IMG/VR virus record: IMGVR_UViG_3300030294_000038
Coordinates: 1 to 58,578 of that record
Reading direction: 5' to 3' (one strand)
Source of the DNA: a virus
Length of the DNA: 58,578 nucleotides
Shown here: in pieces, positions 1 through 58,578 of the stretch
Position numbering within the stretch: position 1 is the stretch's first letter
How the letters are laid out: each line of letters opens with the position of its first letter
Program-made: the position numbers and the translations under genes
Notes under the pieces: model-generated
Databases searched by the model: none
What the model was told of the DNA's origin: nothing
Seen by the model: the letters and a program-made list of their open reading frames with translations, nothing else

Positions 1-3000
1 TGCTACTCCCTTTGCCGCTGTAACTGCGTCCTTAGGCTTTGCACCGGCTGCCACAGGCATTGTGGCAGGAGCCGCCATCTTTCCACCAATACCAAACTGC
101 TTCGTGCGGTTAGCCATCAGCTGAGTGATATTGTTGTACATCCCCTTAATGGTAATCGGTTGCTTACCCGGATAGAAGATATTCGGGTTAGCACTTGCTT
201 CCTTCGGGAACAGATTTGCGGCTATGGTATCGGGATCGGCCTTGAGTAGCTTGGTAGCACCGCCTGTACCCATGAAGTGAGCCAGATAAAGGTCCGTTTG
301 TGTCGGAGCTCTACCCACGGCTTTGCTGATGATCTGAGCATTGTTCTTCAGATACTCAGCACCCATGAGCGCATTAGCACGAGGATCGAATTGATTAGTC
401 CCAGGTGCGATACCGTACTTAGGACCATACTTTTTGATCATCATGTTCCAGGTGCTGTCGATGAACTGGAACAGACCTGATGCGGAACCACCCTTTGCAT
501 GAGCACTCGGATTAAAGCCAGACTCAATAGCTGCAAATGTAGCCAGCAGGTTAGGATCAACCCCGACCATCTTCGCAACTTCATCGAGCATGGGCTTCAT
601 TGCCGCATACCCAGCAGCACCCTTAGGACTAGCGATGCCGTCAACCTTACCACCAGTGCCCGTCATCCCGACGTTAGCTGTGGCAGCACCTTCACCCACC
701 TGAGAACGATCTCCAAAACCAAAGACGTTCTTGACATCATGCCAGAGTTGCCCAGCTGTATGCTCGATAGCTCCCATGAAACCACGACTTGGCGTGTTGT
801 TTGCCATAGCTGCAGCATCAGCGGCACCTTGAGCCACAGTCCAAGGACCCTTCACCAGTGAACCATTCTTCTGTGCCTGACGGATGTTCTCGTCAGTACG
901 GCGATCGACCATGGTGGTCTTCTCGCTTGCAGTGGTTGGCTTGACAGTACTTCTCATCATGATCAGAGTACGCTGCACACTTTGAGACGATGTGTTGAGC
1001 GTGTAATCCGGCCATGGTGAAGTCGTGATTGTCCAAACACTGACTCCATTGCTATCCTTCGCAGTTTGCAAAGCAGTTGCAACATTCAGTGCTTGCTCAT
1101 CTGTCAGAGCCCGCATCGTTTTCACTGGTGTGTTCTTACCAGTGATCACTTTGATACCACTTGCAAGAGTGGTGAATACCGGGATAAACCGGTGAGTCAA
1201 CCACGTCATGAAGTTAGTGCCCTCTTCTGTGTTAAGCGAAGGAACACCAAAAGCCCCACCACACTTAGCCACAAGAGCCGGAACATCACCAGACCAGTTA
1301 GCAGTCTTGTCGCTCGTAAAAGTCAGTCCGTCTTCTGCTGCCTCTTCGAGCTTCATGATTGCCCTGACCTTAGCAAGATCCAGGTTTACGAGGCCGTAGG
1401 TCTTCATACGCACAGAATCGAGCGATGTCAGGCTGACCTTACCATTTTCAAACCCAACACCTGCTCCACTGATACCAACCTTACCAGCGCTCTTAGCAAC
1501 ATCTTTAAGACTGTTACCAGGTACGTCAGTGAGATTGTTAACACCGTTGACTAAGTTCTGACCGTCGGTCTTGCCGCCGCCCTGCGCAGCATTCACAGCC
1601 GCTCCTGCGGCAACAGCAGCCACAACAGCAGGCTTACCATTCTTACCAGTATCCCCGATGCTCTTCGTAGCAATAGCGATGGCGTTATCCACTTCTGCTG
1701 CATTGGAGCTCAGATTCTCTCCATCAGCAAAGGGAGACTTAGTCCAACCGAATATGCCAGGAATAGACTTCACTGCATTGAGGTACTTGGTCTTCTGGTC
1801 AGGATCGAGGTCGTCGTCGAGTGTGTCGAGATTGGCTTTGGGATTGACTGCGTAGAGGGATTCCATATGCTGAGCAAAGACAGGTTTGAACCTGACAGCA
1901 AACCACTCATGGAACCTTTGCACATCAGCAGGCTTTGTCGGGTCAATGCTAAATGCCTTCAAGATATCCTTGGCTGGGATATCCTTGGTGGAATAGGAAA
2001 GCCTCCCATTAACCATCTTTGCATTGTCTCGAACGATCTTTTCAAGAGTCAGGAGCTTCTTGACCTTGTCTTCTTCAGTAGGCAGAACACCGTACTGAGC
2101 CATGCGCACCATACCGATCTTACCAGGCAGACGCTGACCAAAGAAGAAGTTAGACAAGGAAGCTTTCTCACCGAAGAAGTCCGATGCTTTGAACTTCATG
2201 GTATCCCAATTCTTGTAGAGACCGTAGGCACCACCTGCTGCCCCGCCCACCAAACCACCGATCATGGTACTGAGAATAGGTACAGGAATAAACGATGCAA
2301 CTACAGCACCTGTACTAGCACCTGTAGCAATATCACCAGCAATATCCAATCCTGCCCCTGTGCGGTTCTCATGCCCGACCTTATCCCCTGCATAGTCGAG
2401 ACCCAGGCCGGCAATAGCGCCAGGGGTGACAGCCTTGAGCGTTTTGCCAAACCTCAAAGCCTTAGACCCAACAGCAGCAGCTTCTCCGGCTTCAGCGGCA
2501 CCAGCACCAGCAGCGGCTGCGCCACCTTTACCGAACCAACCAGCCATCTTGCCCCAGCCACTCTTGGTCATGTCTTTGGCACCTTCCCAAAGACCTTTGC
2601 CTGGCATCTTACCCTTAACTGCTTCAGCTGCTTTACCACCCCAGCCCTTGACTGCTTCGAGCCCAGTACCGATCTTGCCCTTACCCGCAGCAAGAAGTCC
2701 TGCACCCTTACCACCAACTGCACGAAGACCCTTCATGGCAGATGGTGAAAAGCCTTCAAGAACTTGACCACCCAGAGCAGCACCCTTGCCAATCAAACCA
2801 CGACCAGCACCGAGCCACCTACCCAGACGAGTCTTTCCAGCAATAGCCGCACCTGCTTCAGCAGCTTTGCCTGCTCCGCCCATACCCTTGATCATTTTGT
2901 AATCAGAGTAGGCATTCAGAGCATCCAGACTCCTATCCAGCCAACTGCTACCGCCCTTGCCTTCTTCTTCGCCATCCTTACCCTTACCACCCTTCTTACC

Positions 3001-6000
3001 AAAGAGACCACCCAGAGCACCCAGGATTCCAGCACCACCAGCCTTTAGTAGCTTAGCCAGCGGATTACCAGAGACACCCTCCTTGATCTTCTCAAGAGCG
3101 GACTTCTTTTCTTCAGAACGAGCTGCGTCCTCTTTCTCACGCTCTTCCCAAGATCCCTTACGAATACGCTTGGGCTTAGGCAGACGCTCTCTCAAGAGAT
3201 CAAGAATAGCTTCTAGGGTAGTGCGGATCTTCTTACCGCCTGCAATCTCAAGACCGTCAGCGCCAAAGATACCTTTCTTGATACCACCGAAAAGACCCTT
3301 GGTCATCTCCCAGCCTCTACCAACTAGGCCAGTCGTGATATCCCAGGCTTTCTTGACTTTGCCAACAACAAAATCCTTGGCTTTCATCAGACGGGACTTG
3401 AAAGGTTTTCCGTCAACATCGTGGATGCCTTGGGCAATGTCGGCTTCTGTCAGAACAATTTCATTCTGAGCATTACGAACTGCTCCATCGATGTCGTGTC
3501 CTCGGCGAATGACTTTACCTGTGTTGACTGAGAAGTAGCCTTTACCACGCATGACGATAGCAGTCAAGCGAGGCAGCTTCTCCCCCTTCACATAGACATC
3601 CTCACCACGACTGAGTTTATCCTGAAGGAAGGCATGTCCCATCTTGCCGTACTTCCACATGGCAGAGTACAAGGATCTGGTTCCATTGAGACCCATGTCC
3701 AGAGCACCCTTAGCAAGACTGGCGATGCTTTGGATAGCTCGAGTGATGCGCATCTTGGCTTTAGGTACATAAGCTTTCTTGAAGTCCTCAAGAGTCATCA
3801 CGATGTTGCCGGCTTTATCTTTGATATCGCCTTTGATGTCCTCGAGCTTCGTGATCACTTCACCAGTTTTGGCATCGAGGTACTCACCGGCTTCCAACTT
3901 CCAGGCAAGAAGACGAGGTTTGAGATCGCCCTTAACCCAAATGTCGGCAGCCTCATACTTGCTGGTGAGATAGTTCTTTGCCCAACCAAGACCACCCAAT
4001 ACCTTACCTGCTCCCCAACCTGTACCTTTAAACACACCGCGGGTGAGTTTCATCCCGAGTTTCAAAGATCCAGTGACGAGCTTACGCGCACCAGAGAATG
4101 CTCCCTTAATACCACTGGAGAGCAACCCGCCAATGCTGCGCTGGAAGAAGCCGAGTTTCTCAGCTTGCTTCGGATCTCCATTACCGCCCGTGAAGGAGAG
4201 CTCCGGCAGGATAGAACCGATAGACACTACTGCTTCGAGTATCTTGTCAGTTGTCTCAGATGTGTTCGCTTCCTTGATCGCTTCAATCATGCGCTCTTGG
4301 TTGTTAATGACATCCTTATTCCAGCCCTTCGGTGTGCTGATATCCTCACCGTCCGGATCTCCAAACATACCGCGCTTACCACGACGACGCCTGTTGATGT
4401 TCTTGGCATTGGTCTGGGTAGTGTGATCAGTATGGATTTGGTTCATCAAAGACTGTTGGGTAGTGGTAGGCTTGACAGGACCATTGGGCTTTTGACCCAG
4501 GTTAGGCATCTTGCCACCCATGTACTCTTCCATGAGTTTGTTGTTCACATACCCTTGGTCATCGATGATCCCTAGTTCTTGCAGCTGCTGATAGTTACCA
4601 GCATTCACATAGTCCTGCATCCTGCCATTGATCCCACTGAATGCAGACCCCAGCTCGTTGTACTTGCTCGCGAACTGTCTACGAAGAGTAGCGGACTCAA
4701 CTGTGCCCGCCATCTTGCCTTCATCATCGATCTTGAAAGCATCTTTGAACAGACGTGAGAACTTCTTGGCGTGCTTTGCAGCATCACCAGTATAGTGACT
4801 AGTCCTGGCCAACTGGGTAGGATCGGCTGTGACTCCATTGATGTTGTTCGTGATCAGATGCTTACTCAAAGCAGCACGCTCATGTCTCTTGAGCTTCTTC
4901 TTTGGGTCGATCATGTCGATCAGTGCATCAGAATCACGATCAGTGCGCTCACGGTCATCCTTACGGATTAGGTCACCGAATACCTTAGCCTTGAATGTCG
5001 TGTGTTCAGAGAACTTATTAGCGCTGTGGTCATATACCAGAGCTTCAGTGGAAGCATCCCCTGTACGAATGATCTTCAGCTCTTGATGGATACGAGAGAG
5101 AAAACCAGGGATGATCTCGGTGATGGACTTGTTGGCACCATTGTTGAAGGCTACCGGTTCTCTCAGTCCTCGCATGTTGTCAGATGTCACCGACATGCTG
5201 TTTCTGAGAGAAGGAACCAGATCCTTGATGCCTCGAACAAAGCCTCCGATGATCGGGATGTTGTCCCATTTATCAGAGTTAGCAAAGTCTTTAAGAAGTT
5301 GCTCTTTATTCTCCATTCCATAACCGAGATTCTGGGCACCCTTACGAACAGCAGTATCGAGTTTCTTATTCTTCCCGATTGCCTTGGATGCCTTATCTCC
5401 CAGCCAGTTACCGAGCTTCTGAACCATACTGCCACCGACAATACTACCGCCGATCTGGTTATAGGACATATCCATGCCCATTTCCTTGGACGACTCCATC
5501 ATGTCGTTCATGGATTCAGCAGCTTCAAGTGCGGTGGTGAAGGAATCAGTGAAGTCCCTCATCTTGGACTGAACAGTACCTGCCAGGTTCTTCTTGAAGT
5601 TCGAAGCAAACTCACCACGCTTTCCCAACACACTATCGAGTGCACCGCCCACAAAACGATTCCGAATCTGTTCCTTGAAGGACTCAGACTTCTTCATCTT
5701 CTGGATTTCAGGCAGTGCCGTGTTGTGTGTGATGGCTTCCAGGTTCGTTGTAGCTGTGACAGAAACCTTCTTGAGTTCTTCAAGAGTGTCCTGAGCCACG
5801 AAGTAGTGACGATACTGGATCTCCAGCATCTGACGCTGGTATCGGGCAGTAACTCTATCCTGATACGTAGCCAGACGAAGGGTGTTCATCCGGATAGCAT
5901 CGAGCTGGCTCATGTTGTCATTGTGACGCGTCGTTGTCAACGCGTCCTGCAACATGGATTTAGCCCCGGTCTGAGCATCCTTCTCCTGTTGATCTTCAGC

Positions 6001-6501
6001 CTGCTGTTGGAACAGGCTAGCCATCATCATTTGTAGACCAGACTCTCGCTGATCACCCTGAGCACCTACACCAGTAGACTCAGGCTTGGACCAGGCTTCG
6101 AGTTTGTCAGCCATTCCCTTAGGAATCTTGCCGCGCATACTCGGCACCAGCTTTTGGATGGTGCGCTTGGTCTGATTGATAGCGGGTTTGGCAATCTTTG
6201 CAGCATCGGCAAAGGTATCCTTTATGGTTCCCACAGAGTCTTCTGCGAAATCCATCGCCTTGCCATATTCTTTGGGTAGCGCCTTCTTGACGACCCGTTT
6301 GAAGAAGTTCGCTGACAGCGCTTCATCCTTCATGCCTTCAATCATGCCGCGACCTACATCTTGGATAGCGGCACGACCACCTTTTACCTTAGGAGCTTTA
6401 TCGGCACTGATCTTATCAAAATCAAAATCAAAATCATTGCCGAAGTCAAGATCCTTATCATCAAAATCAAAATCTCCGCCCTTCGATTTACTTTTGGACA
6501 T
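1..6501 (-). CDS. Giant virion protein with lytic transglycosylase (SLT) domain, 3' end outside window
   Basis: The minus-strand frame starts with ATG at 6501 and stays open to the left edge, giving at least 2,167 residues; I saw no stop on reading it through. Residues about 10-30 are an acidic Asp-Phe repeat. Residues about 1150-1340 are rich in Gly, Ala and Lys with hydrophobic patches, as in tape-measure or injected proteins. Near residue 1993 comes FAAIESGFNPSAHAKGG, then ASGLFQFIDSTW and a conserved region with FDPRANALMGAEYL. This is the signature of the SLT lytic transglycosylase fold, with the Glu of IES the expected catalytic acid, so this part should cleave peptidoglycan during DNA entry. 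In phiKZ a giant virion-associated protein (gp181) sits beside the virion RNA polymerase genes, as here. It is divergent from the polymerase genes with only 11 bases between start codons. Domain call strong; tape-measure or injection role inferred. Confidence 0.9.
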   Translation of the reverse strand, partial: MSKSKSKGGDFDFDDKDLDFGNDFDFDFDKISADKAPKVKGGRAAIQDVGRGMIEGMKDEALSANFFKRVVKKALPKEYGKAMDFAEDSVGTIKDTFADAAKIAKPAINQTKRTIQKLVPSMRGKIPKGMADKLEAWSKPESTGVGAQGDQRESGLQMMMASLFQQQAEDQQEKDAQTGAKSMLQDALTTTRHNDNMSQLDAIRMNTLRLATYQDRVTARYQRQMLEIQYRHYFVAQDTLEELKKVSVTATTNLEAITHNTALPEIQKMKKSESFKEQIRNRFVGGALDSVLGKRGEFASNFKKNLAGTVQSKMRDFTDSFTTALEAAESMNDMMESSKEMGMDMSYNQIGGSIVGGSMVQKLGNWLGDKASKAIGKNKKLDTAVRKGAQNLGYGMENKEQLLKDFANSDKWDNIPIIGGFVRGIKDLVPSLRNSMSVTSDNMRGLREPVAFNNGANKSITEIIPGFLSRIHQELKIIRTGDASTEALVYDHSANKFSEHTTFKAKVFGDLIRKDDRERTDRDSDALIDMIDPKKKLKRHERAALSKHLITNNINGVTADPTQLARTSHYTGDAAKHAKKFSRLFKDAFKIDDEGKMAGTVESATLRRQFASKYNELGSAFSGINGRMQDYVNAGNYQQLQELGIIDDQGYVNNKLMEEYMGGKMPNLGQKPNGPVKPTTTQQSLMNQIHTDHTTQTNAKNINRRRRGKRGMFGDPDGEDISTPKGWNKDVINNQERMIEAIKEANTSETTDKILEAVVSIGSILPELSFTGGNGDPKQAEKLGFFQRSIGGLLSSGIKGAFSGARKLVTGSLKLGMKLTRGVFKGTGWGAGKVLGGLGWAKNYLTSKYEAADIWVKGDLKPRLLAWKLEAGEYLDAKTGEVITKLEDIKGDIKDKAGNIVMTLEDFKKAYVPKAKMRITRAIQSIASLAKGALDMGLNGTRSLYSAMWKYGKMGHAFLQDKLSRGEDVYVKGEKLPRLTAIVMRGKGYFSVNTGKVIRRGHDIDGAVRNAQNEIVLTEADIAQGIHDVDGKPFKSRLMKAKDFVVGKVKKAWDITTGLVGRGWEMTKGLFGGIKKGIFGADGLEIAGGKKIRTTLEAILDLLRERLPKPKRIRKGSWEEREKEDAARSEEKKSALEKIKEGVSGNPLAKLLKAGGAGILGALGGLFGKKGGKGKDGEEEGKGGSSWLDRSLDALNAYSDYKMIKGMGGAGKAAEAGAAIAGKTRLGRWLGAGRGLIGKGAALGGQVLEGFSPSAMKGLRAVGGKGAGLLAAGKGKIGTGLEAVKGWGGKAAEAVKGKMPGKGLWEGAKDMTKSGWGKMAGWFGKGGAAAAGAGAAEAGEAAAVGSKALRFGKTLKAVTPGAIAGLGLDYAGDKVGHENRTGAGLDIAGDIATGASTGAVVASFIPVPILSTMIGGLVGGAAGGAYGLYKNWDTMKFKASDFFGEKASLSNFFFGQRLPGKIGMVRMAQYGVLPTEEDKVKKLLTLEKIVRDNAKMVNGRLSYSTKDIPAKDILKAFSIDPTKPADVQRFHEWFAVRFKPVFAQHMESLYAVNPKANLDTLDDDLDPDQKTKYLNAVKSIPGIFGWTKSPFADGENLSSNAAEVDNAIAIATKSIGDTGKNGKPAVVAAVAAGAAVNAAQGGGKTDGQNLVNGVNNLTDVPGNSLKDVAKSAGKVGISGAGVGFENGKVSLTSLDSVRMKTYGLVNLDLAKVRAIMKLEEAAEDGLTFTSDKTANWSGDVPALVAKCGGAFGVPSLNTEEGTNFMTWLTHRFIPVFTTLASGIKVITGKNTPVKTMRALTDEQALNVATALQTAKDSNGVSVWTITTSPWPDYTLNTSSQSVQRTLIMMRSTVKPTTASEKTTMVDRRTDENIRQAQKNGSLVKGPWTVAQGAADAAAMANNTPSRGFMGAIEHTAGQLWHDVKNVFGFGDRSQVGEGAATANVGMTGTGGKVDGIASPKGAAGYAAMKPMLDEVAKMVGVDPNLLATFAAIESGFNPSAHAKGGSASGLFQFIDSTWNMMIKKYGPKYGIAPGTNQFDPRANALMGAEYLKNNAQIISKAVGRAPTQTDLYLAHFMGTGGATKLLKADPDTIAANLFPKEASANPNIFYPGKQPITIKGMYNNITQLMANRTKQFGIGGKMAAPATMPVAAGAKPKDAVTAAKGVA

Positions 6502-6512
6502 GGAGCACCCCT

Positions 6513-8135
6513 ATGTCAAATCTGAATATTCCGTTCAATGTCGAGCTGCTTGATCCTACACCAGACGACTTGAGGGGACTAAAACCTATTCGTGTTTCCG
6601 ATATCTACCAAGGTGGTAGTGGAACTAACTTCCATGAAGATGGATTGTTTTCTACTTCCATTTTTGGTCGTGTGGGAGACAAGGTCCGTAACAGGCGCTT
6701 CTCCTACATCGACATCAAAGTCAAGATCTTTCACCCGATCATCTACAAGTGCTTTGAGCGTCTGCGCGGCTTTTATGCGGACATTATCACCGGCAAAGAG
6801 TTTGCAATCTGGAATCCTGCCATTACCGATTTCGAAAGAGCAACAGCTCTCAATGGCATGACTGGATTCAACTTCTTTGTTGAGCACTGGCGTGAGATCA
6901 AATTCCAAAGAAACAAAAGCGATATCCGCAACCAGATGATTTCGCTACTTGAAAAGTATGCTGATGACGCGATGATCGATAAGATCATTGTGATCCCAGC
7001 TGGTATTCGAGATGTGGAGATCACTCGTGGAGGTCGTACTGAAGAGCATGAGATCAATCCGCTCTACAGAAAGCTGATCAATGTCTCATCCATCATCACA
7101 GAAGCCGCTATTCGGAACAACCCTGAGATCATCGATAGATCACGTCTGACTCTGCAATTGACATTCAATCAGATCTACGAGATGCTCGAAAACATGGTCA
7201 ACGGTAAGCACAAGTTGATCCTGGGTAAGTGGGCTACGAGACGTATCTTCAATACAACGCGTAACGTGGCTTCCAGTATGGATACCACTGCTCGAGAACT
7301 GGGTGCTCCTGAGAATGTGCGCTTTAACAATACCGTCATTGGTCTGTACCAAGCCCTGAGGGCCTTCCTACCGAAGACGGTTTACATGGTGCGAAATAAG
7401 TACGTCTCCAAGATCTTCGTAACAAAAGACCAACCTGTCAATCTGGTCAACACAAAGACTCTCAAGTCTGAGCCAGTTAAGGTACGTGTCGAAGTCTTCG
7501 ATGCCTGGACAAGTAACACCGGCATGGAACAGCTCTTCAACATCTACGAGAATGAAGACATCCGTCACAGACCCGTGATGATCAACAGCCATTACCTGGC
7601 GCTGATCTATAAAGGTAAGGATGGAACTTTCAAGGTCATCAACGACATCGACGATGTTCCTCCTGAGCTGGACAAAACACTGGTTGAGCCTATTACGTAT
7701 ACGGAACTCTTCTACTGCTCTATTTATCAGCAGACGAACAAGTTCCCGTTCTATGTGACTCGGTATCCGATTACGGGTATTGGTAGTATCTATCCGTCTT
7801 TGGTCTATCTCAAGCCGACAAACCGCTCTGAGGTCAGGCAAGAGCTCAGTGATTCGTGGGAGCCTATGGGTGAAGAATTTACAGCCCTGGCATTTCCTAC
7901 GAAGTCTTCCTTTGTGAATACACAGATTCCGCACTCCAGTAAGCTCACTGGCCTGGGTGCTGACTTCGATGGAGACACCCTGTCTGGTTCTGGCGGCTAT
8001 GCTGACGACACTATTGAAGAAGCTCACGAGTTTCTTCATAAGCGCAAAGCGTACATCGGAACCGACGGTCACTTTATCGCATCTGTGAGCAATGACACCA
8101 CCAACTTCGTATTCCGTAATATGACTCGGGGTTAA
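6513..8135 (+). CDS. Virion RNA polymerase, beta-prime N-terminal fragment (DFDGD)
   Basis: 540 residues. Near the N-terminus DGLFSTSIFGRVGDK resembles the start of bacterial beta-prime (the LFGPVKDY region). Residues 484-488 are DFDGD, the metal-binding loop that holds the catalytic magnesium in all multisubunit RNA polymerases (NADFDGD in bacteria; here GADFDGDT). The chain ends about 52 residues after this loop, so the trigger loop, bridge helix and C-terminal part must be encoded elsewhere. phiKZ-like phages split beta-prime in this way, and gp180 of phiKZ is the probable counterpart. The gene overlaps nothing and is followed after 2 bases by the beta gene, so the two are probably co-translated. 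The position next to virion genes argues for the virion enzyme rather than the non-virion one; that is inference. Confidence 0.9.
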   Translation: MSNLNIPFNVELLDPTPDDLRGLKPIRVSDIYQGGSGTNFHEDGLFSTSIFGRVGDKVRNRRFSYIDIKVKIFHPIIYKCFERLRGFYADIITGKEFAIWNPAITDFERATALNGMTGFNFFVEHWREIKFQRNKSDIRNQMISLLEKYADDAMIDKIIVIPAGIRDVEITRGGRTEEHEINPLYRKLINVSSIITEAAIRNNPEIIDRSRLTLQLTFNQIYEMLENMVNGKHKLILGKWATRRIFNTTRNVASSMDTTARELGAPENVRFNNTVIGLYQALRAFLPKTVYMVRNKYVSKIFVTKDQPVNLVNTKTLKSEPVKVRVEVFDAWTSNTGMEQLFNIYENEDIRHRPVMINSHYLALIYKGKDGTFKVINDIDDVPPELDKTLVEPITYTELFYCSIYQQTNKFPFYVTRYPITGIGSIYPSLVYLKPTNRSEVRQELSDSWEPMGEEFTALAFPTKSSFVNTQIPHSSKLTGLGADFDGDTLSGSGGYADDTIEEAHEFLHKRKAYIGTDGHFIASVSNDTTNFVFRNMTRG

Positions 8136-8137
8136 AA

Positions 8138-11100
8138 ATGCTTTACTACCCGTACTTCTTCAAGAAGTATGGTATTCGAGTGCCAGGCATGCTGAACAAG
8201 CCTGTCATGGCCCCGATTACCGAATTGGAATTGCCTCGCAATGCATTGTTGCATTTCAGGCAAGGAACTGTGGATCAAACTGGTCCGAGTCCCAATGATT
8301 CTCTTTTTGCCAACATCACCAAGCCTATTTGGGTGAAGCACGTCGTCGAGCTGCACTCGCTTGAAGGAAAGCCCAGAAGGCTGGGTGTATCTGTGGATGC
8401 AATGATTCGTAAGTTCCACATGACGAATCGTCGTTTCAAACTGCTCAAGGAAGTGGAGGCTGTTAAGGATCAGCTCTCACTGGCTGTGCTCAACTATGCC
8501 CTGATCGACAACATCTACCGATACCAGCGTACCCAGTACACCGATTACTATCGGTGGCAGAACCTGGAATCCTTGGTGTGGGAGAATGTAGCCAGAGCAG
8601 CTGAGCTTACCGATCGTGATCAGTATGTCTTTATCGACATACCGACAGTGTTGCCTTCTGCCTCTATCCTGAAAATGGGTGAGAGTCTGTCTCTGACCAC
8701 CAAACTCATTAAGCTCTTCCCGAATGATTCTTCGAGGTTCTTGCTCGAACTCTGGAAGTGGTTGGGTGAGAATCGCTCAGCATCCATGCTCTCGAAGATT
8801 CCTGAGGATAAACTGAACCGTGTCAACCTGGTTTATGTGGATACGGGTAAGTGGTTTGTCGTCAACTTGGGGGTCATGAACGGATGGCGGTGTCACACCA
8901 AGGAAGAGATCGAGAAAGACGCAGAGCTCTCTGAGAAAGGTACGTCGCCTATTCAGCTGCAAAAGTACTATCTGCGGATGATGGCTGTGGCGATGTCTTT
9001 CAGATCAGGGGGTGGTAATAGCGCCGACATCCTCAATGAAGAAGGGGTGCCTGAAACTCCTGGAGACGACGAAGAGCAGATCTCCGACGACCATTCCAAG
9101 TTGCTGGTCATTGGTGCTACGCCTTCAGCCTTTGGTGGTAAGACGACCAAGGAAGGCCCGCTACCTGCTCAAGCTCGCCCTGGTAGTGTCAACAATCCTG
9201 AATCAGTCGTGGATGAGTTGCAATTGCCCTCCATGGCTGAAGTGGACAAGGATCTGGCTCAACTCGAGAAGATCAGTCAGCGAATTGAACTGGCCAAGTC
9301 GCAAGAAGCTGAAGCTATTGACCTCTATGATCGTGCTTTCAAACAAGATCTGGAGCAAGGGGTCAGAAGCTATTGCGACAGCCTCGCTGAGATAGGACGT
9401 GTCTCTGCTGCCGAGTACAAACGATACATCGCTCTGTCGAGGACGTACAAGACACTCAAGTCTCCTGACGGTAAGACCACTCTGGACAAGTATGTTCAAG
9501 TCAGCACTGAAGAGTTGGCAATGCCTGAATCCAAACAGGTGCCGGACATTCCTCAGGTCGCTGATAAGACCATGCTCAAGAGCAGTCTGCTTGAGTTCGA
9601 TAGCAAGTACATTGAAAACACGATGGGTCGGGACATCGCTGCATCTGTCCTGAACTTCCAGAATGCCGGCATTGCCGTGACCAACTATGAAGTCGAGCAC
9701 GTTGAGACGATCATGGGTAAGCACGATAATTACAGCGTTCAGTTTGTGCCAGTCAATGGAAAGCCTTCGACGGTCTGCTTCACCTTGCCGAGTGTGGATG
9801 AGAACGGGGTCTTTGAAGTCAATGGTTCGAAGTACCGTATGCGTAAGCAAATCGGAGATCTGCCTATTCACAAGGTAGGTCCTAACCGTGTGGCTCTCAC
9901 AAGCTACTATGGAAAAGTGTTTGTTTGTCGCAGTGAGAAACGAGTCAACGATTATGGGGCTTGGTTGAGAAACCGTGTGGCTGAGACTGCATTGATGGAA
10001 GATTCGCCTATCAGTGAATTCAATGCCGGTAACGTTTTCGACCATCTCTTCGAAGCACCCAAGCTTTACACGACTTTGTCGATGGGGTACATCAGCTTCC
10101 AACTCGCAGGCTTTCAGTTCGTCTTTGACCACGTCAAACGCGAACAGATGATCGATAAGAGCTTGCGGGATATGTACGAGGCTGATGGTTCCATTGTTGC
10201 TGCGGTAGAGGTTGGCAAGAAAGCAGGTGCTCAGCCCAAGGTGATCGTGCTCGATAAGTTCAGCAACATCCTCCTCGGTGAGAAGGGAGTCTTGTCTCCT
10301 TTCAAGTCGTTTGAAGAAATGCTGGGTGTGGAGTCTGCCAAGGCTCCTGTCGACTGCGCTACCATGAAAGTGTTGGGTCGCGATATTCCGGTGGGCATCA
10401 TCCTGGCTTATCAGCTCGGTCTTGAAAAGCTGATCGCGTCTTTGAAGATTGAAGTGCGTCGTGTGGAAGCTGGTAAGCAAGTCAAACTGCTGCCTTCTGA
10501 ATACGGCATTACCTTCGAAGATGAGACTCTGGTATTCGACCGTGATGACAAGATTGCGAGTTTGATCCTGGGTGGATTCAGGGAGTACAAAGACGCTATC
10601 AGGCTCTACAGCGTCTATGAATTCAACCAACCTCACGTGTATCTTAACGTGCTGGAAGCTTACAAGTTGAGCAATCGCCATCTCAAGGAGATCCAGCTCA
10701 TCAATGAACTGTTCATCGACCCAATCACTCGTGAGCTGCTCATGGAGCTCAACGAACCTACCACGTTCCGTGGGATCTTGATGCGGGCTGTTGAGCTGCT
10801 GCAAACGGATTATCACCCTGAGGAGATCGATCCTGCATACATGCGTAAGAAAGGGTATGAACGGTTCGCTGGTGCTGTCTATTCGGAGATTGTGAAGGCT
10901 GTTCGCATGCAGCGTTCTCGTCTGGACAATACCAAGCCGCCTATTGAACTCAATCCGATGGCTGTCTTGATGAACATCACTCAAGACCCTAGCAAGATCT
11001 TGCTCTCTGAGATCAATCCTATTCAGAACCTGAAGGAAATAGAAGCTGTTACCTTCGGTGGAGTAGGTGGTCGTACTTCAAGGAGCATGACCAAGCACAC

Positions 11101-12430
11101 TCGTGCCTACCACAAGAATGACATGGGTGTGATCTCTGAAGCTACGGTCGACTCGGGTGATGTGGGTATCAACGTATTCACCAGTGCTGACCCTCAGTTC
11201 TCATCTCAGCGAGGACTGTCAAGAGGATACGAAATCGGTAAGACCGGAGCTACGGCTCTATTGTCTACCAGCGCATTGTTAGCCCCAGGGGCTTTGAATG
11301 ATGATCCCAAGCGCGTAGGGTTTATCTCAATCCAGAACTCTCACTCCATGGCATGTGTGGGTGCAAGAGCTCCGATGGTCAGAACTGGTTATGAGTATGT
11401 GATGGCACACCGCACTGGTCCTATGTTCGCCACTACTGCGAAAAAGGCCGGTAAGGTGGTTTCGGTATCTGACACTGGCATCATAATTGAATATGATGAC
11501 GGTAAGAAAGTCGGTATCGAACTCGGTCGTAGATTTGGTAAAGCACAGGGCTTGACTGTCCCTCATGAATTGACGACCGACATGCGAGTTGGTCAGAAGT
11601 TCAAAGAGGGAGCAATCATCTCCTACAACAAGGGTTTCTTTGAACGCGATACGTTTAACAAGGATCAAGCAGTCTTCAAGATTGGTTTCTACTCCAAGGT
11701 AGCGCTACTTGAAGATGTGCGTACTCTTGAAGACTCCTCTGCCGTCTCATCAAGAGTGGCTGAGAAGTTGAAGACGACTGTTGCGTACACACGAGACATC
11801 ATTGTTGGATTCAAGGACAGCATTCACAAGCTGGTTAAAGTAGGAGATGAGCTCGAGTCTGACTCTATCCTATGTGTCATTGAGGATGAGGTCAGTGCCA
11901 GAAATGGTGGATTCTCCGATGAAGCAATGACGTCGCTGCAGTATCTGAGTGCTCAGGTGCCTCGCGCTAAACACACCGGTCACGTGGAGAGAGTCGAGGT
12001 GTATTACAATGGCGAGAAGGAGGATATGTCTGCTTCCTTGCGAACCATTACGAATGCCTCGGACAAGATGCTGACACAGCGTAACAAGTCTGTGGATGGG
12101 GCCGCCTTGGATGGGGGCGTTGACGATAGCTTCAGAGTAGAAGGAGATCCGTTGCCTGCAGATGCTGCTTGTATTCGGATCTACATGACACACGAACAGC
12201 CTGCTGGTATTGGCGACAAAGTAGTCTTCGCTAACCAGAACAAGTCCGTGATCTCTGATGTGTTCGAAAACGAAATTGTCAGTGAAACAGGTGTGAAGGT
12301 TGACGCCTTGTTCAGCGGTAAGAGTATCTATAACCGCATCGTGACAAGCCCGTACATCATCGGAACTACTGCTACCCTTTTGAAAGAAATCGCAAAGAAG
12401 GCAGTCGCAGCCTATAACAACGTCAAGTAA
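8138..12430 (+). CDS. Virion RNA polymerase, beta-like subunit
   Basis: 1,430 residues, starting 2 bases after the beta-prime fragment. Clear beta-like motifs begin near residue 550: GVFEVNGSKYRMRKQIGDLP matches the bacterial region around GTFIINGTERVIVSQL. Further on are HSMACVGARAPMVRTGYE (about 1070) and GIGDKVVFANQNKSVISDVF (about residue 1357), which keeps the GDK and NK lysines of the active-site motif GDKMAGRHGNKGV. The first roughly 480 residues show no obvious beta motif and include a charged linker around residues 290-400, so either the beta lobes have diverged or there is an added domain. phiKZ gp178 is the likely counterpart. With the upstream fragment it should form part of the packaged polymerase that transcribes early genes. 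Followed by a GC-rich hairpin. Confidence 0.9.
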   Translation: MLYYPYFFKKYGIRVPGMLNKPVMAPITELELPRNALLHFRQGTVDQTGPSPNDSLFANITKPIWVKHVVELHSLEGKPRRLGVSVDAMIRKFHMTNRRFKLLKEVEAVKDQLSLAVLNYALIDNIYRYQRTQYTDYYRWQNLESLVWENVARAAELTDRDQYVFIDIPTVLPSASILKMGESLSLTTKLIKLFPNDSSRFLLELWKWLGENRSASMLSKIPEDKLNRVNLVYVDTGKWFVVNLGVMNGWRCHTKEEIEKDAELSEKGTSPIQLQKYYLRMMAVAMSFRSGGGNSADILNEEGVPETPGDDEEQISDDHSKLLVIGATPSAFGGKTTKEGPLPAQARPGSVNNPESVVDELQLPSMAEVDKDLAQLEKISQRIELAKSQEAEAIDLYDRAFKQDLEQGVRSYCDSLAEIGRVSAAEYKRYIALSRTYKTLKSPDGKTTLDKYVQVSTEELAMPESKQVPDIPQVADKTMLKSSLLEFDSKYIENTMGRDIAASVLNFQNAGIAVTNYEVEHVETIMGKHDNYSVQFVPVNGKPSTVCFTLPSVDENGVFEVNGSKYRMRKQIGDLPIHKVGPNRVALTSYYGKVFVCRSEKRVNDYGAWLRNRVAETALMEDSPISEFNAGNVFDHLFEAPKLYTTLSMGYISFQLAGFQFVFDHVKREQMIDKSLRDMYEADGSIVAAVEVGKKAGAQPKVIVLDKFSNILLGEKGVLSPFKSFEEMLGVESAKAPVDCATMKVLGRDIPVGIILAYQLGLEKLIASLKIEVRRVEAGKQVKLLPSEYGITFEDETLVFDRDDKIASLILGGFREYKDAIRLYSVYEFNQPHVYLNVLEAYKLSNRHLKEIQLINELFIDPITRELLMELNEPTTFRGILMRAVELLQTDYHPEEIDPAYMRKKGYERFAGAVYSEIVKAVRMQRSRLDNTKPPIELNPMAVLMNITQDPSKILLSEINPIQNLKEIEAVTFGGVGGRTSRSMTKHTRAYHKNDMGVISEATVDSGDVGINVFTSADPQFSSQRGLSRGYEIGKTGATALLSTSALLAPGALNDDPKRVGFISIQNSHSMACVGARAPMVRTGYEYVMAHRTGPMFATTAKKAGKVVSVSDTGIIIEYDDGKKVGIELGRRFGKAQGLTVPHELTTDMRVGQKFKEGAIISYNKGFFERDTFNKDQAVFKIGFYSKVALLEDVRTLEDSSAVSSRVAEKLKTTVAYTRDIIVGFKDSIHKLVKVGDELESDSILCVIEDEVSARNGGFSDEAMTSLQYLSAQVPRAKHTGHVERVEVYYNGEKEDMSASLRTITNASDKMLTQRNKSVDGAALDGGVDDSFRVEGDPLPADAACIRIYMTHEQPAGIGDKVVFANQNKSVISDVFENEIVSETGVKVDALFSGKSIYNRIVTSPYIIGTTATLLKEIAKKAVAAYNNVK

Positions 12431-12435
12431 AGGAG

Positions 12436-12460
12436 GCGGGCCAGTAAATAGCTGGCCCGC
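12436..12460 (+). terminator. Hairpin after RNA polymerase beta gene
   Basis: A 9-bp perfect GC-rich stem (GCGGGCCAG / CTGGCCCGC, loop of 7) follows the beta stop codon and is followed by ATTGCTGT. There is no T tract, so it may be a processing or pausing site rather than a host-type terminator. Confidence 0.55.
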
Positions 12461-12468
12461 ATTGCTGT

Positions 12469-12666
12469 ATGAACACTGAAGAAAAGCTTAAAAACACTCT
12501 CTCGACAGTGGCAAATGCTGCCGAGCTGACTGCGCAGGTGACGTTGGCCACTGTGGGTAACGATGTGGCTGACTCTCTGGGTGGCGAGGCACTGACTCGT
12601 CAATCGATCTACAATCTGGCTGTTTCGAACTTCACTGCTCGACTGGCCAATTCGCTCAAGGCATGA
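12469..12666 (+). CDS. Small hypothetical protein (65 aa)
   Basis: 65 residues starting with MNTEEKLKNTLSTV. It is predicted alpha-helical, with Ala-rich stretches and no membrane segment or known motif. It lies between the polymerase beta gene and a probable virion protein. No clear ribosome binding site precedes the ATG, which sits 9 bases after a hairpin. The stop lies 13 bases before the next start. Function unknown; a small virion or scaffold component is possible from context only. Confidence 0.65.
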   Translation: MNTEEKLKNTLSTVANAAELTAQVTLATVGNDVADSLGGEALTRQSIYNLAVSNFTARLANSLKA

Positions 12667-12679
12667 AAGGAGCTGCAAA

Positions 12680-14110
12680 GTGCTTACCAATGAAGCCGTA
12701 ACAGCGGCATTCCCCCTCGCCCAGGCAGTGGTTGCAAAGAATCTGTCTCTGACGGCAGTCGATCCCTCGCCTATGAATCAGCTGGTCAATCACACGACCG
12801 GTCTGTTTGTCAGCAAGGATGTCGGCGGTCAGTTCGCCATGTCGTTCAGTGAAGGCACTGAACAAGTCCACAGTTCCGCCAGCGGGATGATCGTCAAGTC
12901 CCACGACATGATCGTCGATGAACTCGTTCCGGAACTGGCCAAGGCTGTCTCCAACCACATCTCGTATGCGAAGAATGTGGTGGCTCCTGCCGTGGAACAA
13001 TTCGTCACTCAGGTCGATGAAGTGATGAGAACCATTCCTCGCGATGAGACCATGAGTTTCTCCGTCGTGAGCTGGAATCCTCCGCAACCGCTGCTGCACC
13101 CCACGTTCGAAACACTGCTCGAGAAGTTCCAGTCGGTCGCCATCAATCCGGCTTATCGCCTGCCGTTCGTCATGGGCGCTGTGGAGCCTGAGACTCTGGC
13201 AGCTCGAGTGAAGACCGGTAACTCCGATCTCGATATCTCGATCTCGGTCTGGCTGGCTGGCAAAGGTGAAAAGTTTCTTGATACGGTCTACTATAGCGTG
13301 TTCGGAAACGAATACACCGATCGCATCCAGAACTTCATCGGTCAGCGAGCATCTTTTTCCGGCAGTGTGACGTCGAAGCTCGATGAACTGTTGGCGATCT
13401 TCCTGCTCTCCAATGGTTTCATCGACAATCCTCCGGATGGTACGCCTCTGACGCTTTCCAACTACAACATGGAAATGCGCACGCTCAACGAACTGGCTGG
13501 GGCAATGCTCTTCAATGAACTCAAAATCATTGAAGCGAATGCCACCACCAAGCCGATCGTGGTTCGTTTCATCGACCGCACAGCTCGTGAGATTGTTGTC
13601 AACAAGGATGTCTACGATCAGTTCCTGGAACAAGGCGGTGATGCTGATGCAGTACTCGGCTCACTGCTGGCCAAGATGCCTGTCTTTACGCTCGAAGAAT
13701 TCCTGAGCAAGAAAGGCGAGCTGTCTGGTCTCTGGAACAAGCATGTGGCCATGGCCAGTGTGTCGGACAACAAGTACAAGTTCGCAAAGACCAAGGCTGC
13801 AATGCACTCGGTGTTTGGTCGGATGATTGCTGCCGACCAACTCGATCTGGAAATCCCTCGTGCTCTGATCTTCGAGAAGTTCTCGGATGAGCTCGATCGG
13901 ATCAATGAGCGAGAGCTGGTTGATCCTTATGGTGTGGCACTGCGTCTTCTGGGACGGTCCAGGTACTATCGGACCGATGCCGAAAAGCTGCTGAGCCGAA
14001 TCGACGCGCTCTCGAAAGAGAACCCGAAACTCGATCCTCGTGAAGTCTCGACCATTGCTGAAATCGAATACATCAGTGACTGGTGTTTCGATCAGATGCG
14101 ACTCGCATAA
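12680..14110 (+). CDS. Probable virion structural protein (phiKZ gp177-like position)
   Basis: 476 residues with a GTG start, chosen because AAGGAG ends 7 bases upstream. The sequence has no motif I recognise. Codon use is richer in C/G at third positions than most of the window, as in the sheath and tube genes, which suggests high expression. It lies between the virion RNA polymerase and the protease, where phiKZ-like phages carry proteolytically matured head proteins. The short motif Ser/Ala/Gly-X-Glu cut by phiKZ-type prohead proteases occurs but I did not score sites. A strong hairpin follows the stop. Confidence 0.85.
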   Translation: MLTNEAVTAAFPLAQAVVAKNLSLTAVDPSPMNQLVNHTTGLFVSKDVGGQFAMSFSEGTEQVHSSASGMIVKSHDMIVDELVPELAKAVSNHISYAKNVVAPAVEQFVTQVDEVMRTIPRDETMSFSVVSWNPPQPLLHPTFETLLEKFQSVAINPAYRLPFVMGAVEPETLAARVKTGNSDLDISISVWLAGKGEKFLDTVYYSVFGNEYTDRIQNFIGQRASFSGSVTSKLDELLAIFLLSNGFIDNPPDGTPLTLSNYNMEMRTLNELAGAMLFNELKIIEANATTKPIVVRFIDRTAREIVVNKDVYDQFLEQGGDADAVLGSLLAKMPVFTLEEFLSKKGELSGLWNKHVAMASVSDNKYKFAKTKAAMHSVFGRMIAADQLDLEIPRALIFEKFSDELDRINERELVDPYGVALRLLGRSRYYRTDAEKLLSRIDALSKENPKLDPREVSTIAEIEYISDWCFDQMRLA

Positions 14111-14116
14111 CTTCAC

Positions 14117-14150
14117 AGACACTCTGGTAGCTCTAGCTACCAGAGTGTCT
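14117..14150 (+). terminator. Terminator hairpin, 16-bp perfect stem
   Basis: A 34-base perfect inverted repeat (AGACACTCTGGTAGCT and its complement around CT) is followed by TTATT, 6 bases after the stop of the preceding gene. Confidence 0.8.
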
Positions 14151-14170
14151 TTATTCACGGAAAAAAGAAA

Positions 14171-14893
14171 ATGGATATCACTCGTTTTGTTCGTAGTCCG
14201 GAAGCCGTTAAGAGTTCTTTGAAGAAGGTGGGCAATAGTCTCTTTGCCACGAAACCCACAAAGATCTACATTCCGGCGCGGTTCCGTGAACGCAACATGG
14301 CTTTCGTAGGTGTGGAGACATACATCGTCGGTATCTTCGCTATCGTGATTGACGATACCTTGATGGCTACAAATATCGTCAACTCGATGATTCAGATTGA
14401 ACCCACGAGCTTCAAGATTGTGACGGTTGATGATTCTGACTATTACGAATTCTTTTTCGAGCCTGGTGCTAAGGTGGTTGTCAATACCAACTTAGTTCGT
14501 CGTGACACTTTGGTTTATCAGATCTACAACGAAGTCATTTCGAAAGGTCGAGTACCTTGGTACATGAACTATCTGGATCTGGCTAGGTTGTTCGACACGG
14601 CTCGTAAGTATGCAAATGCAAACGTGGGTGCTCAGCGAGAAGTGACTGAACTCATTGTCTCTTTGATCTCTCGTGACAGACGAGATAGGTCGAAGTACTA
14701 TCGGACAGTGGTAGCGGACTTGAGGGATGTGTATACGAAGCCTCCCGCATATGTGCCTCTGAAATCAGTGATCTATGCGGCAACCAATACTCTGAACAAG
14801 ATAGCGGGTAGCTATATGAACGACGGTCTGATCAGCGCTCTTGTCAATCCTTCTACCCGTGTCGAGAATATTGAACGCATCCTAAGAACCTGA
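14171..14893 (+). CDS. Conserved phage protein, probable virion protein (phiKZ gp176-like position)
   Basis: 240 residues, ATG start preceded by AAAAAAGAAA. No signal peptide or membrane helix. It has a mixed beta then alpha pattern, with a hydrophobic stretch FVGVETYIVGIFAIVIDDTL near residues 45-65 that could be a buried strand. Its stop lies 7 bases before the protease gene, so they are likely one unit. The position matches phiKZ gp176, but no function can be read from the sequence. Confidence 0.85.
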   Translation: MDITRFVRSPEAVKSSLKKVGNSLFATKPTKIYIPARFRERNMAFVGVETYIVGIFAIVIDDTLMATNIVNSMIQIEPTSFKIVTVDDSDYYEFFFEPGAKVVVNTNLVRRDTLVYQIYNEVISKGRVPWYMNYLDLARLFDTARKYANANVGAQREVTELIVSLISRDRRDRSKYYRTVVADLRDVYTKPPAYVPLKSVIYAATNTLNKIAGSYMNDGLISALVNPSTRVENIERILRT

Positions 14894-14900
14894 GGAAGTC

Positions 14901-15671
14901 ATGGCAACCAATCTCAACTCCATCCGTTTTACCTGCACTGCACTCGCATCCAAAAACAAGAAAGGGACACTCAAACCTGACGAGGAGGGTTACTACACAG
15001 TGATCCTCGGTGGTCTGAATGTCTTCAACTCCATCGGTGAGTACTACACTGCCATCGGTGTCAAGCAACTCTTTGATAGTTCCTCGCTCTTCATCAAGCG
15101 CGTCCAACGCTCCAAGCTCCGTGGTGAGTGCGGTCACCCCAAGCCCATGCCTGGGGAAAAGATGCGCGACTTCACGAATCGGCTCTTTCTGATCAATGAG
15201 AGAAACGTCTCTCACCACATCAAGGAAGTCTGGCTCGAAGAGATGAAGGACGAAAGTGGTCGCACCGTGATCGCTATCATGGGTAAGGTGGCTCCGTCCG
15301 GTCCTCAGGGTGATGCTCTGAAGAAGCAGCTGGACAACCCCAATGAGAACGTCTGTTTCTCGATCCGTGCTTTCACCGATGATGAAGTGATCAATGGCGT
15401 CAATCACCGGCAACTCAAGAACATCATCACCTGGGACTGGGTGAATGATTGCGGCATCGCTTTGGCTGAGAAGTACTTCTCGCCTGCCTGTGAAAGTATG
15501 GGTATCGTCTCTCTGGAAGAGAAGATGATTCTTCGCAGTGATATCGAGGCTGCTCTGAAGCAACCGGCTATGGTAGCTCAGGAATCGGCCTCCTATAGCA
15601 TCGTGGAGCTCATGAATACCATGGGCTGGGCAAAGTCATCGATTCAGAAACCCGCGTACCTCAACTGGTAA
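14901..15671 (+). CDS. Probable prohead protease (T4 gp21 / phiKZ gp175 type)
   Basis: 256 residues. The region LRGECGHPKPMPG (His79) followed by INERNVSHHIKEVWLE and then NENVCFSIRAFTDD (Ser154) matches the layout of T4 gp21-type prohead proteases: a GELGHP-like motif, an RVSHxIKxxxW segment and a catalytic Ser in a GVSSRG-like strand. The spacing between His and Ser (75 residues) suits that family. Such enzymes are made as zymogens inside the prohead and mature the head proteins, including the polymerase of phiKZ. It is the last gene of the left structural block and ends before a 17-bp hairpin. Assignment rests on motif recall, not an alignment. Confidence 0.7.
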   Translation: MATNLNSIRFTCTALASKNKKGTLKPDEEGYYTVILGGLNVFNSIGEYYTAIGVKQLFDSSSLFIKRVQRSKLRGECGHPKPMPGEKMRDFTNRLFLINERNVSHHIKEVWLEEMKDESGRTVIAIMGKVAPSGPQGDALKKQLDNPNENVCFSIRAFTDDEVINGVNHRQLKNIITWDWVNDCGIALAEKYFSPACESMGIVSLEEKMILRSDIEAALKQPAMVAQESASYSIVELMNTMGWAKSSIQKPAYLNW

Positions 15672-15684
15672 CACCGACATAAAC

Positions 15685-15720
15685 CATACCCTCTGTATTC
15701 CCTGGAATACAGAGGGTATG
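15685..15720 (+). terminator. Terminator hairpin, 17-bp perfect stem
   Basis: CATACCCTCTGTATTCC and its exact complement around CT, 13 bases after the protease stop. No T tract follows (TGCCGTCAG). It separates the structural block from the early block. Confidence 0.7.
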
Positions 15721-15736
15721 TGCCGTCAGTTATCAT

Positions 15737-15800
15737 TTGGGTGTACTTTATCACCCAGTACATTTAAACTTCACAGGGAGCTTATATGGCTAAGTAAACT
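15737..15800 (+). promoter_or_regulatory. Leader-like element: small hairpin, ribosome site and three-codon ORF
   Basis: A small hairpin (TGGGTG / CACCCA) is followed by CAGGGAGC and ATGGCTAAGTAA, a well-spaced ribosome site with a Met-Ala-Lys-stop frame. The first early promoter follows directly. It may be a relic of a lost gene start or a translated leader. Confidence 0.3.
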
Positions 15801-15810
15801 ATGCTCTAAA

Positions 15811-15830
15811 ACATTTCAGACACACATTAC
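15811..15830 (+). promoter_or_regulatory. Candidate early promoter (ATTAC element 1)
   Basis: ACATTTCAGACACACATTAC is one of seven similar upstream elements in the window (consensus near ATTTCAAACACWCATTAC). It lies 45 bases before the first gene of the early block. phiKZ early promoters end in TATATTAC, so recognition by the virion polymerase is a reasonable inference. Confidence 0.65.
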
Positions 15831-15875
15831 GTAAAAGACTTGTTGTAAGTATGAAGAAAGGCTCAATGTGTTACC

Positions 15876-16235
15876 ATGTTTCCACAAATCATTTTTGATA
15901 TCTTCGATGACCTGTTAGGAGATATGTTTGGTAGTACTGAATCTCCTGACGACCCTTTTACCTCAGACGTATCGACTATCAAGAATCGGTACTCTGCCAC
16001 TGGTGAGAGCAATATATACATCACCATAAAGAACCTCGACGATGGTAGTACGATCTATCTTTACAGAATAAAAGTTGGAGGTGAGCATAAAGAGGTTTAT
16101 ATTGGCACAGCCAATACGTATCAAGCTAATAAAGACAAGAAGCTTGTTATTGCACGAGCAGTTAGAGATAAGCTTTTGCATAAAACAGGACGCTTTAACA
16201 AAAATTGTAATGTAGGTAAACGTTGGGCTCTGTAG
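15876..16235 (+). CDS. Hypothetical protein (119 aa), first gene of early block
   Basis: 119 residues. The N-terminus is acidic and hydrophobic (MFPQIIFDIFDDLLGDMF), and the C-terminus is basic (KLLHKTGRFNKNCNVGKRW). The central part (SNIYITIKNLDDGSTIYLY) looks like paired beta strands. Ribosome binding site weak. Located just downstream of early promoter 1, so it may be among the first genes expressed; such genes often encode host-takeover factors, which is inference only. Confidence 0.75.
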   Translation: MFPQIIFDIFDDLLGDMFGSTESPDDPFTSDVSTIKNRYSATGESNIYITIKNLDDGSTIYLYRIKVGGEHKEVYIGTANTYQANKDKKLVIARAVRDKLLHKTGRFNKNCNVGKRWAL

Positions 16236-16267
16236 CCTACTCCCAATAACAAACAAAAGGATTTAGA

Positions 16268-16927
16268 ATGGAAGACACCTTTCCGATTTACCGAGAAGCA
16301 TTGGAGAAGTTTGACAAGTGCAGGTCAATGGATGAGACCATGGATGTACCTGCCATCGGTTTCACTCTGGCTACTGATCCCACGGACGATGCTGATGAGA
16401 TGGTCATGCATCTGCGTAAACACGTGGAGCAATTGCCTGGTTTCCTCACAAGCTTCATCGAGAAGTCTGCAGGATACTTCGGTGAACAAGGACTGCATTT
16501 TGACTGGCAGAAAATCGCAGGTGTTGCATACACATCCGACACCATCCAGTCCTTCAAGTCTGCTCTGAGACAAGTTACTGATTTTGTTGAGCTGCCTTTC
16601 AGGGAGGCTGCTTTCGGTATTGTCAAGTTCGAACGCACTCATGGCGGCTTCAATGAAGTACTGATGACGCTGGTAGATTCGGCTAAGTTGGTGCACACTG
16701 CTGAAGTCTACGATGCCATCGATATGTATGTAGGACACAAGTACGACTTCAACCTCGTGGTGATCCCAGTTACCAAGGTTCCTGGTTCCAATACAGGCAT
16801 CTGCATCAAGATCCGTGCTAGGCTCTCTTCTGTTGTTCGCGGTTACAACACCGAGGGAGAGTATGTCGGCGAGATTGACTTTGGTCCTGATTGGGAAATG
16901 ACGTATCAGCGTAATCTGAAAGCCTAA
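16268..16927 (+). CDS. Hypothetical protein (219 aa)
   Basis: 219 residues, start supported by AAAAGGAT 9 bases upstream. Helical N-terminal half, then a beta-strand-rich C-terminal part (KYDFNLVVIPV, GICIKIRARLSS). No catalytic motif recognised. It may belong to the broad family of early-block proteins with a helical part plus a small beta sheet. Followed by a 14-bp terminator hairpin. Confidence 0.85.
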   Translation: MEDTFPIYREALEKFDKCRSMDETMDVPAIGFTLATDPTDDADEMVMHLRKHVEQLPGFLTSFIEKSAGYFGEQGLHFDWQKIAGVAYTSDTIQSFKSALRQVTDFVELPFREAAFGIVKFERTHGGFNEVLMTLVDSAKLVHTAEVYDAIDMYVGHKYDFNLVVIPVTKVPGSNTGICIKIRARLSSVVRGYNTEGEYVGEIDFGPDWEMTYQRNLKA

Positions 16928-16938
16928 TACCAAGCATT

Positions 16939-16971
16939 CGCTACTATTCGCCTGATAGGCGAATAGTAGCG
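16939..16971 (+). terminator. Terminator hairpin, 14-bp perfect stem
   Basis: CGCTACTATTCGCC, loop TGATA, exact complement, then TTTGTTGT. Confidence 0.8.
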
Positions 16972-17037
16972 TTTGTTGTACGTGTCAGGTAAGCTGTATG
17001 AAACCCACAACTGCATCAAGTATACAGGAGAATCATC

Positions 17038-17343
17038 ATGAAACATCTTATCGTTCAGCCGATGCCGGCGAATACTACCACACCCAAACCTACCAGTGAT
17101 GCACCGGTCGAACATCTGGAACAGACCACGCAGGCTGAGCAGGTCGAAACACCTGAAGTTGAAGAAGTCCAATCCAAGACCCCGGCTGAGATGATCAGCA
17201 ACTTCTTCAAGATCGTCAACCCCCTTCCTCACAAGGAAGATCCCAAGCCCGAACCCAAACCCAAGGAAGAATATCACCTTGCTACTTCTGAAGACGTGAC
17301 CGCTTCCATCCGTAACTTCTTCGGCATTTTCAATGCGGTATAA
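17038..17343 (+). CDS. Pro/Glu-rich probably disordered protein (101 aa)
   Basis: 101 residues with a good ribosome site (CAGGAGAATCATC before ATG). Residues about 10-55 are rich in Pro, Thr and Glu and look unstructured. Two similar short hydrophobic segments, EMISNFFKIVNP (about 53-64) and ASIRNFFGIFNAV (C-terminus), flank a KPEPKPKEE linker, so the protein seems to carry a repeated NFF peptide motif. It overlaps the next gene by 11 bases, pointing to coupled translation. Function unknown; the repeated short motifs suggest a binding peptide. Confidence 0.8.
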   Translation: MKHLIVQPMPANTTTPKPTSDAPVEHLEQTTQAEQVETPEVEEVQSKTPAEMISNFFKIVNPLPHKEDPKPEPKPKEEYHLATSEDVTASIRNFFGIFNAV

Positions 17344-17758
17344 TCTCGAAGATGTTCTAACTGACATCAAGGCTACCGAAGGCTTTGATGTCAGTCTCTC
17401 TGGTGAAGAGTTCGAGATGCTTTACTCGGACTGGCTTCTGAGGACCGGTAAAAGCACTCTTGATGGCAGCAATGCCGTCAGTGATGCCAAAGACCGGTTT
17501 GCAGAATACTTGCATGATTGCCTGACACTCGATCTCGATGTGGAGATTGTTGACCCGGATGTTTTCTACGTCTATGGTCAAACTGGGGGTTTCAGTCACA
17601 AGTGGAAGTTCATCAAGAAAGTGGGTGAGGGCGAGCCTTCGAGCGCAATCAGAGACTGCCTGTCTGAAAAGAACACACGTCTGCTGGTGCTAAGCATGAC
17701 GTATAGCAAACGCATCATCATTGATGGTGCAGATAGCTTCAGATCCACTCTCAACTAG
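17333..17758 (+). CDS. Hypothetical protein (141 aa)
   Basis: 141 residues. Its ATG lies inside the end of the preceding gene (11-base overlap), so translation is probably coupled; no separate ribosome site stands out. Acidic, mixed alpha/beta, no membrane segment. The first residues MRYN match those of the next gene (MRYNYQ), a faint sign of common origin. Function unknown. Confidence 0.75.
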   Translation: MRYNLEDVLTDIKATEGFDVSLSGEEFEMLYSDWLLRTGKSTLDGSNAVSDAKDRFAEYLHDCLTLDLDVEIVDPDVFYVYGQTGGFSHKWKFIKKVGEGEPSSAIRDCLSEKNTRLLVLSMTYSKRIIIDGADSFRSTLN

Positions 17759-17769
17759 AAAGGATAACT

Positions 17770-18351
17770 GTGCGCTACAATTACCAGGTTACTGCGGGAT
17801 TCAGTGATGAAGTCCGAAAGATCGATCCCAGTTACAAAGCACCGACCGATGCCTTCTCACTACCCGTCGGCTCTTTTGCTGACAAGTGGCACAGCGAGTT
17901 CCTCACCAAGCAATCCATTGCTGACTTTGTCGGCAATACCAAGCCTGTCCTCGATTACATTGATGGTCAGCTCGGCTGCCTGTACGAAAACGTGATCAGT
18001 CGGATTGCCAAGGGCGAAGACTTCCTGAAGATCATGGCCATGGCCAGCCACCTTGCCAGTCACGCTGAAACAAAAGCAGTCGTCTCCTTCGATATCACCA
18101 TCAACACCATGGGCTGCACTGCCGGTTTCTGTGTGGTGGCAGCACTTGAGTGGAAGACTGCTCTTATTACCACTATCAAGGATGGTAATTGGGAGCAGGT
18201 GTTTCATATCAAGTCTGAAATCAAGGCTGATGAATCGATGGAAGAGAACATCTATTCCGGCATTGTGAGCAAGGCCTTCATGACCAAGAGCGATCTCACG
18301 GACGCCGACATTCAAACCATTGAATGGGATGCTGGACAAGTCCTCGGTTAA
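17770..18351 (+). CDS. Hypothetical protein (193 aa)
   Basis: 193 residues with a GTG start chosen because AAAGGATAACT precedes it. A helical N-terminal half is followed by hydrophobic strands (KAVVSFDITINTMG, FCVVAALEWKTALITTI). No known motif. Third gene of a closely spaced trio and followed by a hairpin at 18364-18389. Confidence 0.8.
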   Translation: MRYNYQVTAGFSDEVRKIDPSYKAPTDAFSLPVGSFADKWHSEFLTKQSIADFVGNTKPVLDYIDGQLGCLYENVISRIAKGEDFLKIMAMASHLASHAETKAVVSFDITINTMGCTAGFCVVAALEWKTALITTIKDGNWEQVFHIKSEIKADESMEENIYSGIVSKAFMTKSDLTDADIQTIEWDAGQVLG

Positions 18352-18363
18352 TGACGGCATAAC

Positions 18364-18389
18364 ACTGGAGAGCTTTCATGCTCTCCAGT
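18364..18389 (+). terminator. Hairpin, 10-bp stem
   Basis: ACTGGAGAGC, loop TTTCAT, GCTCTCCAGT, 12 bases after the preceding stop. No T tract. The ribosome site of the next gene (AGAGGACAAGT) lies just downstream and is left free. Confidence 0.6.
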
Positions 18390-18407
18390 TGGTATTAGAG
18401 GACAAGT

Positions 18408-18824
18408 ATGCGCAAGACCGATCTTGAAGTCAAAGTCGATTTCGACATCCCTTTGGATGATGAGATGTTCCCCAGTATCCTCACGCGATACAAAGCAATG
18501 ATGCGTGAGAGGATGCGGTTCGAGTTTAATCCCTTGAGGATTCCTAACGAGTCGTACTGCGGCTCCCACTTTCAGAGTCTGAGAAACTATCTGGCTGAGA
18601 TTGTCCGGGCATTGCCTGAGTTCATTCCAATGGATGAAAGCAGTACGGAATACTCCCTGGTTTCTAACTTGAAGGCTAAGACCGTCAGGGGAATCAATCT
18701 CACCTTCTACCCATCTGCAAAGGAGACCATTGCCTGCATTGTGCTCGATGTCCGGTGTAAACTCTTCATCGGCAGCCTTGAAGTACAAACAAATGCTGAA
18801 ATCTCACTAAACTTCATGAGGTAA
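18408..18824 (+). CDS. Hypothetical protein (138 aa)
   Basis: 138 residues, ATG preceded by AGAGGACAAGT. The C-terminal half (GINLTFYPSAKETIACIVLD) is strand-rich and resembles the central part of the later 19.7-22.6 kb proteins in pattern only. No motif recognised. The next gene starts 5 bases after its stop. Confidence 0.78.
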   Translation: MRKTDLEVKVDFDIPLDDEMFPSILTRYKAMMRERMRFEFNPLRIPNESYCGSHFQSLRNYLAEIVRALPEFIPMDESSTEYSLVSNLKAKTVRGINLTFYPSAKETIACIVLDVRCKLFIGSLEVQTNAEISLNFMR

Positions 18825-18829
18825 CTCTA

Positions 18830-19018
18830 GTGAATTTTGATAAATATTCCAATAGCCTTACGTTTAATGGACTGCCCTTATCTGAGTGTGGTGAGCAGAC
18901 TATCACGCCAGCATTTATTAAAGAGCAGATCACTAAGCGCCATCTTGCTAAGGAGAAGATTTTGAAAGATCTTGCTGCTGGTAAGAAGAATCCTGCGGAC
19001 AACACCGATGTCGGTTGA
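18830..19018 (+). CDS. Small hypothetical protein (62 aa)
   Basis: 62 residues with a GTG start; GAGGTAAC lies about 8 bases upstream within the end of the preceding gene. The second half is basic and helical (KEQITKRHLAKEKILKD), so nucleic-acid binding is possible. It overlaps the next gene by 11 bases. Confidence 0.65.
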   Translation: MNFDKYSNSLTFNGLPLSECGEQTITPAFIKEQITKRHLAKEKILKDLAAGKKNPADNTDVG

Positions 19019-19208
19019 GAAAACTGGCTACTCGCTTGAAGGCTATTTCAAAAAGAATGGCATCACACGCGACATCCGCCCTTCGGAAACCCCAGCTCCT
19101 CCTCCTGGACAATCTGCCTTGGAAGCAGAAATTGCCAGTGATAATGAGTACTTCAAGAAAATCAAGATGTGCTGTCAAAGCATGCTTGTTATTATTGACA
19201 AGAATTGA
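19008..19208 (+). CDS. Small hypothetical protein (66 aa)
   Basis: 66 residues from the ATG at 19008 (MSVEKTGYSLEGYFKK). A longer upstream start at 18972 is possible but would lie deeper in the preceding gene. It has a Pro-rich segment (SETPAPPPGQ) and a short hydrophobic C-terminus with two Cys. Overlap with the preceding gene suggests coupling. Function unknown. Confidence 0.55.
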   Translation: MSVEKTGYSLEGYFKKNGITRDIRPSETPAPPPGQSALEAEIASDNEYFKKIKMCCQSMLVIIDKN

Positions 19209-19224
19209 TGTGAAAGGATAAGTG

Positions 19225-19617
19225 ATGCCAACTCGTGAAGTACGGATGGTTCCTGCTAATTGGGAGCACCCCAAGAACGCGTATGGTAAGTATAAGCCGT
19301 TGTTGAATTTCAATCAGTTTGCTGGGGATCTTAAAGAATTCAATAACTTCGCAATGAACCACGGTGAAAAGGCTGCTATCGCGGACATGGGCAGGCGTCC
19401 TCGCCAGGACTACTATATGCCTGAATGGACTGGTGATGAGAAGACTCATTACATGATGTATGAGGTCACCTCTGAAGGCACCCCGATCAGTCCGGCCTGT
19501 GAAACACCTGAACAACTGGCGCACTACCTGCATGACAACCACGAGACCTGGTTTGCGGGTTTTGAATTGAGCTATGAAGAATGGCTCGACGACATCACTA
19601 GGATGGTGCGCAAATAA
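19225..19617 (+). CDS. Conserved phage hypothetical protein (130 aa)
   Basis: 130 residues from ATG 19225 (a GTG lies one codon upstream; AAAGGA at 19213-19218 fits the ATG better). The stretch YYMPEWTGDEKTHYMMYE followed by TSEGTPISPACETPEQLA is one I recognise from a widespread small phage and prophage protein of unknown function, found in many unrelated phages. No enzyme motif is visible. The conserved aromatic residues suggest a compact fold, and its breadth suggests a general function rather than a phiKZ-specific one. Confidence 0.82.
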   Translation: MPTREVRMVPANWEHPKNAYGKYKPLLNFNQFAGDLKEFNNFAMNHGEKAAIADMGRRPRQDYYMPEWTGDEKTHYMMYEVTSEGTPISPACETPEQLAHYLHDNHETWFAGFELSYEEWLDDITRMVRK

Positions 19618-19641
19618 GCTCTACAACGAATTCAAATCTTG

Positions 19642-19654
19642 AACACACACTACC
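19642..19654 (+). promoter_or_regulatory. Degenerate ATTAC-type element
   Basis: CTTGAACACACACTAC ends at 19653, resembling the early promoter consensus but with CACTAC for CATTAC. It lies upstream of the 19.7 kb gene. Weak. Confidence 0.3.
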
Positions 19655-19690
19655 AGCCTCTATTGTCAATTAAATAGACTGTAGAGGCTG
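19654..19690 (+). terminator. Hairpin, 9-bp stem
   Basis: CAGCCTCTA and TAGAGGCTG with a 19-base loop, followed by TATGGTGCTTTTAA. It overlaps the degenerate promoter-like sequence. Confidence 0.55.
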
Positions 19691-19729
19691 TATGGTGCTT
19701 TTAAATATGCATGAAAAGGAGAAACACTC

Positions 19730-20296
19730 ATGAGTAACGAAATGATTGTCTACATGACCAACTACCCCCAGGCTGTGGCTGAGGTTCTCATCGAAACCGA
19801 GAAGCTCACGATCGAACTGGTGTGTCAGCAGCTGAACCTGGCTACCAACTTTCTCTTCGGCGAGATGAATAGCATTCCGTGCCACTTCTGCGATTCCGGC
19901 GACAACGATTTCAATACCGGCATTCTTCCGATCAAGTCGATGTCAGCGTGGGCTGTCTCAATCGATGTGTCCTTCTGTCCTGATTGGGATGGACCTGATG
20001 CCAAGATCCACCTGGTCTTCACGGATAAGACCCGCAAGTTCATGAAGGTGGAGAGCATCACTCTGTGCACCGTGGACGAAGATGAACCCATGACCAGCAT
20101 CGATGTCAAGTACACCTATGCGCAATGGCTCAACGCCAACTACCACTTCTCTGAACTGGCCGAGAACGTCAACTTCTACATTGCTGAATCTGAGTCCGAG
20201 GTTCAGATGCCGGACATCTTCAACAGCTACATTCCGTACCTCACCAGTCAGGCAAAAGCCGAAGTGCATGGTGCAACCATGACCGGTGTGTTCTGA
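19730..20296 (+). CDS. Early-block paralogue family member (188 aa)
   Basis: 188 residues, strong ribosome site AAAAGGAGAAACACTC before ATG. First of four or five neighbouring proteins sharing a pattern rather than clear identity: strands, then a VESITL-like strand, an acidic turn (TVDEDEP), a VKYTY-like strand and a helix with spaced aromatics (FSELAENVNFYI). Codon use is relatively GC-rich, suggesting good expression. No known family. Confidence 0.85.
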   Translation: MSNEMIVYMTNYPQAVAEVLIETEKLTIELVCQQLNLATNFLFGEMNSIPCHFCDSGDNDFNTGILPIKSMSAWAVSIDVSFCPDWDGPDAKIHLVFTDKTRKFMKVESITLCTVDEDEPMTSIDVKYTYAQWLNANYHFSELAENVNFYIAESESEVQMPDIFNSYIPYLTSQAKAEVHGATMTGVF

Positions 20297-20314
20297 TCTG
20301 AATTTCTAGATCAC

Positions 20315-20350
20315 TGAATCCACTACTCCACAATAGGAGTAGTGGATTCA
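20315..20350 (+). terminator. Terminator hairpin, 15-bp perfect stem
   Basis: TGAATCCACTACTCC, loop ACAATA, exact complement, then TACCCTC. No T tract. Confidence 0.7.
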
Positions 20351-20378
20351 TACCCTCACCATAAAAAAGGAACGACAA

Positions 20379-20879
20379 ATGAAGCAATGCTACAATACCC
20401 TCGGTGATGTGTTTTGCGCATTCAATGAGATGCTACAGATTGATCCTGGGATCAGCCAGCAACCCATTGGGTTGTGCTCGCGTGTCGGGTCTGGAGATAT
20501 GGTTCTCCTTGACCTCGATAGTGACAGAATTACGATCAATTGTGAGTTCGTCAATGGACTCAACGCCGGCATCTACCTGATCCGTAATGCTGAGGATTAT
20601 GAAGGATTCGATGTTCTTGCTATCGAGGTCATGATGGCCAATGATCCGACAGATCTTGCCAAAACATCCACCGTCTTCAGCTACACCCCTGAGAGCTTTG
20701 AAGCAGCGCTGAAGGGATTCCAAAATGTGGTCAATGCCATGAAGCAGAAGATGGATGAAGTCAGACAGGGCATCCATTTCACGATCAACGGCACTGATGA
20801 ACTGATGTCGTTCTTGACCTGTGAGAAAACCATTCGCGAATACGGAGTCAGGAGATCCACTATCCTGCGCTATCGCTAA
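20379..20879 (+). CDS. Early-block paralogue family member (166 aa)
   Basis: 166 residues, ATG preceded by AAAAAAGGAACG. Pattern like its neighbours: a strand DVLAIEVMMANDP, a Tyr-containing strand (VFSYTPESFEAALKGF) and a long helix. The C-terminus is basic. Function unknown. It has its own flanking hairpins, so it may be a separate transcript. Confidence 0.85.
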   Translation: MKQCYNTLGDVFCAFNEMLQIDPGISQQPIGLCSRVGSGDMVLLDLDSDRITINCEFVNGLNAGIYLIRNAEDYEGFDVLAIEVMMANDPTDLAKTSTVFSYTPESFEAALKGFQNVVNAMKQKMDEVRQGIHFTINGTDELMSFLTCEKTIREYGVRRSTILRYR

Positions 20880-20922
20880 CATAAAGAAGTGTTAGACTAA
20901 CATCTGAACTAACAGCACACTT

Positions 20923-20948
20923 TCACATCCCTTATGTAAGGGATGTGA
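20923..20948 (+). terminator. Terminator hairpin, 12-bp perfect stem
   Basis: TCACATCCCTTA, TG, exact complement, then GGGGGTATGGC. Confidence 0.65.
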
Positions 20949-21000
20949 GGGGGTATGGCTATATCAGCCATTCACACATACATGAACAGGAGAAAGACTC

Positions 21001-21552
21001 ATGCCTACCAAGCTCAACTCCCCCGAAGACTTCACGCAACTCACCACAGTTCAGAATGTCCTGAGCAAACTTAATGCGGCTGTTCATCTCGAAGCCGCAC
21101 TCGTGGATCAACAGATTACTTTTATTCCTCGCATTCGTGGCCTGCATATGGATACTCATCTGGGCGTCTTTAATTCACGCACTCTGACTATGTCGGCGGC
21201 AATCAACGGCCTTACGAGTGTGCCCATCCTGATTGTGCTCAAAGAGCACGGTGAAAGCATCTCTGAAGGTAAAGCATCATTTGATATTGAGGCGATTAGC
21301 ATATCGACCGATATCAGCTACAATAACGGTGCCGTTAAAGCCAAGATGCAGGTCGAATACAAGATCGACATGTTCTGTAAAGCCGTCAATAATTTTGCCA
21401 ATCAATTCAGTAGTGTTGTGCAGGCTATCCTGGATACTCGCACCGGTATGAACTGTTACATCAATGCTTCTCAGGAATTCGTTCGGTATCTGCTGCGCGA
21501 TGACGTAGTTCTTCAGTACGGCTCTGATACCGCCGTCAACCTTCAGCCTTAA
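21001..21552 (+). CDS. Early-block paralogue family member (183 aa)
   Basis: 183 residues, ribosome site CAGGAGAAAGACTC. Same order of elements as its neighbours: SFDIEAISISTDIS (strand), VEYKIDMFCKAVNNFANQF (strand plus helix), and a C-terminal region QEFVRYLLRDDVVLQYG that resembles DELMSFLTCEKTIREYG of the preceding gene, which is the clearest sign of paralogy. Function unknown. Confidence 0.85.
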   Translation: MPTKLNSPEDFTQLTTVQNVLSKLNAAVHLEAALVDQQITFIPRIRGLHMDTHLGVFNSRTLTMSAAINGLTSVPILIVLKEHGESISEGKASFDIEAISISTDISYNNGAVKAKMQVEYKIDMFCKAVNNFANQFSSVVQAILDTRTGMNCYINASQEFVRYLLRDDVVLQYGSDTAVNLQP

Positions 21553-21576
21553 AAAGAATAGAGGATATAAACAATC

Positions 21577-22122
21577 ATGACTGAACATATTGAAGTACTC
21601 TTTGATGAGCTTGCTCCTCAAAGGCTCACTGATGCGTTCACTCGCTTCTTTGAGTTTTCCAATCCCGATTACCAGAATAACCCCGACTATGTCGTAAAGT
21701 TCGATCTCACAAAGGACTCGTACGACATAGCTTGGAAGCGGATGGTCAGTGATCGGCGCATTCAGCACTTTCAAATCACCGGGGATATCCACACCCATAA
21801 AATCAATTTTCCCTTCACCCTTCACACTACCAGAGCATGGTCTATCAGAGGGGAAGAGACTCTTTCGGTGGAGTCCATTGAATTCATAATCCCTGATGAC
21901 CTCAATGAGAACATCCTGATCTCCTACCCGTACGAAGCACTCCTCGCAGCCAGTAACAGATATGCTCTCCACTGTTCAAATATCAGGGGTTCATTTATCC
22001 TAATGGACATACCCTTCACAGCAGAGAAGACTCAGTCTCTCCGACGTGGCTTTCTTATGTTTTTGAATGATGTCAATCAGGCTCATGCTAGTAAAGCCCG
22101 AGTCACCATCATGGCTGTTTAA
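21577..22122 (+). CDS. Early-block paralogue family member (181 aa)
   Basis: 181 residues, AGAGGATATAAACAATC before ATG, 24 bases after the preceding stop. It shares the ETLSVESIEFIIPDDL then ISYPYEALLAASNRY pattern with the neighbouring proteins. No motif of known function. Confidence 0.83.
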   Translation: MTEHIEVLFDELAPQRLTDAFTRFFEFSNPDYQNNPDYVVKFDLTKDSYDIAWKRMVSDRRIQHFQITGDIHTHKINFPFTLHTTRAWSIRGEETLSVESIEFIIPDDLNENILISYPYEALLAASNRYALHCSNIRGSFILMDIPFTAEKTQSLRRGFLMFLNDVNQAHASKARVTIMAV

Positions 22123-22138
22123 CAAGGAATAATCAAAG

Positions 22139-22600
22139 ATGGAAAGAATCTTTAAGAATGCGACTGAGCTCAAGGCTGCGCTTGAAGAAGCGCTGAGCAT
22201 CCCCTCTGAACTCGGCTTCAATATCGAATTGCGCGGCTGCAATCATGACTTCAGTGAATTTCGTCAGGCTATCGCGGGTATTCAATTCAACATCAGTCAC
22301 ACCGACTACTGTCTGACCGCCAATCTTCAGATCAGTAAAGCGTACATTGGCATGTACTCCATCACATCCATCTACCTCACCAAAGCCGATGATGATGGCT
22401 ATGAGAGGATTGAATATAGTGTCGATGATTTCGAAAGGGTGGCTGCACGTTTCAAGCAAACTGCTGATCTATTCCAAGCCTATCTCTCCAATCAAATCTT
22501 CAAGCCTGAGTTTGATGCTCCCAAGGAGGTATTCAACTTCTTTGCTGATCCTGATATCTGGCAAAGCTACAATGGCACCCACAGACAGATCTTCGGCTAA
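22139..22600 (+). CDS. Early-block paralogue family member (153 aa)
   Basis: 153 residues, AAGGAATAATCAAAG before ATG. The segment MYSITSIYLTKADDDGY, then IEYSVDDFERVAARFKQ, again matches the strand / acidic turn / Tyr strand / helix pattern. The C-terminus KEVFNFFADPDIWQSY resembles the QEFVRYLLRDDVVLQYG segment of the 21.0 kb gene. Last member of the cluster. Confidence 0.82.
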   Translation: MERIFKNATELKAALEEALSIPSELGFNIELRGCNHDFSEFRQAIAGIQFNISHTDYCLTANLQISKAYIGMYSITSIYLTKADDDGYERIEYSVDDFERVAARFKQTADLFQAYLSNQIFKPEFDAPKEVFNFFADPDIWQSYNGTHRQIFG

Positions 22601-22628
22601 CCCATAGCGGCATATACCCCATTACCTC

Positions 22629-22660
22629 ACTCCCATTTCTAGGGAGAGGTAGTGGGAGTG
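22629..22660 (+). terminator. Hairpin, 8-bp stem
   Basis: CACTCCCA and TGGGAGTG with a 16-base loop. A competing stem (TACCT plus CTCCC against GGGAG plus AGGTA) is also possible. A pyrimidine-rich stretch (TCTGTTTCTTCTCATC) follows. Confidence 0.55.
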
Positions 22661-23081
22661 TCTGTTTCTTCTCATCATTCTTTTTTCTTTTGTTCCAGGG
22701 TGAGTTTCAAGATATTCCTACTCTCTTCCTTGGATTAGGAAGAGGAGGTATCTGACTTTCTGATTACTGCGTATATTCTCTCTTTTTTATTCTTATAATA
22801 AATACTATGAATACTACTACTACTACTACAGGGGGCTTCGCCCCCAAAATAGCTATCTATGCCGTCTTAGAGTCAAAAGAAGATTAGTTCGTTCCTCACG
22901 GGAAGAGAGCTCATACCTATCTCACCTACGGTTCGATATATGCTTCGAGAGAGACATACCGAGACAGAGGGGTTAGCCTAGGCAACGACATTTTCCTAGC
23001 TTACATAAGAGTAAACAGTGCTAGTAGTATTCGATGCAGAAGATAGTTATACTCAAGTAAAAAAATACTACTATACTCAAA
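22661..23081. other. Intergenic stretch without a credible gene
   Basis: About 420 AT-rich bases. They contain pyrimidine-rich runs, five ACT triplets in a row near 22812-22830, a strong hairpin GGGGGCTTCGCCCCC near 22831-22845, and a TATGCCGT at 22858-22865. The only ATG frame of note (about 22807) would give 26 residues without a ribosome site. No tRNA seen. Confidence 0.5.
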
Positions 23082-23082
23082 A

Positions 23083-23102
23083 GTATTTCAAACATACATT
23101 AC
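23083..23102 (+). promoter_or_regulatory. Candidate early promoter (ATTAC element 2)
   Basis: GTATTTCAAACATACATTAC, close to the consensus, 49 bases before the 23.15 kb start. A second ATTAC follows 2 bases later (CATTACGAC). Confidence 0.7.
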
Positions 23103-23150
23103 CATTACGACTTGGTTTCAATACATGTTTTATTTCATGAAAGAAGATAG

Positions 23151-24053
23151 ATGACTGACAATACCAACAATCAACTCATGTGTGATCTCAATGAAGCCAT
23201 TGAAGAAGCTCTGGCTTATGTTCGTACTGTTGATCTGATCCATACCAACCCTTCTCAAGGTACTGAGGAGGCAAACGCACTGAGGAATGCAACTAACAAC
23301 ACCATCAATCAGATGTTCGCCATAACCCAGATCAAGGGCGTGCATCGGATTTGGCCTTTCGGGAAGTACCTGAACTTCATGAAGTTCTTTCAGAGAGCCA
23401 GGTACAACATTGGTGGATTGGGATCTCAAGTTCCAACAATCGGTAAAGTGTGTGAGTTGTTGGAACAATGTGAGAGCGCTGGTATCAATCTGGACAACTA
23501 TCATGTTGCTCTGGGTGCAGGACCAGCTGAACTGCTGATGAAGAACATCCTGATAAAGCTGTCCAGGAATACACAAGACTGCTTCATCCCCTCCCTCTCA
23601 TTGGAAGGAGGGGTGTACTACCTGCAAGAACCTCAGGGCAGCTGTGTGTTTGGCAGTCACTGCGTGCCAGTTCAAGGCATGCTCTACATCTATCCGCAGA
23701 TGACAGAAGGTGAGGCGGTTCAGGTGCCTGAAACCTTCTATGGGAAACTGCTTCCCAGCGTCTACGATGTATCTGTCAATACGCCGGCAGTGTGTCTGAG
23801 CATGCATGAGGTGCATCGCATTTATGATGAATTCATCGAGAAGCTGACTACATTTCCTCTTTCTGCCATGGCAGACTGCGGTATGAAGTTATCTATACAG
23901 ATCGGTGGTGGTCGTAGTGTGATGCGTAATGAGACTTCATGCAAACGCACATCCGAGATAGTGGCTGCAATGGCATACTCCATTGGATGGGATAAAGTCA
24001 TCATGGTGGGAAAGAGTTTGATTCTTATTTCTGAAGAGAAGAATTTCGACTAA
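23151..24053 (+). CDS. Hypothetical protein (300 aa), paralogue of next gene
   Basis: 300 residues, ATG preceded by GAAAGAAGATAG. Mixed alpha/beta, several Cys, no membrane helix. Its C-terminus (EIVAAMAYSIGWDKVIMVGK then SLILIS) is like that of the following protein (VAVMLYACGWNKVVRNGN then SLLATM), so the two are probably distant paralogues sharing a C-terminal domain. Leads the unit behind early promoter 2. Function unknown. Confidence 0.88.
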   Translation: MTDNTNNQLMCDLNEAIEEALAYVRTVDLIHTNPSQGTEEANALRNATNNTINQMFAITQIKGVHRIWPFGKYLNFMKFFQRARYNIGGLGSQVPTIGKVCELLEQCESAGINLDNYHVALGAGPAELLMKNILIKLSRNTQDCFIPSLSLEGGVYYLQEPQGSCVFGSHCVPVQGMLYIYPQMTEGEAVQVPETFYGKLLPSVYDVSVNTPAVCLSMHEVHRIYDEFIEKLTTFPLSAMADCGMKLSIQIGGGRSVMRNETSCKRTSEIVAAMAYSIGWDKVIMVGKSLILISEEKNFD

Positions 24054-24116
24054 TTGATCTTTCGTTGTCTCACAGTTGTTAACCTCAAAAACAAATAGCA
24101 GAAAAGGAAACTGAAA

Positions 24117-25364
24117 ATGTTTAAGATCGGCACTGGTATCACTGATGAAAACTTCCAGCCTGTTAAGGATGGGAAGGATCGCCCTCAGCGCATTCGTAAG
24201 CCTGTCGCTAAGAAAGAAGAGATCGTGAAGACGGTTGTTATCGATGAAGTGAAGAGTGTCCCGAAGTCGAAGCAATCAGCGAACCGCTCTACCCGCAAGC
24301 CCGGCCTCAGGACGAGAATGGATGCTGAAGCCCAATCCGACTCGAAGAAGCCCACTGAAGCGGAAGATACCAAAGAAAAGTCCGAGGAGCCTGACCAGAC
24401 AATCCTTGAAGCAGCCGTAGTACTGGCTGGAAAAATCATTGCTGATGCTGCCTCCGTTGCTTGCGATATCCAGAGCATCGACTTTCGGGGTATGAATAAG
24501 CCCACATCTGTCATCTTTGGTGTGGAGCAGGCCATCAAACACGCCTTCAAGGAAACAAATATGGACGGCATAATGGAAGTTCCTGTTATGAACATGTCTA
24601 ATGTTGAACAGTATTCGCAGGATAATCCGGTTATCGACGCGAGTGGGTTTTTCATCGCATTCAAACGGGTCGGTGGAACGCCCGTTGGCGATATTGCCGA
24701 AAAGATCTGCAGTCTTGCAGATAGTGTTTTGACGCTGGTCAATATATTCGACAGTCTTGAAAGCCGGTGCGTCCCTGGTTCTCGCCCTCCCAGGAAACAA
24801 ACGTGTGATGAGAGGTATGCAGTCTACAAGCTCGGTTATTACGACACTATTGGCAACCTCATGCTAAGGCTGATACAGAAAACGCAGAACCCGACTGGGC
24901 ACATCCGTGAGGGCATGCTTTACCGTTCAGCGTTTTATATCAAGGACGATGTTTCCGAAGATCTGTACAGTCACTCGCTTATAGCGGAACGTGGACGTTT
25001 GATCATAAGTTCCAGGACTTTGAAAGATAATCACGGATCTGTCCCGAATTTGATCTTCGCCGACTGCATTCCTGATCCGGGCGCTGCCTCCAAAAACGAC
25101 CCCAGCGTTTACTTGTGCTTCGATAGTGTTTCGAGCATATACGAATCGGCAATAGCGCGCATCAGAGCTAGCGAAGATAATCCCTTTGTGCCAAAGGGCA
25201 TCGCAGAATGCTTTGATAGGGCTGTAACTTGGACGGGCTTTTGCACGTCAAGCGCCCACCGGCATAACGTAGTTGTTCAGGCTGTGGCGGTTATGCTCTA
25301 CGCCTGTGGCTGGAATAAGGTCGTCAGGAATGGCAACAGTCTGCTTGCGACGATGAACTTCTAA
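24117..25364 (+). CDS. Hypothetical protein (415 aa) with charged N-terminal tail
   Basis: 415 residues, ribosome site GAAAAGGAAACTGAAA. Residues about 15-100 are rich in Lys, Arg, Glu and Ser and look disordered (RKPVAKKEE, SKQSANRSTRKPGLRTR). The remainder is folded and ends with a Gly-Trp-Asn-Lys segment shared with the preceding protein. The basic tail could bind nucleic acid. Codon use differs slightly from the neighbours, with more GC third positions. A 14-bp hairpin follows. Confidence 0.87.
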   Translation: MFKIGTGITDENFQPVKDGKDRPQRIRKPVAKKEEIVKTVVIDEVKSVPKSKQSANRSTRKPGLRTRMDAEAQSDSKKPTEAEDTKEKSEEPDQTILEAAVVLAGKIIADAASVACDIQSIDFRGMNKPTSVIFGVEQAIKHAFKETNMDGIMEVPVMNMSNVEQYSQDNPVIDASGFFIAFKRVGGTPVGDIAEKICSLADSVLTLVNIFDSLESRCVPGSRPPRKQTCDERYAVYKLGYYDTIGNLMLRLIQKTQNPTGHIREGMLYRSAFYIKDDVSEDLYSHSLIAERGRLIISSRTLKDNHGSVPNLIFADCIPDPGAASKNDPSVYLCFDSVSSIYESAIARIRASEDNPFVPKGIAECFDRAVTWTGFCTSSAHRHNVVVQAVAVMLYACGWNKVVRNGNSLLATMNF

Positions 25365-25376
25365 TAACACACGTGC

Positions 25377-25410
25377 ATTTACCACCATCCAAAACAGGAT
25401 GGTGGTAAAT
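25377..25410 (+). terminator. Terminator hairpin, 14-bp perfect stem
   Basis: ATTTACCACCATCC, loop AAAACA, exact complement. No T tract. Confidence 0.65.
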
Positions 25411-25430
25411 GACTACATAGGACAATCAAT

Positions 25431-26237
25431 GTGATACCCAATTTTTCGAGATACGATTACAATAAGGTCAGAGACGAGAAGGTTCCTCTACTGCTCTTTT
25501 CGGGTGGGTTGGACTCCACGTATTACCTGTGGTGTCTGCTCAATGTCACCAACGTCGACATCGTCTATCATACCAGTGATAAAAATTTGGGTGATTTGAA
25601 GATGAAAGCAGAAGCTGCGGCACGTGAAGCAGTGATTGAGTACCTCTCCAAGACTTCGCCATTCAAGATTCGTAACATCAGCGTGGTGGATCATTCCACC
25701 GGCATGTCTGTCGCTAAGAACACCAATTTTGGGCAAACGGTCTTCGTCCTGGGGGAGGCCTACAACAAGATCTCATTTTCTCAGGTGCTGTTTCATCTGA
25801 TGGCAGGACTTTACGCATTCGATCCAGCCAAGAATGATTCGTTCCATATCGGATATGTGAGCGGTGACTGTGTTCTTCCCTACCTCCCCATTTTGCAAGA
25901 TGCATGGAAGAGTCTGTTCAGGATTCTCAAGATGTCGGATGAGATAGCCCCTCTACACTTCGATATGTGTGCAGTCAGCAAAGAGCTTATCTTGGAGAGC
26001 ATGCCCAAAGAACTAGTGGATCTGACCTGGACGTGTGAGACTCCTCATGAGAAGGATGGGAAGATCGTCCCATGCGGCGGCTGTACGCCTTGTGAGACTC
26101 GCGAGAAGATTGACATCTATAAACGCTACAAGCACGGCGAGACTTTGCAACGGTGCGGTAATCCAAAAATCAAAGAAGTTGATCCCAAACCCAAAAAGAG
26201 AACCAAGAAGCTGGTACTGAAAAGCGGAGAAAAGTGA
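25431..26237 (+). CDS. QueC-like PP-loop ATPase (7-cyano-7-deazaguanine synthase family)
   Basis: 268 residues, GTG start with AGGA about 10 bases upstream. LLLFSGGLDSTY (residues 20-31) is an ATP-pyrophosphatase PP-loop. The C-terminal TWTCETP then PCGGCTPCETR gives Cys202, 215, 218 and 221, the zinc site typical of QueC (TWSC...CGxCxxC). QueC turns 7-carboxy-7-deazaguanine into preQ0, a precursor of queuosine and of 7-deazaguanine bases that some phages put into their DNA against restriction. Differences from standard QueC: the usual P-x-R-N segment is not visible and there is a Lys-rich C-terminal tail (about residues 245-268). No QueD, QueE, FolE or transglycosylase gene is in this window, so the pathway depends on other genes or the host. 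Family call good, exact reaction uncertain. Confidence 0.8.
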   Translation: MIPNFSRYDYNKVRDEKVPLLLFSGGLDSTYYLWCLLNVTNVDIVYHTSDKNLGDLKMKAEAAAREAVIEYLSKTSPFKIRNISVVDHSTGMSVAKNTNFGQTVFVLGEAYNKISFSQVLFHLMAGLYAFDPAKNDSFHIGYVSGDCVLPYLPILQDAWKSLFRILKMSDEIAPLHFDMCAVSKELILESMPKELVDLTWTCETPHEKDGKIVPCGGCTPCETREKIDIYKRYKHGETLQRCGNPKIKEVDPKPKKRTKKLVLKSGEK

Positions 26238-26241
26238 AACG

Positions 26242-26892
26242 ATGAACAAAATTGCTCGTGTGTTTTCTCAGTTTGTTCCTACTGAAGGTGAGCAGATGAA
26301 GAACGGTTATCAGATTCTCGAGGATAGCGCAATCATTGACAATGAACTGAACAAGCTCCTCGATGACTTCATCTTCACCCTCTCTGGTGATGGTCCTACT
26401 GCCGGAATCGTGAATGCGGGAGGGATATCATTCAAACTGATGGGAGATGACTCAACCACCATCGGCAATAGCGATCAGCAAAAAGCCTGTTATCAGATGG
26501 CAGTTGTTCTCGGGTATCCCAGATTCAGCTCCGTCAAAAGCGTGGTGCGCTATACACTCGTCTGTTCTGTTGGGAATGCAGTGATCTCTGAAGATCCGGT
26601 TGACTGGCAGTTTGACGTCGTAGTTTGTGAAGGCGGCGGTTATGTCATGATGCTCAATTCGCTGACGTTCGTGGATGGTGAACGAGCTGCCAACGATGTC
26701 AGTACACGAGGGTCCGACTGGAGGCGTGGCGTCATCACAGTCGAAGAATTCTTCAAGCGTGCCAATTCCGTCAATGTCATCGCCGACACCTGGAAGGAAA
26801 ACGTGGGCGACTATCCCAACAATGAAGCACTCGCGGCGATCGTGTCAGATGTGCTCTGGCACAAGTCGAAGGATTTCGTCGTAGTTGTCTAG
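26242..26892 (+). CDS. Hypothetical protein (216 aa)
   Basis: 216 residues from ATG 26242, 4 bases after the QueC-like stop. An internal ATG at 26296 (GAAGGTGAGCAG upstream) is an alternative start. The segment VMMLNSLTFVDGE then VITVEEFFKRANSV resembles the strand / acidic turn / helix pattern of the 19.7-22.6 kb proteins. Likely co-transcribed with the QueC-like gene and the DNA ligase. Function unknown. Confidence 0.83.
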   Translation: MNKIARVFSQFVPTEGEQMKNGYQILEDSAIIDNELNKLLDDFIFTLSGDGPTAGIVNAGGISFKLMGDDSTTIGNSDQQKACYQMAVVLGYPRFSSVKSVVRYTLVCSVGNAVISEDPVDWQFDVVVCEGGGYVMMLNSLTFVDGERAANDVSTRGSDWRRGVITVEEFFKRANSVNVIADTWKENVGDYPNNEALAAIVSDVLWHKSKDFVVVV

Positions 26893-26908
26893 AGACCAAT
26901 TTACATAG

Positions 26909-28975
<2,067 letters not shown>

Positions 28976-28983
28976 GAAAGGAG

Positions 28984-29011
28984 ACTCCACAGGGTTGGTG
29001 CTCTGTGGAGT
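28984..29011 (+). promoter_or_regulatory. Hairpin covering a ribosome binding site
   Basis: ACTCCACAG (28984-28992) pairs with CTGTGGAGT (29003-29011). The right arm contains GGAG, the ribosome site of the gene starting at 29016. The stem would hide that site when folded, so it may control translation as well as ending the ligase transcript. Confidence 0.5.
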
Positions 29012-29015
29012 AACT

Positions 29016-29687
29016 ATGGACGAAAAACAATTTATCAAGAACACCATGGTCGGCCTCAGTGACGTGGCGGTAACTGAAGACCTTCGGATCATTGTCACTC
29101 CTTCAGTTTTCTATTCTCAGAATGGTGAATTGCTGGATAAAAAAATCGATGCTCCTCTGGATGGAGAAACTCTCGGGCTTGTTATCAATATTGGGGAGTA
29201 TTGGTCTGAAAATGCCCAGGACATCAGTAAACACCAGGAAGTAGTCACATACTCATCTGATGTCGATCCTAACAAAGTTGAGAAAGGCAATGTAGCTGTA
29301 GTGCATTCTGTCAGATTCGATTTGTTGAAGGACGATATCAGTAAGCAGATCCGATTGCACTATGGGGCAGACGGTGACTCAATCGATGCACGTGTTGCTG
29401 CATGTGCTGCTGAAGTTCAGAATCTGCATCAGAAATATCTCCTCAACCCAGCTATCAAATCAGCCGACAAGGAACCCGAGAAGAAACTCATCTTCTTTGG
29501 TATTTTTGTCGTAAACGTCACCAGGTTCTATAGTGGGGATTCTGATAGGCGGCTACATCTGAGCCTTTATTACCAGATTCATTCTACTGATATCGACACG
29601 TATGAAAAATGCGTTGCTAACTCAACTAGCATAACCAAAGCTAAAGAGATAGCTGAAATCACAAAAGGTACTTTGAACTTTTCTTAA
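29016..29687 (+). CDS. Hypothetical protein (223 aa)
   Basis: 223 residues from ATG 29016 (MDEKQFIKNT). An in-frame start at 28965 inside the ligase gene exists but the GGAG at 29007 supports 29016. Mixed alpha/beta with strands such as KLIFFGIFVVNVTRFYSG and LHLSLYYQIHS. No motif recognised. Its ribosome site lies in the 3' arm of a 9-bp hairpin. Confidence 0.82.
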   Translation: MDEKQFIKNTMVGLSDVAVTEDLRIIVTPSVFYSQNGELLDKKIDAPLDGETLGLVINIGEYWSENAQDISKHQEVVTYSSDVDPNKVEKGNVAVVHSVRFDLLKDDISKQIRLHYGADGDSIDARVAACAAEVQNLHQKYLLNPAIKSADKEPEKKLIFFGIFVVNVTRFYSGDSDRRLHLSLYYQIHSTDIDTYEKCVANSTSITKAKEIAEITKGTLNFS

Positions 29688-29699
29688 TAGGAATCAGAA

Positions 29700-29921
29700 A
29701 TGAAACCTGCTCAAATAAAGGAATTGCTGGATCAGCTCGATCCTGATAAGGAAGTGTGGTGTCAGGTGGTGGCAAAAGACAACAGTGCTTTCTATGCCAC
29801 GCTCGAGGTGGAATTTACGGATACAGGACTGAATGTGATTACCATGTCCCATCCGCAGCTTCGCTCTCTGAAGGCCTGCATCGACAGCCAGGGTCTGTAT
29901 GTGGGGTTGCCCAGTGGTTGA
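29700..29921 (+). CDS. Small hypothetical protein (73 aa)
   Basis: 73 residues, AGGAATCAGAA before ATG. It begins MKPAQIKELLDQLDPDKEVW, a helix-then-strand pattern seen in many small phage proteins. It overlaps the next start by 8 bases if the GTG at 29914 is used. Function unknown. Confidence 0.75.
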   Translation: MKPAQIKELLDQLDPDKEVWCQVVAKDNSAFYATLEVEFTDTGLNVITMSHPQLRSLKACIDSQGLYVGLPSG

Positions 29922-30150
29922 TAAAGACCACCCGTATGAGATCTCTGGATCTGAAGAAGTATTTGGGTCCACTCTCTCAGTCATGCACTCATGTGGTCAC
30001 GTTGTCAGTTACTGGTATGCGAGACCTTCGTTTGCTCGTAACGATGTGCGCGGATATATGACCAAGCCTTGCATTAACTGTGAATGCATAACGTACGTAG
30101 CTCGCAATGTAAAAGTAGTGAAACTGACCGAACTCATTAAGGGCAAGTAA
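29914..30150 (+). CDS. Small Cys/His protein, possible zinc ribbon (78 aa)
   Basis: 78 residues from GTG 29914; an ATG at 29899 in the same frame would add five residues but overlaps the previous gene further. SCGH (middle) and CINCEC (towards the C-terminus) give a possible CxH...CxxC zinc-binding set. Such small zinc proteins often bind nucleic acid or RNA polymerase. Inference only. Confidence 0.65.
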   Translation: MVDKDHPYEISGSEEVFGSTLSVMHSCGHVVSYWYARPSFARNDVRGYMTKPCINCECITYVARNVKVVKLTELIKGK

Positions 30151-30227
30151 GAAAATATCATTCGCATAGAACTTATGTGCAGAGTAGCACGCCACATCAC
30201 AAAACCAATTAACAACTGGAGTTACAC

Positions 30228-30620
30228 ATGATCATCGAAATCCCGGAAGTTGCTGAAGTTCCCGCTGGCCTGTTCCCCGCCGAAATCACCGAAGCCCTGA
30301 ATGCCCGCATCCGCGGCCAGCTCGACGGCGTCGCCGAGAACGTCAAGGCCCACTTCGCCGCCCTCACCCAGGCCCGCGATTACGCGGTCCAGTCCGGCAA
30401 CTGGCTCCCCCTGCTGACCGGCTATCCGGGCAAAGACCCGCGCGAACTCAACAAGGTGCCGGATGACTGGCCTGCGCAGGGTGCGCAGGAAGAAGATGGC
30501 GAGACCGCCGCCGACACCGACGACATCATGGTTGAAGCCGGTGAAGATCTGTCGATCGCCACTTCGCTGAAGGCCGGCGCTCCCACGACCGACCAATCTG
30601 CTCCGCCGCCGAACCGCTAA
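30228..30620 (+). CDS. Hypothetical protein (130 aa), GC-rich codon use
   Basis: 130 residues, ATG preceded by ACTGGAGTTACAC. An acidic helical N-terminal half (IIEIPEVAEVPAGLFPAEIT) is followed by a probably disordered Ala/Glu/Asp/Pro tail. Third codon positions are strongly C/G, far more than in adjacent genes but like the sheath, tube and 42.4 kb genes. This points to very high expression or different ancestry. It forms a one-gene unit ending in a 17-bp hairpin with T tract. Function unknown. Confidence 0.82.
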   Translation: MIIEIPEVAEVPAGLFPAEITEALNARIRGQLDGVAENVKAHFAALTQARDYAVQSGNWLPLLTGYPGKDPRELNKVPDDWPAQGAQEEDGETAADTDDIMVEAGEDLSIATSLKAGAPTTDQSAPPPNR

Positions 30621-30642
30621 GCGACTCGGACAATAGTCGATA

Positions 30643-30698
30643 GTATCTAGCTAGAGGGATTTCCCTCTAGCTAGATACGTCCTATGCCGCATTTTTTT
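30643..30698 (+). terminator. Terminator hairpin, 17-bp stem with T tract
   Basis: GTATCTAGCTAGAGGGA, TT, exact complement (to 30678), then GTCCTATGCCGCATTTTTTTTG. Strong stem but the T run lies 13 bases beyond it; TATGCCGC sits between. Confidence 0.8.
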
Positions 30699-30707
30699 TG
30701 CTGTAGA

Positions 30708-30727
30708 TTTCTACAATCACTTATTAC
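30708..30727 (+). promoter_or_regulatory. Candidate early promoter (ATTAC element 3)
   Basis: TTTCTACAATCACTTATTAC, a variant of the consensus, 50 bases before the 30.78 kb gene and after a terminator. Confidence 0.55.
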
Positions 30728-30776
30728 TCTTGTGAGACTGTTTTAGTCTCGGACCTTTTAACAAAGGAACATAGAA

Positions 30777-31658
30777 ATGAGTAAGCGTATTGTAGTAGAT
30801 GCTGGTTTTGGTTACAAACCGATGGCAGATGTAGTCATTGAGACTGGAAGGAATTTCACTGTCGACATCTCAGACAAGTGGGCCTCCATTATTGCAAGTA
30901 CCAACATTGACCAGATTCTCAATAATATTGAACCCGAGGCTTTGGCTGTTCTTAAAAAAGTGAGAAGTGGCAACGGGATCAAGGCTTCTGTGATACGGAA
31001 AGCCATTCGTATCGTGGGCTCGTGGTATGGAATGAGCAGTTCGCGATACTGTGATGTATTTGGAAAGCAAGTCCACTGCTATAGCTTACTCAAAATCGAG
31101 TATGCGACTGGAGAGAAACTTCTGCGGAATCCTGACCCTAACCCTCGGATCTACGTTCATACTGGTGTGGCGTCTGGAATACGCCATTCCAAGATCGGTA
31201 AGGGCGGTGGCACTCTGGTCGCTAAGCTCCCCTTCACAGGTAATTCTAAGAAAGATGTTTGGGACTCTATTTATCATGTCGGTCTTTCTCATAGCGGTAT
31301 AAACAAGTGCCGAGCATTCAAGGGAGTTTTGCTGAGGGAGTGGTATAAGCTGGCCGACAAGCATGAAAACTATTATCGTGACGTAGCTCCTAATTCTCCC
31401 GAATTTGTGGCTTCAGTAGTCTATGCCATCAATCTCTTTACCAAGGCAGTGCAGGATAGTGAGAATGTGAGTGCTCGGATAAAAGAGTGGGCTGCTCAAT
31501 TGTCTGTTCTGCAAAATGAACGCGCCGACTTCGATCACCCGAGATATAAGAAGTCTAGAGATTCTATCTCGGGTATTTTCGGGTTTATTTCCGACATTAC
31601 CAATAGCCTCGCTCTGCAGGTTGCTGCTGAGTGTAAGAAGAACGCTCGCGCCAAGTAA
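30777..31658 (+). CDS. Hypothetical protein (293 aa)
   Basis: 293 residues, ribosome site CAAAGGAACATAGAA. Basic, mixed alpha/beta, no signal peptide. Segments such as GVASGIRHSKIGKGGGT (Gly- and Lys-rich, about residue 140) could bind nucleic acid or phosphate, but no named motif fits. First gene behind early promoter 3. Followed by a 9-bp hairpin. Confidence 0.87.
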   Translation: MSKRIVVDAGFGYKPMADVVIETGRNFTVDISDKWASIIASTNIDQILNNIEPEALAVLKKVRSGNGIKASVIRKAIRIVGSWYGMSSSRYCDVFGKQVHCYSLLKIEYATGEKLLRNPDPNPRIYVHTGVASGIRHSKIGKGGGTLVAKLPFTGNSKKDVWDSIYHVGLSHSGINKCRAFKGVLLREWYKLADKHENYYRDVAPNSPEFVASVVYAINLFTKAVQDSENVSARIKEWAAQLSVLQNERADFDHPRYKKSRDSISGIFGFISDITNSLALQVAAECKKNARAK

Positions 31659-31669
31659 GTAGTCCCAAA

Positions 31670-31698
31670 GCCACAGCAGACATTTGGTTTGCTGTGGC
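31670..31698 (+). terminator. Hairpin, 9-bp perfect stem
   Basis: GCCACAGCA and TGCTGTGGC with an 11-base loop; no T tract. Confidence 0.55.
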
Positions 31699-31790
31699 AG
31701 TAGTTAAGATCCATTTTTAAATGGACATGATAAATCGTATGCGATTCCTCCACTCACATCCCGATTAACTCACGAAGCACAAAATTGAAA

Positions 31791-31988
31791 ATGCCTGAAC
31801 ACAAATTCAACGCCAATCCATCCAAGTTCCTGACTGGTCAAACCACTCTGGCTGTCAGCGATCTGTCCCAAGCCATGATCGACAAGATGTCCATTCATCG
31901 GTTTCGACCGCTGTGTGACAACAAAGACTATGCCTACTTGAATGGGAATGGAAAGGCTTACGATAGCGTTCCTTTCCCCAGGAGGTAA
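31791..31988 (+). CDS. Small hypothetical protein (65 aa)
   Basis: 65 residues from ATG 31791 (a TTG lies two codons upstream). Weak ribosome site. Sequence MPEHKFNANPSKFLTGQ has no recognised motif. The stop is 2 bases before the next gene and overlaps its strong AGGAGG site, so the two are probably coupled. Confidence 0.62.
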   Translation: MPEHKFNANPSKFLTGQTTLAVSDLSQAMIDKMSIHRFRPLCDNKDYAYLNGNGKAYDSVPFPRR

Positions 31989-31990
31989 TC

Positions 31991-32341
31991 ATGTCCCCCT
32001 ATGTGAATTATCCAATAGACGGCAGTGCTGACGTCATTACCAGTGCTGCTCCTTTGACGTTCATGATGGGGCCTGAAGACCTGGTGGCGTATCGTAATGC
32101 CCTGGTCAGCCGGGAGATCTCCACTCTGGAAAGTGCGATCAAGTTTGTTCAGCGTCATCTGAACTTCAATCGTTTCCGGATGGAGGTCGATGTTACGAAC
32201 GAGAATCTTCATAGCTCGTTCTTGCGTACTATCGACAAGGATACGGAAGAGCTTCTCTGGCAGGTGGAATTCACTCCGGATACTCGGATGAAGATTGTGA
32301 TGCCTCTGGAGTTTTGTAAGTTGGAAGTCAAAGAGATCTAA
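31991..32341 (+). CDS. Hypothetical protein (116 aa)
   Basis: 116 residues. CAGGAGGTAATC immediately before the ATG is the best ribosome site in the window. Mixed alpha/beta (FMMGPEDLVAYRNALVSRE; KLEVKEI end). Function unknown. Followed by a 14-bp hairpin. Confidence 0.83.
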   Translation: MSPYVNYPIDGSADVITSAAPLTFMMGPEDLVAYRNALVSREISTLESAIKFVQRHLNFNRFRMEVDVTNENLHSSFLRTIDKDTEELLWQVEFTPDTRMKIVMPLEFCKLEVKEI

Positions 32342-32344
32342 AAA

Positions 32345-32380
32345 TATAGACTACTGCACTCGTATGTGCAGTAGTCTATA
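32345..32380 (+). terminator. Terminator hairpin, 14-bp perfect stem
   Basis: TATAGACTACTGCA, loop CTCGTATG, exact complement, then a T-rich stretch (TTTTCTTTTTTT) about 10 bases further. Confidence 0.75.
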
Positions 32381-32415
32381 TCCCATCCATTTTCTTTTTT
32401 TGGAGTTTAGAAGTT

Positions 32416-32802
32416 ATGAACACAACAATAATTGATGCTGCTGATGGTTCTACTGAGGTCTTCGATGTTAATGCGAAGATGATGACGGACAACCTGGCAA
32501 AGCTCAAGCACGAGGTCGATGTCGTTGTCACTAATGCAGGCATCTCACTTCAGCAACTCCGAAGGGATCTGAATGGAGTCAAGGAAGTTGTAGATGCAGA
32601 CAGGTTCAACACTGCGAGCATGGTGCACGCCATCGCTAATGAAGTGGCATCAACTGGTAGTAGTCTCATTACCTATAAGTCCACCACCGATAAGAAGATC
32701 GAGCAACTCGAGCATCGCGTCAAAACGCTGATGGATGTGGTATTGGTGCTGGGAGCTATTTCTGTGGGGCTGCTGGTGTGTGTTTCGTCATACGTCAAAT
32801 AA
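32416..32802 (+). CDS. Coiled-coil protein with C-terminal membrane anchor (128 aa)
   Basis: 128 residues, TGGAGTTTAGAAGTT before ATG. A long helical region with heptad-like spacing (residues about 20-100) is followed by one hydrophobic segment near the end (DVVLVLGAISVGLLVCVSS), so a tail-anchored membrane protein is likely, facing the cytoplasm. The architecture fits membrane-associated phage regulators such as spanin or holin partners, but no lysis gene is nearby and function is unknown. Confidence 0.82.
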   Translation: MNTTIIDAADGSTEVFDVNAKMMTDNLAKLKHEVDVVVTNAGISLQQLRRDLNGVKEVVDADRFNTASMVHAIANEVASTGSSLITYKSTTDKKIEQLEHRVKTLMDVVLVLGAISVGLLVCVSSYVK

Positions 32803-32830
32803 CGTTCAGGGTAGTGAATTTTGTGGGCTA

Positions 32831-32852
32831 AAACATTTCAAACACTCATTAC
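32831..32852 (+). promoter_or_regulatory. Candidate early promoter (ATTAC element 4)
   Basis: AACATTTCAAACACTCATTAC, the best match to the consensus, 80 bases before the 32.93 kb gene and 420 bases before the large structured RNA. Confidence 0.7.
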
Positions 32853-32931
32853 TCCTCTGGCTTTACTTAAAGCAAGGCTATAAAGGCTGTTGCCATGAAT
32901 TTTTGTTCAACCGTCATGACCGGAGAAAACC

Positions 32932-33177
32932 GTGACGACTAAGCGTTTCAGTGCCACCACTATCGCAGCACTCACTTTCTGTGTACTCACTGTCATAGCA
33001 ATCTCTTGCTCGATGAAGAACTATGTCGAAGAACGCAATGAGATCGATGCAACGATGTGCATGCATGATGTGGTGGTGAAGAGCAATCTTACCAGGACAG
33101 GAAACCGCATTAAGGACATGGACAATACCCTTGCCCAAGTCGCGAAAGAATGTAGTGTCGAGATCGATTACGATTGA
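32932..33177 (+). CDS. Small membrane or secreted protein (81 aa)
   Basis: 81 residues, GTG start with GGAGAAAACC upstream. Residues about 8-28 (ATTIAALTFCVLTVIAISCS) form one hydrophobic helix after a Lys/Arg start, so it is a signal anchor or signal peptide. The Cys after AIS is not a good lipobox. The rest is polar and helical and probably lies in the periplasm. A short frame (about 32895-32942) overlaps the start and might couple translation. Confidence 0.75.
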   Translation: MTTKRFSATTIAALTFCVLTVIAISCSMKNYVEERNEIDATMCMHDVVVKSNLTRTGNRIKDMDNTLAQVAKECSVEIDYD

Positions 33178-33212
33178 CCTCAGTAAAAAATTATTCGGTG
33201 GAGCTATCCATT

Positions 33213-33232
33213 GAAGGAAGAACACTCATAAG
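33213..33232 (+). promoter_or_regulatory. Degenerate ATTAC-type element before the large RNA
   Basis: GAAGAACACTCATAAG shares AACACTCAT with early promoters 4 and 5 but ends AAG, not TAC. It lies just before the large structured RNA and could be a weak promoter or a decayed copy. Confidence 0.3.
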
Positions 33233-33269
33233 CGCCTGTTAGGCTTTTGTCCTTTCACTAACAGGCGCT
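33231..33269 (+). terminator. Hairpin, 12-bp perfect stem
   Basis: AGCGCCTGTTAG and CTAACAGGCGCT with a 15-base loop. No T tract. It either ends the upstream gene or forms the first helix of the RNA that follows. Confidence 0.55.
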
Positions 33270-34027
33270 GTCTCACTGCCATTGCTTAGGATGCGGTGCA
33301 ATACGGGAAACCAGAAATGTTGCACTTGCGCCGTTGGGGGCGCGATGTCTGAGCATTGGAGTGATGAGTGAACAATGGGCCAGCGGTCTCTATACCGTTA
33401 GCATTACACCTGTGATCAGCCTTTGGCAGAAACAGTAGCAGGTTATTGCCGGTGAGGTCTTCTTTTTGAGGATCGATCCGATAATAACTTCGAGATTCGC
33501 TCATGATGGTGCAGCGTCACTTCCAGGTTGGTTAAAAGCCAGCGTAGAGACACCGCCGCTGCATATATCTTAGGCGATAGGCAGGCTAACAGAGCCTATA
33601 GCAATCCCACTACCGCATCGACGTGGTACTGACTAACATCTGGTCAGTGGCATTTGGTAAATGGATTGCACTGGGGGTCGAGATAGTAATAGCCATGGTT
33701 CGGCACCACATTGAGAGATCTAAGAATCCCACTCTTGTTCTCTCAGGCTTACTTTAAAGTCGTAGTGGGACAGTTGGGTGTCTAGACATCCAGAGTACGG
33801 GAATATCCCAGTGCCTGAGTCTGGGATAGTGAGCAGGTGCACTTAATACTCTCTGAGAGAGCGCATTGGTAGATGCTAAAAGCCTGCACTACAAGTAGTG
33901 AATGTCGGAATGACAACATTGCCGGTGAGAATGTCGGGTAGCCGACCTGACTTCAATCCGAGAGTGCTGTTGAAGTGGTGTGGTGGGGTAGGGTCACCAG
34001 GGGATTGTTCCCCTGGTGATTCTTTTT
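33270..34027 (+). ncRNA. Large ornate structured RNA candidate, about 750 nt
   Basis: No credible gene on either strand, but dense exact pairings on the plus strand. Examples: 33296-33301 with 33320-33325; GCGCC 33328 with GGCGC 33339; 33382-33387 with 33394-33399; 33456-33462 with 33468-33474; TGCAGCG 33510 with CGCTGCA 33557; ATAGGC 33577 with 33594; TCCCACTAC 33605-33613 with GTAGTGGGA 33762-33770 (long range, competing with GCAATCC 33601 / GGATTGC 33663); ACTGAC 33628 with 33643; TGAGAGA 33712 with 33739; TATCCCAG 33804 with 33821; CTCTC 33849 with 33857; GTCGG 33933 with CCGAC 33942; CTTCAA 33951 with 33970. It ends in a textbook terminator at 33994-34027. Size and density recall the GOLLD and ROOL classes of large phage-associated RNAs; I cannot confirm membership of either. 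It may be a new class. Confidence 0.75.
33994..34027 (+). terminator. Intrinsic terminator of the large RNA
   Basis: TCACCAGGGGA, loop TTGT, exact 11-bp complement, then TTCTTTTTT. The most canonical rho-independent terminator in the window. Confidence 0.92.
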
Positions 34028-34051
34028 TGCCGTCAAATAGGAATAACTCAA

Positions 34052-34330
34052 ATGAACAAGCAAGAATTCTTCCTTCACAAACTTCGTGAAGAGTCAGACG
34101 AGATTGGTAAAGCAGCTGCCAAGATGATGGAGTTCGGGCCGAGGTCTATCAACCCGGCTACCGGTAACACGAATCGGGAAGAGCTCACTGAAGAAATCAA
34201 TCACCTCTATGCAGCCATCGAGCAGTGCATTGAACTTGGTCTGATTGATAGGTGCGACAATGACGTAGTTGAAGCCAAGAAACAAAAGGTGAATCACTAC
34301 TACGAACTTCATCTCAAGAACTCGGCGTAA
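34052..34330 (+). CDS. MazG-like / all-alpha NTP pyrophosphohydrolase family protein
   Basis: 92 residues from ATG 34052 (AGGAATAACTCAA upstream). LREESDEIGKAAAKMMEFGP, then TNREELTEEINHLYAAIEQ, is the pattern of short MazG-like phage proteins: a metal-binding EExxE helix, a K...FG turn, a loop with a TN(R)E motif, and a second helix with ExxH/D. Members hydrolyse non-canonical or regulatory nucleoside triphosphates, and phage forms may lower alarmone levels. The usual D of the second helix is replaced here (EEINHL), so activity is uncertain. First gene after the large RNA. Confidence 0.72.
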   Translation: MNKQEFFLHKLREESDEIGKAAAKMMEFGPRSINPATGNTNREELTEEINHLYAAIEQCIELGLIDRCDNDVVEAKKQKVNHYYELHLKNSA

Positions 34331-34356
34331 CACTACTTCCATTACAGGAGAAAAGA

Positions 34357-34794
34357 ATGGATGCCTTAGTGTTTCGGATAGAATGGAAAGACAAGGGTCC
34401 ATTCTGGGATGACACAAATAGCAGTGAGATTGAAGCACAGTGTAGGAAGATTACCAAGGATCACCGAATTAAGACATTTTTTGAATGCGTCACGTTTCTG
34501 TCTCATTATGTCACTTATGCCCCCAACCCCCATGAACATCGGGTTATGGAAGAGTACTTGTGTCTGGATAGGCATACCGGGGTTGTGGGGTTTGGATTCA
34601 ATTCCGTAAAGATCCTGCATGAACAATTGGGACTGGGTGAGTCGTTATACGAGCTCCAGTTCAAATCACTCTTTAAGACCGGATACTTTAAGGTCAAAGC
34701 GTACCTGGCTCAGTGCATAGCCTATAATGAAACAGAAACCATGTTTCGCAGATCAACAGCTCAGCTAGTAGAAGAAGCTTCTTCTACTAGCTGA
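34357..34794 (+). CDS. Hypothetical protein (145 aa) ending in a coding palindrome
   Basis: 145 residues, ACAGGAGAAAAGA before ATG. No motif recognised. The last codons (QLVEEASSTS) are encoded by a perfect 32-base palindrome that also holds the stop codon, so the transcript's end hairpin lies inside the gene. Confidence 0.8.
   Translation: MDALVFRIEWKDKGPFWDDTNSSEIEAQCRKITKDHRIKTFFECVTFLSHYVTYAPNPHEHRVMEEYLCLDRHTGVVGFGFNSVKILHEQLGLGESLYELQFKSLFKTGYFKVKAYLAQCIAYNETETMFRRSTAQLVEEASSTS
34761..34792 (+). terminator. Perfect 16-bp palindrome inside gene end
   Basis: CAGCTAGTAGAAGAAG and its exact complement without spacer, overlapping the stop of the 34.36 kb gene. It resembles the other end-of-gene hairpins but with no loop bases to spare. 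Confidence 0.55.
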
Positions 34795-34817
34795 GAAGAA
34801 TTCTTGAGGATGTGATA

Positions 34818-35228
34818 GTGAAAAAGTTTGATTTTGAGAAGCGCGATGCTGAGTACTCGGAACGGTACATCAGACACTATTTCAAGGAGACCCTTTTCCG
34901 TCATTTCGTGAGGATAAGTAAGGATTTTAAACTCATCTATAAATTGCGATTCAACAGCACGTATCGCGTCTCGGAAAAAGAAGTGGGTATTCCGCAAGAA
35001 TATGCCACCATGGAAGAAGCAATTGTGCTGGTGATGGCTGATCTGACAGATACGCCCTCCAGCTACCAAATGAACGCTGTGAGAATCATGCATCTGGTGG
35101 GTGAGACAGGGCGTCTGATGATGCAGAACAATCCTGACAATGAAACCCTCATCAGGCAGTGCGCTCAAGAGTGTCAGGATTACATAGATGGTCTTCTTCA
35201 AGAACAAGAGGTGAAGGATGCCGGCTGA
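34818..35228 (+). CDS. Hypothetical protein (136 aa), tandem paralogue A
   Basis: 136 residues from GTG 34818 (GAGG at 34806-34809; a GTG two codons upstream is too close). KKFDFEKRD, YIRHYFKETLFRHFVR, ISKDFK and the C-terminal NPDNETLIRQCAQECQDY are shared with the next protein (CIRHYFKVTMFGHFRR, FSKDFY, YPNDAELIRTCIMECLEF). The genes overlap by 11 bases, so a tandem duplication is clear. Predicted helical; function unknown. Confidence 0.85.
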   Translation: MKKFDFEKRDAEYSERYIRHYFKETLFRHFVRISKDFKLIYKLRFNSTYRVSEKEVGIPQEYATMEEAIVLVMADLTDTPSSYQMNAVRIMHLVGETGRLMMQNNPDNETLIRQCAQECQDYIDGLLQEQEVKDAG

Positions 35229-35634
35229 GGTTCAAAAAGAGTTCGACTTTGAAAACAAAAGCTGTGAAGAGCACGAGCAATGCATCAGGCATTATTTCAA
35301 AGTCACTATGTTCGGTCATTTTCGTCGCTTCAGTAAGGACTTTTACACCCAGTTCAAGTTCGTCAATAACTCTGTAATCGGAGCAATTGCACAGAATGCT
35401 CCTGATGCATTCTTGAACATTCCGATGAAGAGCGCCATCGAGACCATTCTCAATGATCATCACGACCCCATAATGGTCAGAACGTTTGAATTCAATAAGG
35501 CACTAGCCTTCACTCAGAGGGGAATGGTAACAACCTATCCCAATGACGCAGAACTGATTCGTACATGCATCATGGAGTGTTTGGAATTTGCCAAAAAACA
35601 TCTTGAAGAAAAAGGAGTACAGGGTAATGGATAA
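35218..35634 (+). CDS. Hypothetical protein (138 aa), tandem paralogue B
   Basis: 138 residues from ATG 35218, inside the end of paralogue A; AGGTGAAGG lies upstream. Conserved blocks with paralogue A are at the N-terminal third and the C-terminus, while the centre differs. It overlaps the next gene by 8 bases. Function unknown. Confidence 0.85.
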   Translation: MPAEVQKEFDFENKSCEEHEQCIRHYFKVTMFGHFRRFSKDFYTQFKFVNNSVIGAIAQNAPDAFLNIPMKSAIETILNDHHDPIMVRTFEFNKALAFTQRGMVTTYPNDAELIRTCIMECLEFAKKHLEEKGVQGNG

Positions 35635-36034
35635 GTTTTGCATGATGACTATGGATGCAGCGGGTGGCACTTATGTTCTCAATCACGGCTGTGATGATGA
35701 CAGTCGCGATGTGGTTTGCCCGTCTGGTCGTTCTGGTGTTTCCATCAGTAGTTCTCTGTATGTGAGCGATGCCGCCACTGCTGAGAAACTGGGATACATC
35801 TCGTTCTATGAAAAAGAACACGATGAAACCACTTTCAAATACAAGGCAATGAAAACCAGCGAGTCTGTGCTTGAGTTCAACATCGTTGGCAGGCAAGCCG
35901 ACTATGTGAAACTAGCCATGGCTGAACTGGTCATGGGGCTTTGGCTCGATAAGCAGGCCGAGTGCGTTACTGCTGATGAGTTCTTCATATGCTACCCAAT
36001 CAGCAGCCTTCACTTCGCCAATATTAATCTCTAG
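35627..36034 (+). CDS. Hypothetical protein (135 aa)
   Basis: 135 residues from ATG 35627 (AAGGAGTACAGGGTA upstream; an earlier in-frame ATG at 35588 is less likely). Strand-rich N-terminal half, helical C-terminal part. No motif known. Coupled with the preceding gene by overlap. Confidence 0.77.
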   Translation: MDKFCMMTMDAAGGTYVLNHGCDDDSRDVVCPSGRSGVSISSSLYVSDAATAEKLGYISFYEKEHDETTFKYKAMKTSESVLEFNIVGRQADYVKLAMAELVMGLWLDKQAECVTADEFFICYPISSLHFANINL

Positions 36035-36043
36035 GAGTCGCAG

Positions 36044-37252
36044 ATGCAGGTAAGTGTCAAGCACGCCAGGAATGATGTTTGCCTGGCTGTTGCTGGAGTG
36101 GGTAGCACCGAAGCCAGTATTGCACTTATACCAGCACACTACGATGAAGGCCACCATGTTACCGTCAAACACATAGGCTGCAATGACAGCATTCTTCAAA
36201 TAGTCGGGTTCAAAGACTATCTGGCCGTACTGTATGGTGATGGGTTGCTTTCCATCTACAGAACAACAATTAGCGGTGTAGTTGTGGATGAAGATCCAGA
36301 AAGTAAAAATTTTGGGTCTGTCAGTGTTTGCAAAACTGAAGATGTGTATGTGAAGTGTGAGCTAATACTCCAATACTCACACCTGAAACCCAATGGAGAA
36401 TTCAAAACTATAACGAAAATTGGGACCTGGGAAGATGGGGAGAGTGAGGGCATTGCTTTCGGATATGTGAGCTATGAAGGCAAACTTCATATTCTTTCAA
36501 TGGACATTGTGAGAAAGGATATTGAACTGAAAGAATATGAGAGTGTAGCTACCCAGAGACGCACCTTCCTTAGCCAAGAAGAGAAAACAGCAGCGCTCTG
36601 GATTATCGAGGATGATGTCGATGGTAAAGGCCGGGAAGTTCAGAAAATCACAAAGATCGAAGTCAAGAGCAAATCCACAAAAACTCCGGTAAAGTTTCAG
36701 CGCAGCAGAAGATCCACTTCAACCGCCATCGACGGTGAGAAGAAAGACGCCCTGGCATCTGTTATCAGTATGTGCCGGAATGCAGATGACTACTTCATGA
36801 TGTCTGATATAGCTACCTGCAAAATGAAAGATGTGGTGGTGCCAGTTGTGGACCGAGGCCTAGAGTTCTCACATGTTTATCGTGATGACCAAGGAGAGCT
36901 ATGCCTCAAGAAAAGCAGGGTAGTGCGGGGGATGGCCTCTGTCACCAATCCGGTATTCATTGGTGATGGATGGGCGACTGTGAGTGCAGTCACCGAATCT
37001 GGCGAACCTAAGATATTGTGTTGGAGGCATGGTCAGACCGAAACGATGTATGTGGTTAACTGCGACCTGGGAACGCCTCTGGCTGAAAAACTAACGTCGG
37101 TGGATAATTTGGTGGTTACCTCCAATGGCACCTATACCGACTTTACCGGAACTACTTCAAACACTGATCTCTACAAAGTCGTATCTCAGTATTGCGATGG
37201 AAGCATCTGGTTTGATGGCTTTGAAAAACAAGTTGCTTTCTTGAATGAATAG
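36044..37252 (+). CDS. Hypothetical beta-rich protein (402 aa)
   Basis: 402 residues, TAGGAGTCGCAG before ATG. The N-terminal 150 residues are rich in short strands (ILQIVGFKDYLAVLYGDGLL then SIYRTT), a rhythm reminiscent of beta-propeller proteins, but no repeat is clear enough to name. A basic, probably disordered stretch (KSTKTPVKFQRSRRSTST, about residues 210-228) divides it from a second domain with more strands. Function unknown. Confidence 0.86.
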   Translation: MQVSVKHARNDVCLAVAGVGSTEASIALIPAHYDEGHHVTVKHIGCNDSILQIVGFKDYLAVLYGDGLLSIYRTTISGVVVDEDPESKNFGSVSVCKTEDVYVKCELILQYSHLKPNGEFKTITKIGTWEDGESEGIAFGYVSYEGKLHILSMDIVRKDIELKEYESVATQRRTFLSQEEKTAALWIIEDDVDGKGREVQKITKIEVKSKSTKTPVKFQRSRRSTSTAIDGEKKDALASVISMCRNADDYFMMSDIATCKMKDVVVPVVDRGLEFSHVYRDDQGELCLKKSRVVRGMASVTNPVFIGDGWATVSAVTESGEPKILCWRHGQTETMYVVNCDLGTPLAEKLTSVDNLVVTSNGTYTDFTGTTSNTDLYKVVSQYCDGSIWFDGFEKQVAFLNE

Positions 37253-37264
37253 AAAGGAATAACG

Positions 37265-37660
37265 GTGATCTGTGGGGAAGCCAGATACGATGGTGTTGTG
37301 TATGTCATGGTGCACAACACTGATGATGATTCGCGCATCATTTATAAAGACCTCGCCACCGGCGGTGGTCGAGTGTTAATGCGGATTGATTCGAGCTGTT
37401 GTCTTTTTGATCCTAGTGGGAAACCTATTGGCAAAGTGATCATTGATCAGAGTAGGTCTGGGACTTGTTATGTCGAGGTTGTTTACGATGAGAACATTAC
37501 TCAGACCTGCAAAGTCTCTCTCGAAGATCTTCATCTCACTGGCCCCGGCTATGTTTGTCTGGCAAAGTTGGAAATGCTGGCATGCATCGCCCGCGATCAA
37601 CAGGTCTTGAATATCGTGAGGTTGGCTGCTGATGTTGAGTATTCCATACCCAAACTGTAG
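37265..37660 (+). CDS. Hypothetical protein (131 aa), tandem paralogue C
   Basis: 131 residues, GTG start with AAAGGAATAAC upstream. Strand-rich core then LAKLEMLACIARDQQVLNIV. The next protein has ISELEMLACIALDRELTEIV at the same place and similar strands before it, so the pair is a tandem duplication. Function unknown. Confidence 0.82.
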   Translation: MICGEARYDGVVYVMVHNTDDDSRIIYKDLATGGGRVLMRIDSSCCLFDPSGKPIGKVIIDQSRSGTCYVEVVYDENITQTCKVSLEDLHLTGPGYVCLAKLEMLACIARDQQVLNIVRLAADVEYSIPKL

Positions 37661-37674
37661 CAGGAAGAGGCATC

Positions 37675-38100
37675 GTGACATGCGTAAAAACACTGTATCA
37701 TGGAACGTTTTATGAACTGGAGCATGATACAGAAAGATACCCGCGGCAGGTTTTTAGAGTAGTCTGCGGTGATCGCACTAAGATCTTCGACATTGACTCA
37801 AATCGCAATATTTTCAATGTCAAAGGTGATAAGGTAGGCCAGCTTCTCCTCCTTGGTAGTAAGTGCCTGTTCGTCCTGCATTACAGTGATGTGGTAACAC
37901 AATTTTGCAAAGCACATATCAGAGATCTGAACATCACTGAGTCTCAGTTCCTTTCACCTCAGTCCATTCTCTTCATTTGCAGGCACGTCAATATAAGTGA
38001 GCTTGAAATGCTGGCCTGCATTGCACTAGACCGTGAGCTCACCGAAATAGTTGAAGCTTCAGCAGACGTTAGGAATTACTGTTTCTATGTTAAGGAGTGA
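37675..38100 (+). CDS. Hypothetical protein (141 aa), tandem paralogue D
   Basis: 141 residues, GTG start, AGGAAGAGGCATC upstream. It shares the LEMLACIA block and strand order (YVEVVYDENITQTCK versus LFVLHYSDVVTQFCK) with paralogue C. Its end overlaps nothing but lies 4 bases before the next start. Confidence 0.82.
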   Translation: MTCVKTLYHGTFYELEHDTERYPRQVFRVVCGDRTKIFDIDSNRNIFNVKGDKVGQLLLLGSKCLFVLHYSDVVTQFCKAHIRDLNITESQFLSPQSILFICRHVNISELEMLACIALDRELTEIVEASADVRNYCFYVKE

Positions 38101-38104
38101 CTTG

Positions 38105-38464
38105 ATGTCATCCGATGATTCATCGTATAAACATAAGTACTGGTTCAACTTCACGATGGCGCAGCACACCCCTGGTGGTGACTTGTTGGAGTCGCTGTAT
38201 TATGGGGGGACCATCAATCGGTTGTTCACTCGTGAAGAATGTAACGGGTGTCCGCACAATGGCGGTGAACACACTCTGGGTCTTCGTATCACAGTTGATG
38301 ATGCAAAAGCGTTTGTTGAGACCATTGGTGATTTGGTAAGTGAGAAAAATGCCACCAAATTCACCGGCGGTTACCATGCATTCAAGGATCGTTTGATCAC
38401 TGAACTCGGACTGATTGATATGGGACGTAAAATCCCATCTGTCATTTCGAGGTATGTGCCGTAA
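38105..38464 (+). CDS. Hypothetical protein (119 aa)
   Basis: 119 residues from ATG 38105, with AAGGAG at 38092-38097. It contains ECNGCPHNGGEHTLGLRI, whose closely spaced Cys and His residues could bind a metal. No named family. Part of the same run as the preceding genes. Confidence 0.8.
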   Translation: MSSDDSSYKHKYWFNFTMAQHTPGGDLLESLYYGGTINRLFTREECNGCPHNGGEHTLGLRITVDDAKAFVETIGDLVSEKNATKFTGGYHAFKDRLITELGLIDMGRKIPSVISRYVP

Positions 38465-38495
38465 TCAATATTCTTCGGTCAGAAGGGAAAAAGAA

Positions 38496-39128
38496 ATGAG
38501 CAAGAAAGAATACAAAGCGAAATCATTGGTGGACTTCTACATCAGCGGAAAGCATGTGGAGATTTTCGACGACCAAATGCGGACCGTCACTGTCGATGAC
38601 GAGCACGAGTTTTACGTGCTTCAAAAAACTGGCCGCCCCAACAGCTACCATCTGATGATCCTGGAAGTCGGTAATGATCTGCTGACCCAGCGCATCAAGA
38701 GCCATGTCGGCAATGATGCCGAGTTTGATTCTTTGACCCGCTCTCACCTCCTGATTGAGCTCAAGATCAACGAACTCCTGAACTTGGCCAGGCTCAATGT
38801 CTTGTTGGATATCGCCAGCACTGCATCGCCCGCCAAGGCTGATGGTGAGTCAGTGGTTGTTTCTCGTCTCGGGTATACGGACATCATCCGTTTTCCCGAT
38901 AACAAGTACAAGGTTTTGCATGTCTGCAATGGCGAGACCGACTACATTCAGCTTGACTCAATGATGGATGTGGTTGACAATGTTGTTGAGGGGTGGCACC
39001 TGCGCAACGGAAGTTGCAGTCGCGGAGCAACCAGTCACCCATCCAGAGAATCCAATCCCCAGTTTCCGAAGAGCACATCAAATCTCGAATCCCACGATCC
39101 GCTCGCAAAGAAGAAGAAGAAGGCCTGA
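38496..39128 (+). CDS. Hypothetical protein (210 aa)
   Basis: 210 residues from ATG 38496, AGAAGGGAAAAAGAA upstream; an earlier in-frame start at 38415 would lie in the previous gene. Folded N-terminal part with EDxx-type acidic strands, then a Ser/Asn/His-rich disordered tail ending in a run of five Lys before the final Ala. A small imperfect hairpin (GGCCT...AGGCC) overlaps the stop. Confidence 0.8.
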   Translation: MSKKEYKAKSLVDFYISGKHVEIFDDQMRTVTVDDEHEFYVLQKTGRPNSYHLMILEVGNDLLTQRIKSHVGNDAEFDSLTRSHLLIELKINELLNLARLNVLLDIASTASPAKADGESVVVSRLGYTDIIRFPDNKYKVLHVCNGETDYIQLDSMMDVVDNVVEGWHLRNGSCSRGATSHPSRESNPQFPKSTSNLESHDPLAKKKKKA

Positions 39129-39181
39129 TATTTAGGCCAACCAGCACCATGATATCTTCTAGTACAAACTAGGAGATCTTC

Positions 39182-39400
39182 ATGAGTAAAGTAGCTTCTT
39201 TGACCAGTGATTCTGATGTAACCAACTCCAATGTCGGTCTCCAGCAGGTAGGAGTGGGTGAACAGATCATTGGAGGCGGACAGGTAGGTAGTCCTGTGAC
39301 AATTGGGTTTGCAATGATCAATCAACAGCCTGGTCTTGCCACACCTACGGATTTTCGAATGCCTGCAAATTGGCTCGAAGGTATGAAGAACCATTTTTGA
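39182..39400 (+). CDS. Small hypothetical protein (72 aa)
   Basis: 72 residues, AGGAGATCTTC before ATG. Gly-, Val- and Gln-rich (NVGLQQVGVGEQIIGGGQ), with no charged helix. The composition resembles small structural or assembly proteins more than an enzyme. It is followed directly by a canonical terminator. Confidence 0.72.
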   Translation: MSKVASLTSDSDVTNSNVGLQQVGVGEQIIGGGQVGSPVTIGFAMINQQPGLATPTDFRMPANWLEGMKNHF

Positions 39401-39406
39401 AATCAA

Positions 39407-39435
39407 AGACACCCTTAACCCGGTGTCTTTTTTTT
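39407..39435 (+). terminator. Intrinsic terminator
   Basis: AGACACC, loop CTTAACCC, GGTGTCT, then eight or more T. Canonical. Confidence 0.9.
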
Positions 39436-39439
39436 GTAT

Positions 39440-39615
39440 TTAGGTATATACATATGCAGAGAACTGCGCGCATTGGGGTCTGGCATCGCCTATAAGGATG
39501 CAAGTCTGGAGAGTAGCCAACTGCTTCTCAGGCGGTAACATCGCTGAGCACATGAAAGTGACGGGAGACCAGGGATAGAGGCTATGCCTCTATCCCTGGT
39601 GTTACTCCGCATTTT
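39440..39615 (+). ncRNA. Small structured RNA candidate, about 170 nt
   Basis: The stretch between the terminator of the 39.18 kb gene and the next start has no gene but several pairings: GCAG 39456 with CTGC 39464; GGTCT 39477 with AGACC 39566 as a closing helix; GCATC 39483 with GATGC 39497; an 8-bp stem 39509-39516 with 39521-39529 (one bulge); and a 15-bp perfect hairpin at 39568-39600, then a T-rich run (CATTTTCTTTTT). A multibranched RNA with its own terminator fits. No match to a known riboswitch or sRNA came to mind. Confidence 0.6.
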
Positions 39616-39617
39616 CT
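39568..39617 (+). terminator. Terminator hairpin, 15-bp perfect stem
   Basis: ACCAGGGATAGAGGC, TAT, exact complement, then GTTACTCCGCATTTTCTTTTT. It ends the small RNA. Confidence 0.8.
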
Positions 39618-39673
39618 TTTTACAGGAACAGTATATCAGATAGCCATACCCTACCATTAACCAGGATGATATC

Positions 39674-40321
39674 GTGGATAAATCACTACTGGCCTTGTCG
39701 AGCGTGTTGCTTGGAGGCTTCATTCTCGTCAACATAAACAAAGTATCTACTTGGCTTGAGAAACTTCTGGTATGGGCTGTCTACCGGAAGAAAACCAACT
39801 ATCGACCCATTGCTGCATCTGCATACATCCACTCCATGCACATTGTTAATACCGACCCAAAGACAGTGCGCATTTGGGATAAGATCTTTGAATCAGCCAG
39901 AGCCTATCGTGAAGATGGGATTGAGAAACACACCCTGGTGATTCAGATGCCATCTGTGGATATGCTCCATGATGGAGACCTGCATTTTGATTCCATTGGA
40001 ACAAACGTCACAGCGGCTATGGTGGAGTTTCTCCACTACCTATACTGGAAGAATATGCTGGCATCTGATTCTGACGATGCAGGCATACTGAGGCAATCTA
40101 TCGCTAAGGCAGTTACTGCTGAGATGTCTGGCTACTGGTATTTCATCGATACCTTGGAGCGCCAGTTGGAGCAGGACAGTGAGCTCTTTCAACCTGTTCT
40201 GTTCTTTGCGACGACCGTATCCAGAGTGATCAAGAACGACATGCCGACCCTCAAGGTAAAGATTGATACCGGTGCCTTCATTCAGGATGGTTTTCAATAT
40301 CCTGCCGTTTGGGCTGAGTGA
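39674..40321 (+). CDS. Membrane-anchored hypothetical protein (215 aa)
   Basis: 215 residues, GTG start with AGGATGATATC upstream. Residues 5-20 (LLALSSVLLGGFILVN) form an N-terminal membrane anchor, and a basic segment (VYRKKTNYR) follows near residue 36-45, suggesting the main domain is cytoplasmic. No motif known. Confidence 0.8.
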   Translation: MDKSLLALSSVLLGGFILVNINKVSTWLEKLLVWAVYRKKTNYRPIAASAYIHSMHIVNTDPKTVRIWDKIFESARAYREDGIEKHTLVIQMPSVDMLHDGDLHFDSIGTNVTAAMVEFLHYLYWKNMLASDSDDAGILRQSIAKAVTAEMSGYWYFIDTLERQLEQDSELFQPVLFFATTVSRVIKNDMPTLKVKIDTGAFIQDGFQYPAVWAE

Positions 40322-40329
40322 CGCAGATT

Positions 40330-40347
40330 AGTTCAAACACTCATTAC
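40330..40347 (+). promoter_or_regulatory. Candidate early promoter (ATTAC element 5)
   Basis: AGTTCAAACACTCATTAC, matching element 4 closely, 53 bases before the 40.40 kb start. Confidence 0.68.
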
Positions 40348-40399
40348 TTGTATAGAGGTTAATCTCCCATTGAACCTCAAACACTTGAAGGACAAAGAA

Positions 40400-41005
40400 A
40401 TGATTAGCAGCAAAGCACTCTATGATGAGTTCTACCAAAAACTCATCCAGAACCCCAGGAAACACATGCTTGTCCTGGGTATTCTCAAGGCCGTTTGTTT
40501 TGGGTTTGTGATTGGGGTTGAGAAGTCCTACTCGCAATGGACCAAAGAAAACTGGTATCTCGATTTGTTCACAGCGTATCTGGAGGATAAATGCGATCAA
40601 GATAGCTTCATCCGAAATCTGATTGAGTATGTTTCTACCACAGGGTGCTACCGCCTGAACATGTGCATGCCTGAAGGGTGTACAGATCTGGCATATGTTT
40701 ACACCCATCCTGCAATTGCAGATAACCCTGAACTCTACATCGATCTCAAGGAAGACCAGAAACCTCCTGTTTGGCAGTTCGTTGAAAGCGTGGGTAGTAT
40801 TGAAGAGGTCTTCGAGAAGGTAATGGCGTACTCGAATAACCTCACCAATGATGTTTTGATCTTATTGCCCATGAGAGATTTCAAAAAAGCCATGATCTCT
40901 ATCACACACGTCGAACTGCTCTGTGAGAAATTCAATACTCAAGCCAGGGGCATCGTTTGTGATGACAGCATCGCATGCCACTCCCCGTCCCGGTCCCTGC
41001 ACTAA
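40400..41005 (+). CDS. Hypothetical protein (201 aa)
   Basis: 201 residues from ATG 40400 (GAAGGACAAAGAA upstream); a TTG at 40370 would add ten residues. Predicted helical with an aromatic, weakly hydrophobic segment (LVLGILKAVCFGFVIGV) that is probably buried or a single membrane helix. Six to eight Cys. The stop overlaps the next gene's upstream start candidates. Function unknown. Confidence 0.8.
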   Translation: MISSKALYDEFYQKLIQNPRKHMLVLGILKAVCFGFVIGVEKSYSQWTKENWYLDLFTAYLEDKCDQDSFIRNLIEYVSTTGCYRLNMCMPEGCTDLAYVYTHPAIADNPELYIDLKEDQKPPVWQFVESVGSIEEVFEKVMAYSNNLTNDVLILLPMRDFKKAMISITHVELLCEKFNTQARGIVCDDSIACHSPSRSLH

Positions 41006-41016
41006 TGGAGACTGTG

Positions 41017-41535
41017 ATGGAATACACACTGGATGAATTCATCGCGACAGTCGCTGACACGATGGGCGTACTGATCAAGCTCGAGGGCATGATCGAGTCA
41101 GGGTGGGCTATGGCCCGCTTCGATATGTCGTTTCAGGAGTTTCTCAAAACTGATCGGCAGATGCCTATTGCGAATGCTCTTTTGAAAAAGGCTGAGGAAA
41201 AGCCCAAAGAGCAATGCGCTGCTGAAGTGGAGAAGATTCAAAACACTATCTTGCGGCGATATCTCGCATCCCATCGAGTGCTTCAACCTGATCCGGAACT
41301 CCCCAAGAGAAACTGCAATTTGCTCTACTATGCACTCATGGGCGATACTCCTGAGGAAAGCAAGGCGGTGCATTATGCAGGAGATGTGTCTGATCGGTCT
41401 ATCCCAGCCCAGAGCATCTTCAAGTTGGTTCCTCCGGATGCAGTTCTTTGTTGGATCTACAAGGTGCGAGAAGACGGATCGTATGAGAGGATCTATTTTC
41501 CACCCTCGTCACTGACTGCCTTGGGCGTTCAGTGA
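41017..41535 (+). CDS. Hypothetical protein (172 aa)
   Basis: 172 residues from ATG 41017, chosen because GGAG ends 6 bases upstream; ATG 41005 and 40975 are in frame but have poorer sites. Helical N-terminal half, strand-rich C-terminus (AVLCWIYKVREDGSYERIYF). No motif known. Confidence 0.78.
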   Translation: MEYTLDEFIATVADTMGVLIKLEGMIESGWAMARFDMSFQEFLKTDRQMPIANALLKKAEEKPKEQCAAEVEKIQNTILRRYLASHRVLQPDPELPKRNCNLLYYALMGDTPEESKAVHYAGDVSDRSIPAQSIFKLVPPDAVLCWIYKVREDGSYERIYFPPSSLTALGVQ

Positions 41536-41557
41536 GACACTGATTCAGGAGAGTGTA

Positions 41558-41734
41558 ATGCCATCAAAGTCGGAGAAGCAACACCGGCTCATGGAAGCGG
41601 CTGCTCACAATAAGGAATTTGCTGACAAAGTCGGCATTGACCAAAAGACCGCTCGTGAGTTCCTTGAAGCTGATAAGCGCCGGGATGAAGAACTGTCCCA
41701 CAAGCACAGCAAAAAGAAATCCAAGAAGAAGTAA
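41558..41734 (+). CDS. Conserved small basic phage protein (58 aa)
   Basis: 58 residues, AGGAGAGTGTA before ATG. The start MPSKSEKQHRLMEAAAHN then FADKVGI and AREFLEADK is typical of a small protein family found in many phages of Gram-negative hosts (MPSKSxxQHRLMxAxAHN). It ends in a Lys/Ser tail (HSKKKSKKK). The strongly basic composition suggests nucleic-acid binding; function unknown. Followed by a 16-bp hairpin. Confidence 0.85.
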   Translation: MPSKSEKQHRLMEAAAHNKEFADKVGIDQKTAREFLEADKRRDEELSHKHSKKKSKKK

Positions 41735-41736
41735 CC

Positions 41737-41772
41737 TATCCTACCTAATGCATTCCTGCATTAGGTAGGATA
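41737..41772 (+). terminator. Terminator hairpin, 16-bp perfect stem
   Basis: TATCCTACCTAATGCA, loop TTCC, exact complement, then TATGCTG. It starts 2 bases after the stop. Confidence 0.7.
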
Positions 41773-41790
41773 TATGCTGTGCTCAAAGAA

Positions 41791-41808
41791 ATCTCAAACC
41801 TACATTAC
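41791..41808 (+). promoter_or_regulatory. Candidate early promoter (ATTAC element 6)
   Basis: ATCTCAAACCTACATTAC, close to the consensus. It is followed by a 114-base leader with an 8-bp stem (GAGTTGTG with CATAACTC) before the 41.92 kb gene. Confidence 0.65.
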
Positions 41809-41922
41809 TTATTTGAGTTGTGTTAAGCGCATAACTCATTCTTGTTGAAGCCATGCAATCGAGCATGTAACTTCGCGTCATTAACAGTCTAGGTTATTAG
41901 GACCAGACAGAGAGGTAGTAAA

Positions 41923-42336
41923 ATGAAAGAAGAACTTTTGAGGACCACGTCCAAGGGCCTGGAAGGCACGTATGAAAATTGTGAGGATCATGCCCAGTGC
42001 TTGATTCCCATGATTGACGAACTCGTTGAGGTCGTCCGTACACGTGCTCAGTTCATGCTTTGGCGACAGGGTAATAATGTCCACATCCTGAAGTCCAAGA
42101 ACGGCAACCAGTACGTCCTGCGTGGCTTCACGGCGGGTTCTCCCAAGGAATACGTTGGGATCAGCCTGGCCTTGCGTATCAAGCGCGGTGATGAACGTCT
42201 CCTCATGACCGCTCGTCACGATCATCACAAGAGTCTCTTTCGCATGGCTCGTTTCCTGATTCAGACGAGTCTCTGCGAGAGTCTCGATGTGTCCAGTCAA
42301 ACCGGTCACTGCACAAGTTCTCCCGACGAAGATTGA
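41923..42336 (+). CDS. Hypothetical protein (137 aa)
   Basis: 137 residues, AGAGAGGTAGTAAA before ATG. Helical N-terminus, then a strand region (GNNVHILKSKNGNQYVLRGF) and a His-rich stretch (TARHDHHKS). The His cluster could bind metal. Preceded by an unusually long structured leader. Function unknown. Confidence 0.8.
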   Translation: MKEELLRTTSKGLEGTYENCEDHAQCLIPMIDELVEVVRTRAQFMLWRQGNNVHILKSKNGNQYVLRGFTAGSPKEYVGISLALRIKRGDERLLMTARHDHHKSLFRMARFLIQTSLCESLDVSSQTGHCTSSPDED

Positions 42337-42357
42337 CAAGCTTTGCAGTAAAAAATA

Positions 42358-42390
42358 ACTGCTACCCAGTATCCCATGCAGAGTAGCAGT
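42358..42390 (+). terminator. Hairpin, 8-bp stem
   Basis: ACTGCTAC and GTAGCAGT with a 17-base loop, 22 bases after the preceding stop. Confidence 0.5.
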
Positions 42391-42437
42391 ACCCATTTTC
42401 ACACACATACCTACATGTAACGAAAGGAAACTCAGCC

Positions 42438-42926
42438 ATGGCTGAAAAAGAAACCAAACCCCTCGACGCCGAAATCATCAAGAACGCCGAAACAATCCAG
42501 ACTGCTCTGGCCAAGCTCGAAATCCCCGCCGGTGCCACGACCGCTGAGCTGAAGCTCGACGCCAAGCCGTTCTATGAATTCGTCGCACCCTTCGGCATCA
42601 CCGAAGAGTCCGAAGCTGCCCGCCGCGATGCCTTCTCCAAGTTCTACGCCGCTGCCGGCTACGCCACCGGCCTTGTTGGCAACAACGCCTTCGTCGCCAA
42701 CAAGGACCTCAAGCAAGTCGACACGACCATCTCGGTCGGCGGTCGTGACCACGTCGAATTCGGCTATCGCCGCAGCGCCATGGTTCCGAACGGCAATGAA
42801 CAAGTCGAACGCTTCGGTGTGCTGACCGGCAAGGTCGTCATCTCGGGCACCAGCTCGAAGGCCGCGAACATCGTCGCCGTCAAGACCGCCCTGTCGACCG
42901 CCGCGCGCGAACGCTTCGGCAAGTAA
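42438..42926 (+). CDS. Hypothetical protein (162 aa), probably very highly expressed
   Basis: 162 residues, ATG preceded by GAAAGGAAACTCAGCC. Ala-rich helical N-terminal half, strand-rich C-terminal half (TISVGGRDHVEFGYRRSA; FGVLTGKVVISGTSS). Third codon positions are almost all C or G, like the sheath and tube genes and unlike its neighbours, so it is probably made in very large amounts. It is a single-gene unit with hairpins on both sides. No known family; a structural, decoy or DNA-coating role would suit such expression but is speculation. Confidence 0.85.
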   Translation: MAEKETKPLDAEIIKNAETIQTALAKLEIPAGATTAELKLDAKPFYEFVAPFGITEESEAARRDAFSKFYAAAGYATGLVGNNAFVANKDLKQVDTTISVGGRDHVEFGYRRSAMVPNGNEQVERFGVLTGKVVISGTSSKAANIVAVKTALSTAARERFGK

Positions 42927-42947
42927 TACCTCGTCTCCGGCTAGAAA

Positions 42948-42982
42948 CACCAGCTCCCTCGACTTCGGTCAGGGAGCTGGTG
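42948..42982 (+). terminator. Terminator hairpin, 12-bp stem capped by TTCG
   Basis: CACCAGCTCCCT pairs with AGGGAGCTGGTG; inside is GAC TTCG GTC, a stable tetraloop. A run of nine T lies about 20 bases beyond. Confidence 0.8.
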
Positions 42983-43021
42983 CTATAGTTTGAGATACTC
43001 TTTTTTTTTCTGGACACTACC

Positions 43022-44248
43022 ATGGATAAACTAGTTAGGGACGTTTTTGATGACGTCTGTTCTGATTTGGATATCAATCAGAACTTTCTGAAGCGCCTGA
43101 ACGCTTATCAGGTAGGCTTCGTAAGTAAGAATGAAGAACACGCATCATTCTTCGGCGGGCATGTGCTGGGAGTACAGCGCGTGCGCTTCACTCCCACTGA
43201 CAACAATCGTTGGTTCGATGAGATCCTTCAGGCAGATGAGGTTGAGCTCAAAGAACGTATTGATGAAGTGCCGGGTATCAATCCCGAGTACAACGTCTCC
43301 AGCGATGCATTCAACCTCTCGTGTTTTTGGTTGGCACACGCCATCTGGAATTCACACAAGCTCTCTGACAAGCAAAAAGACGCCGGCATGATTGATGTGA
43401 TGCTCGTGCTCAACTACCGGTACATCACCAGTCGTATTGTTAGGCACTTCATCTATCCTGCTGAAGAGAGTGTGGCTGAGGCTACCTATGTATCCTTGTC
43501 CAACAAGTTCGCCATCAAACAGTATGGCACTTGGTATAACGTGCTCTACAACCGTGCTTGTGACATCACCAGTCGGGAAGGTAAGAAGTTCTCCGTCATT
43601 TCCAAGATGAATGATGACAAGGAACTCGTGGGTGTGGTCAATGATTCCCAGGGTCGTATCCGTGACATGGTCAAGAACATCTATACGGTATTCCGAGATG
43701 TTCACAGAAGCGGCGTGAAGATCGCATCTTCGTCTGACTTAGTGGAGTTCGATGGCAGCTCTGTGCTCAAGGATCGTGTCAAGGGCCTGGCCAACTACAA
43801 GCAGTACATCTTCTCTGTTCTGGGGGATCAGGCTTCTTTTGTCAAGGATGAGTTGGTAGCAACGATCGAGAACATCGTTCATACCATGCCTCCTAAGCTC
43901 TTCAGAGAGACTTTGATCTGGGTGAGTGAGGAGTACTCCAAGCAGAAGAACTCGCAGCTTGTGACTGCATTTGTCGACGAGACGCTCACGCACAGTTTTG
44001 CATATCTGTCTGACCATGTGTCTCTGGTTCGCAACTCTGTCAAGCTCCCTGGATTGCTCTCTCAGATCAAGGGCGTCTACACATCTTCCCGTTCCACAGA
44101 AGAAGTGTTGTTTGCTATTCGTAGTCAGGCTGAGACGATTGTTACCATGGCCACGGGTAACAAGAACAAGAACACTATCGCGTCTGTGCGTACGGGTCTG
44201 ATGCTCTATGTGGTGGCTCGCACATATACCAAGAGCCATTACGGGTAA
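43022..44248 (+). CDS. Hypothetical protein, possible virion protein (408 aa)
   Basis: 408 residues, ATG at 43022 with only a T-rich stretch and no clear ribosome site upstream (TTTCTGGACACTACC). Largely helical (MVKNIYTVFRDVHRSG; YLSDHVSLVRNSVKLPG), no membrane segment, neutral composition. Size, codon use and nearness to the packaging block suggest a late or structural protein of the phiKZ-like group, but I recognise no motif. Confidence 0.85.
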   Translation: MDKLVRDVFDDVCSDLDINQNFLKRLNAYQVGFVSKNEEHASFFGGHVLGVQRVRFTPTDNNRWFDEILQADEVELKERIDEVPGINPEYNVSSDAFNLSCFWLAHAIWNSHKLSDKQKDAGMIDVMLVLNYRYITSRIVRHFIYPAEESVAEATYVSLSNKFAIKQYGTWYNVLYNRACDITSREGKKFSVISKMNDDKELVGVVNDSQGRIRDMVKNIYTVFRDVHRSGVKIASSSDLVEFDGSSVLKDRVKGLANYKQYIFSVLGDQASFVKDELVATIENIVHTMPPKLFRETLIWVSEEYSKQKNSQLVTAFVDETLTHSFAYLSDHVSLVRNSVKLPGLLSQIKGVYTSSRSTEEVLFAIRSQAETIVTMATGNKNKNTIASVRTGLMLYVVARTYTKSHYG

Positions 44249-44264
44249 GCTGTGATGTGGTTTT

Positions 44265-44281
44265 GATCAGTCACATATTAC
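44265..44281 (+). promoter_or_regulatory. Candidate early promoter (ATTAC element 7, weak)
   Basis: GATCAGTCACATATTAC ends at 44281. It matches the 3' half of the consensus and is closest to the TATATTAC of phiKZ. The next long gene starts 238 bases further on. Confidence 0.45.
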
Positions 44282-44285
44282 AATT

Positions 44286-44426
44286 ATGAGACGAGTCAAA
44301 AATTTGCTGTATAGTATGAGAGAAATCATTCAAGAGAGATTCCCCACCTACCTCTCCAGATACGGATCTGACTGCTTGAAAGAATTGACCTCGACAAAAT
44401 TGGAAGAACCGAGAGATTATCTTTGA
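44286..44426 (+). CDS. Doubtful small ORF (46 aa)
   Basis: 46 residues from ATG 44286 or 36 from ATG 44316. The frame begins only 5 bases after promoter-like element 7 and has no ribosome site, so if real it would be leaderless. The peptide is charged and helical (MREIIQERFPTYLSRYG). The stretch may instead be an untranslated RNA ending at the 44.46 kb hairpin. Confidence 0.3.
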   Translation: MRRVKNLLYSMREIIQERFPTYLSRYGSDCLKELTSTKLEEPRDYL

Positions 44427-44463
44427 TGATCTCCACATTCAACCGTCGTCTTTTGTTGGCACT

Positions 44464-44491
44464 CCTCCACAGGTAGAAATGCCTGTGGAGG
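44464..44491 (+). terminator. Hairpin, 10-bp perfect stem
   Basis: CCTCCACAGG, loop TAGAAATG, exact complement, then TTATGCCGG. Confidence 0.6.
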
Positions 44492-44518
44492 TTATGCCGG
44501 TATATAGGAAAATGCATC

Positions 44519-44836
44519 ATGAGTGTGCGATTCAGGTTTCCAGAACTGTGGATCAAAAGCCGTATCGACAGAGCCAGATTTGCCAGCTCTTTGATGGCAT
44601 TTCTCTCAACCAAAAAACTTTACTCAGCAGTCACATCCATTGAGGTGCACAAAACCTACCTCAAGGCAAGATTGAATGACAAGACTGAAGTCACGCTCAG
44701 GGTTAATGCGTCGCCACTGACCCGAGAGCCGGACAAGATGATTGTCTACAATCCGTTCTTTGACAAGCGCAGCGAGATTACCGTACCCAAAGAGGAGACG
44801 GTCTCGATTAGCGAGCATTTCAGAATTTTGCAGTGA
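44519..44836 (+). CDS. Hypothetical protein (105 aa)
   Basis: 105 residues, AGGAAAATGCATC before ATG. Very basic N-terminal half (MSVRFRFPELWIKSRIDRAR), then strands (TYLKARLNDKTEVTLRVN). May bind nucleic acid. Function unknown. Confidence 0.72.
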   Translation: MSVRFRFPELWIKSRIDRARFASSLMAFLSTKKLYSAVTSIEVHKTYLKARLNDKTEVTLRVNASPLTREPDKMIVYNPFFDKRSEITVPKEETVSISEHFRILQ

Positions 44837-44915
44837 AACCCCTTCGGTCAACTAGTATGTCTCAACGTGAACAAGGAGGATAGAGACACCAGACCTAACG
44901 AATGTGGAGATCATC

Positions 44916-45374
44916 ATGATCATCGATTTGAACGAGGATACAATCCGCGCTCTCAATGCGGCAGTGGTACGTAATGCTTACAAAGTTGATAAGTTCAAAA
45001 GGGACTACGCTGAAATCAAGCGCAGGCTCTTTTCCCTGCCGGATAAAGCAAGATCTGATGCTGATCTTGATGTGCTTCTTGCCAGCAAGCAAATGATCGC
45101 TCTCCTGGATCATCTCTTCTTCATGGGAGATGAATACAGGAACATCATCAGTACTCCCGAGTCTGTTCTCACCGAAGTGGACGACGATGACTTCTATACC
45201 GTCTACTGGAAGAACGGTACTCGCAAGGTGGTACATGGTCCTAGCGTGGAGATTGCCTATACCAGGGCAGGCTACACCGCCAAGGATGCCATGAGTATTG
45301 AATGGGTAGATAAGGGCGTGACGAACACTCATGCCTTTGACGTTAAGAAGCGTGCTTGGGTAGTCAAGAAGTAA
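44916..45374 (+). CDS. Hypothetical protein (152 aa)
   Basis: 152 residues from ATG 44916, with GGAG 6 bases upstream (a GTG at 44904 is in frame but poorer). Helical N-terminus with Lys/Arg clusters, acidic turn TEVDDDDFYTVYW, strands after it. No motif known. Last gene of the plus-strand early block. Confidence 0.8.
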   Translation: MIIDLNEDTIRALNAAVVRNAYKVDKFKRDYAEIKRRLFSLPDKARSDADLDVLLASKQMIALLDHLFFMGDEYRNIISTPESVLTEVDDDDFYTVYWKNGTRKVVHGPSVEIAYTRAGYTAKDAMSIEWVDKGVTNTHAFDVKKRAWVVKK

Positions 45375-45394
45375 CCCAGTTCAATTATGCGTAG

Positions 45395-45440
45395 CATACC
45401 AGAGAGGGGAATCCCCTCTCTGGTATGTCTATTTTTTTTT
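45395..45440 (+). terminator. Terminator hairpin with T tract, end of early block
   Basis: CATACCAGAGAGGGGA and its complement (to 45427), then TCTATTTTTTTTT. It ends the plus-strand block 5 bases before the minus-strand structural gene stops; on the minus strand no T tract follows, so it serves mainly the plus strand. Confidence 0.88.
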
Positions 45441-45444
45441 GCTC

Positions 45445-46098
45445 TTATTCACCAGAAGCAATGTTTCGAGCATAGGTGTAAGCACTGAGCAAACTGATCT
45501 CCTGGCCATTGATTACGTCATATTGAATACAACTGAAATCAATCGTCGTTCGCAACTTGAGTTCATCAATGTAAAATCTGATGGAGCCAGCAGGAGATGA
45601 GCCTTTCTTTCTACTCACAGTGAAATGAATGGGTGCAGCGCCATCAATAGCTTGTGTCGAGGGCTCCACACTTATTCCATCACCCATTACTTCAGTGCGA
45701 ACTGTGTAGCTCTTTGCTTTGTAACCAGGAAATGAAACCACTACATCTTGAACAGTGTCTTGCAAGAGATTAAAGGTCCCTGGCTGCGCTGTAAACTGTC
45801 CGAGGTAGGCGTACGCCTCCATCTCTCGGATAATCGTTTTAACGAGCAATTTGAAGCCTTTGGGAACGTTTATGTTCTCCTTCTTTCTCTCATCGAATGC
45901 ATAGACCATGAGAGTTTCGGAATCTTCATCGATTATGTGCCGAAGATTGGCAGGTGCTACTTGATAGCGCACCTCCGTTCTCCTCTCAGATCGATTCCGA
46001 AAACCCAGGGTAACAATCGAATCATTCTGTTGAGGCTCAAATACACAGAACGTCTGGTCAAGAGGCAGTTTGTGAATCTTAACCCTCAAGCCTGCCAT
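45445..46098 (-). CDS. Probable virion structural protein (217 aa)
   Basis: 217 residues, ATG at 46098, 17 bases downstream of the terminase stop on the minus strand. Strand-rich throughout (SIVTLGFRNRSERRTEVRYQ; SIRFYIDELKLRTTIDFSC), like an immunoglobulin- or beta-sandwich-type virion protein. Likely last gene of the minus-strand packaging unit. No motif identified. Confidence 0.82.
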   Translation of the reverse strand: MAGLRVKIHKLPLDQTFCVFEPQQNDSIVTLGFRNRSERRTEVRYQVAPANLRHIIDEDSETLMVYAFDERKKENINVPKGFKLLVKTIIREMEAYAYLGQFTAQPGTFNLLQDTVQDVVVSFPGYKAKSYTVRTEVMGDGISVEPSTQAIDGAAPIHFTVSRKKGSSPAGSIRFYIDELKLRTTIDFSCIQYDVINGQEISLLSAYTYARNIASGE

Positions 46099-46115
46099 TG
46101 CATCACTCCTTTCAT

Positions 46116-48251
46116 CTATCTTTGCAGACGTCGCCTGAACTTGGAATTCTTGCGGGCTTCTCTGGTCTGTCTCAAGATATCGTCGATTGAATAGACATCG
46201 TCATTCCTCAGGACAATACGCCTGTCAAGAAGCATGAGTTCGTGTTCCAGTTTCATGACAATCACTTCGTCGCTCGTATTGATTAGTTCGTCGTATATTT
46301 CTTCAATGCGCCGACGAATGTGAATCTGTTCCATAGCTTTGTTTCTCTCACCATAATCCATATCCTGGGTGATGACCAAAGAGCTATAGAAGATACGAGA
46401 GTCAATGTCGTAATACGCCATGCCACGGGCCGATGTCATGAACCAGTGGGTGAGTAGCCACCCGATGATCATATCGTCGTGAGCGCCATCCTCGTGGTCA
46501 ACACGGCCATTCTTCATGGTGAGGGTATTGACCTGACCAATCAGCACACGATCCTTGACCAACGCACCACAACGGTTAGTAGCCATACGCAGGCACTTAC
46601 CATAGAGCTCACTGCGTGCATTGATACCAGAACTACTGGTGGCGAAACCAAACTCCTTCTTGTACCTGACATAGACGTTAACATCACGCCTATTCATGGG
46701 GCGACTGATCTCGAGGAACTGCTCATGCCTCTCTTCAGACTCATGCACGAGACGGTTATAGATCCTCTTGAAAGGATCAATCCCCTTCTCAGGCAAGAAG
46801 AGCAGCAGATAGTCGATGATGGTGATGGCACTTGAGCGACGCTCAGGGATCATGAAGAGCCGTGGGTAAGTCTCCAACAGATGCACAAACCACTGAGCCA
46901 CCTTGATGAGGTTCGTCTCATTGATCGTAGCACCTCCCAAAGTACCGCCTGTAGAAGCATCTGTAAAGACCAGTCCGATATCATCCCCGCCTCCAGCATC
47001 GGAGGTGTCAATGCCTACCAACACTGTGCCTTCATTGAGCTTACGCATGACTTCATGCTCTTCTTTGTACCATCTCACAACGTACGGGTACTTGTCGAAG
47101 AACTGAGTGAAGACTACTTCCTCAATACTCTTATTAATGCGATCGAGGACTTCTTGAGAAAGCGGATGCGATTCATTACCTGACGTCCACCTATTAAGGT
47201 AGTCGCGCTCAGCATCCTCACCTTCAGACAATGCTTCACGAATGCGCTGGCGCAGCCAGTCGTCACTCTTACCGAGCATGCGGTGGTTGAATACAGCAGC
47301 TATTCGGTAGTCTCCACGCTTGGTCATGGCGCAGATAGTTTCTCTGAGCTTTTCGATGTTCTCAATGTCAAAGAACTTTTCAGTCCAGACTGCCGATTCC
47401 ATCAACAGCTTGTAGAAATACCTGCCATCAGGGTCATCTCGCTTACCGGCCGTGGTTGTGAAGATCACGCCATGTGGAGCATCGAGTTCCCGTGCCCGTT
47501 CCATAGCTGCACCTGTAGATGCCAGAGCAGCAGGAAGTGCTGTTTCCAGGTTTACTTGGAATGGGCCTTCGTCGATCAAGAAGATGGGGGATGTGAGACC
47601 ACGACCCATGTTCAGTGCGCGTTTCTTGGATGCTTGAGGAACGTGAGTACTGAATGTGTTGCCGAGCTGATCAACAGTGATTTCTTCACCATTGTTCGCA
47701 TCTGCCTTTGTCATCGTAATGAGATAACTAGGCAACTCAGCAATGATGTCCTTGATACGCTGGATGTTCTTACGTCTGAGGTTGTCATCCTTCGTCATCA
47801 AGTTGATGTGAGTCTTCACACCCATGATGTTCAAAAGGACAGCCATCAATCCATCAGCACCAAAGCTCTTCCCCGTCTGACGAGGCTGGATAAGAATGAT
47901 CTGTGCGTGGACAAAGAAACTCCACCAGAGCGCAATGATGCCTCGGTTAGCCACAACAGGAACGCCGTCTGCTCCCGACAAAGGAGCAGCGCGTAAAAGT
48001 TCTCTCAAGCAGTACCACGGATTTTCTTTTGCTTCCAGAGCGATCATCGCCATCTGTTCAGCAGTCAGATCTGGATCGAATGGGTCGACACCCTGAAGGT
48101 TTGGGTTGTGAAGCGCTAGGATAAATGCGTGATTCTTAATTCCCATCAATCGATACACAGATGCCAGCCTGACAAAGGACTGGTTCTTTGTTTGTGTATC
48201 AGCAATTGCGAAGGAGTGCTTAGTCCAGTCAGAACCGAACAGGATCGCCAT
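46116..48251 (-). CDS. Terminase large subunit
   Basis: 711 residues. QPRQTGKS (residues about 122-129) is the Walker A motif, FLIDEG (about 224-229) Walker B with catalytic Glu, and IFTTTAG (about 263-269) the coupling motif. In the C-terminal nuclease, VGIDTSDAGGGDD gives the first Asp (about 415), and DHEDGAHDDMIIGWLL near residue 620 the last acidic pair. It is the ATP-driven motor and nuclease that packs DNA into the prohead. phiKZ gp25 is the likely counterpart. No small terminase was recognised in the window, as is usual for this group. Confidence 0.95.
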   Translation of the reverse strand: MAILFGSDWTKHSFAIADTQTKNQSFVRLASVYRLMGIKNHAFILALHNPNLQGVDPFDPDLTAEQMAMIALEAKENPWYCLRELLRAAPLSGADGVPVVANRGIIALWWSFFVHAQIILIQPRQTGKSFGADGLMAVLLNIMGVKTHINLMTKDDNLRRKNIQRIKDIIAELPSYLITMTKADANNGEEITVDQLGNTFSTHVPQASKKRALNMGRGLTSPIFLIDEGPFQVNLETALPAALASTGAAMERARELDAPHGVIFTTTAGKRDDPDGRYFYKLLMESAVWTEKFFDIENIEKLRETICAMTKRGDYRIAAVFNHRMLGKSDDWLRQRIREALSEGEDAERDYLNRWTSGNESHPLSQEVLDRINKSIEEVVFTQFFDKYPYVVRWYKEEHEVMRKLNEGTVLVGIDTSDAGGGDDIGLVFTDASTGGTLGGATINETNLIKVAQWFVHLLETYPRLFMIPERRSSAITIIDYLLLFLPEKGIDPFKRIYNRLVHESEERHEQFLEISRPMNRRDVNVYVRYKKEFGFATSSSGINARSELYGKCLRMATNRCGALVKDRVLIGQVNTLTMKNGRVDHEDGAHDDMIIGWLLTHWFMTSARGMAYYDIDSRIFYSSLVITQDMDYGERNKAMEQIHIRRRIEEIYDELINTSDEVIVMKLEHELMLLDRRIVLRNDDVYSIDDILRQTREARKNSKFRRRLQR

Positions 48252-48267
48252 GATAATCTTCCCTTGA

Positions 48268-48801
48268 TCAGAGCCTCTTCACCATATCGTAATAGGTGAC
48301 TTTCTCGAGCTCTTTAAAACCTGAATGTTCATAGAGACGAAGCGCAGTCTTGTTATCAGCATACACGGACAGTATCACTACCATGATGCCTTTAGATGCA
48401 CCCCATTTTTCAGCAACTGTCATCAAGGCAGTTGCAAACCCTTTTCCATTGAATTCTTTCAGCACCAGCAGCTTACTGATGTAAACAGACATGCCTGTGA
48501 CTGGATCGTTCTGTATCTGAGCACAGACAGCACCGACAATGCTGCCTTTATGCTCCAGAACAATGTAGATCGCATCTTCAGCTGTGAAGCTTTCGATGTT
48601 GCGAATCTCATTCTCAATTGTGACATAGGAAGCAGACTTGAACTCCTTGGCTCCTTTATTCCGGAACTCAGCAAGGTGATTAGCCATGTCTCTTGTAGCA
48701 TGTGTGAGAGTGAACCCTTCAGGCAGAGTTTTGCTTTGTGTTCTGAGGATCACTTCAAGACTGAATTTCTCAACTTTGAGCAGTGTGGTAAAGTTCTTCA
48801 T
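48268..48801 (-). CDS. GNAT-family N-acetyltransferase
   Basis: 177 residues. KLLVLKEFNGKGFATALM (residues about 108-125) fits motif A, with the NGKGFA loop binding acetyl-CoA pyrophosphate, and SVYADNKTALRLYEHSGF fits motif B (N..A..LYE..GF). The first 50 residues are less typical. The enzyme transfers acetyl from acetyl-CoA to an amine; the target is unknown. It lies between the terminase and tail structural genes on the same strand, an odd place for an enzyme of this type; a late role on a virion or host protein is possible. Confidence 0.88.
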   Translation of the reverse strand: MKNFTTLLKVEKFSLEVILRTQSKTLPEGFTLTHATRDMANHLAEFRNKGAKEFKSASYVTIENEIRNIESFTAEDAIYIVLEHKGSIVGAVCAQIQNDPVTGMSVYISKLLVLKEFNGKGFATALMTVAEKWGASKGIMVVILSVYADNKTALRLYEHSGFKELEKVTYYDMVKRL

Positions 48802-48829
48802 TTTGTTATATCCTTAATGCGGATAATAC

Positions 48830-48863
48830 AGCATCCATCCAATCAAAGGATTGGATGGATGCT
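48830..48863 (-). terminator. Hairpin, 15-bp perfect stem
   Basis: AGCATCCATCCAATC, loop AAAG on the plus strand, exact complement. It stands between the 48.88 kb gene and the acetyltransferase. On the minus strand it is followed by GTATTATCCGCATT, with no T run. Confidence 0.7.
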
Positions 48864-48877
48864 TTGACGCAAGTAGA

Positions 48878-50557
48878 TCAGTTCTGAATAGCCGGCACGC
48901 CAGCGATAGCCAGGTGCAAGTCATTCGTGCTCGTACGTTTGAAGAACTCGATGAAGACAGAAGCCCCGTTATAGAGATCCACACCAGCATCAATGACGGA
49001 GTTCCAGTTATCGATGGAGTACTCGATTCTGTTGCTACCAATGATGACGGCGAAGAAGTTCGGAGTCGGTGCCACTGCTTCAGTTTGCAGGTTGATCTGA
49101 GGACGAGCATATGTATAAAGACGAGTCAACCACTCATCCTTACTACTCATCCCCATGGACAGATCCAGTTTCTTCAGGTTCTCATTGATGAACTTGAAGG
49201 TCATGGCGTTGTTCTCACCGAACACAGGCTTCTGATTCGGATCGAACGTCACTGTCCACTTGGTGCCAGACTCGGTTGGCGGTTTGAACAGAGCAATACC
49301 GACGGTCTGCACGTGCTTGTAAGCCGTGTAGCTATTGTCGACATCGCGCAGATTCAAAGAGACCACGAGGTTTTGCATCGAACCGTAGGCAGTGGGGATG
49401 AACGGGTTGCTGGTATCTTCCACTCGCACAAACGGAGTGACACGCTGAGCCTTCGAGCGTTCCATGTTGAAGAGGAACCACTCGAGCCTGTAAGCATTCG
49501 TCGTAGCATCCCAATACGGGAAGCCGTAGAGCTTGCAGGTATAGGCACCATTCCACTTGACCACCTGAGCCTTGAAGACACGCGTGATGAACTTATCATC
49601 CGTTACACGGTTAGCCTCATAGCACACCTCGTCGGACGAGAGACTGTACTTGAGCGTGACTTCAAACTGTTCGCCTGCCTGAGTCGATACAAAGGTATCG
49701 AAACCAAAGGCTTCGAACTTCGTACCGTCCACAGGAATCTCTGCTGTGGTGCCGTCACTGTATGCGACTACGCCAATGAGGTTCATACTCACCAGAGGCA
49801 CATTGAGCGGATAGTTGATCAGGTCATCATCAGACGTACTCATGAAGGGGCTCTTCATGGAGATACCGGTGATGTACTTGACAGAACGATCCGTGGTCGA
49901 GATGAATGCCGTGTTCTTGACCAGCATCTCCTGCATTCGAACCACGTGACCAGCATCCGAGTAGGCCACCACGTAGACGATCTCATTGTCCGACAGATCA
50001 GCCTTGGTGGAGCAGGTAGGCACAGCCTTGATCGAGATGTTGCCTGTCTCTTTTACCACCTCCAGAGGAACAGTCGTGCTGATGAGCGTGTTCGATGCAT
50101 CGTAGACTGCACTGATCACATTCACTTCAGACAGGTCAGTGCCCCGGAAGATCTTGACGAACTTGGCATCGGTGCCCGGAACCGTATAACGACGATCCAC
50201 AGACAAGTTGTAGGGGATGGTGCTCTTATCGCAGAATACACGATAGGTACCACGCCCTGTCCCCATCGACACACCCAGGATCAGATCGATCTCATCTTCT
50301 TCACCCGTGAAGAGTGAGAGGTTGAGCTGTTCCAGAATGGAAACGAAAGTGGTGGCATTGATCGACTTGACTTTGTATGCGATCATGTTGTCAGTATCGA
50401 ATACCCAGTCATTGACTTTGGGCACATACCGCTTACTGCCTTGTTTACCCATGTAGATCTCTTTCAGAGCCCACTGGGTCCATCGGCCATTGGGATTGTA
50501 GAGAGGAACAATACCATCCTCTCCACTAACTCCTGGCACTGGAATGAATTCAGCCAT
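48878..50557 (-). CDS. Virion structural protein (phiKZ gp28-like position)
   Basis: 559 residues. Strand-rich, with many Thr/Ser/Val segments and no membrane helix (NLSLFTGEEDEIDLILGVSM; VGIALFKPPTESGTKW). No catalytic motif. It lies upstream of the terminase and downstream of two other large structural genes in the order seen in phiKZ-like phages (25 to 30). Probably a tail or baseplate component; that is from context. Followed by a 15-bp hairpin. Confidence 0.88.
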   Translation of the reverse strand: MAEFIPVPGVSGEDGIVPLYNPNGRWTQWALKEIYMGKQGSKRYVPKVNDWVFDTDNMIAYKVKSINATTFVSILEQLNLSLFTGEEDEIDLILGVSMGTGRGTYRVFCDKSTIPYNLSVDRRYTVPGTDAKFVKIFRGTDLSEVNVISAVYDASNTLISTTVPLEVVKETGNISIKAVPTCSTKADLSDNEIVYVVAYSDAGHVVRMQEMLVKNTAFISTTDRSVKYITGISMKSPFMSTSDDDLINYPLNVPLVSMNLIGVVAYSDGTTAEIPVDGTKFEAFGFDTFVSTQAGEQFEVTLKYSLSSDEVCYEANRVTDDKFITRVFKAQVVKWNGAYTCKLYGFPYWDATTNAYRLEWFLFNMERSKAQRVTPFVRVEDTSNPFIPTAYGSMQNLVVSLNLRDVDNSYTAYKHVQTVGIALFKPPTESGTKWTVTFDPNQKPVFGENNAMTFKFINENLKKLDLSMGMSSKDEWLTRLYTYARPQINLQTEAVAPTPNFFAVIIGSNRIEYSIDNWNSVIDAGVDLYNGASVFIEFFKRTSTNDLHLAIAGVPAIQN

Positions 50558-50585
50558 TTCTCATGTCCTGTTCAATTACGGAAGT

Positions 50586-50611
50586 GAGTCTGGGTATTGC
50601 TACCCAGACTC
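50586..50611 (-). terminator. Hairpin, 11-bp perfect stem
   Basis: GAGTCTGGGTA, TTGC, exact complement, between two minus-strand structural genes. No T run. Confidence 0.6.
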
Positions 50612-50623
50612 GTTTGTCTTCAA

Positions 50624-53188
50624 TTACGCCGCGCTGGAGACTGTGACGAAATCAGAGAGAATGACGCGATCCTTCAGATACACCCTGATAGCGTTTGCCA
50701 CAATGGTATATTGATAGATGTCCAGATCGATTACCGTCTCGAGGTTATGAGGGTGCACATAGACAAAGTTCGAGTCCTGGGCATTCTCATCGCTCACTGG
50801 ATCAAAATCCAGCAAGTACAAGTACGGAGCACAGATCTGTGCCAGCAAATCGTCGGTGTAGCGCTGACGAATAGTGGCTTTGGCAATCTCTTCACTCTTC
50901 AGATCATAGATCAGGCGACAGCAGAACGGACTGAAAACAAAGTACCGTTCCGTAATGGGAGAAGGATTCTCCGGTTTGACTTCAGGCAGCTTCTTCGTGA
51001 GGTACGCACTCACTGATGCATTGGTCTCATCAGCAGTCTTCTTGAGCGCATAAGTATCCGAGACTGTCAGTCCTCGGGTAGGCACCACGACATCCCGGAT
51101 GAAGTACGGCTTACCCTCGAGCGCAGAACCCACAGACACATTCGAACTGTTCTCGAAGTACTGGAGTTCATTCTTGGCGTAGAAGCAACCATTGACTACC
51201 ACGTGCTGCACTTGGTCATCTCTCAAGTCAAACCTATTGTTCCTCGACAGCAGACCATACTGAACGAATCCAGTGTCATCATCGACGGTGTGTGAGAAGT
51301 CCGGATTACAGAACCCCTTACAACGAACATCGAAATGCTGTTTGGTATTGAGAGGATCAATCAAGAATGCCTTGTTGGTCACGACTACCTTCGGGAATAC
51401 CAAGAAGTAATCGAGGTTCTCAGCGAGTTGCTTGCCGTTCATCCAGATCTCGAGCTCTCCGGATGGCACCTGCATATCAACACTGGTGTCTACTCCATTG
51501 ATACTCTTGACCTGCTGGAGGTTGAACTCGATCGGGCCATTGAAAGCCAGCCTGTCGAATGAGTAGAAGAGTACATTCATGTCGCTACGAACCATCGGCA
51601 CGAATTTGCTCTTATCCACACCCCAAACAGAGGTTCCATTGACGATGGTGTATTGAGCACCACCCGTCACATCCGTCCACTTACCCGTCGAGATTTCTTG
51701 CAGGTAATAACGATAGGACAGAGTGGAATCCGCAGTGAAGCTATCGTCGTAGATCTCATGGAAACCCTTGGACAACGTACCTGCCAACAGCTCTACCAAG
51801 AAAGCTGAGCTATTTGTACAGATGTAGACATTATTGAGCAGATGCTGGTAGGCACCGATCAAGGCACCGTTAGAATCATACTCAAAGCCTACAGCTCGTT
51901 GTTGCAGTGCGTAAGGCACATCCGCGACTTGCTGAGAGCTCTTGGTGTAGACAGCCTGAGGTGTTTCTCCAAGCATCTTCGAGATGGCGTTGTAGCCAAA
52001 CATCGATTCCACTAGAGACACCGTCAGCTCTTGGGTAGTGCTTCCCATGACTGCCGGATAGCCAGCCTGCTCCAGATTGGGGGCTTGCCACACACTGACG
52101 TCAGAGTCTATTCCTACCAGACTCCGAACAATGTCACTATCCCTCAACTTGTAGAGCTCGTGGATCTTGCTCGCTTCATATACCAGAGACCGATCATATC
52201 CGGACTTCCTGATGTAGATACGTGCAGTCATGTCCAGGATGTTCGAGTTCGAATCGATCACCTTACCCAGAGTGAGCACATTGTTCACCAGCAGTGAGTA
52301 GTCTCGATGTGTCGCCATCCGGACAGCATCAGGACGATTCAGGTGGTAGTAGACTCCCTTGAATCTACCGGCAGCATCTGCTTGATAGATGTAGTGAGAG
52401 TTGTCATCGAAGTACCGAATGACTTTCTCTTCACCCGCAATGATCGGAGGATGGAAGAGGTACTTGCGCTCCTTATCCATCTCACTCACGAATGTTTGCA
52501 GCTCAGAGATAGGTACATCAACCACATGATCAATAGAACTATCATAGATCAGCTCTACCACGTCGCCTACCTTAGCAGTGAAGGGATCGATACCTGATGT
52601 CAGATATCCGTTCACATAGGTGAGCACTGCTCCTTCCATGGCTCTGTACTTAGCCGCCATGTGCTGCATCGCCAGTAACTCATCCATCGTCGTGGGTGTA
52701 TCCCCAGCCACATAGATGATGTCATTGGTCGCACTTCCACGAACCGAATTAAAATACGCATTCGAGTAGAAGTGGATAAACAAATCCTCCTTACCAAACC
52801 GCGCCGGCACCAATTGAAGATGTGGCACTGCAATGATCAGATCCCTGTCTTCGGTCTTTCTGTAATAGCACCGATGAAGAGGCATTCTGATACCGGATGA
52901 ATTGTAGATCTCAACGATCAACTTCTCAGCATTACACGCATCGCTGAACAACACCCATTCTTCGGACTTGGGTAGCAAGTTCAGTGCTGAGAAGTAAATC
53001 TGTCCAATCTGAAAGACATGGAAGATTTCCGATGTGGGAAGATCAACATTTCTCCACATCACACGGACATAGTTCCTGGTGCCTTCCGCCGGTGAGATCC
53101 TCGCAGGTTTGAATATCACCTGCTTATCTTGATCAGGCGTGCACCAAACTTTGCGCACGGCCTGATCAACCAGGTAGTTCTCGGCCAT
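50624..53188 (-). CDS. Large virion structural protein (phiKZ gp27-like position)
   Basis: 854 residues, ATG at 53188. Its start overlaps the stop of the upstream gene by one base (TAATG), so translation is coupled. Strand-rich, no membrane segment, similar style to the 559-residue protein (both have regularly spaced aromatic strands such as GYLTSGIDPFTAKVGDVVEL). Probably a tail or baseplate protein; function inferred from position. Confidence 0.9.
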   Translation of the reverse strand: MAENYLVDQAVRKVWCTPDQDKQVIFKPARISPAEGTRNYVRVMWRNVDLPTSEIFHVFQIGQIYFSALNLLPKSEEWVLFSDACNAEKLIVEIYNSSGIRMPLHRCYYRKTEDRDLIIAVPHLQLVPARFGKEDLFIHFYSNAYFNSVRGSATNDIIYVAGDTPTTMDELLAMQHMAAKYRAMEGAVLTYVNGYLTSGIDPFTAKVGDVVELIYDSSIDHVVDVPISELQTFVSEMDKERKYLFHPPIIAGEEKVIRYFDDNSHYIYQADAAGRFKGVYYHLNRPDAVRMATHRDYSLLVNNVLTLGKVIDSNSNILDMTARIYIRKSGYDRSLVYEASKIHELYKLRDSDIVRSLVGIDSDVSVWQAPNLEQAGYPAVMGSTTQELTVSLVESMFGYNAISKMLGETPQAVYTKSSQQVADVPYALQQRAVGFEYDSNGALIGAYQHLLNNVYICTNSSAFLVELLAGTLSKGFHEIYDDSFTADSTLSYRYYLQEISTGKWTDVTGGAQYTIVNGTSVWGVDKSKFVPMVRSDMNVLFYSFDRLAFNGPIEFNLQQVKSINGVDTSVDMQVPSGELEIWMNGKQLAENLDYFLVFPKVVVTNKAFLIDPLNTKQHFDVRCKGFCNPDFSHTVDDDTGFVQYGLLSRNNRFDLRDDQVQHVVVNGCFYAKNELQYFENSSNVSVGSALEGKPYFIRDVVVPTRGLTVSDTYALKKTADETNASVSAYLTKKLPEVKPENPSPITERYFVFSPFCCRLIYDLKSEEIAKATIRQRYTDDLLAQICAPYLYLLDFDPVSDENAQDSNFVYVHPHNLETVIDLDIYQYTIVANAIRVYLKDRVILSDFVTVSSAA

Positions 53189-54159
53189 TAGTGAGCCCCA
53201 AATGACATCACAAGAATATTGTGAAAGGCCTTCACAAACTGATCCACGTCAGCAGTCTTCTTGTGCTGGAGCAGTTTCTGAATGAAAGTGTTCTTGTAGC
53301 TGCGATCGGTACAGGCTGCACGCAGGTAAGCGAGCCAGGTAGGAGGATGCTCCAGCGCAACAGCCATGGCTTCCAGGCTGTTACCATACCAGCTATGTCC
53401 AATCACTTCATAGAGCACACCCTTGTTCAAACCGGTCAGACGCACGTTATTGAGTACGTCTTTGATACACTGGCAGAACTGATCCACATTGTCGATCTGA
53501 TTCACATTCTGGAGAATCGAAACCACAACATCGGCTGCCACATTGATGGAACGAGCAATCCCACCAGCGAGCTTGTATTTCTCATGCTCTCCAATCACTC
53601 CTTCTTTGACAAAAAGGCAATGATAGAAGAACGCAGACAGAACAGCGAGCTTCATCTGTTCAGCCGGGTCGAGTGAGAAGCGGTTGCGCAGCGACTGACT
53701 GATCCAGTCAGCATACACTGCAATGGGTAGCTTCGAGATGGTGAGCAGATGTTGGGGTTCGTTATTGACCCAGTAATAGGTCAGCACCGCTTCTGAACCA
53801 TGCAGCATGTATTCGCTCATGTTGGAGATGCGTTTGATCATCTCCCACGAACCATCTTTGGGTTGGCGAGTGTATGCGCGCAGATCGACAATGATGGAGA
53901 CGTGATCCGTCCTGTCATTGTTTTTTTCGATAGCCGACAAAGGACGCTCGATAGGAAAACTGAAAGCCGGAACCATCATCACACTGTCTTCAGCGACAAT
54001 AGCGAGAGGGCCATCAATCGAATACCTGATATCCAGTTCAGGAATCTCAAGACGTCCGACGTAGCTGCGAGCAATAATTTCTTCGATACCATGACGAATC
54101 TTCGTCAGAACATAGTCTTTGCATGCCGTCGTGTCATAGGCCGTACGAAAGATACTCAT
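53188..54159 (-). CDS. Virion structural protein (phiKZ gp26-like position)
   Basis: 323 residues from ATG 54159 (MSIFRTAYDTTACKDY), with AAGGAAACAAGAAAA before it; a longer frame to 54294 has no ribosome site. Mixed alpha/beta; begins with a helix, followed by strands (RSYVGRLEIPELDIRYS; GPLAIVAEDSVMMVPAFSF). It starts the minus-strand packaging/tail unit and is divergent from the sheath gene. Confidence 0.86.
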   Translation of the reverse strand: MSIFRTAYDTTACKDYVLTKIRHGIEEIIARSYVGRLEIPELDIRYSIDGPLAIVAEDSVMMVPAFSFPIERPLSAIEKNNDRTDHVSIIVDLRAYTRQPKDGSWEMIKRISNMSEYMLHGSEAVLTYYWVNNEPQHLLTISKLPIAVYADWISQSLRNRFSLDPAEQMKLAVLSAFFYHCLFVKEGVIGEHEKYKLAGGIARSINVAADVVVSILQNVNQIDNVDQFCQCIKDVLNNVRLTGLNKGVLYEVIGHSWYGNSLEAMAVALEHPPTWLAYLRAACTDRSYKNTFIQKLLQHKKTADVDQFVKAFHNILVMSFGAH

Positions 54160-54367
54160 TTTTCTTGTTTCCTTACGGGAAGTTCGGGATAATAAATATG
54201 AGTTCAATATTAAAATACTTGATGCTGGGAGCTCTTGTATTGAATGCACTTTGAACTTCTCAGTCACATCGCTCAAAAACAGCAAGCACTTCAAGGAACC
54301 GGGGTGGATCTTGTGTAAACCATAAGATTCTGCTCTATCAACACTTTATTTTCGCCTGGAGCATTCC
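54160..54367. promoter_or_regulatory. Divergent intergenic region between tail units
   Basis: 208 AT-rich bases between the start of the minus-strand unit and the sheath gene; late promoters for both directions should lie here. Short inverted repeats occur (GAAGTTC at 54179 with GAACTTC at 54251; TTCAAT with ATTGAA). No ATTAC-type early element is present. Two TATG tetramers occur nearby, but too short to be decisive. Confidence 0.5.
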
Positions 54368-56605
54368 ATGTCAGCATTGATGAAAAATGCGGCGCCGATG
54401 ACGATCCAGTTGGGCATGAAGGATGACAGCACCACCGCGGCGAGTGTCGCCGCGGAAGCTATCCCTTCCCACCTTGCAAAAGTCTTTCTTTTTGCGAAGC
54501 GAGGCCCCACTACGGATCAGCTGGTCAGCGGCAATTCTCGCACCACGATGTATGGCAGTGATTCTTTCGATCTCCGGAAGAAGTACGCCACACACCAAAC
54601 CGTTCTCTCGAACAAGCTCAATGATCAGGCCAACCCCCAGATCATTCGTCGCCTGAAGCCGCAGGATGCCGGTCCTCGTCCGAGCATCCGCATCTACCTG
54701 GATCTGCTCAAGACCAACCTCACCGAATACCGGCGCGGTTCCGACGGCAAGTACATGCTCGACACCGATGGCAATCGGATCAAGACCGGCGGCACCATCC
54801 CCGGCTATCGCGGCAAGTGGATTGCCAAGGCCATCCCGGTCGAAGGTGGCGTTGAAGAGGTGGTTTACTCTTCGACCTATGACTGGGCGACGTCGGAAGA
54901 CGGTGATGCCTATGTCAAGCGCGCTTTCGATGGCAACACCATGATAGTGGTGACGTCACGCAATCTGGAAATCGGTCTGGGTGTGCAGCAAGAAGGCACG
55001 ATGATTGACACAGCTGCCAATGGCGCTGCTGGTGCTCAATCCATCATGTACCCGATGTTCGACATCGCAGTTCCGTTCTTCGGTCAAGATGGTAACAATG
55101 TTGGTCTGCGTATGTATGCGCCGACCGATGATTCCCAGATGCCGATCAACAAGAACCTGCTGACCAAGGACAAGATCTATCCGCTGGTGGCACAACTCCT
55201 GTACAAGGACGATATCAACCAGACCTCGACGATCACTTCGACCATTGCTGGCGATCAGTATGTCGATGTGGCTCTGAAGCCCGGTGCTATGGACTCCACC
55301 TATGAAGCTGAACGCTACATTGGCGACATCCTGCTCCCGGCCTACCAGTCGCTCGATGACATCACCACGACTCCGGTCTACGGTCCGTTCGGCCAGATCC
55401 ACGTCTATGAGGACAACCTCGCTGAAGTGATCAATCTGCTTTATGCAGAAGAAGTCAAGCATGTTGGCGATGATTACACCGACTTCGATGAAACCGCTGA
55501 TGAAGAATGGCGTTTCAACATCCTGTCGGCCGTCACTTCTGCCAACCAGCCGTACCACGCATTCGAACTGAATTACTCGGATGTTGACGCGTTCCGGTTC
55601 AGTGAGTCGGCCACCATCTATGCCCAAGGCGGCTCGGATGGCACGATGGACGATGCAATGCTCAACAAGCTGGTCACGAGCCATATCGCGGTCTATGCTG
55701 ATGAGCTCTCCGAGTTCACGGACTCGGCTCTGCACCCGGAATGCATCATCTACGACACGGGCTTCCAGCTCGATACGAAGAAGGCTCTGGCTCAGTTCAT
55801 CTCGGTTCGCAAGAACACGTTCATCTTCCTGGCGACTCATGCTGTTGGTGAGAAGCTCTCAGAAGCGAATGAGTACTCGCGATCTGTGGCTCTCAATGCC
55901 TATCTGAAGAACTATCCGGAATCGGTCTACTGGGGTACGAAGGCCGTTCGTGGCCTGATCATGGGCCGCTCTGGCAACCTGCTGAGCAGCAACTGGCGTG
56001 GTCGTCTGCCTGTTGCCGTCGAGATCGCCTCCAAGGCTGCGGAATGCATGGGTGCTGCTGATGGCATCTGGAAGGAAGCGAGTTTCTTCGATCGCTATCC
56101 GAACTCCATGATCACGATGTTCAAGAACTTGAACGTTGAGTTCATCGGTGCTGCTACCCGCAACCGCGACTGGGAAATCGGCATGAACTGGGTGGGTGCT
56201 TTCGATCGCCGGCAGTTCTTCATCCCGGCTCTGAAGACCATCTACGGTGGCGACAGCCTCTCGGATACGTCGGTGCTCAACAGCTTCCTCACAGTCATGC
56301 TGTGCTGCGAGCTGAACAAGATCGGCGAACGCATCTGGCGTGAGTTCTCTGGCTCCACTACCCTGACCGATGACCAGTTCATCGATGCTGTCAATGCCCG
56401 CTACAAGGAACTGATCAAGGACCGCTTCACGAACGTCTACACGATCATTCCGAATGCGTACATCAGCACCGATCAGAAGTCGAAGGGATATGTTTGGACC
56501 CTGCAGGTCAAGCTGGGTGCGCCGAACATGAAGACTGTGGAAGAGCTGTATCTGGATGTGTACCGCAAGGACACACTCGATGCCGCTTCTTCGACGACGG
56601 CCTAA
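54368..56605 (+). CDS. Contractile tail sheath protein
   Basis: 745 residues, GGAGCATTCC before ATG. The start (VAAEAIPSHLAKVFLFAKRG) with GPTTDQLV and YGSDSFDLRKKYATHQTV resembles phiKZ-type sheath proteins (gp29), in which a plug-like N-terminal segment is followed by a handshake and core domain. Codon use is GC-rich, as expected for one of the most abundant virion proteins. It precedes the tube gene, the standard order. The sheath contracts to drive the tube through the cell envelope. Identity from position, size and sequence feel. Confidence 0.88.
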   Translation: MSALMKNAAPMTIQLGMKDDSTTAASVAAEAIPSHLAKVFLFAKRGPTTDQLVSGNSRTTMYGSDSFDLRKKYATHQTVLSNKLNDQANPQIIRRLKPQDAGPRPSIRIYLDLLKTNLTEYRRGSDGKYMLDTDGNRIKTGGTIPGYRGKWIAKAIPVEGGVEEVVYSSTYDWATSEDGDAYVKRAFDGNTMIVVTSRNLEIGLGVQQEGTMIDTAANGAAGAQSIMYPMFDIAVPFFGQDGNNVGLRMYAPTDDSQMPINKNLLTKDKIYPLVAQLLYKDDINQTSTITSTIAGDQYVDVALKPGAMDSTYEAERYIGDILLPAYQSLDDITTTPVYGPFGQIHVYEDNLAEVINLLYAEEVKHVGDDYTDFDETADEEWRFNILSAVTSANQPYHAFELNYSDVDAFRFSESATIYAQGGSDGTMDDAMLNKLVTSHIAVYADELSEFTDSALHPECIIYDTGFQLDTKKALAQFISVRKNTFIFLATHAVGEKLSEANEYSRSVALNAYLKNYPESVYWGTKAVRGLIMGRSGNLLSSNWRGRLPVAVEIASKAAECMGAADGIWKEASFFDRYPNSMITMFKNLNVEFIGAATRNRDWEIGMNWVGAFDRRQFFIPALKTIYGGDSLSDTSVLNSFLTVMLCCELNKIGERIWREFSGSTTLTDDQFIDAVNARYKELIKDRFTNVYTIIPNAYISTDQKSKGYVWTLQVKLGAPNMKTVEELYLDVYRKDTLDAASSTTA

Positions 56606-56628
56606 TCCACCGACTTCGTCATCTCTCC

Positions 56629-56658
56629 TAGGGGAGGGGTAGAGATATTCCTCCCCTA
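56629..56658 (+). terminator. Hairpin, 9-bp perfect stem, between sheath and tube
   Basis: TAGGGGAGG and CCTCCCCTA with a 12-base loop. It may lower read-through or mark an RNA end so that tube and sheath levels differ. Confidence 0.6.
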
Positions 56659-56686
56659 ATGACTTCTGACATTAAAGGAAAAGCAC

Positions 56687-57553
56687 ATGTCACGTCAAAC
56701 TGACACGTTGCTGGGTGCTAGCAACGCATATGCGCAGGGCGCACAGAACACCATGCTCAACCTGGGAACAGGTGGTCAGCTGGGTTATGTGAGTGACCTG
56801 TCGCAACTGCTCAGCGCTCAGCTTCACATCCGCAGCAACCTCATCGCTGTTGTGATCGAAGGCCCGAAGGGCTTCTCGTATCTGCCCAATAGCTCGTACT
56901 ACTACGCCGCTCTTCGTGAACTCGTTGAACGGCAGGCTCTTACCATCGACGGCCTGGCTCAGGGTCTTGAAGTCCAGACTGTGGAAACTCCTATCGGCGC
57001 CGCTGGCGAAATGATGGAGCACCCGGTCAAGACTACTCGTGCCCGTTCCCAGGTCACGATGCGCTGGCCTGAACGCTATGGCAAGCCGGTCTTCCGTTTC
57101 CTGTCGAGTTACATCCGTAACTTGATCCTGGACCCGGATACCAACTTCGCAGCCATCGGCACTCTGTCCAACAAGCCCACCGACATGCTCATGGACATGT
57201 TCGGCTGCACTATCGCCTTCTTCGAACCTGATCCCACCCACACCAAGGTGGTTCAGTCGTGGCTCGGAACTGGCATGTGGCCGAAGGTTACCGGTGATGC
57301 AGTGGGTCGTCGTGAAATCACGGCTGCTTCCGAAGAAACGACCTACGACGTGCAATGGGCTGGTGTTTACCAGGTCGGCGTCGGTGTGGATCAGTTCTGC
57401 CAGAAGCTGCTCGACGCCATGAACATCGTCAATGCCAACCCGAACAACCGCGCCGCATTCATCGACGCGATCAGCTCGGACATCACCGCCGCATCCTCGT
57501 CTGGCTACTCGGCCGGTATCGACACGATGCGTAACAAGGCTGTTTCCGTTTAA
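56687..57553 (+). CDS. Tail tube protein
   Basis: 288 residues, AAAGGAAAAGCAC before ATG. It follows the sheath as in phiKZ (gp30). Strand-rich sequence (LRSNLIAVVIEGPKGFSYLP type segments), GC-rich codon use fitting a major virion protein. It forms the inner tube through which DNA passes. Assigned by position and size; no database check. Confidence 0.82.
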   Translation: MSRQTDTLLGASNAYAQGAQNTMLNLGTGGQLGYVSDLSQLLSAQLHIRSNLIAVVIEGPKGFSYLPNSSYYYAALRELVERQALTIDGLAQGLEVQTVETPIGAAGEMMEHPVKTTRARSQVTMRWPERYGKPVFRFLSSYIRNLILDPDTNFAAIGTLSNKPTDMLMDMFGCTIAFFEPDPTHTKVVQSWLGTGMWPKVTGDAVGRREITAASEETTYDVQWAGVYQVGVGVDQFCQKLLDAMNIVNANPNNRAAFIDAISSDITAASSSGYSAGIDTMRNKAVSV

Positions 57554-57593
57554 CGCAGCACCTCAGTTCCTTTCTGCCTCATGTGTGGCTTCC

Positions 57594-57650
57594 GGACCCT
57601 GCATTAAAGCTTATTCCCTTGAGCTTTTTTGTAGGGTCCATCTTTTTTAT
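57594..57650 (+). terminator. Terminator, nested hairpins with T tract
   Basis: GGACCCT (57594) pairs with AGGGTCC (57633-57639), enclosing AAAGCT / AGCTTTT; then ATCTTTTTTATT. Good intrinsic terminator after the tube gene. Confidence 0.8.
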
Positions 57651-57682
57651 TATGCCGCACTTCTTTATTCAAAGGCAAGCAA

Positions 57683-57994
57683 ATGCTTTATATTGCAAAC
57701 TCATTTGATGTAGTCTTTCGTGGAATGCAGAGCAATCATGCCAAATTCGAAAGCACGGTACTGATCAACCCACTCGATGGTATTGGTGCATCCCGTGAAA
57801 TGAAAGTGGTGGTGAAAGCTCGCAAAGATATCAAGAAGCTCTCCCGCATCACAGCGATTGATCTCTTTCCTTATGTGGATGAGAAGCTGGTCAAGAATGG
57901 TGCTATTTCATTCGGACGTAATGACACAGTGTTGGTTTATGACGAGGATGCATCCAGTGATGGGAAGTGGTATCTCTTTCACAGGAGTGTCTAA
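57683..57994 (+). CDS. Hypothetical protein (103 aa)
   Basis: 103 residues, AAAGGCAAGCA before ATG. Strand-rich start (MLYIANSFDVVFRGMQSN), basic middle (VVVKARKDIKKLSR), no motif. Located after the tube, so probably a late gene, perhaps virion-associated. Confidence 0.75.
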   Translation: MLYIANSFDVVFRGMQSNHAKFESTVLINPLDGIGASREMKVVVKARKDIKKLSRITAIDLFPYVDEKLVKNGAISFGRNDTVLVYDEDASSDGKWYLFHRSV

Positions 57995-58030
57995 TTCCTA
58001 TGAGCCAACCATTCATAACGAGGTATTCGA

Positions 58031-58573
58031 ATGACTCGTAATTTTCGTGGTCTGGTAGCAGCCGAAGAGGATAAGAGCGACGACATCAAGCTCGAAGGAC
58101 CTCTCTCGAATGTTTACTTCCAGGCACTCAACTCGGTCTACAATAAGGATGATCCCAATCCTGACCACATCAACATCACTCTGAGCAATCACGCTGAAGG
58201 TAATGCTACCGATGTGCGGGCAGCTACCGAAACCCAGCAGGTTGATGCGACTATTGCCAATCGCGCTCTACAAGCACTGATCAGTAAGAAAGTGACCTAT
58301 GCAGCCCCGCCTGCTGGCACCACTCTCTATGGTGCATCGGCCTGTGACATCAACGACGGCGATATCGTTGAGGTGGTCAAGAAGTCTGGTGAGAAGCACA
58401 ACTTCGTGTTGGTGATTGACTACTCCGATCCCAATGAAGAAGATCCCACCAAGGAAATCGACATCAATGACCAGTCTGAACTCTCCGCTGTTCTGGAGAG
58501 CATGGCTGTTCGAATGAACATTCCCGTATTTCGGAATTTGCAATCGGCACTCGAATCCTTCTCGAAGAAGTAA
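58031..58573 (+). CDS. Hypothetical protein, probable late gene (180 aa)
   Basis: 180 residues, ATG with GAGGTATTCGA upstream. Acidic; ends in FRNLQSALESFSKK. No membrane helix or motif. GC-richer codons than the early block. Complete, with the TAA just before the window ends. Confidence 0.78.
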   Translation: MTRNFRGLVAAEEDKSDDIKLEGPLSNVYFQALNSVYNKDDPNPDHINITLSNHAEGNATDVRAATETQQVDATIANRALQALISKKVTYAAPPAGTTLYGASACDINDGDIVEVVKKSGEKHNFVLVIDYSDPNEEDPTKEIDINDQSELSAVLESMAVRMNIPVFRNLQSALESFSKK

Positions 58574-58578
58574 TACGG

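Follow-up and report, generated by a model that had tools for sequence, protein, structure and literature searches.

The longest ORF-poor gap with a T-run terminator at its end, in the DNA of a phiKZ-like jumbo phage, raises the question of whether it encodes a large structured RNA and, if so, whether that RNA belongs to a known family. The DNA analysed, an IMG/VR virus record of 58.6 kb, is called the window throughout. An original prediction made from its letters had placed in this gap a large structured RNA with its own terminator.

The phage and the locus

The window encodes two virion-type RNA polymerase subunits, a terminase, a tail sheath and an NAD-dependent DNA ligase. The phiKZ-like assignment made in the original prediction is borne out by its phiKZ-group polymerase subunits, terminase and sheath and by PhuZ on a contig that extends the genome. 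This second IMG/VR contig (L039, 27 kb) is 99.99% identical over window positions 40919-58251, prolongs the genome rightwards and carries at 3126-4145 a PhuZ tubulin 35% identical to that of Burkholderia phage FLC9. Since a near-identical contig encodes PhuZ, the window phage is of the PhuZ-bearing kind, and we infer that it forms a nucleus. FLC9 is the closest published phage, with a terminase identity of 53%, followed by Xanthomonas phage LucasX with 42%. The terminase scan of IMG/VR returned no relative with an identity between 54% and 100%, and the phage therefore appears isolated in that collection. The extending contig also carries a dCTP deaminase gene (1816-2619), and the window a QueC-like gene (25431-26237), possibly for DNA modification via the 7-deazaguanine pathway. 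No tRNA genes were found in the 58.6-kb window.

The features of the locus are as follows.

32932..33177, plus strand: upstream small gene, 81 aa, with an N-terminal hydrophobic segment and no family match
33231..33269, plus strand: intergenic hairpin, 12 bp, loop of 15 nt, without T-run
33270..33985, plus strand: core of the proposed large structured RNA, 716 nt, ORF-free (z -4.07, 0 of 400 shuffles; coding signal absent)
33273..33364, plus strand: 5′ domain, predicted three-way junction (pair probabilities 0.92-0.98)
33403..33984, plus strand: main multibranched domain of the predicted fold, closing helix 33403-33410/33977-33984
33445..33456, plus strand: direct repeat, copy 1, ATTGCCGGTGAG
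33566..33830, plus strand: central domain, strongest local signal (z -3.93, 0 of 100 shuffles)
33918..33929, plus strand: direct repeat, copy 2, ATTGCCGGTGAG, an exact 12-nt repeat of the copy starting at 33445
33990..34029, plus strand: intrinsic terminator with a 15-bp stem, a 4-nt loop and a T-run (hairpin 33990-34023, then TTTTTT)
34052..34330, plus strand: downstream gene, 92 aa, MazG-like nucleoside triphosphate pyrophosphohydrolase (PHROG 4856, E 1.9e-14)

From the end of the 81-aa gene (33177) to the MazG-like start (34052) there are 838-874 bases without coding signal. The hairpin 33231-33269 probably closes the upstream gene. It lacks a T-run, like the many intergenic hairpins of this phage, and the RNA proper is for that reason taken as 33270-33985 together with the terminator 33990-34029. 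Such hairpins, with stems of 10-16 bp and no T-run beside them, occur in the window at 12436, 14117, 15685, 16939, 17360, 20315, 25376, 30643, 32344, 34760, 41737 and others. phiKZ-like phages transcribe with their own polymerases, and these hairpins may serve those enzymes as terminators or else be sites of processing. No promoter was recognisable for the window RNA, and the MazG-like gene starts 22 nt past the terminator T-run, a spacing that leaves no space for a separate promoter between the two.

Coding signal

A codon-usage score was trained on twelve secure genes of the window phage, all twelve of which score positive, known genes reaching +0.13 to +0.42 per codon. Every ORF of at least 30 aa on both strands of 33200-34050 scored negative, and the earlier statement that the region holds no credible ORF thus agrees with codon usage. 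Among the long ORF-free gaps of the window, this one alone has a T-run terminator at its end. The GC content of the region is 0.50, against 0.38-0.46 in the other long gaps of the window.

Fold compared with chance

The core 33270-33985 folds at -262.8 kcal/mol compared with -233.1 +/- 7.3 in dinucleotide shuffles (z -4.07), and none of the 400 shuffles was as low; a run of 20 shuffles put this core at z -2.9, so that the value is best given as about -3 to -4. The minus strand of the region is ordinary (z -0.77). Eighteen coding segments of equal length from the same phage averaged a z of about -1.8, the lowest being -3.6 (16 shuffles each), which makes fold energy alone suggestive and not decisive. 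In the other long gaps of the window the removal of hairpins brings z down to between -0.9 and -1.9, whereas 33270-33985 keeps its signal. Bases with a pair probability above 0.8 make up 48% of the core and 25% in shuffles (fraction 0.017), a share which relative to shuffles was equally high in two of the five coding segments tested. Sliding 150-nt fold scans pick up mostly short intergenic hairpins, not large RNAs.

The 5′ domain is predicted to consist of the stems 33273-33277/33360-33364 and 33283-33290/33348-33355 with the hairpins 33296-33303/33318-33325 and 33328-33332/33339-33343. Within the main domain the predicted helices 33495-33501/33897-33903 and 33507-33514/33884-33891 (p 0.83-0.98) enclose the central domain, for which 33566-33575/33819-33828, 33578-33582/33813-33817 and 33606-33613/33762-33769 are predicted. 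The terminator stem has a mean pair probability of 0.98 in the ensemble.

How the original prediction fared against these computations varies with the claim. All pairings that it cited are present in the letters, namely 33605-33613/33762-33770 (9 of 9), 33601-33607/33663-33669 (7 of 7) and 33510-33516/33557-33563 (7 of 7). As to their competition, the 9-bp helix, in the form 33606-33613/33762-33769 (p = 0.75), beats 33601-33607/33663-33669 in the ensemble, but the stem 33510/33557 gives way to 33507-33514/33884-33891 (p = 0.95). A helix density far beyond that of filler had also been claimed. Single helices are near chance, with 26 perfect 7-bp pairs where the shuffles give 16 +/- 5 and one 9-bp pair where they give 0.8, and it is the whole fold that beats the shuffles, in 400 of 400 cases. 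The terminator is real, with its hairpin 33990-34023 and TTTTTT, but its rank as the best of the window is arguable, as 45394-45428 has a 16-bp stem and a T-run. Of the overall claim of a large structured RNA with its own terminator, the absence of coding signal, the strand-specific fold energy and the terminator stand, and the count of single helices does not add to it. The region spans hundreds of nucleotides, is ORF-free and folds on one strand beyond chance, as would be expected of large ornate phage RNAs in general.

Known families and homologues

Scanning the whole window with Rfam gave no family at gathering score, and under permissive filters (E up to 10) the GOLLD, ROOL and intron models were all without match in the region. 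Membership in GOLLD or ROOL, the families with which the original prediction had compared the RNA, thus finds no backing from the Rfam covariance models at E up to 10. Searches directed at GOLLD and ROOL came back empty as well, with control genomes equally without match. A group I or II intron was rejected because the Rfam intron models had no match, and a match to mir-143, with E 0.13 and 19 bits where the cut-off is 60, is due to chance. Judged by these models, the window RNA belongs to neither GOLLD, ROOL nor any Rfam family.

Homologues were sought by several routes. With blastn the region had no match in 50,697 phage records (E up to 10) or in plasmids (E up to 1), and relatives were not found in IMG/VR through the neighbouring genes (the MazG-like and 293-aa proteins). 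Six back-translated stretches of the RNA gave no confirmed match in IMG/VR and GTDB genomes, and a scan of IMG/VR for the two-copy repeat motif gave 0 matches. Single-sequence covariance models of the 5′ and 3′ domains recover the window itself, and in 21 other phage records they gave only a weak 17.8-bit match in Goslar.

A covarying RNA in sister phages

In FLC9 (LC667451.1) the minus strand of 7020-7790 is ORF-poor, lies directly 3′ of phuZ and ends in a terminator. It contains the following feature.

LC667451.1 (L007), about 7080-7620, minus strand: FLC9-type RNA, about 540 nt, ORF-poor, with covariation support

A PhuZ-based search of IMG/VR gave ten loci, eight of them covering the region downstream of phuZ, and the RNA is conserved in all eight. 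Loci of the FLC9-type RNA are labelled L007 (FLC9), L010, L011-L017 and L019-L026. Alignment A1 comprises FLC9 and seven of the eight IMG/VR contigs, L017 carrying the same RNA as L015. Covariation was counted over 142 predicted pairs with the columns upstream of 171 excluded. These pairs are kept in 97.9% of alignment cells, and 32 of them show double-sided change, compared with 16.0 +/- 2.3 for shuffled data (0 of 500) and 1-4 for slid partners. The FLC9-type RNA is absent from Rfam. It is a real structured RNA and a new, covariation-supported family, and it lends support to the idea of such RNAs in phiKZ-like phages.

Between phuZ and this RNA lies a small unannotated ORF (L007 about 7741 to 7515, minus strand; homologues in L010-L016) of about 42 aa that shows codon periodicity (e.g. 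MFGQFRSLARWWWSDFARFVYHDFSWFPSIQAAADRKVHRSS) and whose 3′ part enters the RNA. Variable columns of A1 fall on the three codon positions as 15/7/26 in columns 51-170 and as 9/14/12 in columns 171-275; the skew is lost past column 170, and coding constraint therefore ends where the FLC9-type RNA begins. At columns about 590-660 two unlike versions of the 3′ domain are found, one in FLC9, L010 and L016 and the other in L011-L015, with a similar stem kept, which looks like domain exchange. A covariance model of the most conserved part of the FLC9 RNA (R1, A1 columns 203-330) found nothing convincing in LucasX, FLC6, SURPRISE13 and ten further relatives. Elsewhere in FLC9, 13752-14281, between divergent genes, has a terminator-like site and folds strongly on the minus strand (z -5.7).

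The window and FLC9 are collinear from gene 43022-44248 (FLC9 gp23) through the terminase (inverted) and virion genes to sheath and tube. The distance to this gene or its homologue is about 9 kb for the window RNA and about 8 kb for the FLC9 RNA, which is next to the terminase. Both RNAs lie in a variable island flanking the collinear block, in opposite orientation relative to the block. The shared island position argues weakly for a similar role, not for homology.

A structured region in LucasX

LucasX has an ORF-less region of comparable length.

LucasX 174170-174976 (L063 14150-14920 = LucasX 174150-174920): ORF-less structured region of about 750 nt, between two small genes

Its z is -4.2 with a 15-bp hairpin at the 3′ end and -2.9 for the core without the hairpin. 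A short motif common to the window and LucasX regions was discarded as chance, its only two IMG/VR matches being in protein genes of other phages and 7-12% of shuffles scoring as well. Pairwise, none of the RNA regions of window, FLC9 and LucasX is alignable above shuffles. Two group-I-intron-like insertions, read by eye, were seen in AT-rich phiKZ-like contig sequence at L075 13060-13560 and L078 8360-8860 (reverse strand).

Interpretation and alternatives

The absence of coding signal, a strand-specific fold excess, a terminator and the lack of a known family are the computed support for an RNA at this locus. On balance we favour, with some reserve, a large ornate RNA of about 720-760 nt, free-standing and closed by its own terminator, that would work like GOLLD/ROOL but lies outside the known families. 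It probably represents a new kind of large structured RNA, since no known family matches and sister jumbo phages carry a different large RNA with compensating mutations. GOLLD assembles a 14-mer cage and ROOL an 8-mer cage, both homo-oligomers in vitro. Transcription of the window RNA, its start point, its action in trans and an oligomer or RNP role are inferred along the following lines. Phage transcription would pass through an early-type gene island on the plus strand, and the RNA would start at or just past the hairpin 33231-33269. Its fold would comprise a large multibranched domain preceded by a small 5′ domain with a three-way junction, and the terminator 33990-34029 would release it. 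The resulting stable, ribosome-free RNA may then have a structural role in trans. It could do so alone as a homo-oligomer, for which GOLLD and ROOL give the in vitro precedent, or by scaffolding a protein complex of phage or host origin in the infected cell.

The main rival to a free-standing RNA is a giant leader acting in cis on the MazG-like gene at 34052, attenuator- or riboswitch-like, in which a rearrangement of the fold opens or closes the terminator. The terminator does stand 22 nt ahead of the start codon of a nucleotide-metabolism gene, and hairpins are found directly 5′ of many genes in the window phage, but those hairpins are mostly without an adjacent T-run, and no favoured alternative pairing disrupts the terminator stem (mean p 0.98). 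The gene after the FLC9-type RNA encodes an unrelated 134-aa protein and another small gene follows the LucasX region, so that the FLC9 group and LucasX point to no common downstream function. The known leaders are, to our knowledge, all far smaller than the more than 700 nt present here, and we consider a leader unlikely.

Non-coding filler, for instance decayed coding or spacer DNA, in which the fold excess is a compositional accident and only the terminator is functional, would fit the lack of a homologue in any search, the near-chance counts of single helices and the z-scores of coding segments, which overlap at the margin. Against this stand the energy unmatched in 400 shuffles and specific to one strand, a GC content above that of the other long gaps, no coding remnant in any frame and the comparable covarying RNA in the sister group. 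Such filler is distinctly improbable, and it keeps its share of probability because no homologue is at hand for covariation and coding segments fold somewhat better than shuffles. A strongly diverged FLC9-type member relocated within the variable island, which would make one RNA family for this jumbo-phage branch, is suggested by the likeness in size, terminator and island position beside the terminase block. It is nevertheless very hard to reconcile with the weak, chance-level scores that R1 gives in the window and the extending contig, with a profile HMM without match, with alignment scores equal to those of shuffles and with the window phage's phuZ being followed by the next gene after only 82 nt.

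Comparison with known systems

GOLLD (RF02032) resembles the window RNA in being phage-encoded and large with an elaborate predicted fold. It differs in that its covariance model misses the window RNA, in that it is often near tRNA genes whereas the window has none, and in length, many members having 800-plus nt. ROOL (RF03087) is phage-encoded and similar in length to the window RNA, but its covariance model misses it too and the window RNA has no tRNA island nearby. GOLLD is a phage-encoded large RNA of unknown function, and the solved ROOL example is 659 nt long (PMC12286853). The most abundant transcript of phage ICP1 is about 800 nt long, lacks ORFs and lies between gp139 and gp140 (PMC7567579). 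Like the window RNA it is an orphan, and the lytic phage that carries it has no tRNAs; it differs in that its transcription was shown by RNA-seq and that ICP1 is another phage type, and the two are set side by side by description only. Non-coding RNAs of phiKZ are known from Grad-seq (PMC8545117) and share with the window RNA a phiKZ-group phage, whereas one described there is about 100 nt.

The FLC9-type RNA is likewise a large ORF-poor region in PhuZ-bearing phiKZ-like phages. It has an intrinsic terminator at its 3′ end, precedes a small gene of like orientation and lies in an island adjoining the terminase block. The two have no sequence or covariance-model similarity. The FLC9-type RNA comes directly after phuZ, a place without RNA in the window phage, and a small unannotated ORF runs into this RNA, which has covariation support, whereas the window RNA is a single sequence. 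The LucasX region, in a phiKZ-like relative, matches in length, in being ORF-less and in its 3′ hairpin of 15 bp, but has no T-run, a core z of only -2.9, a place outside the terminase-flanking island and a best local alignment to the window RNA that 7-12% of shuffles reach. It is a tentative idea, and a rather doubtful one, that PhuZ-bearing phiKZ-like jumbo phages repeatedly carry lineage-specific ornate RNAs (FLC9-type, window and LucasX), unrelated to each other and to GOLLD and ROOL, that share a structural role possibly tied to the phage nucleus and spindle. The job of the RNA-only cages of GOLLD and ROOL is unknown, and independent jumbo-phage examples would offer tractable systems for asking what such RNAs do during infection. 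One example sits beside the tubulin gene of the cultivated phage FLC9, and the FLC9-type family, a new class of RNA supported by covariation, is ready to be taken into experiments.
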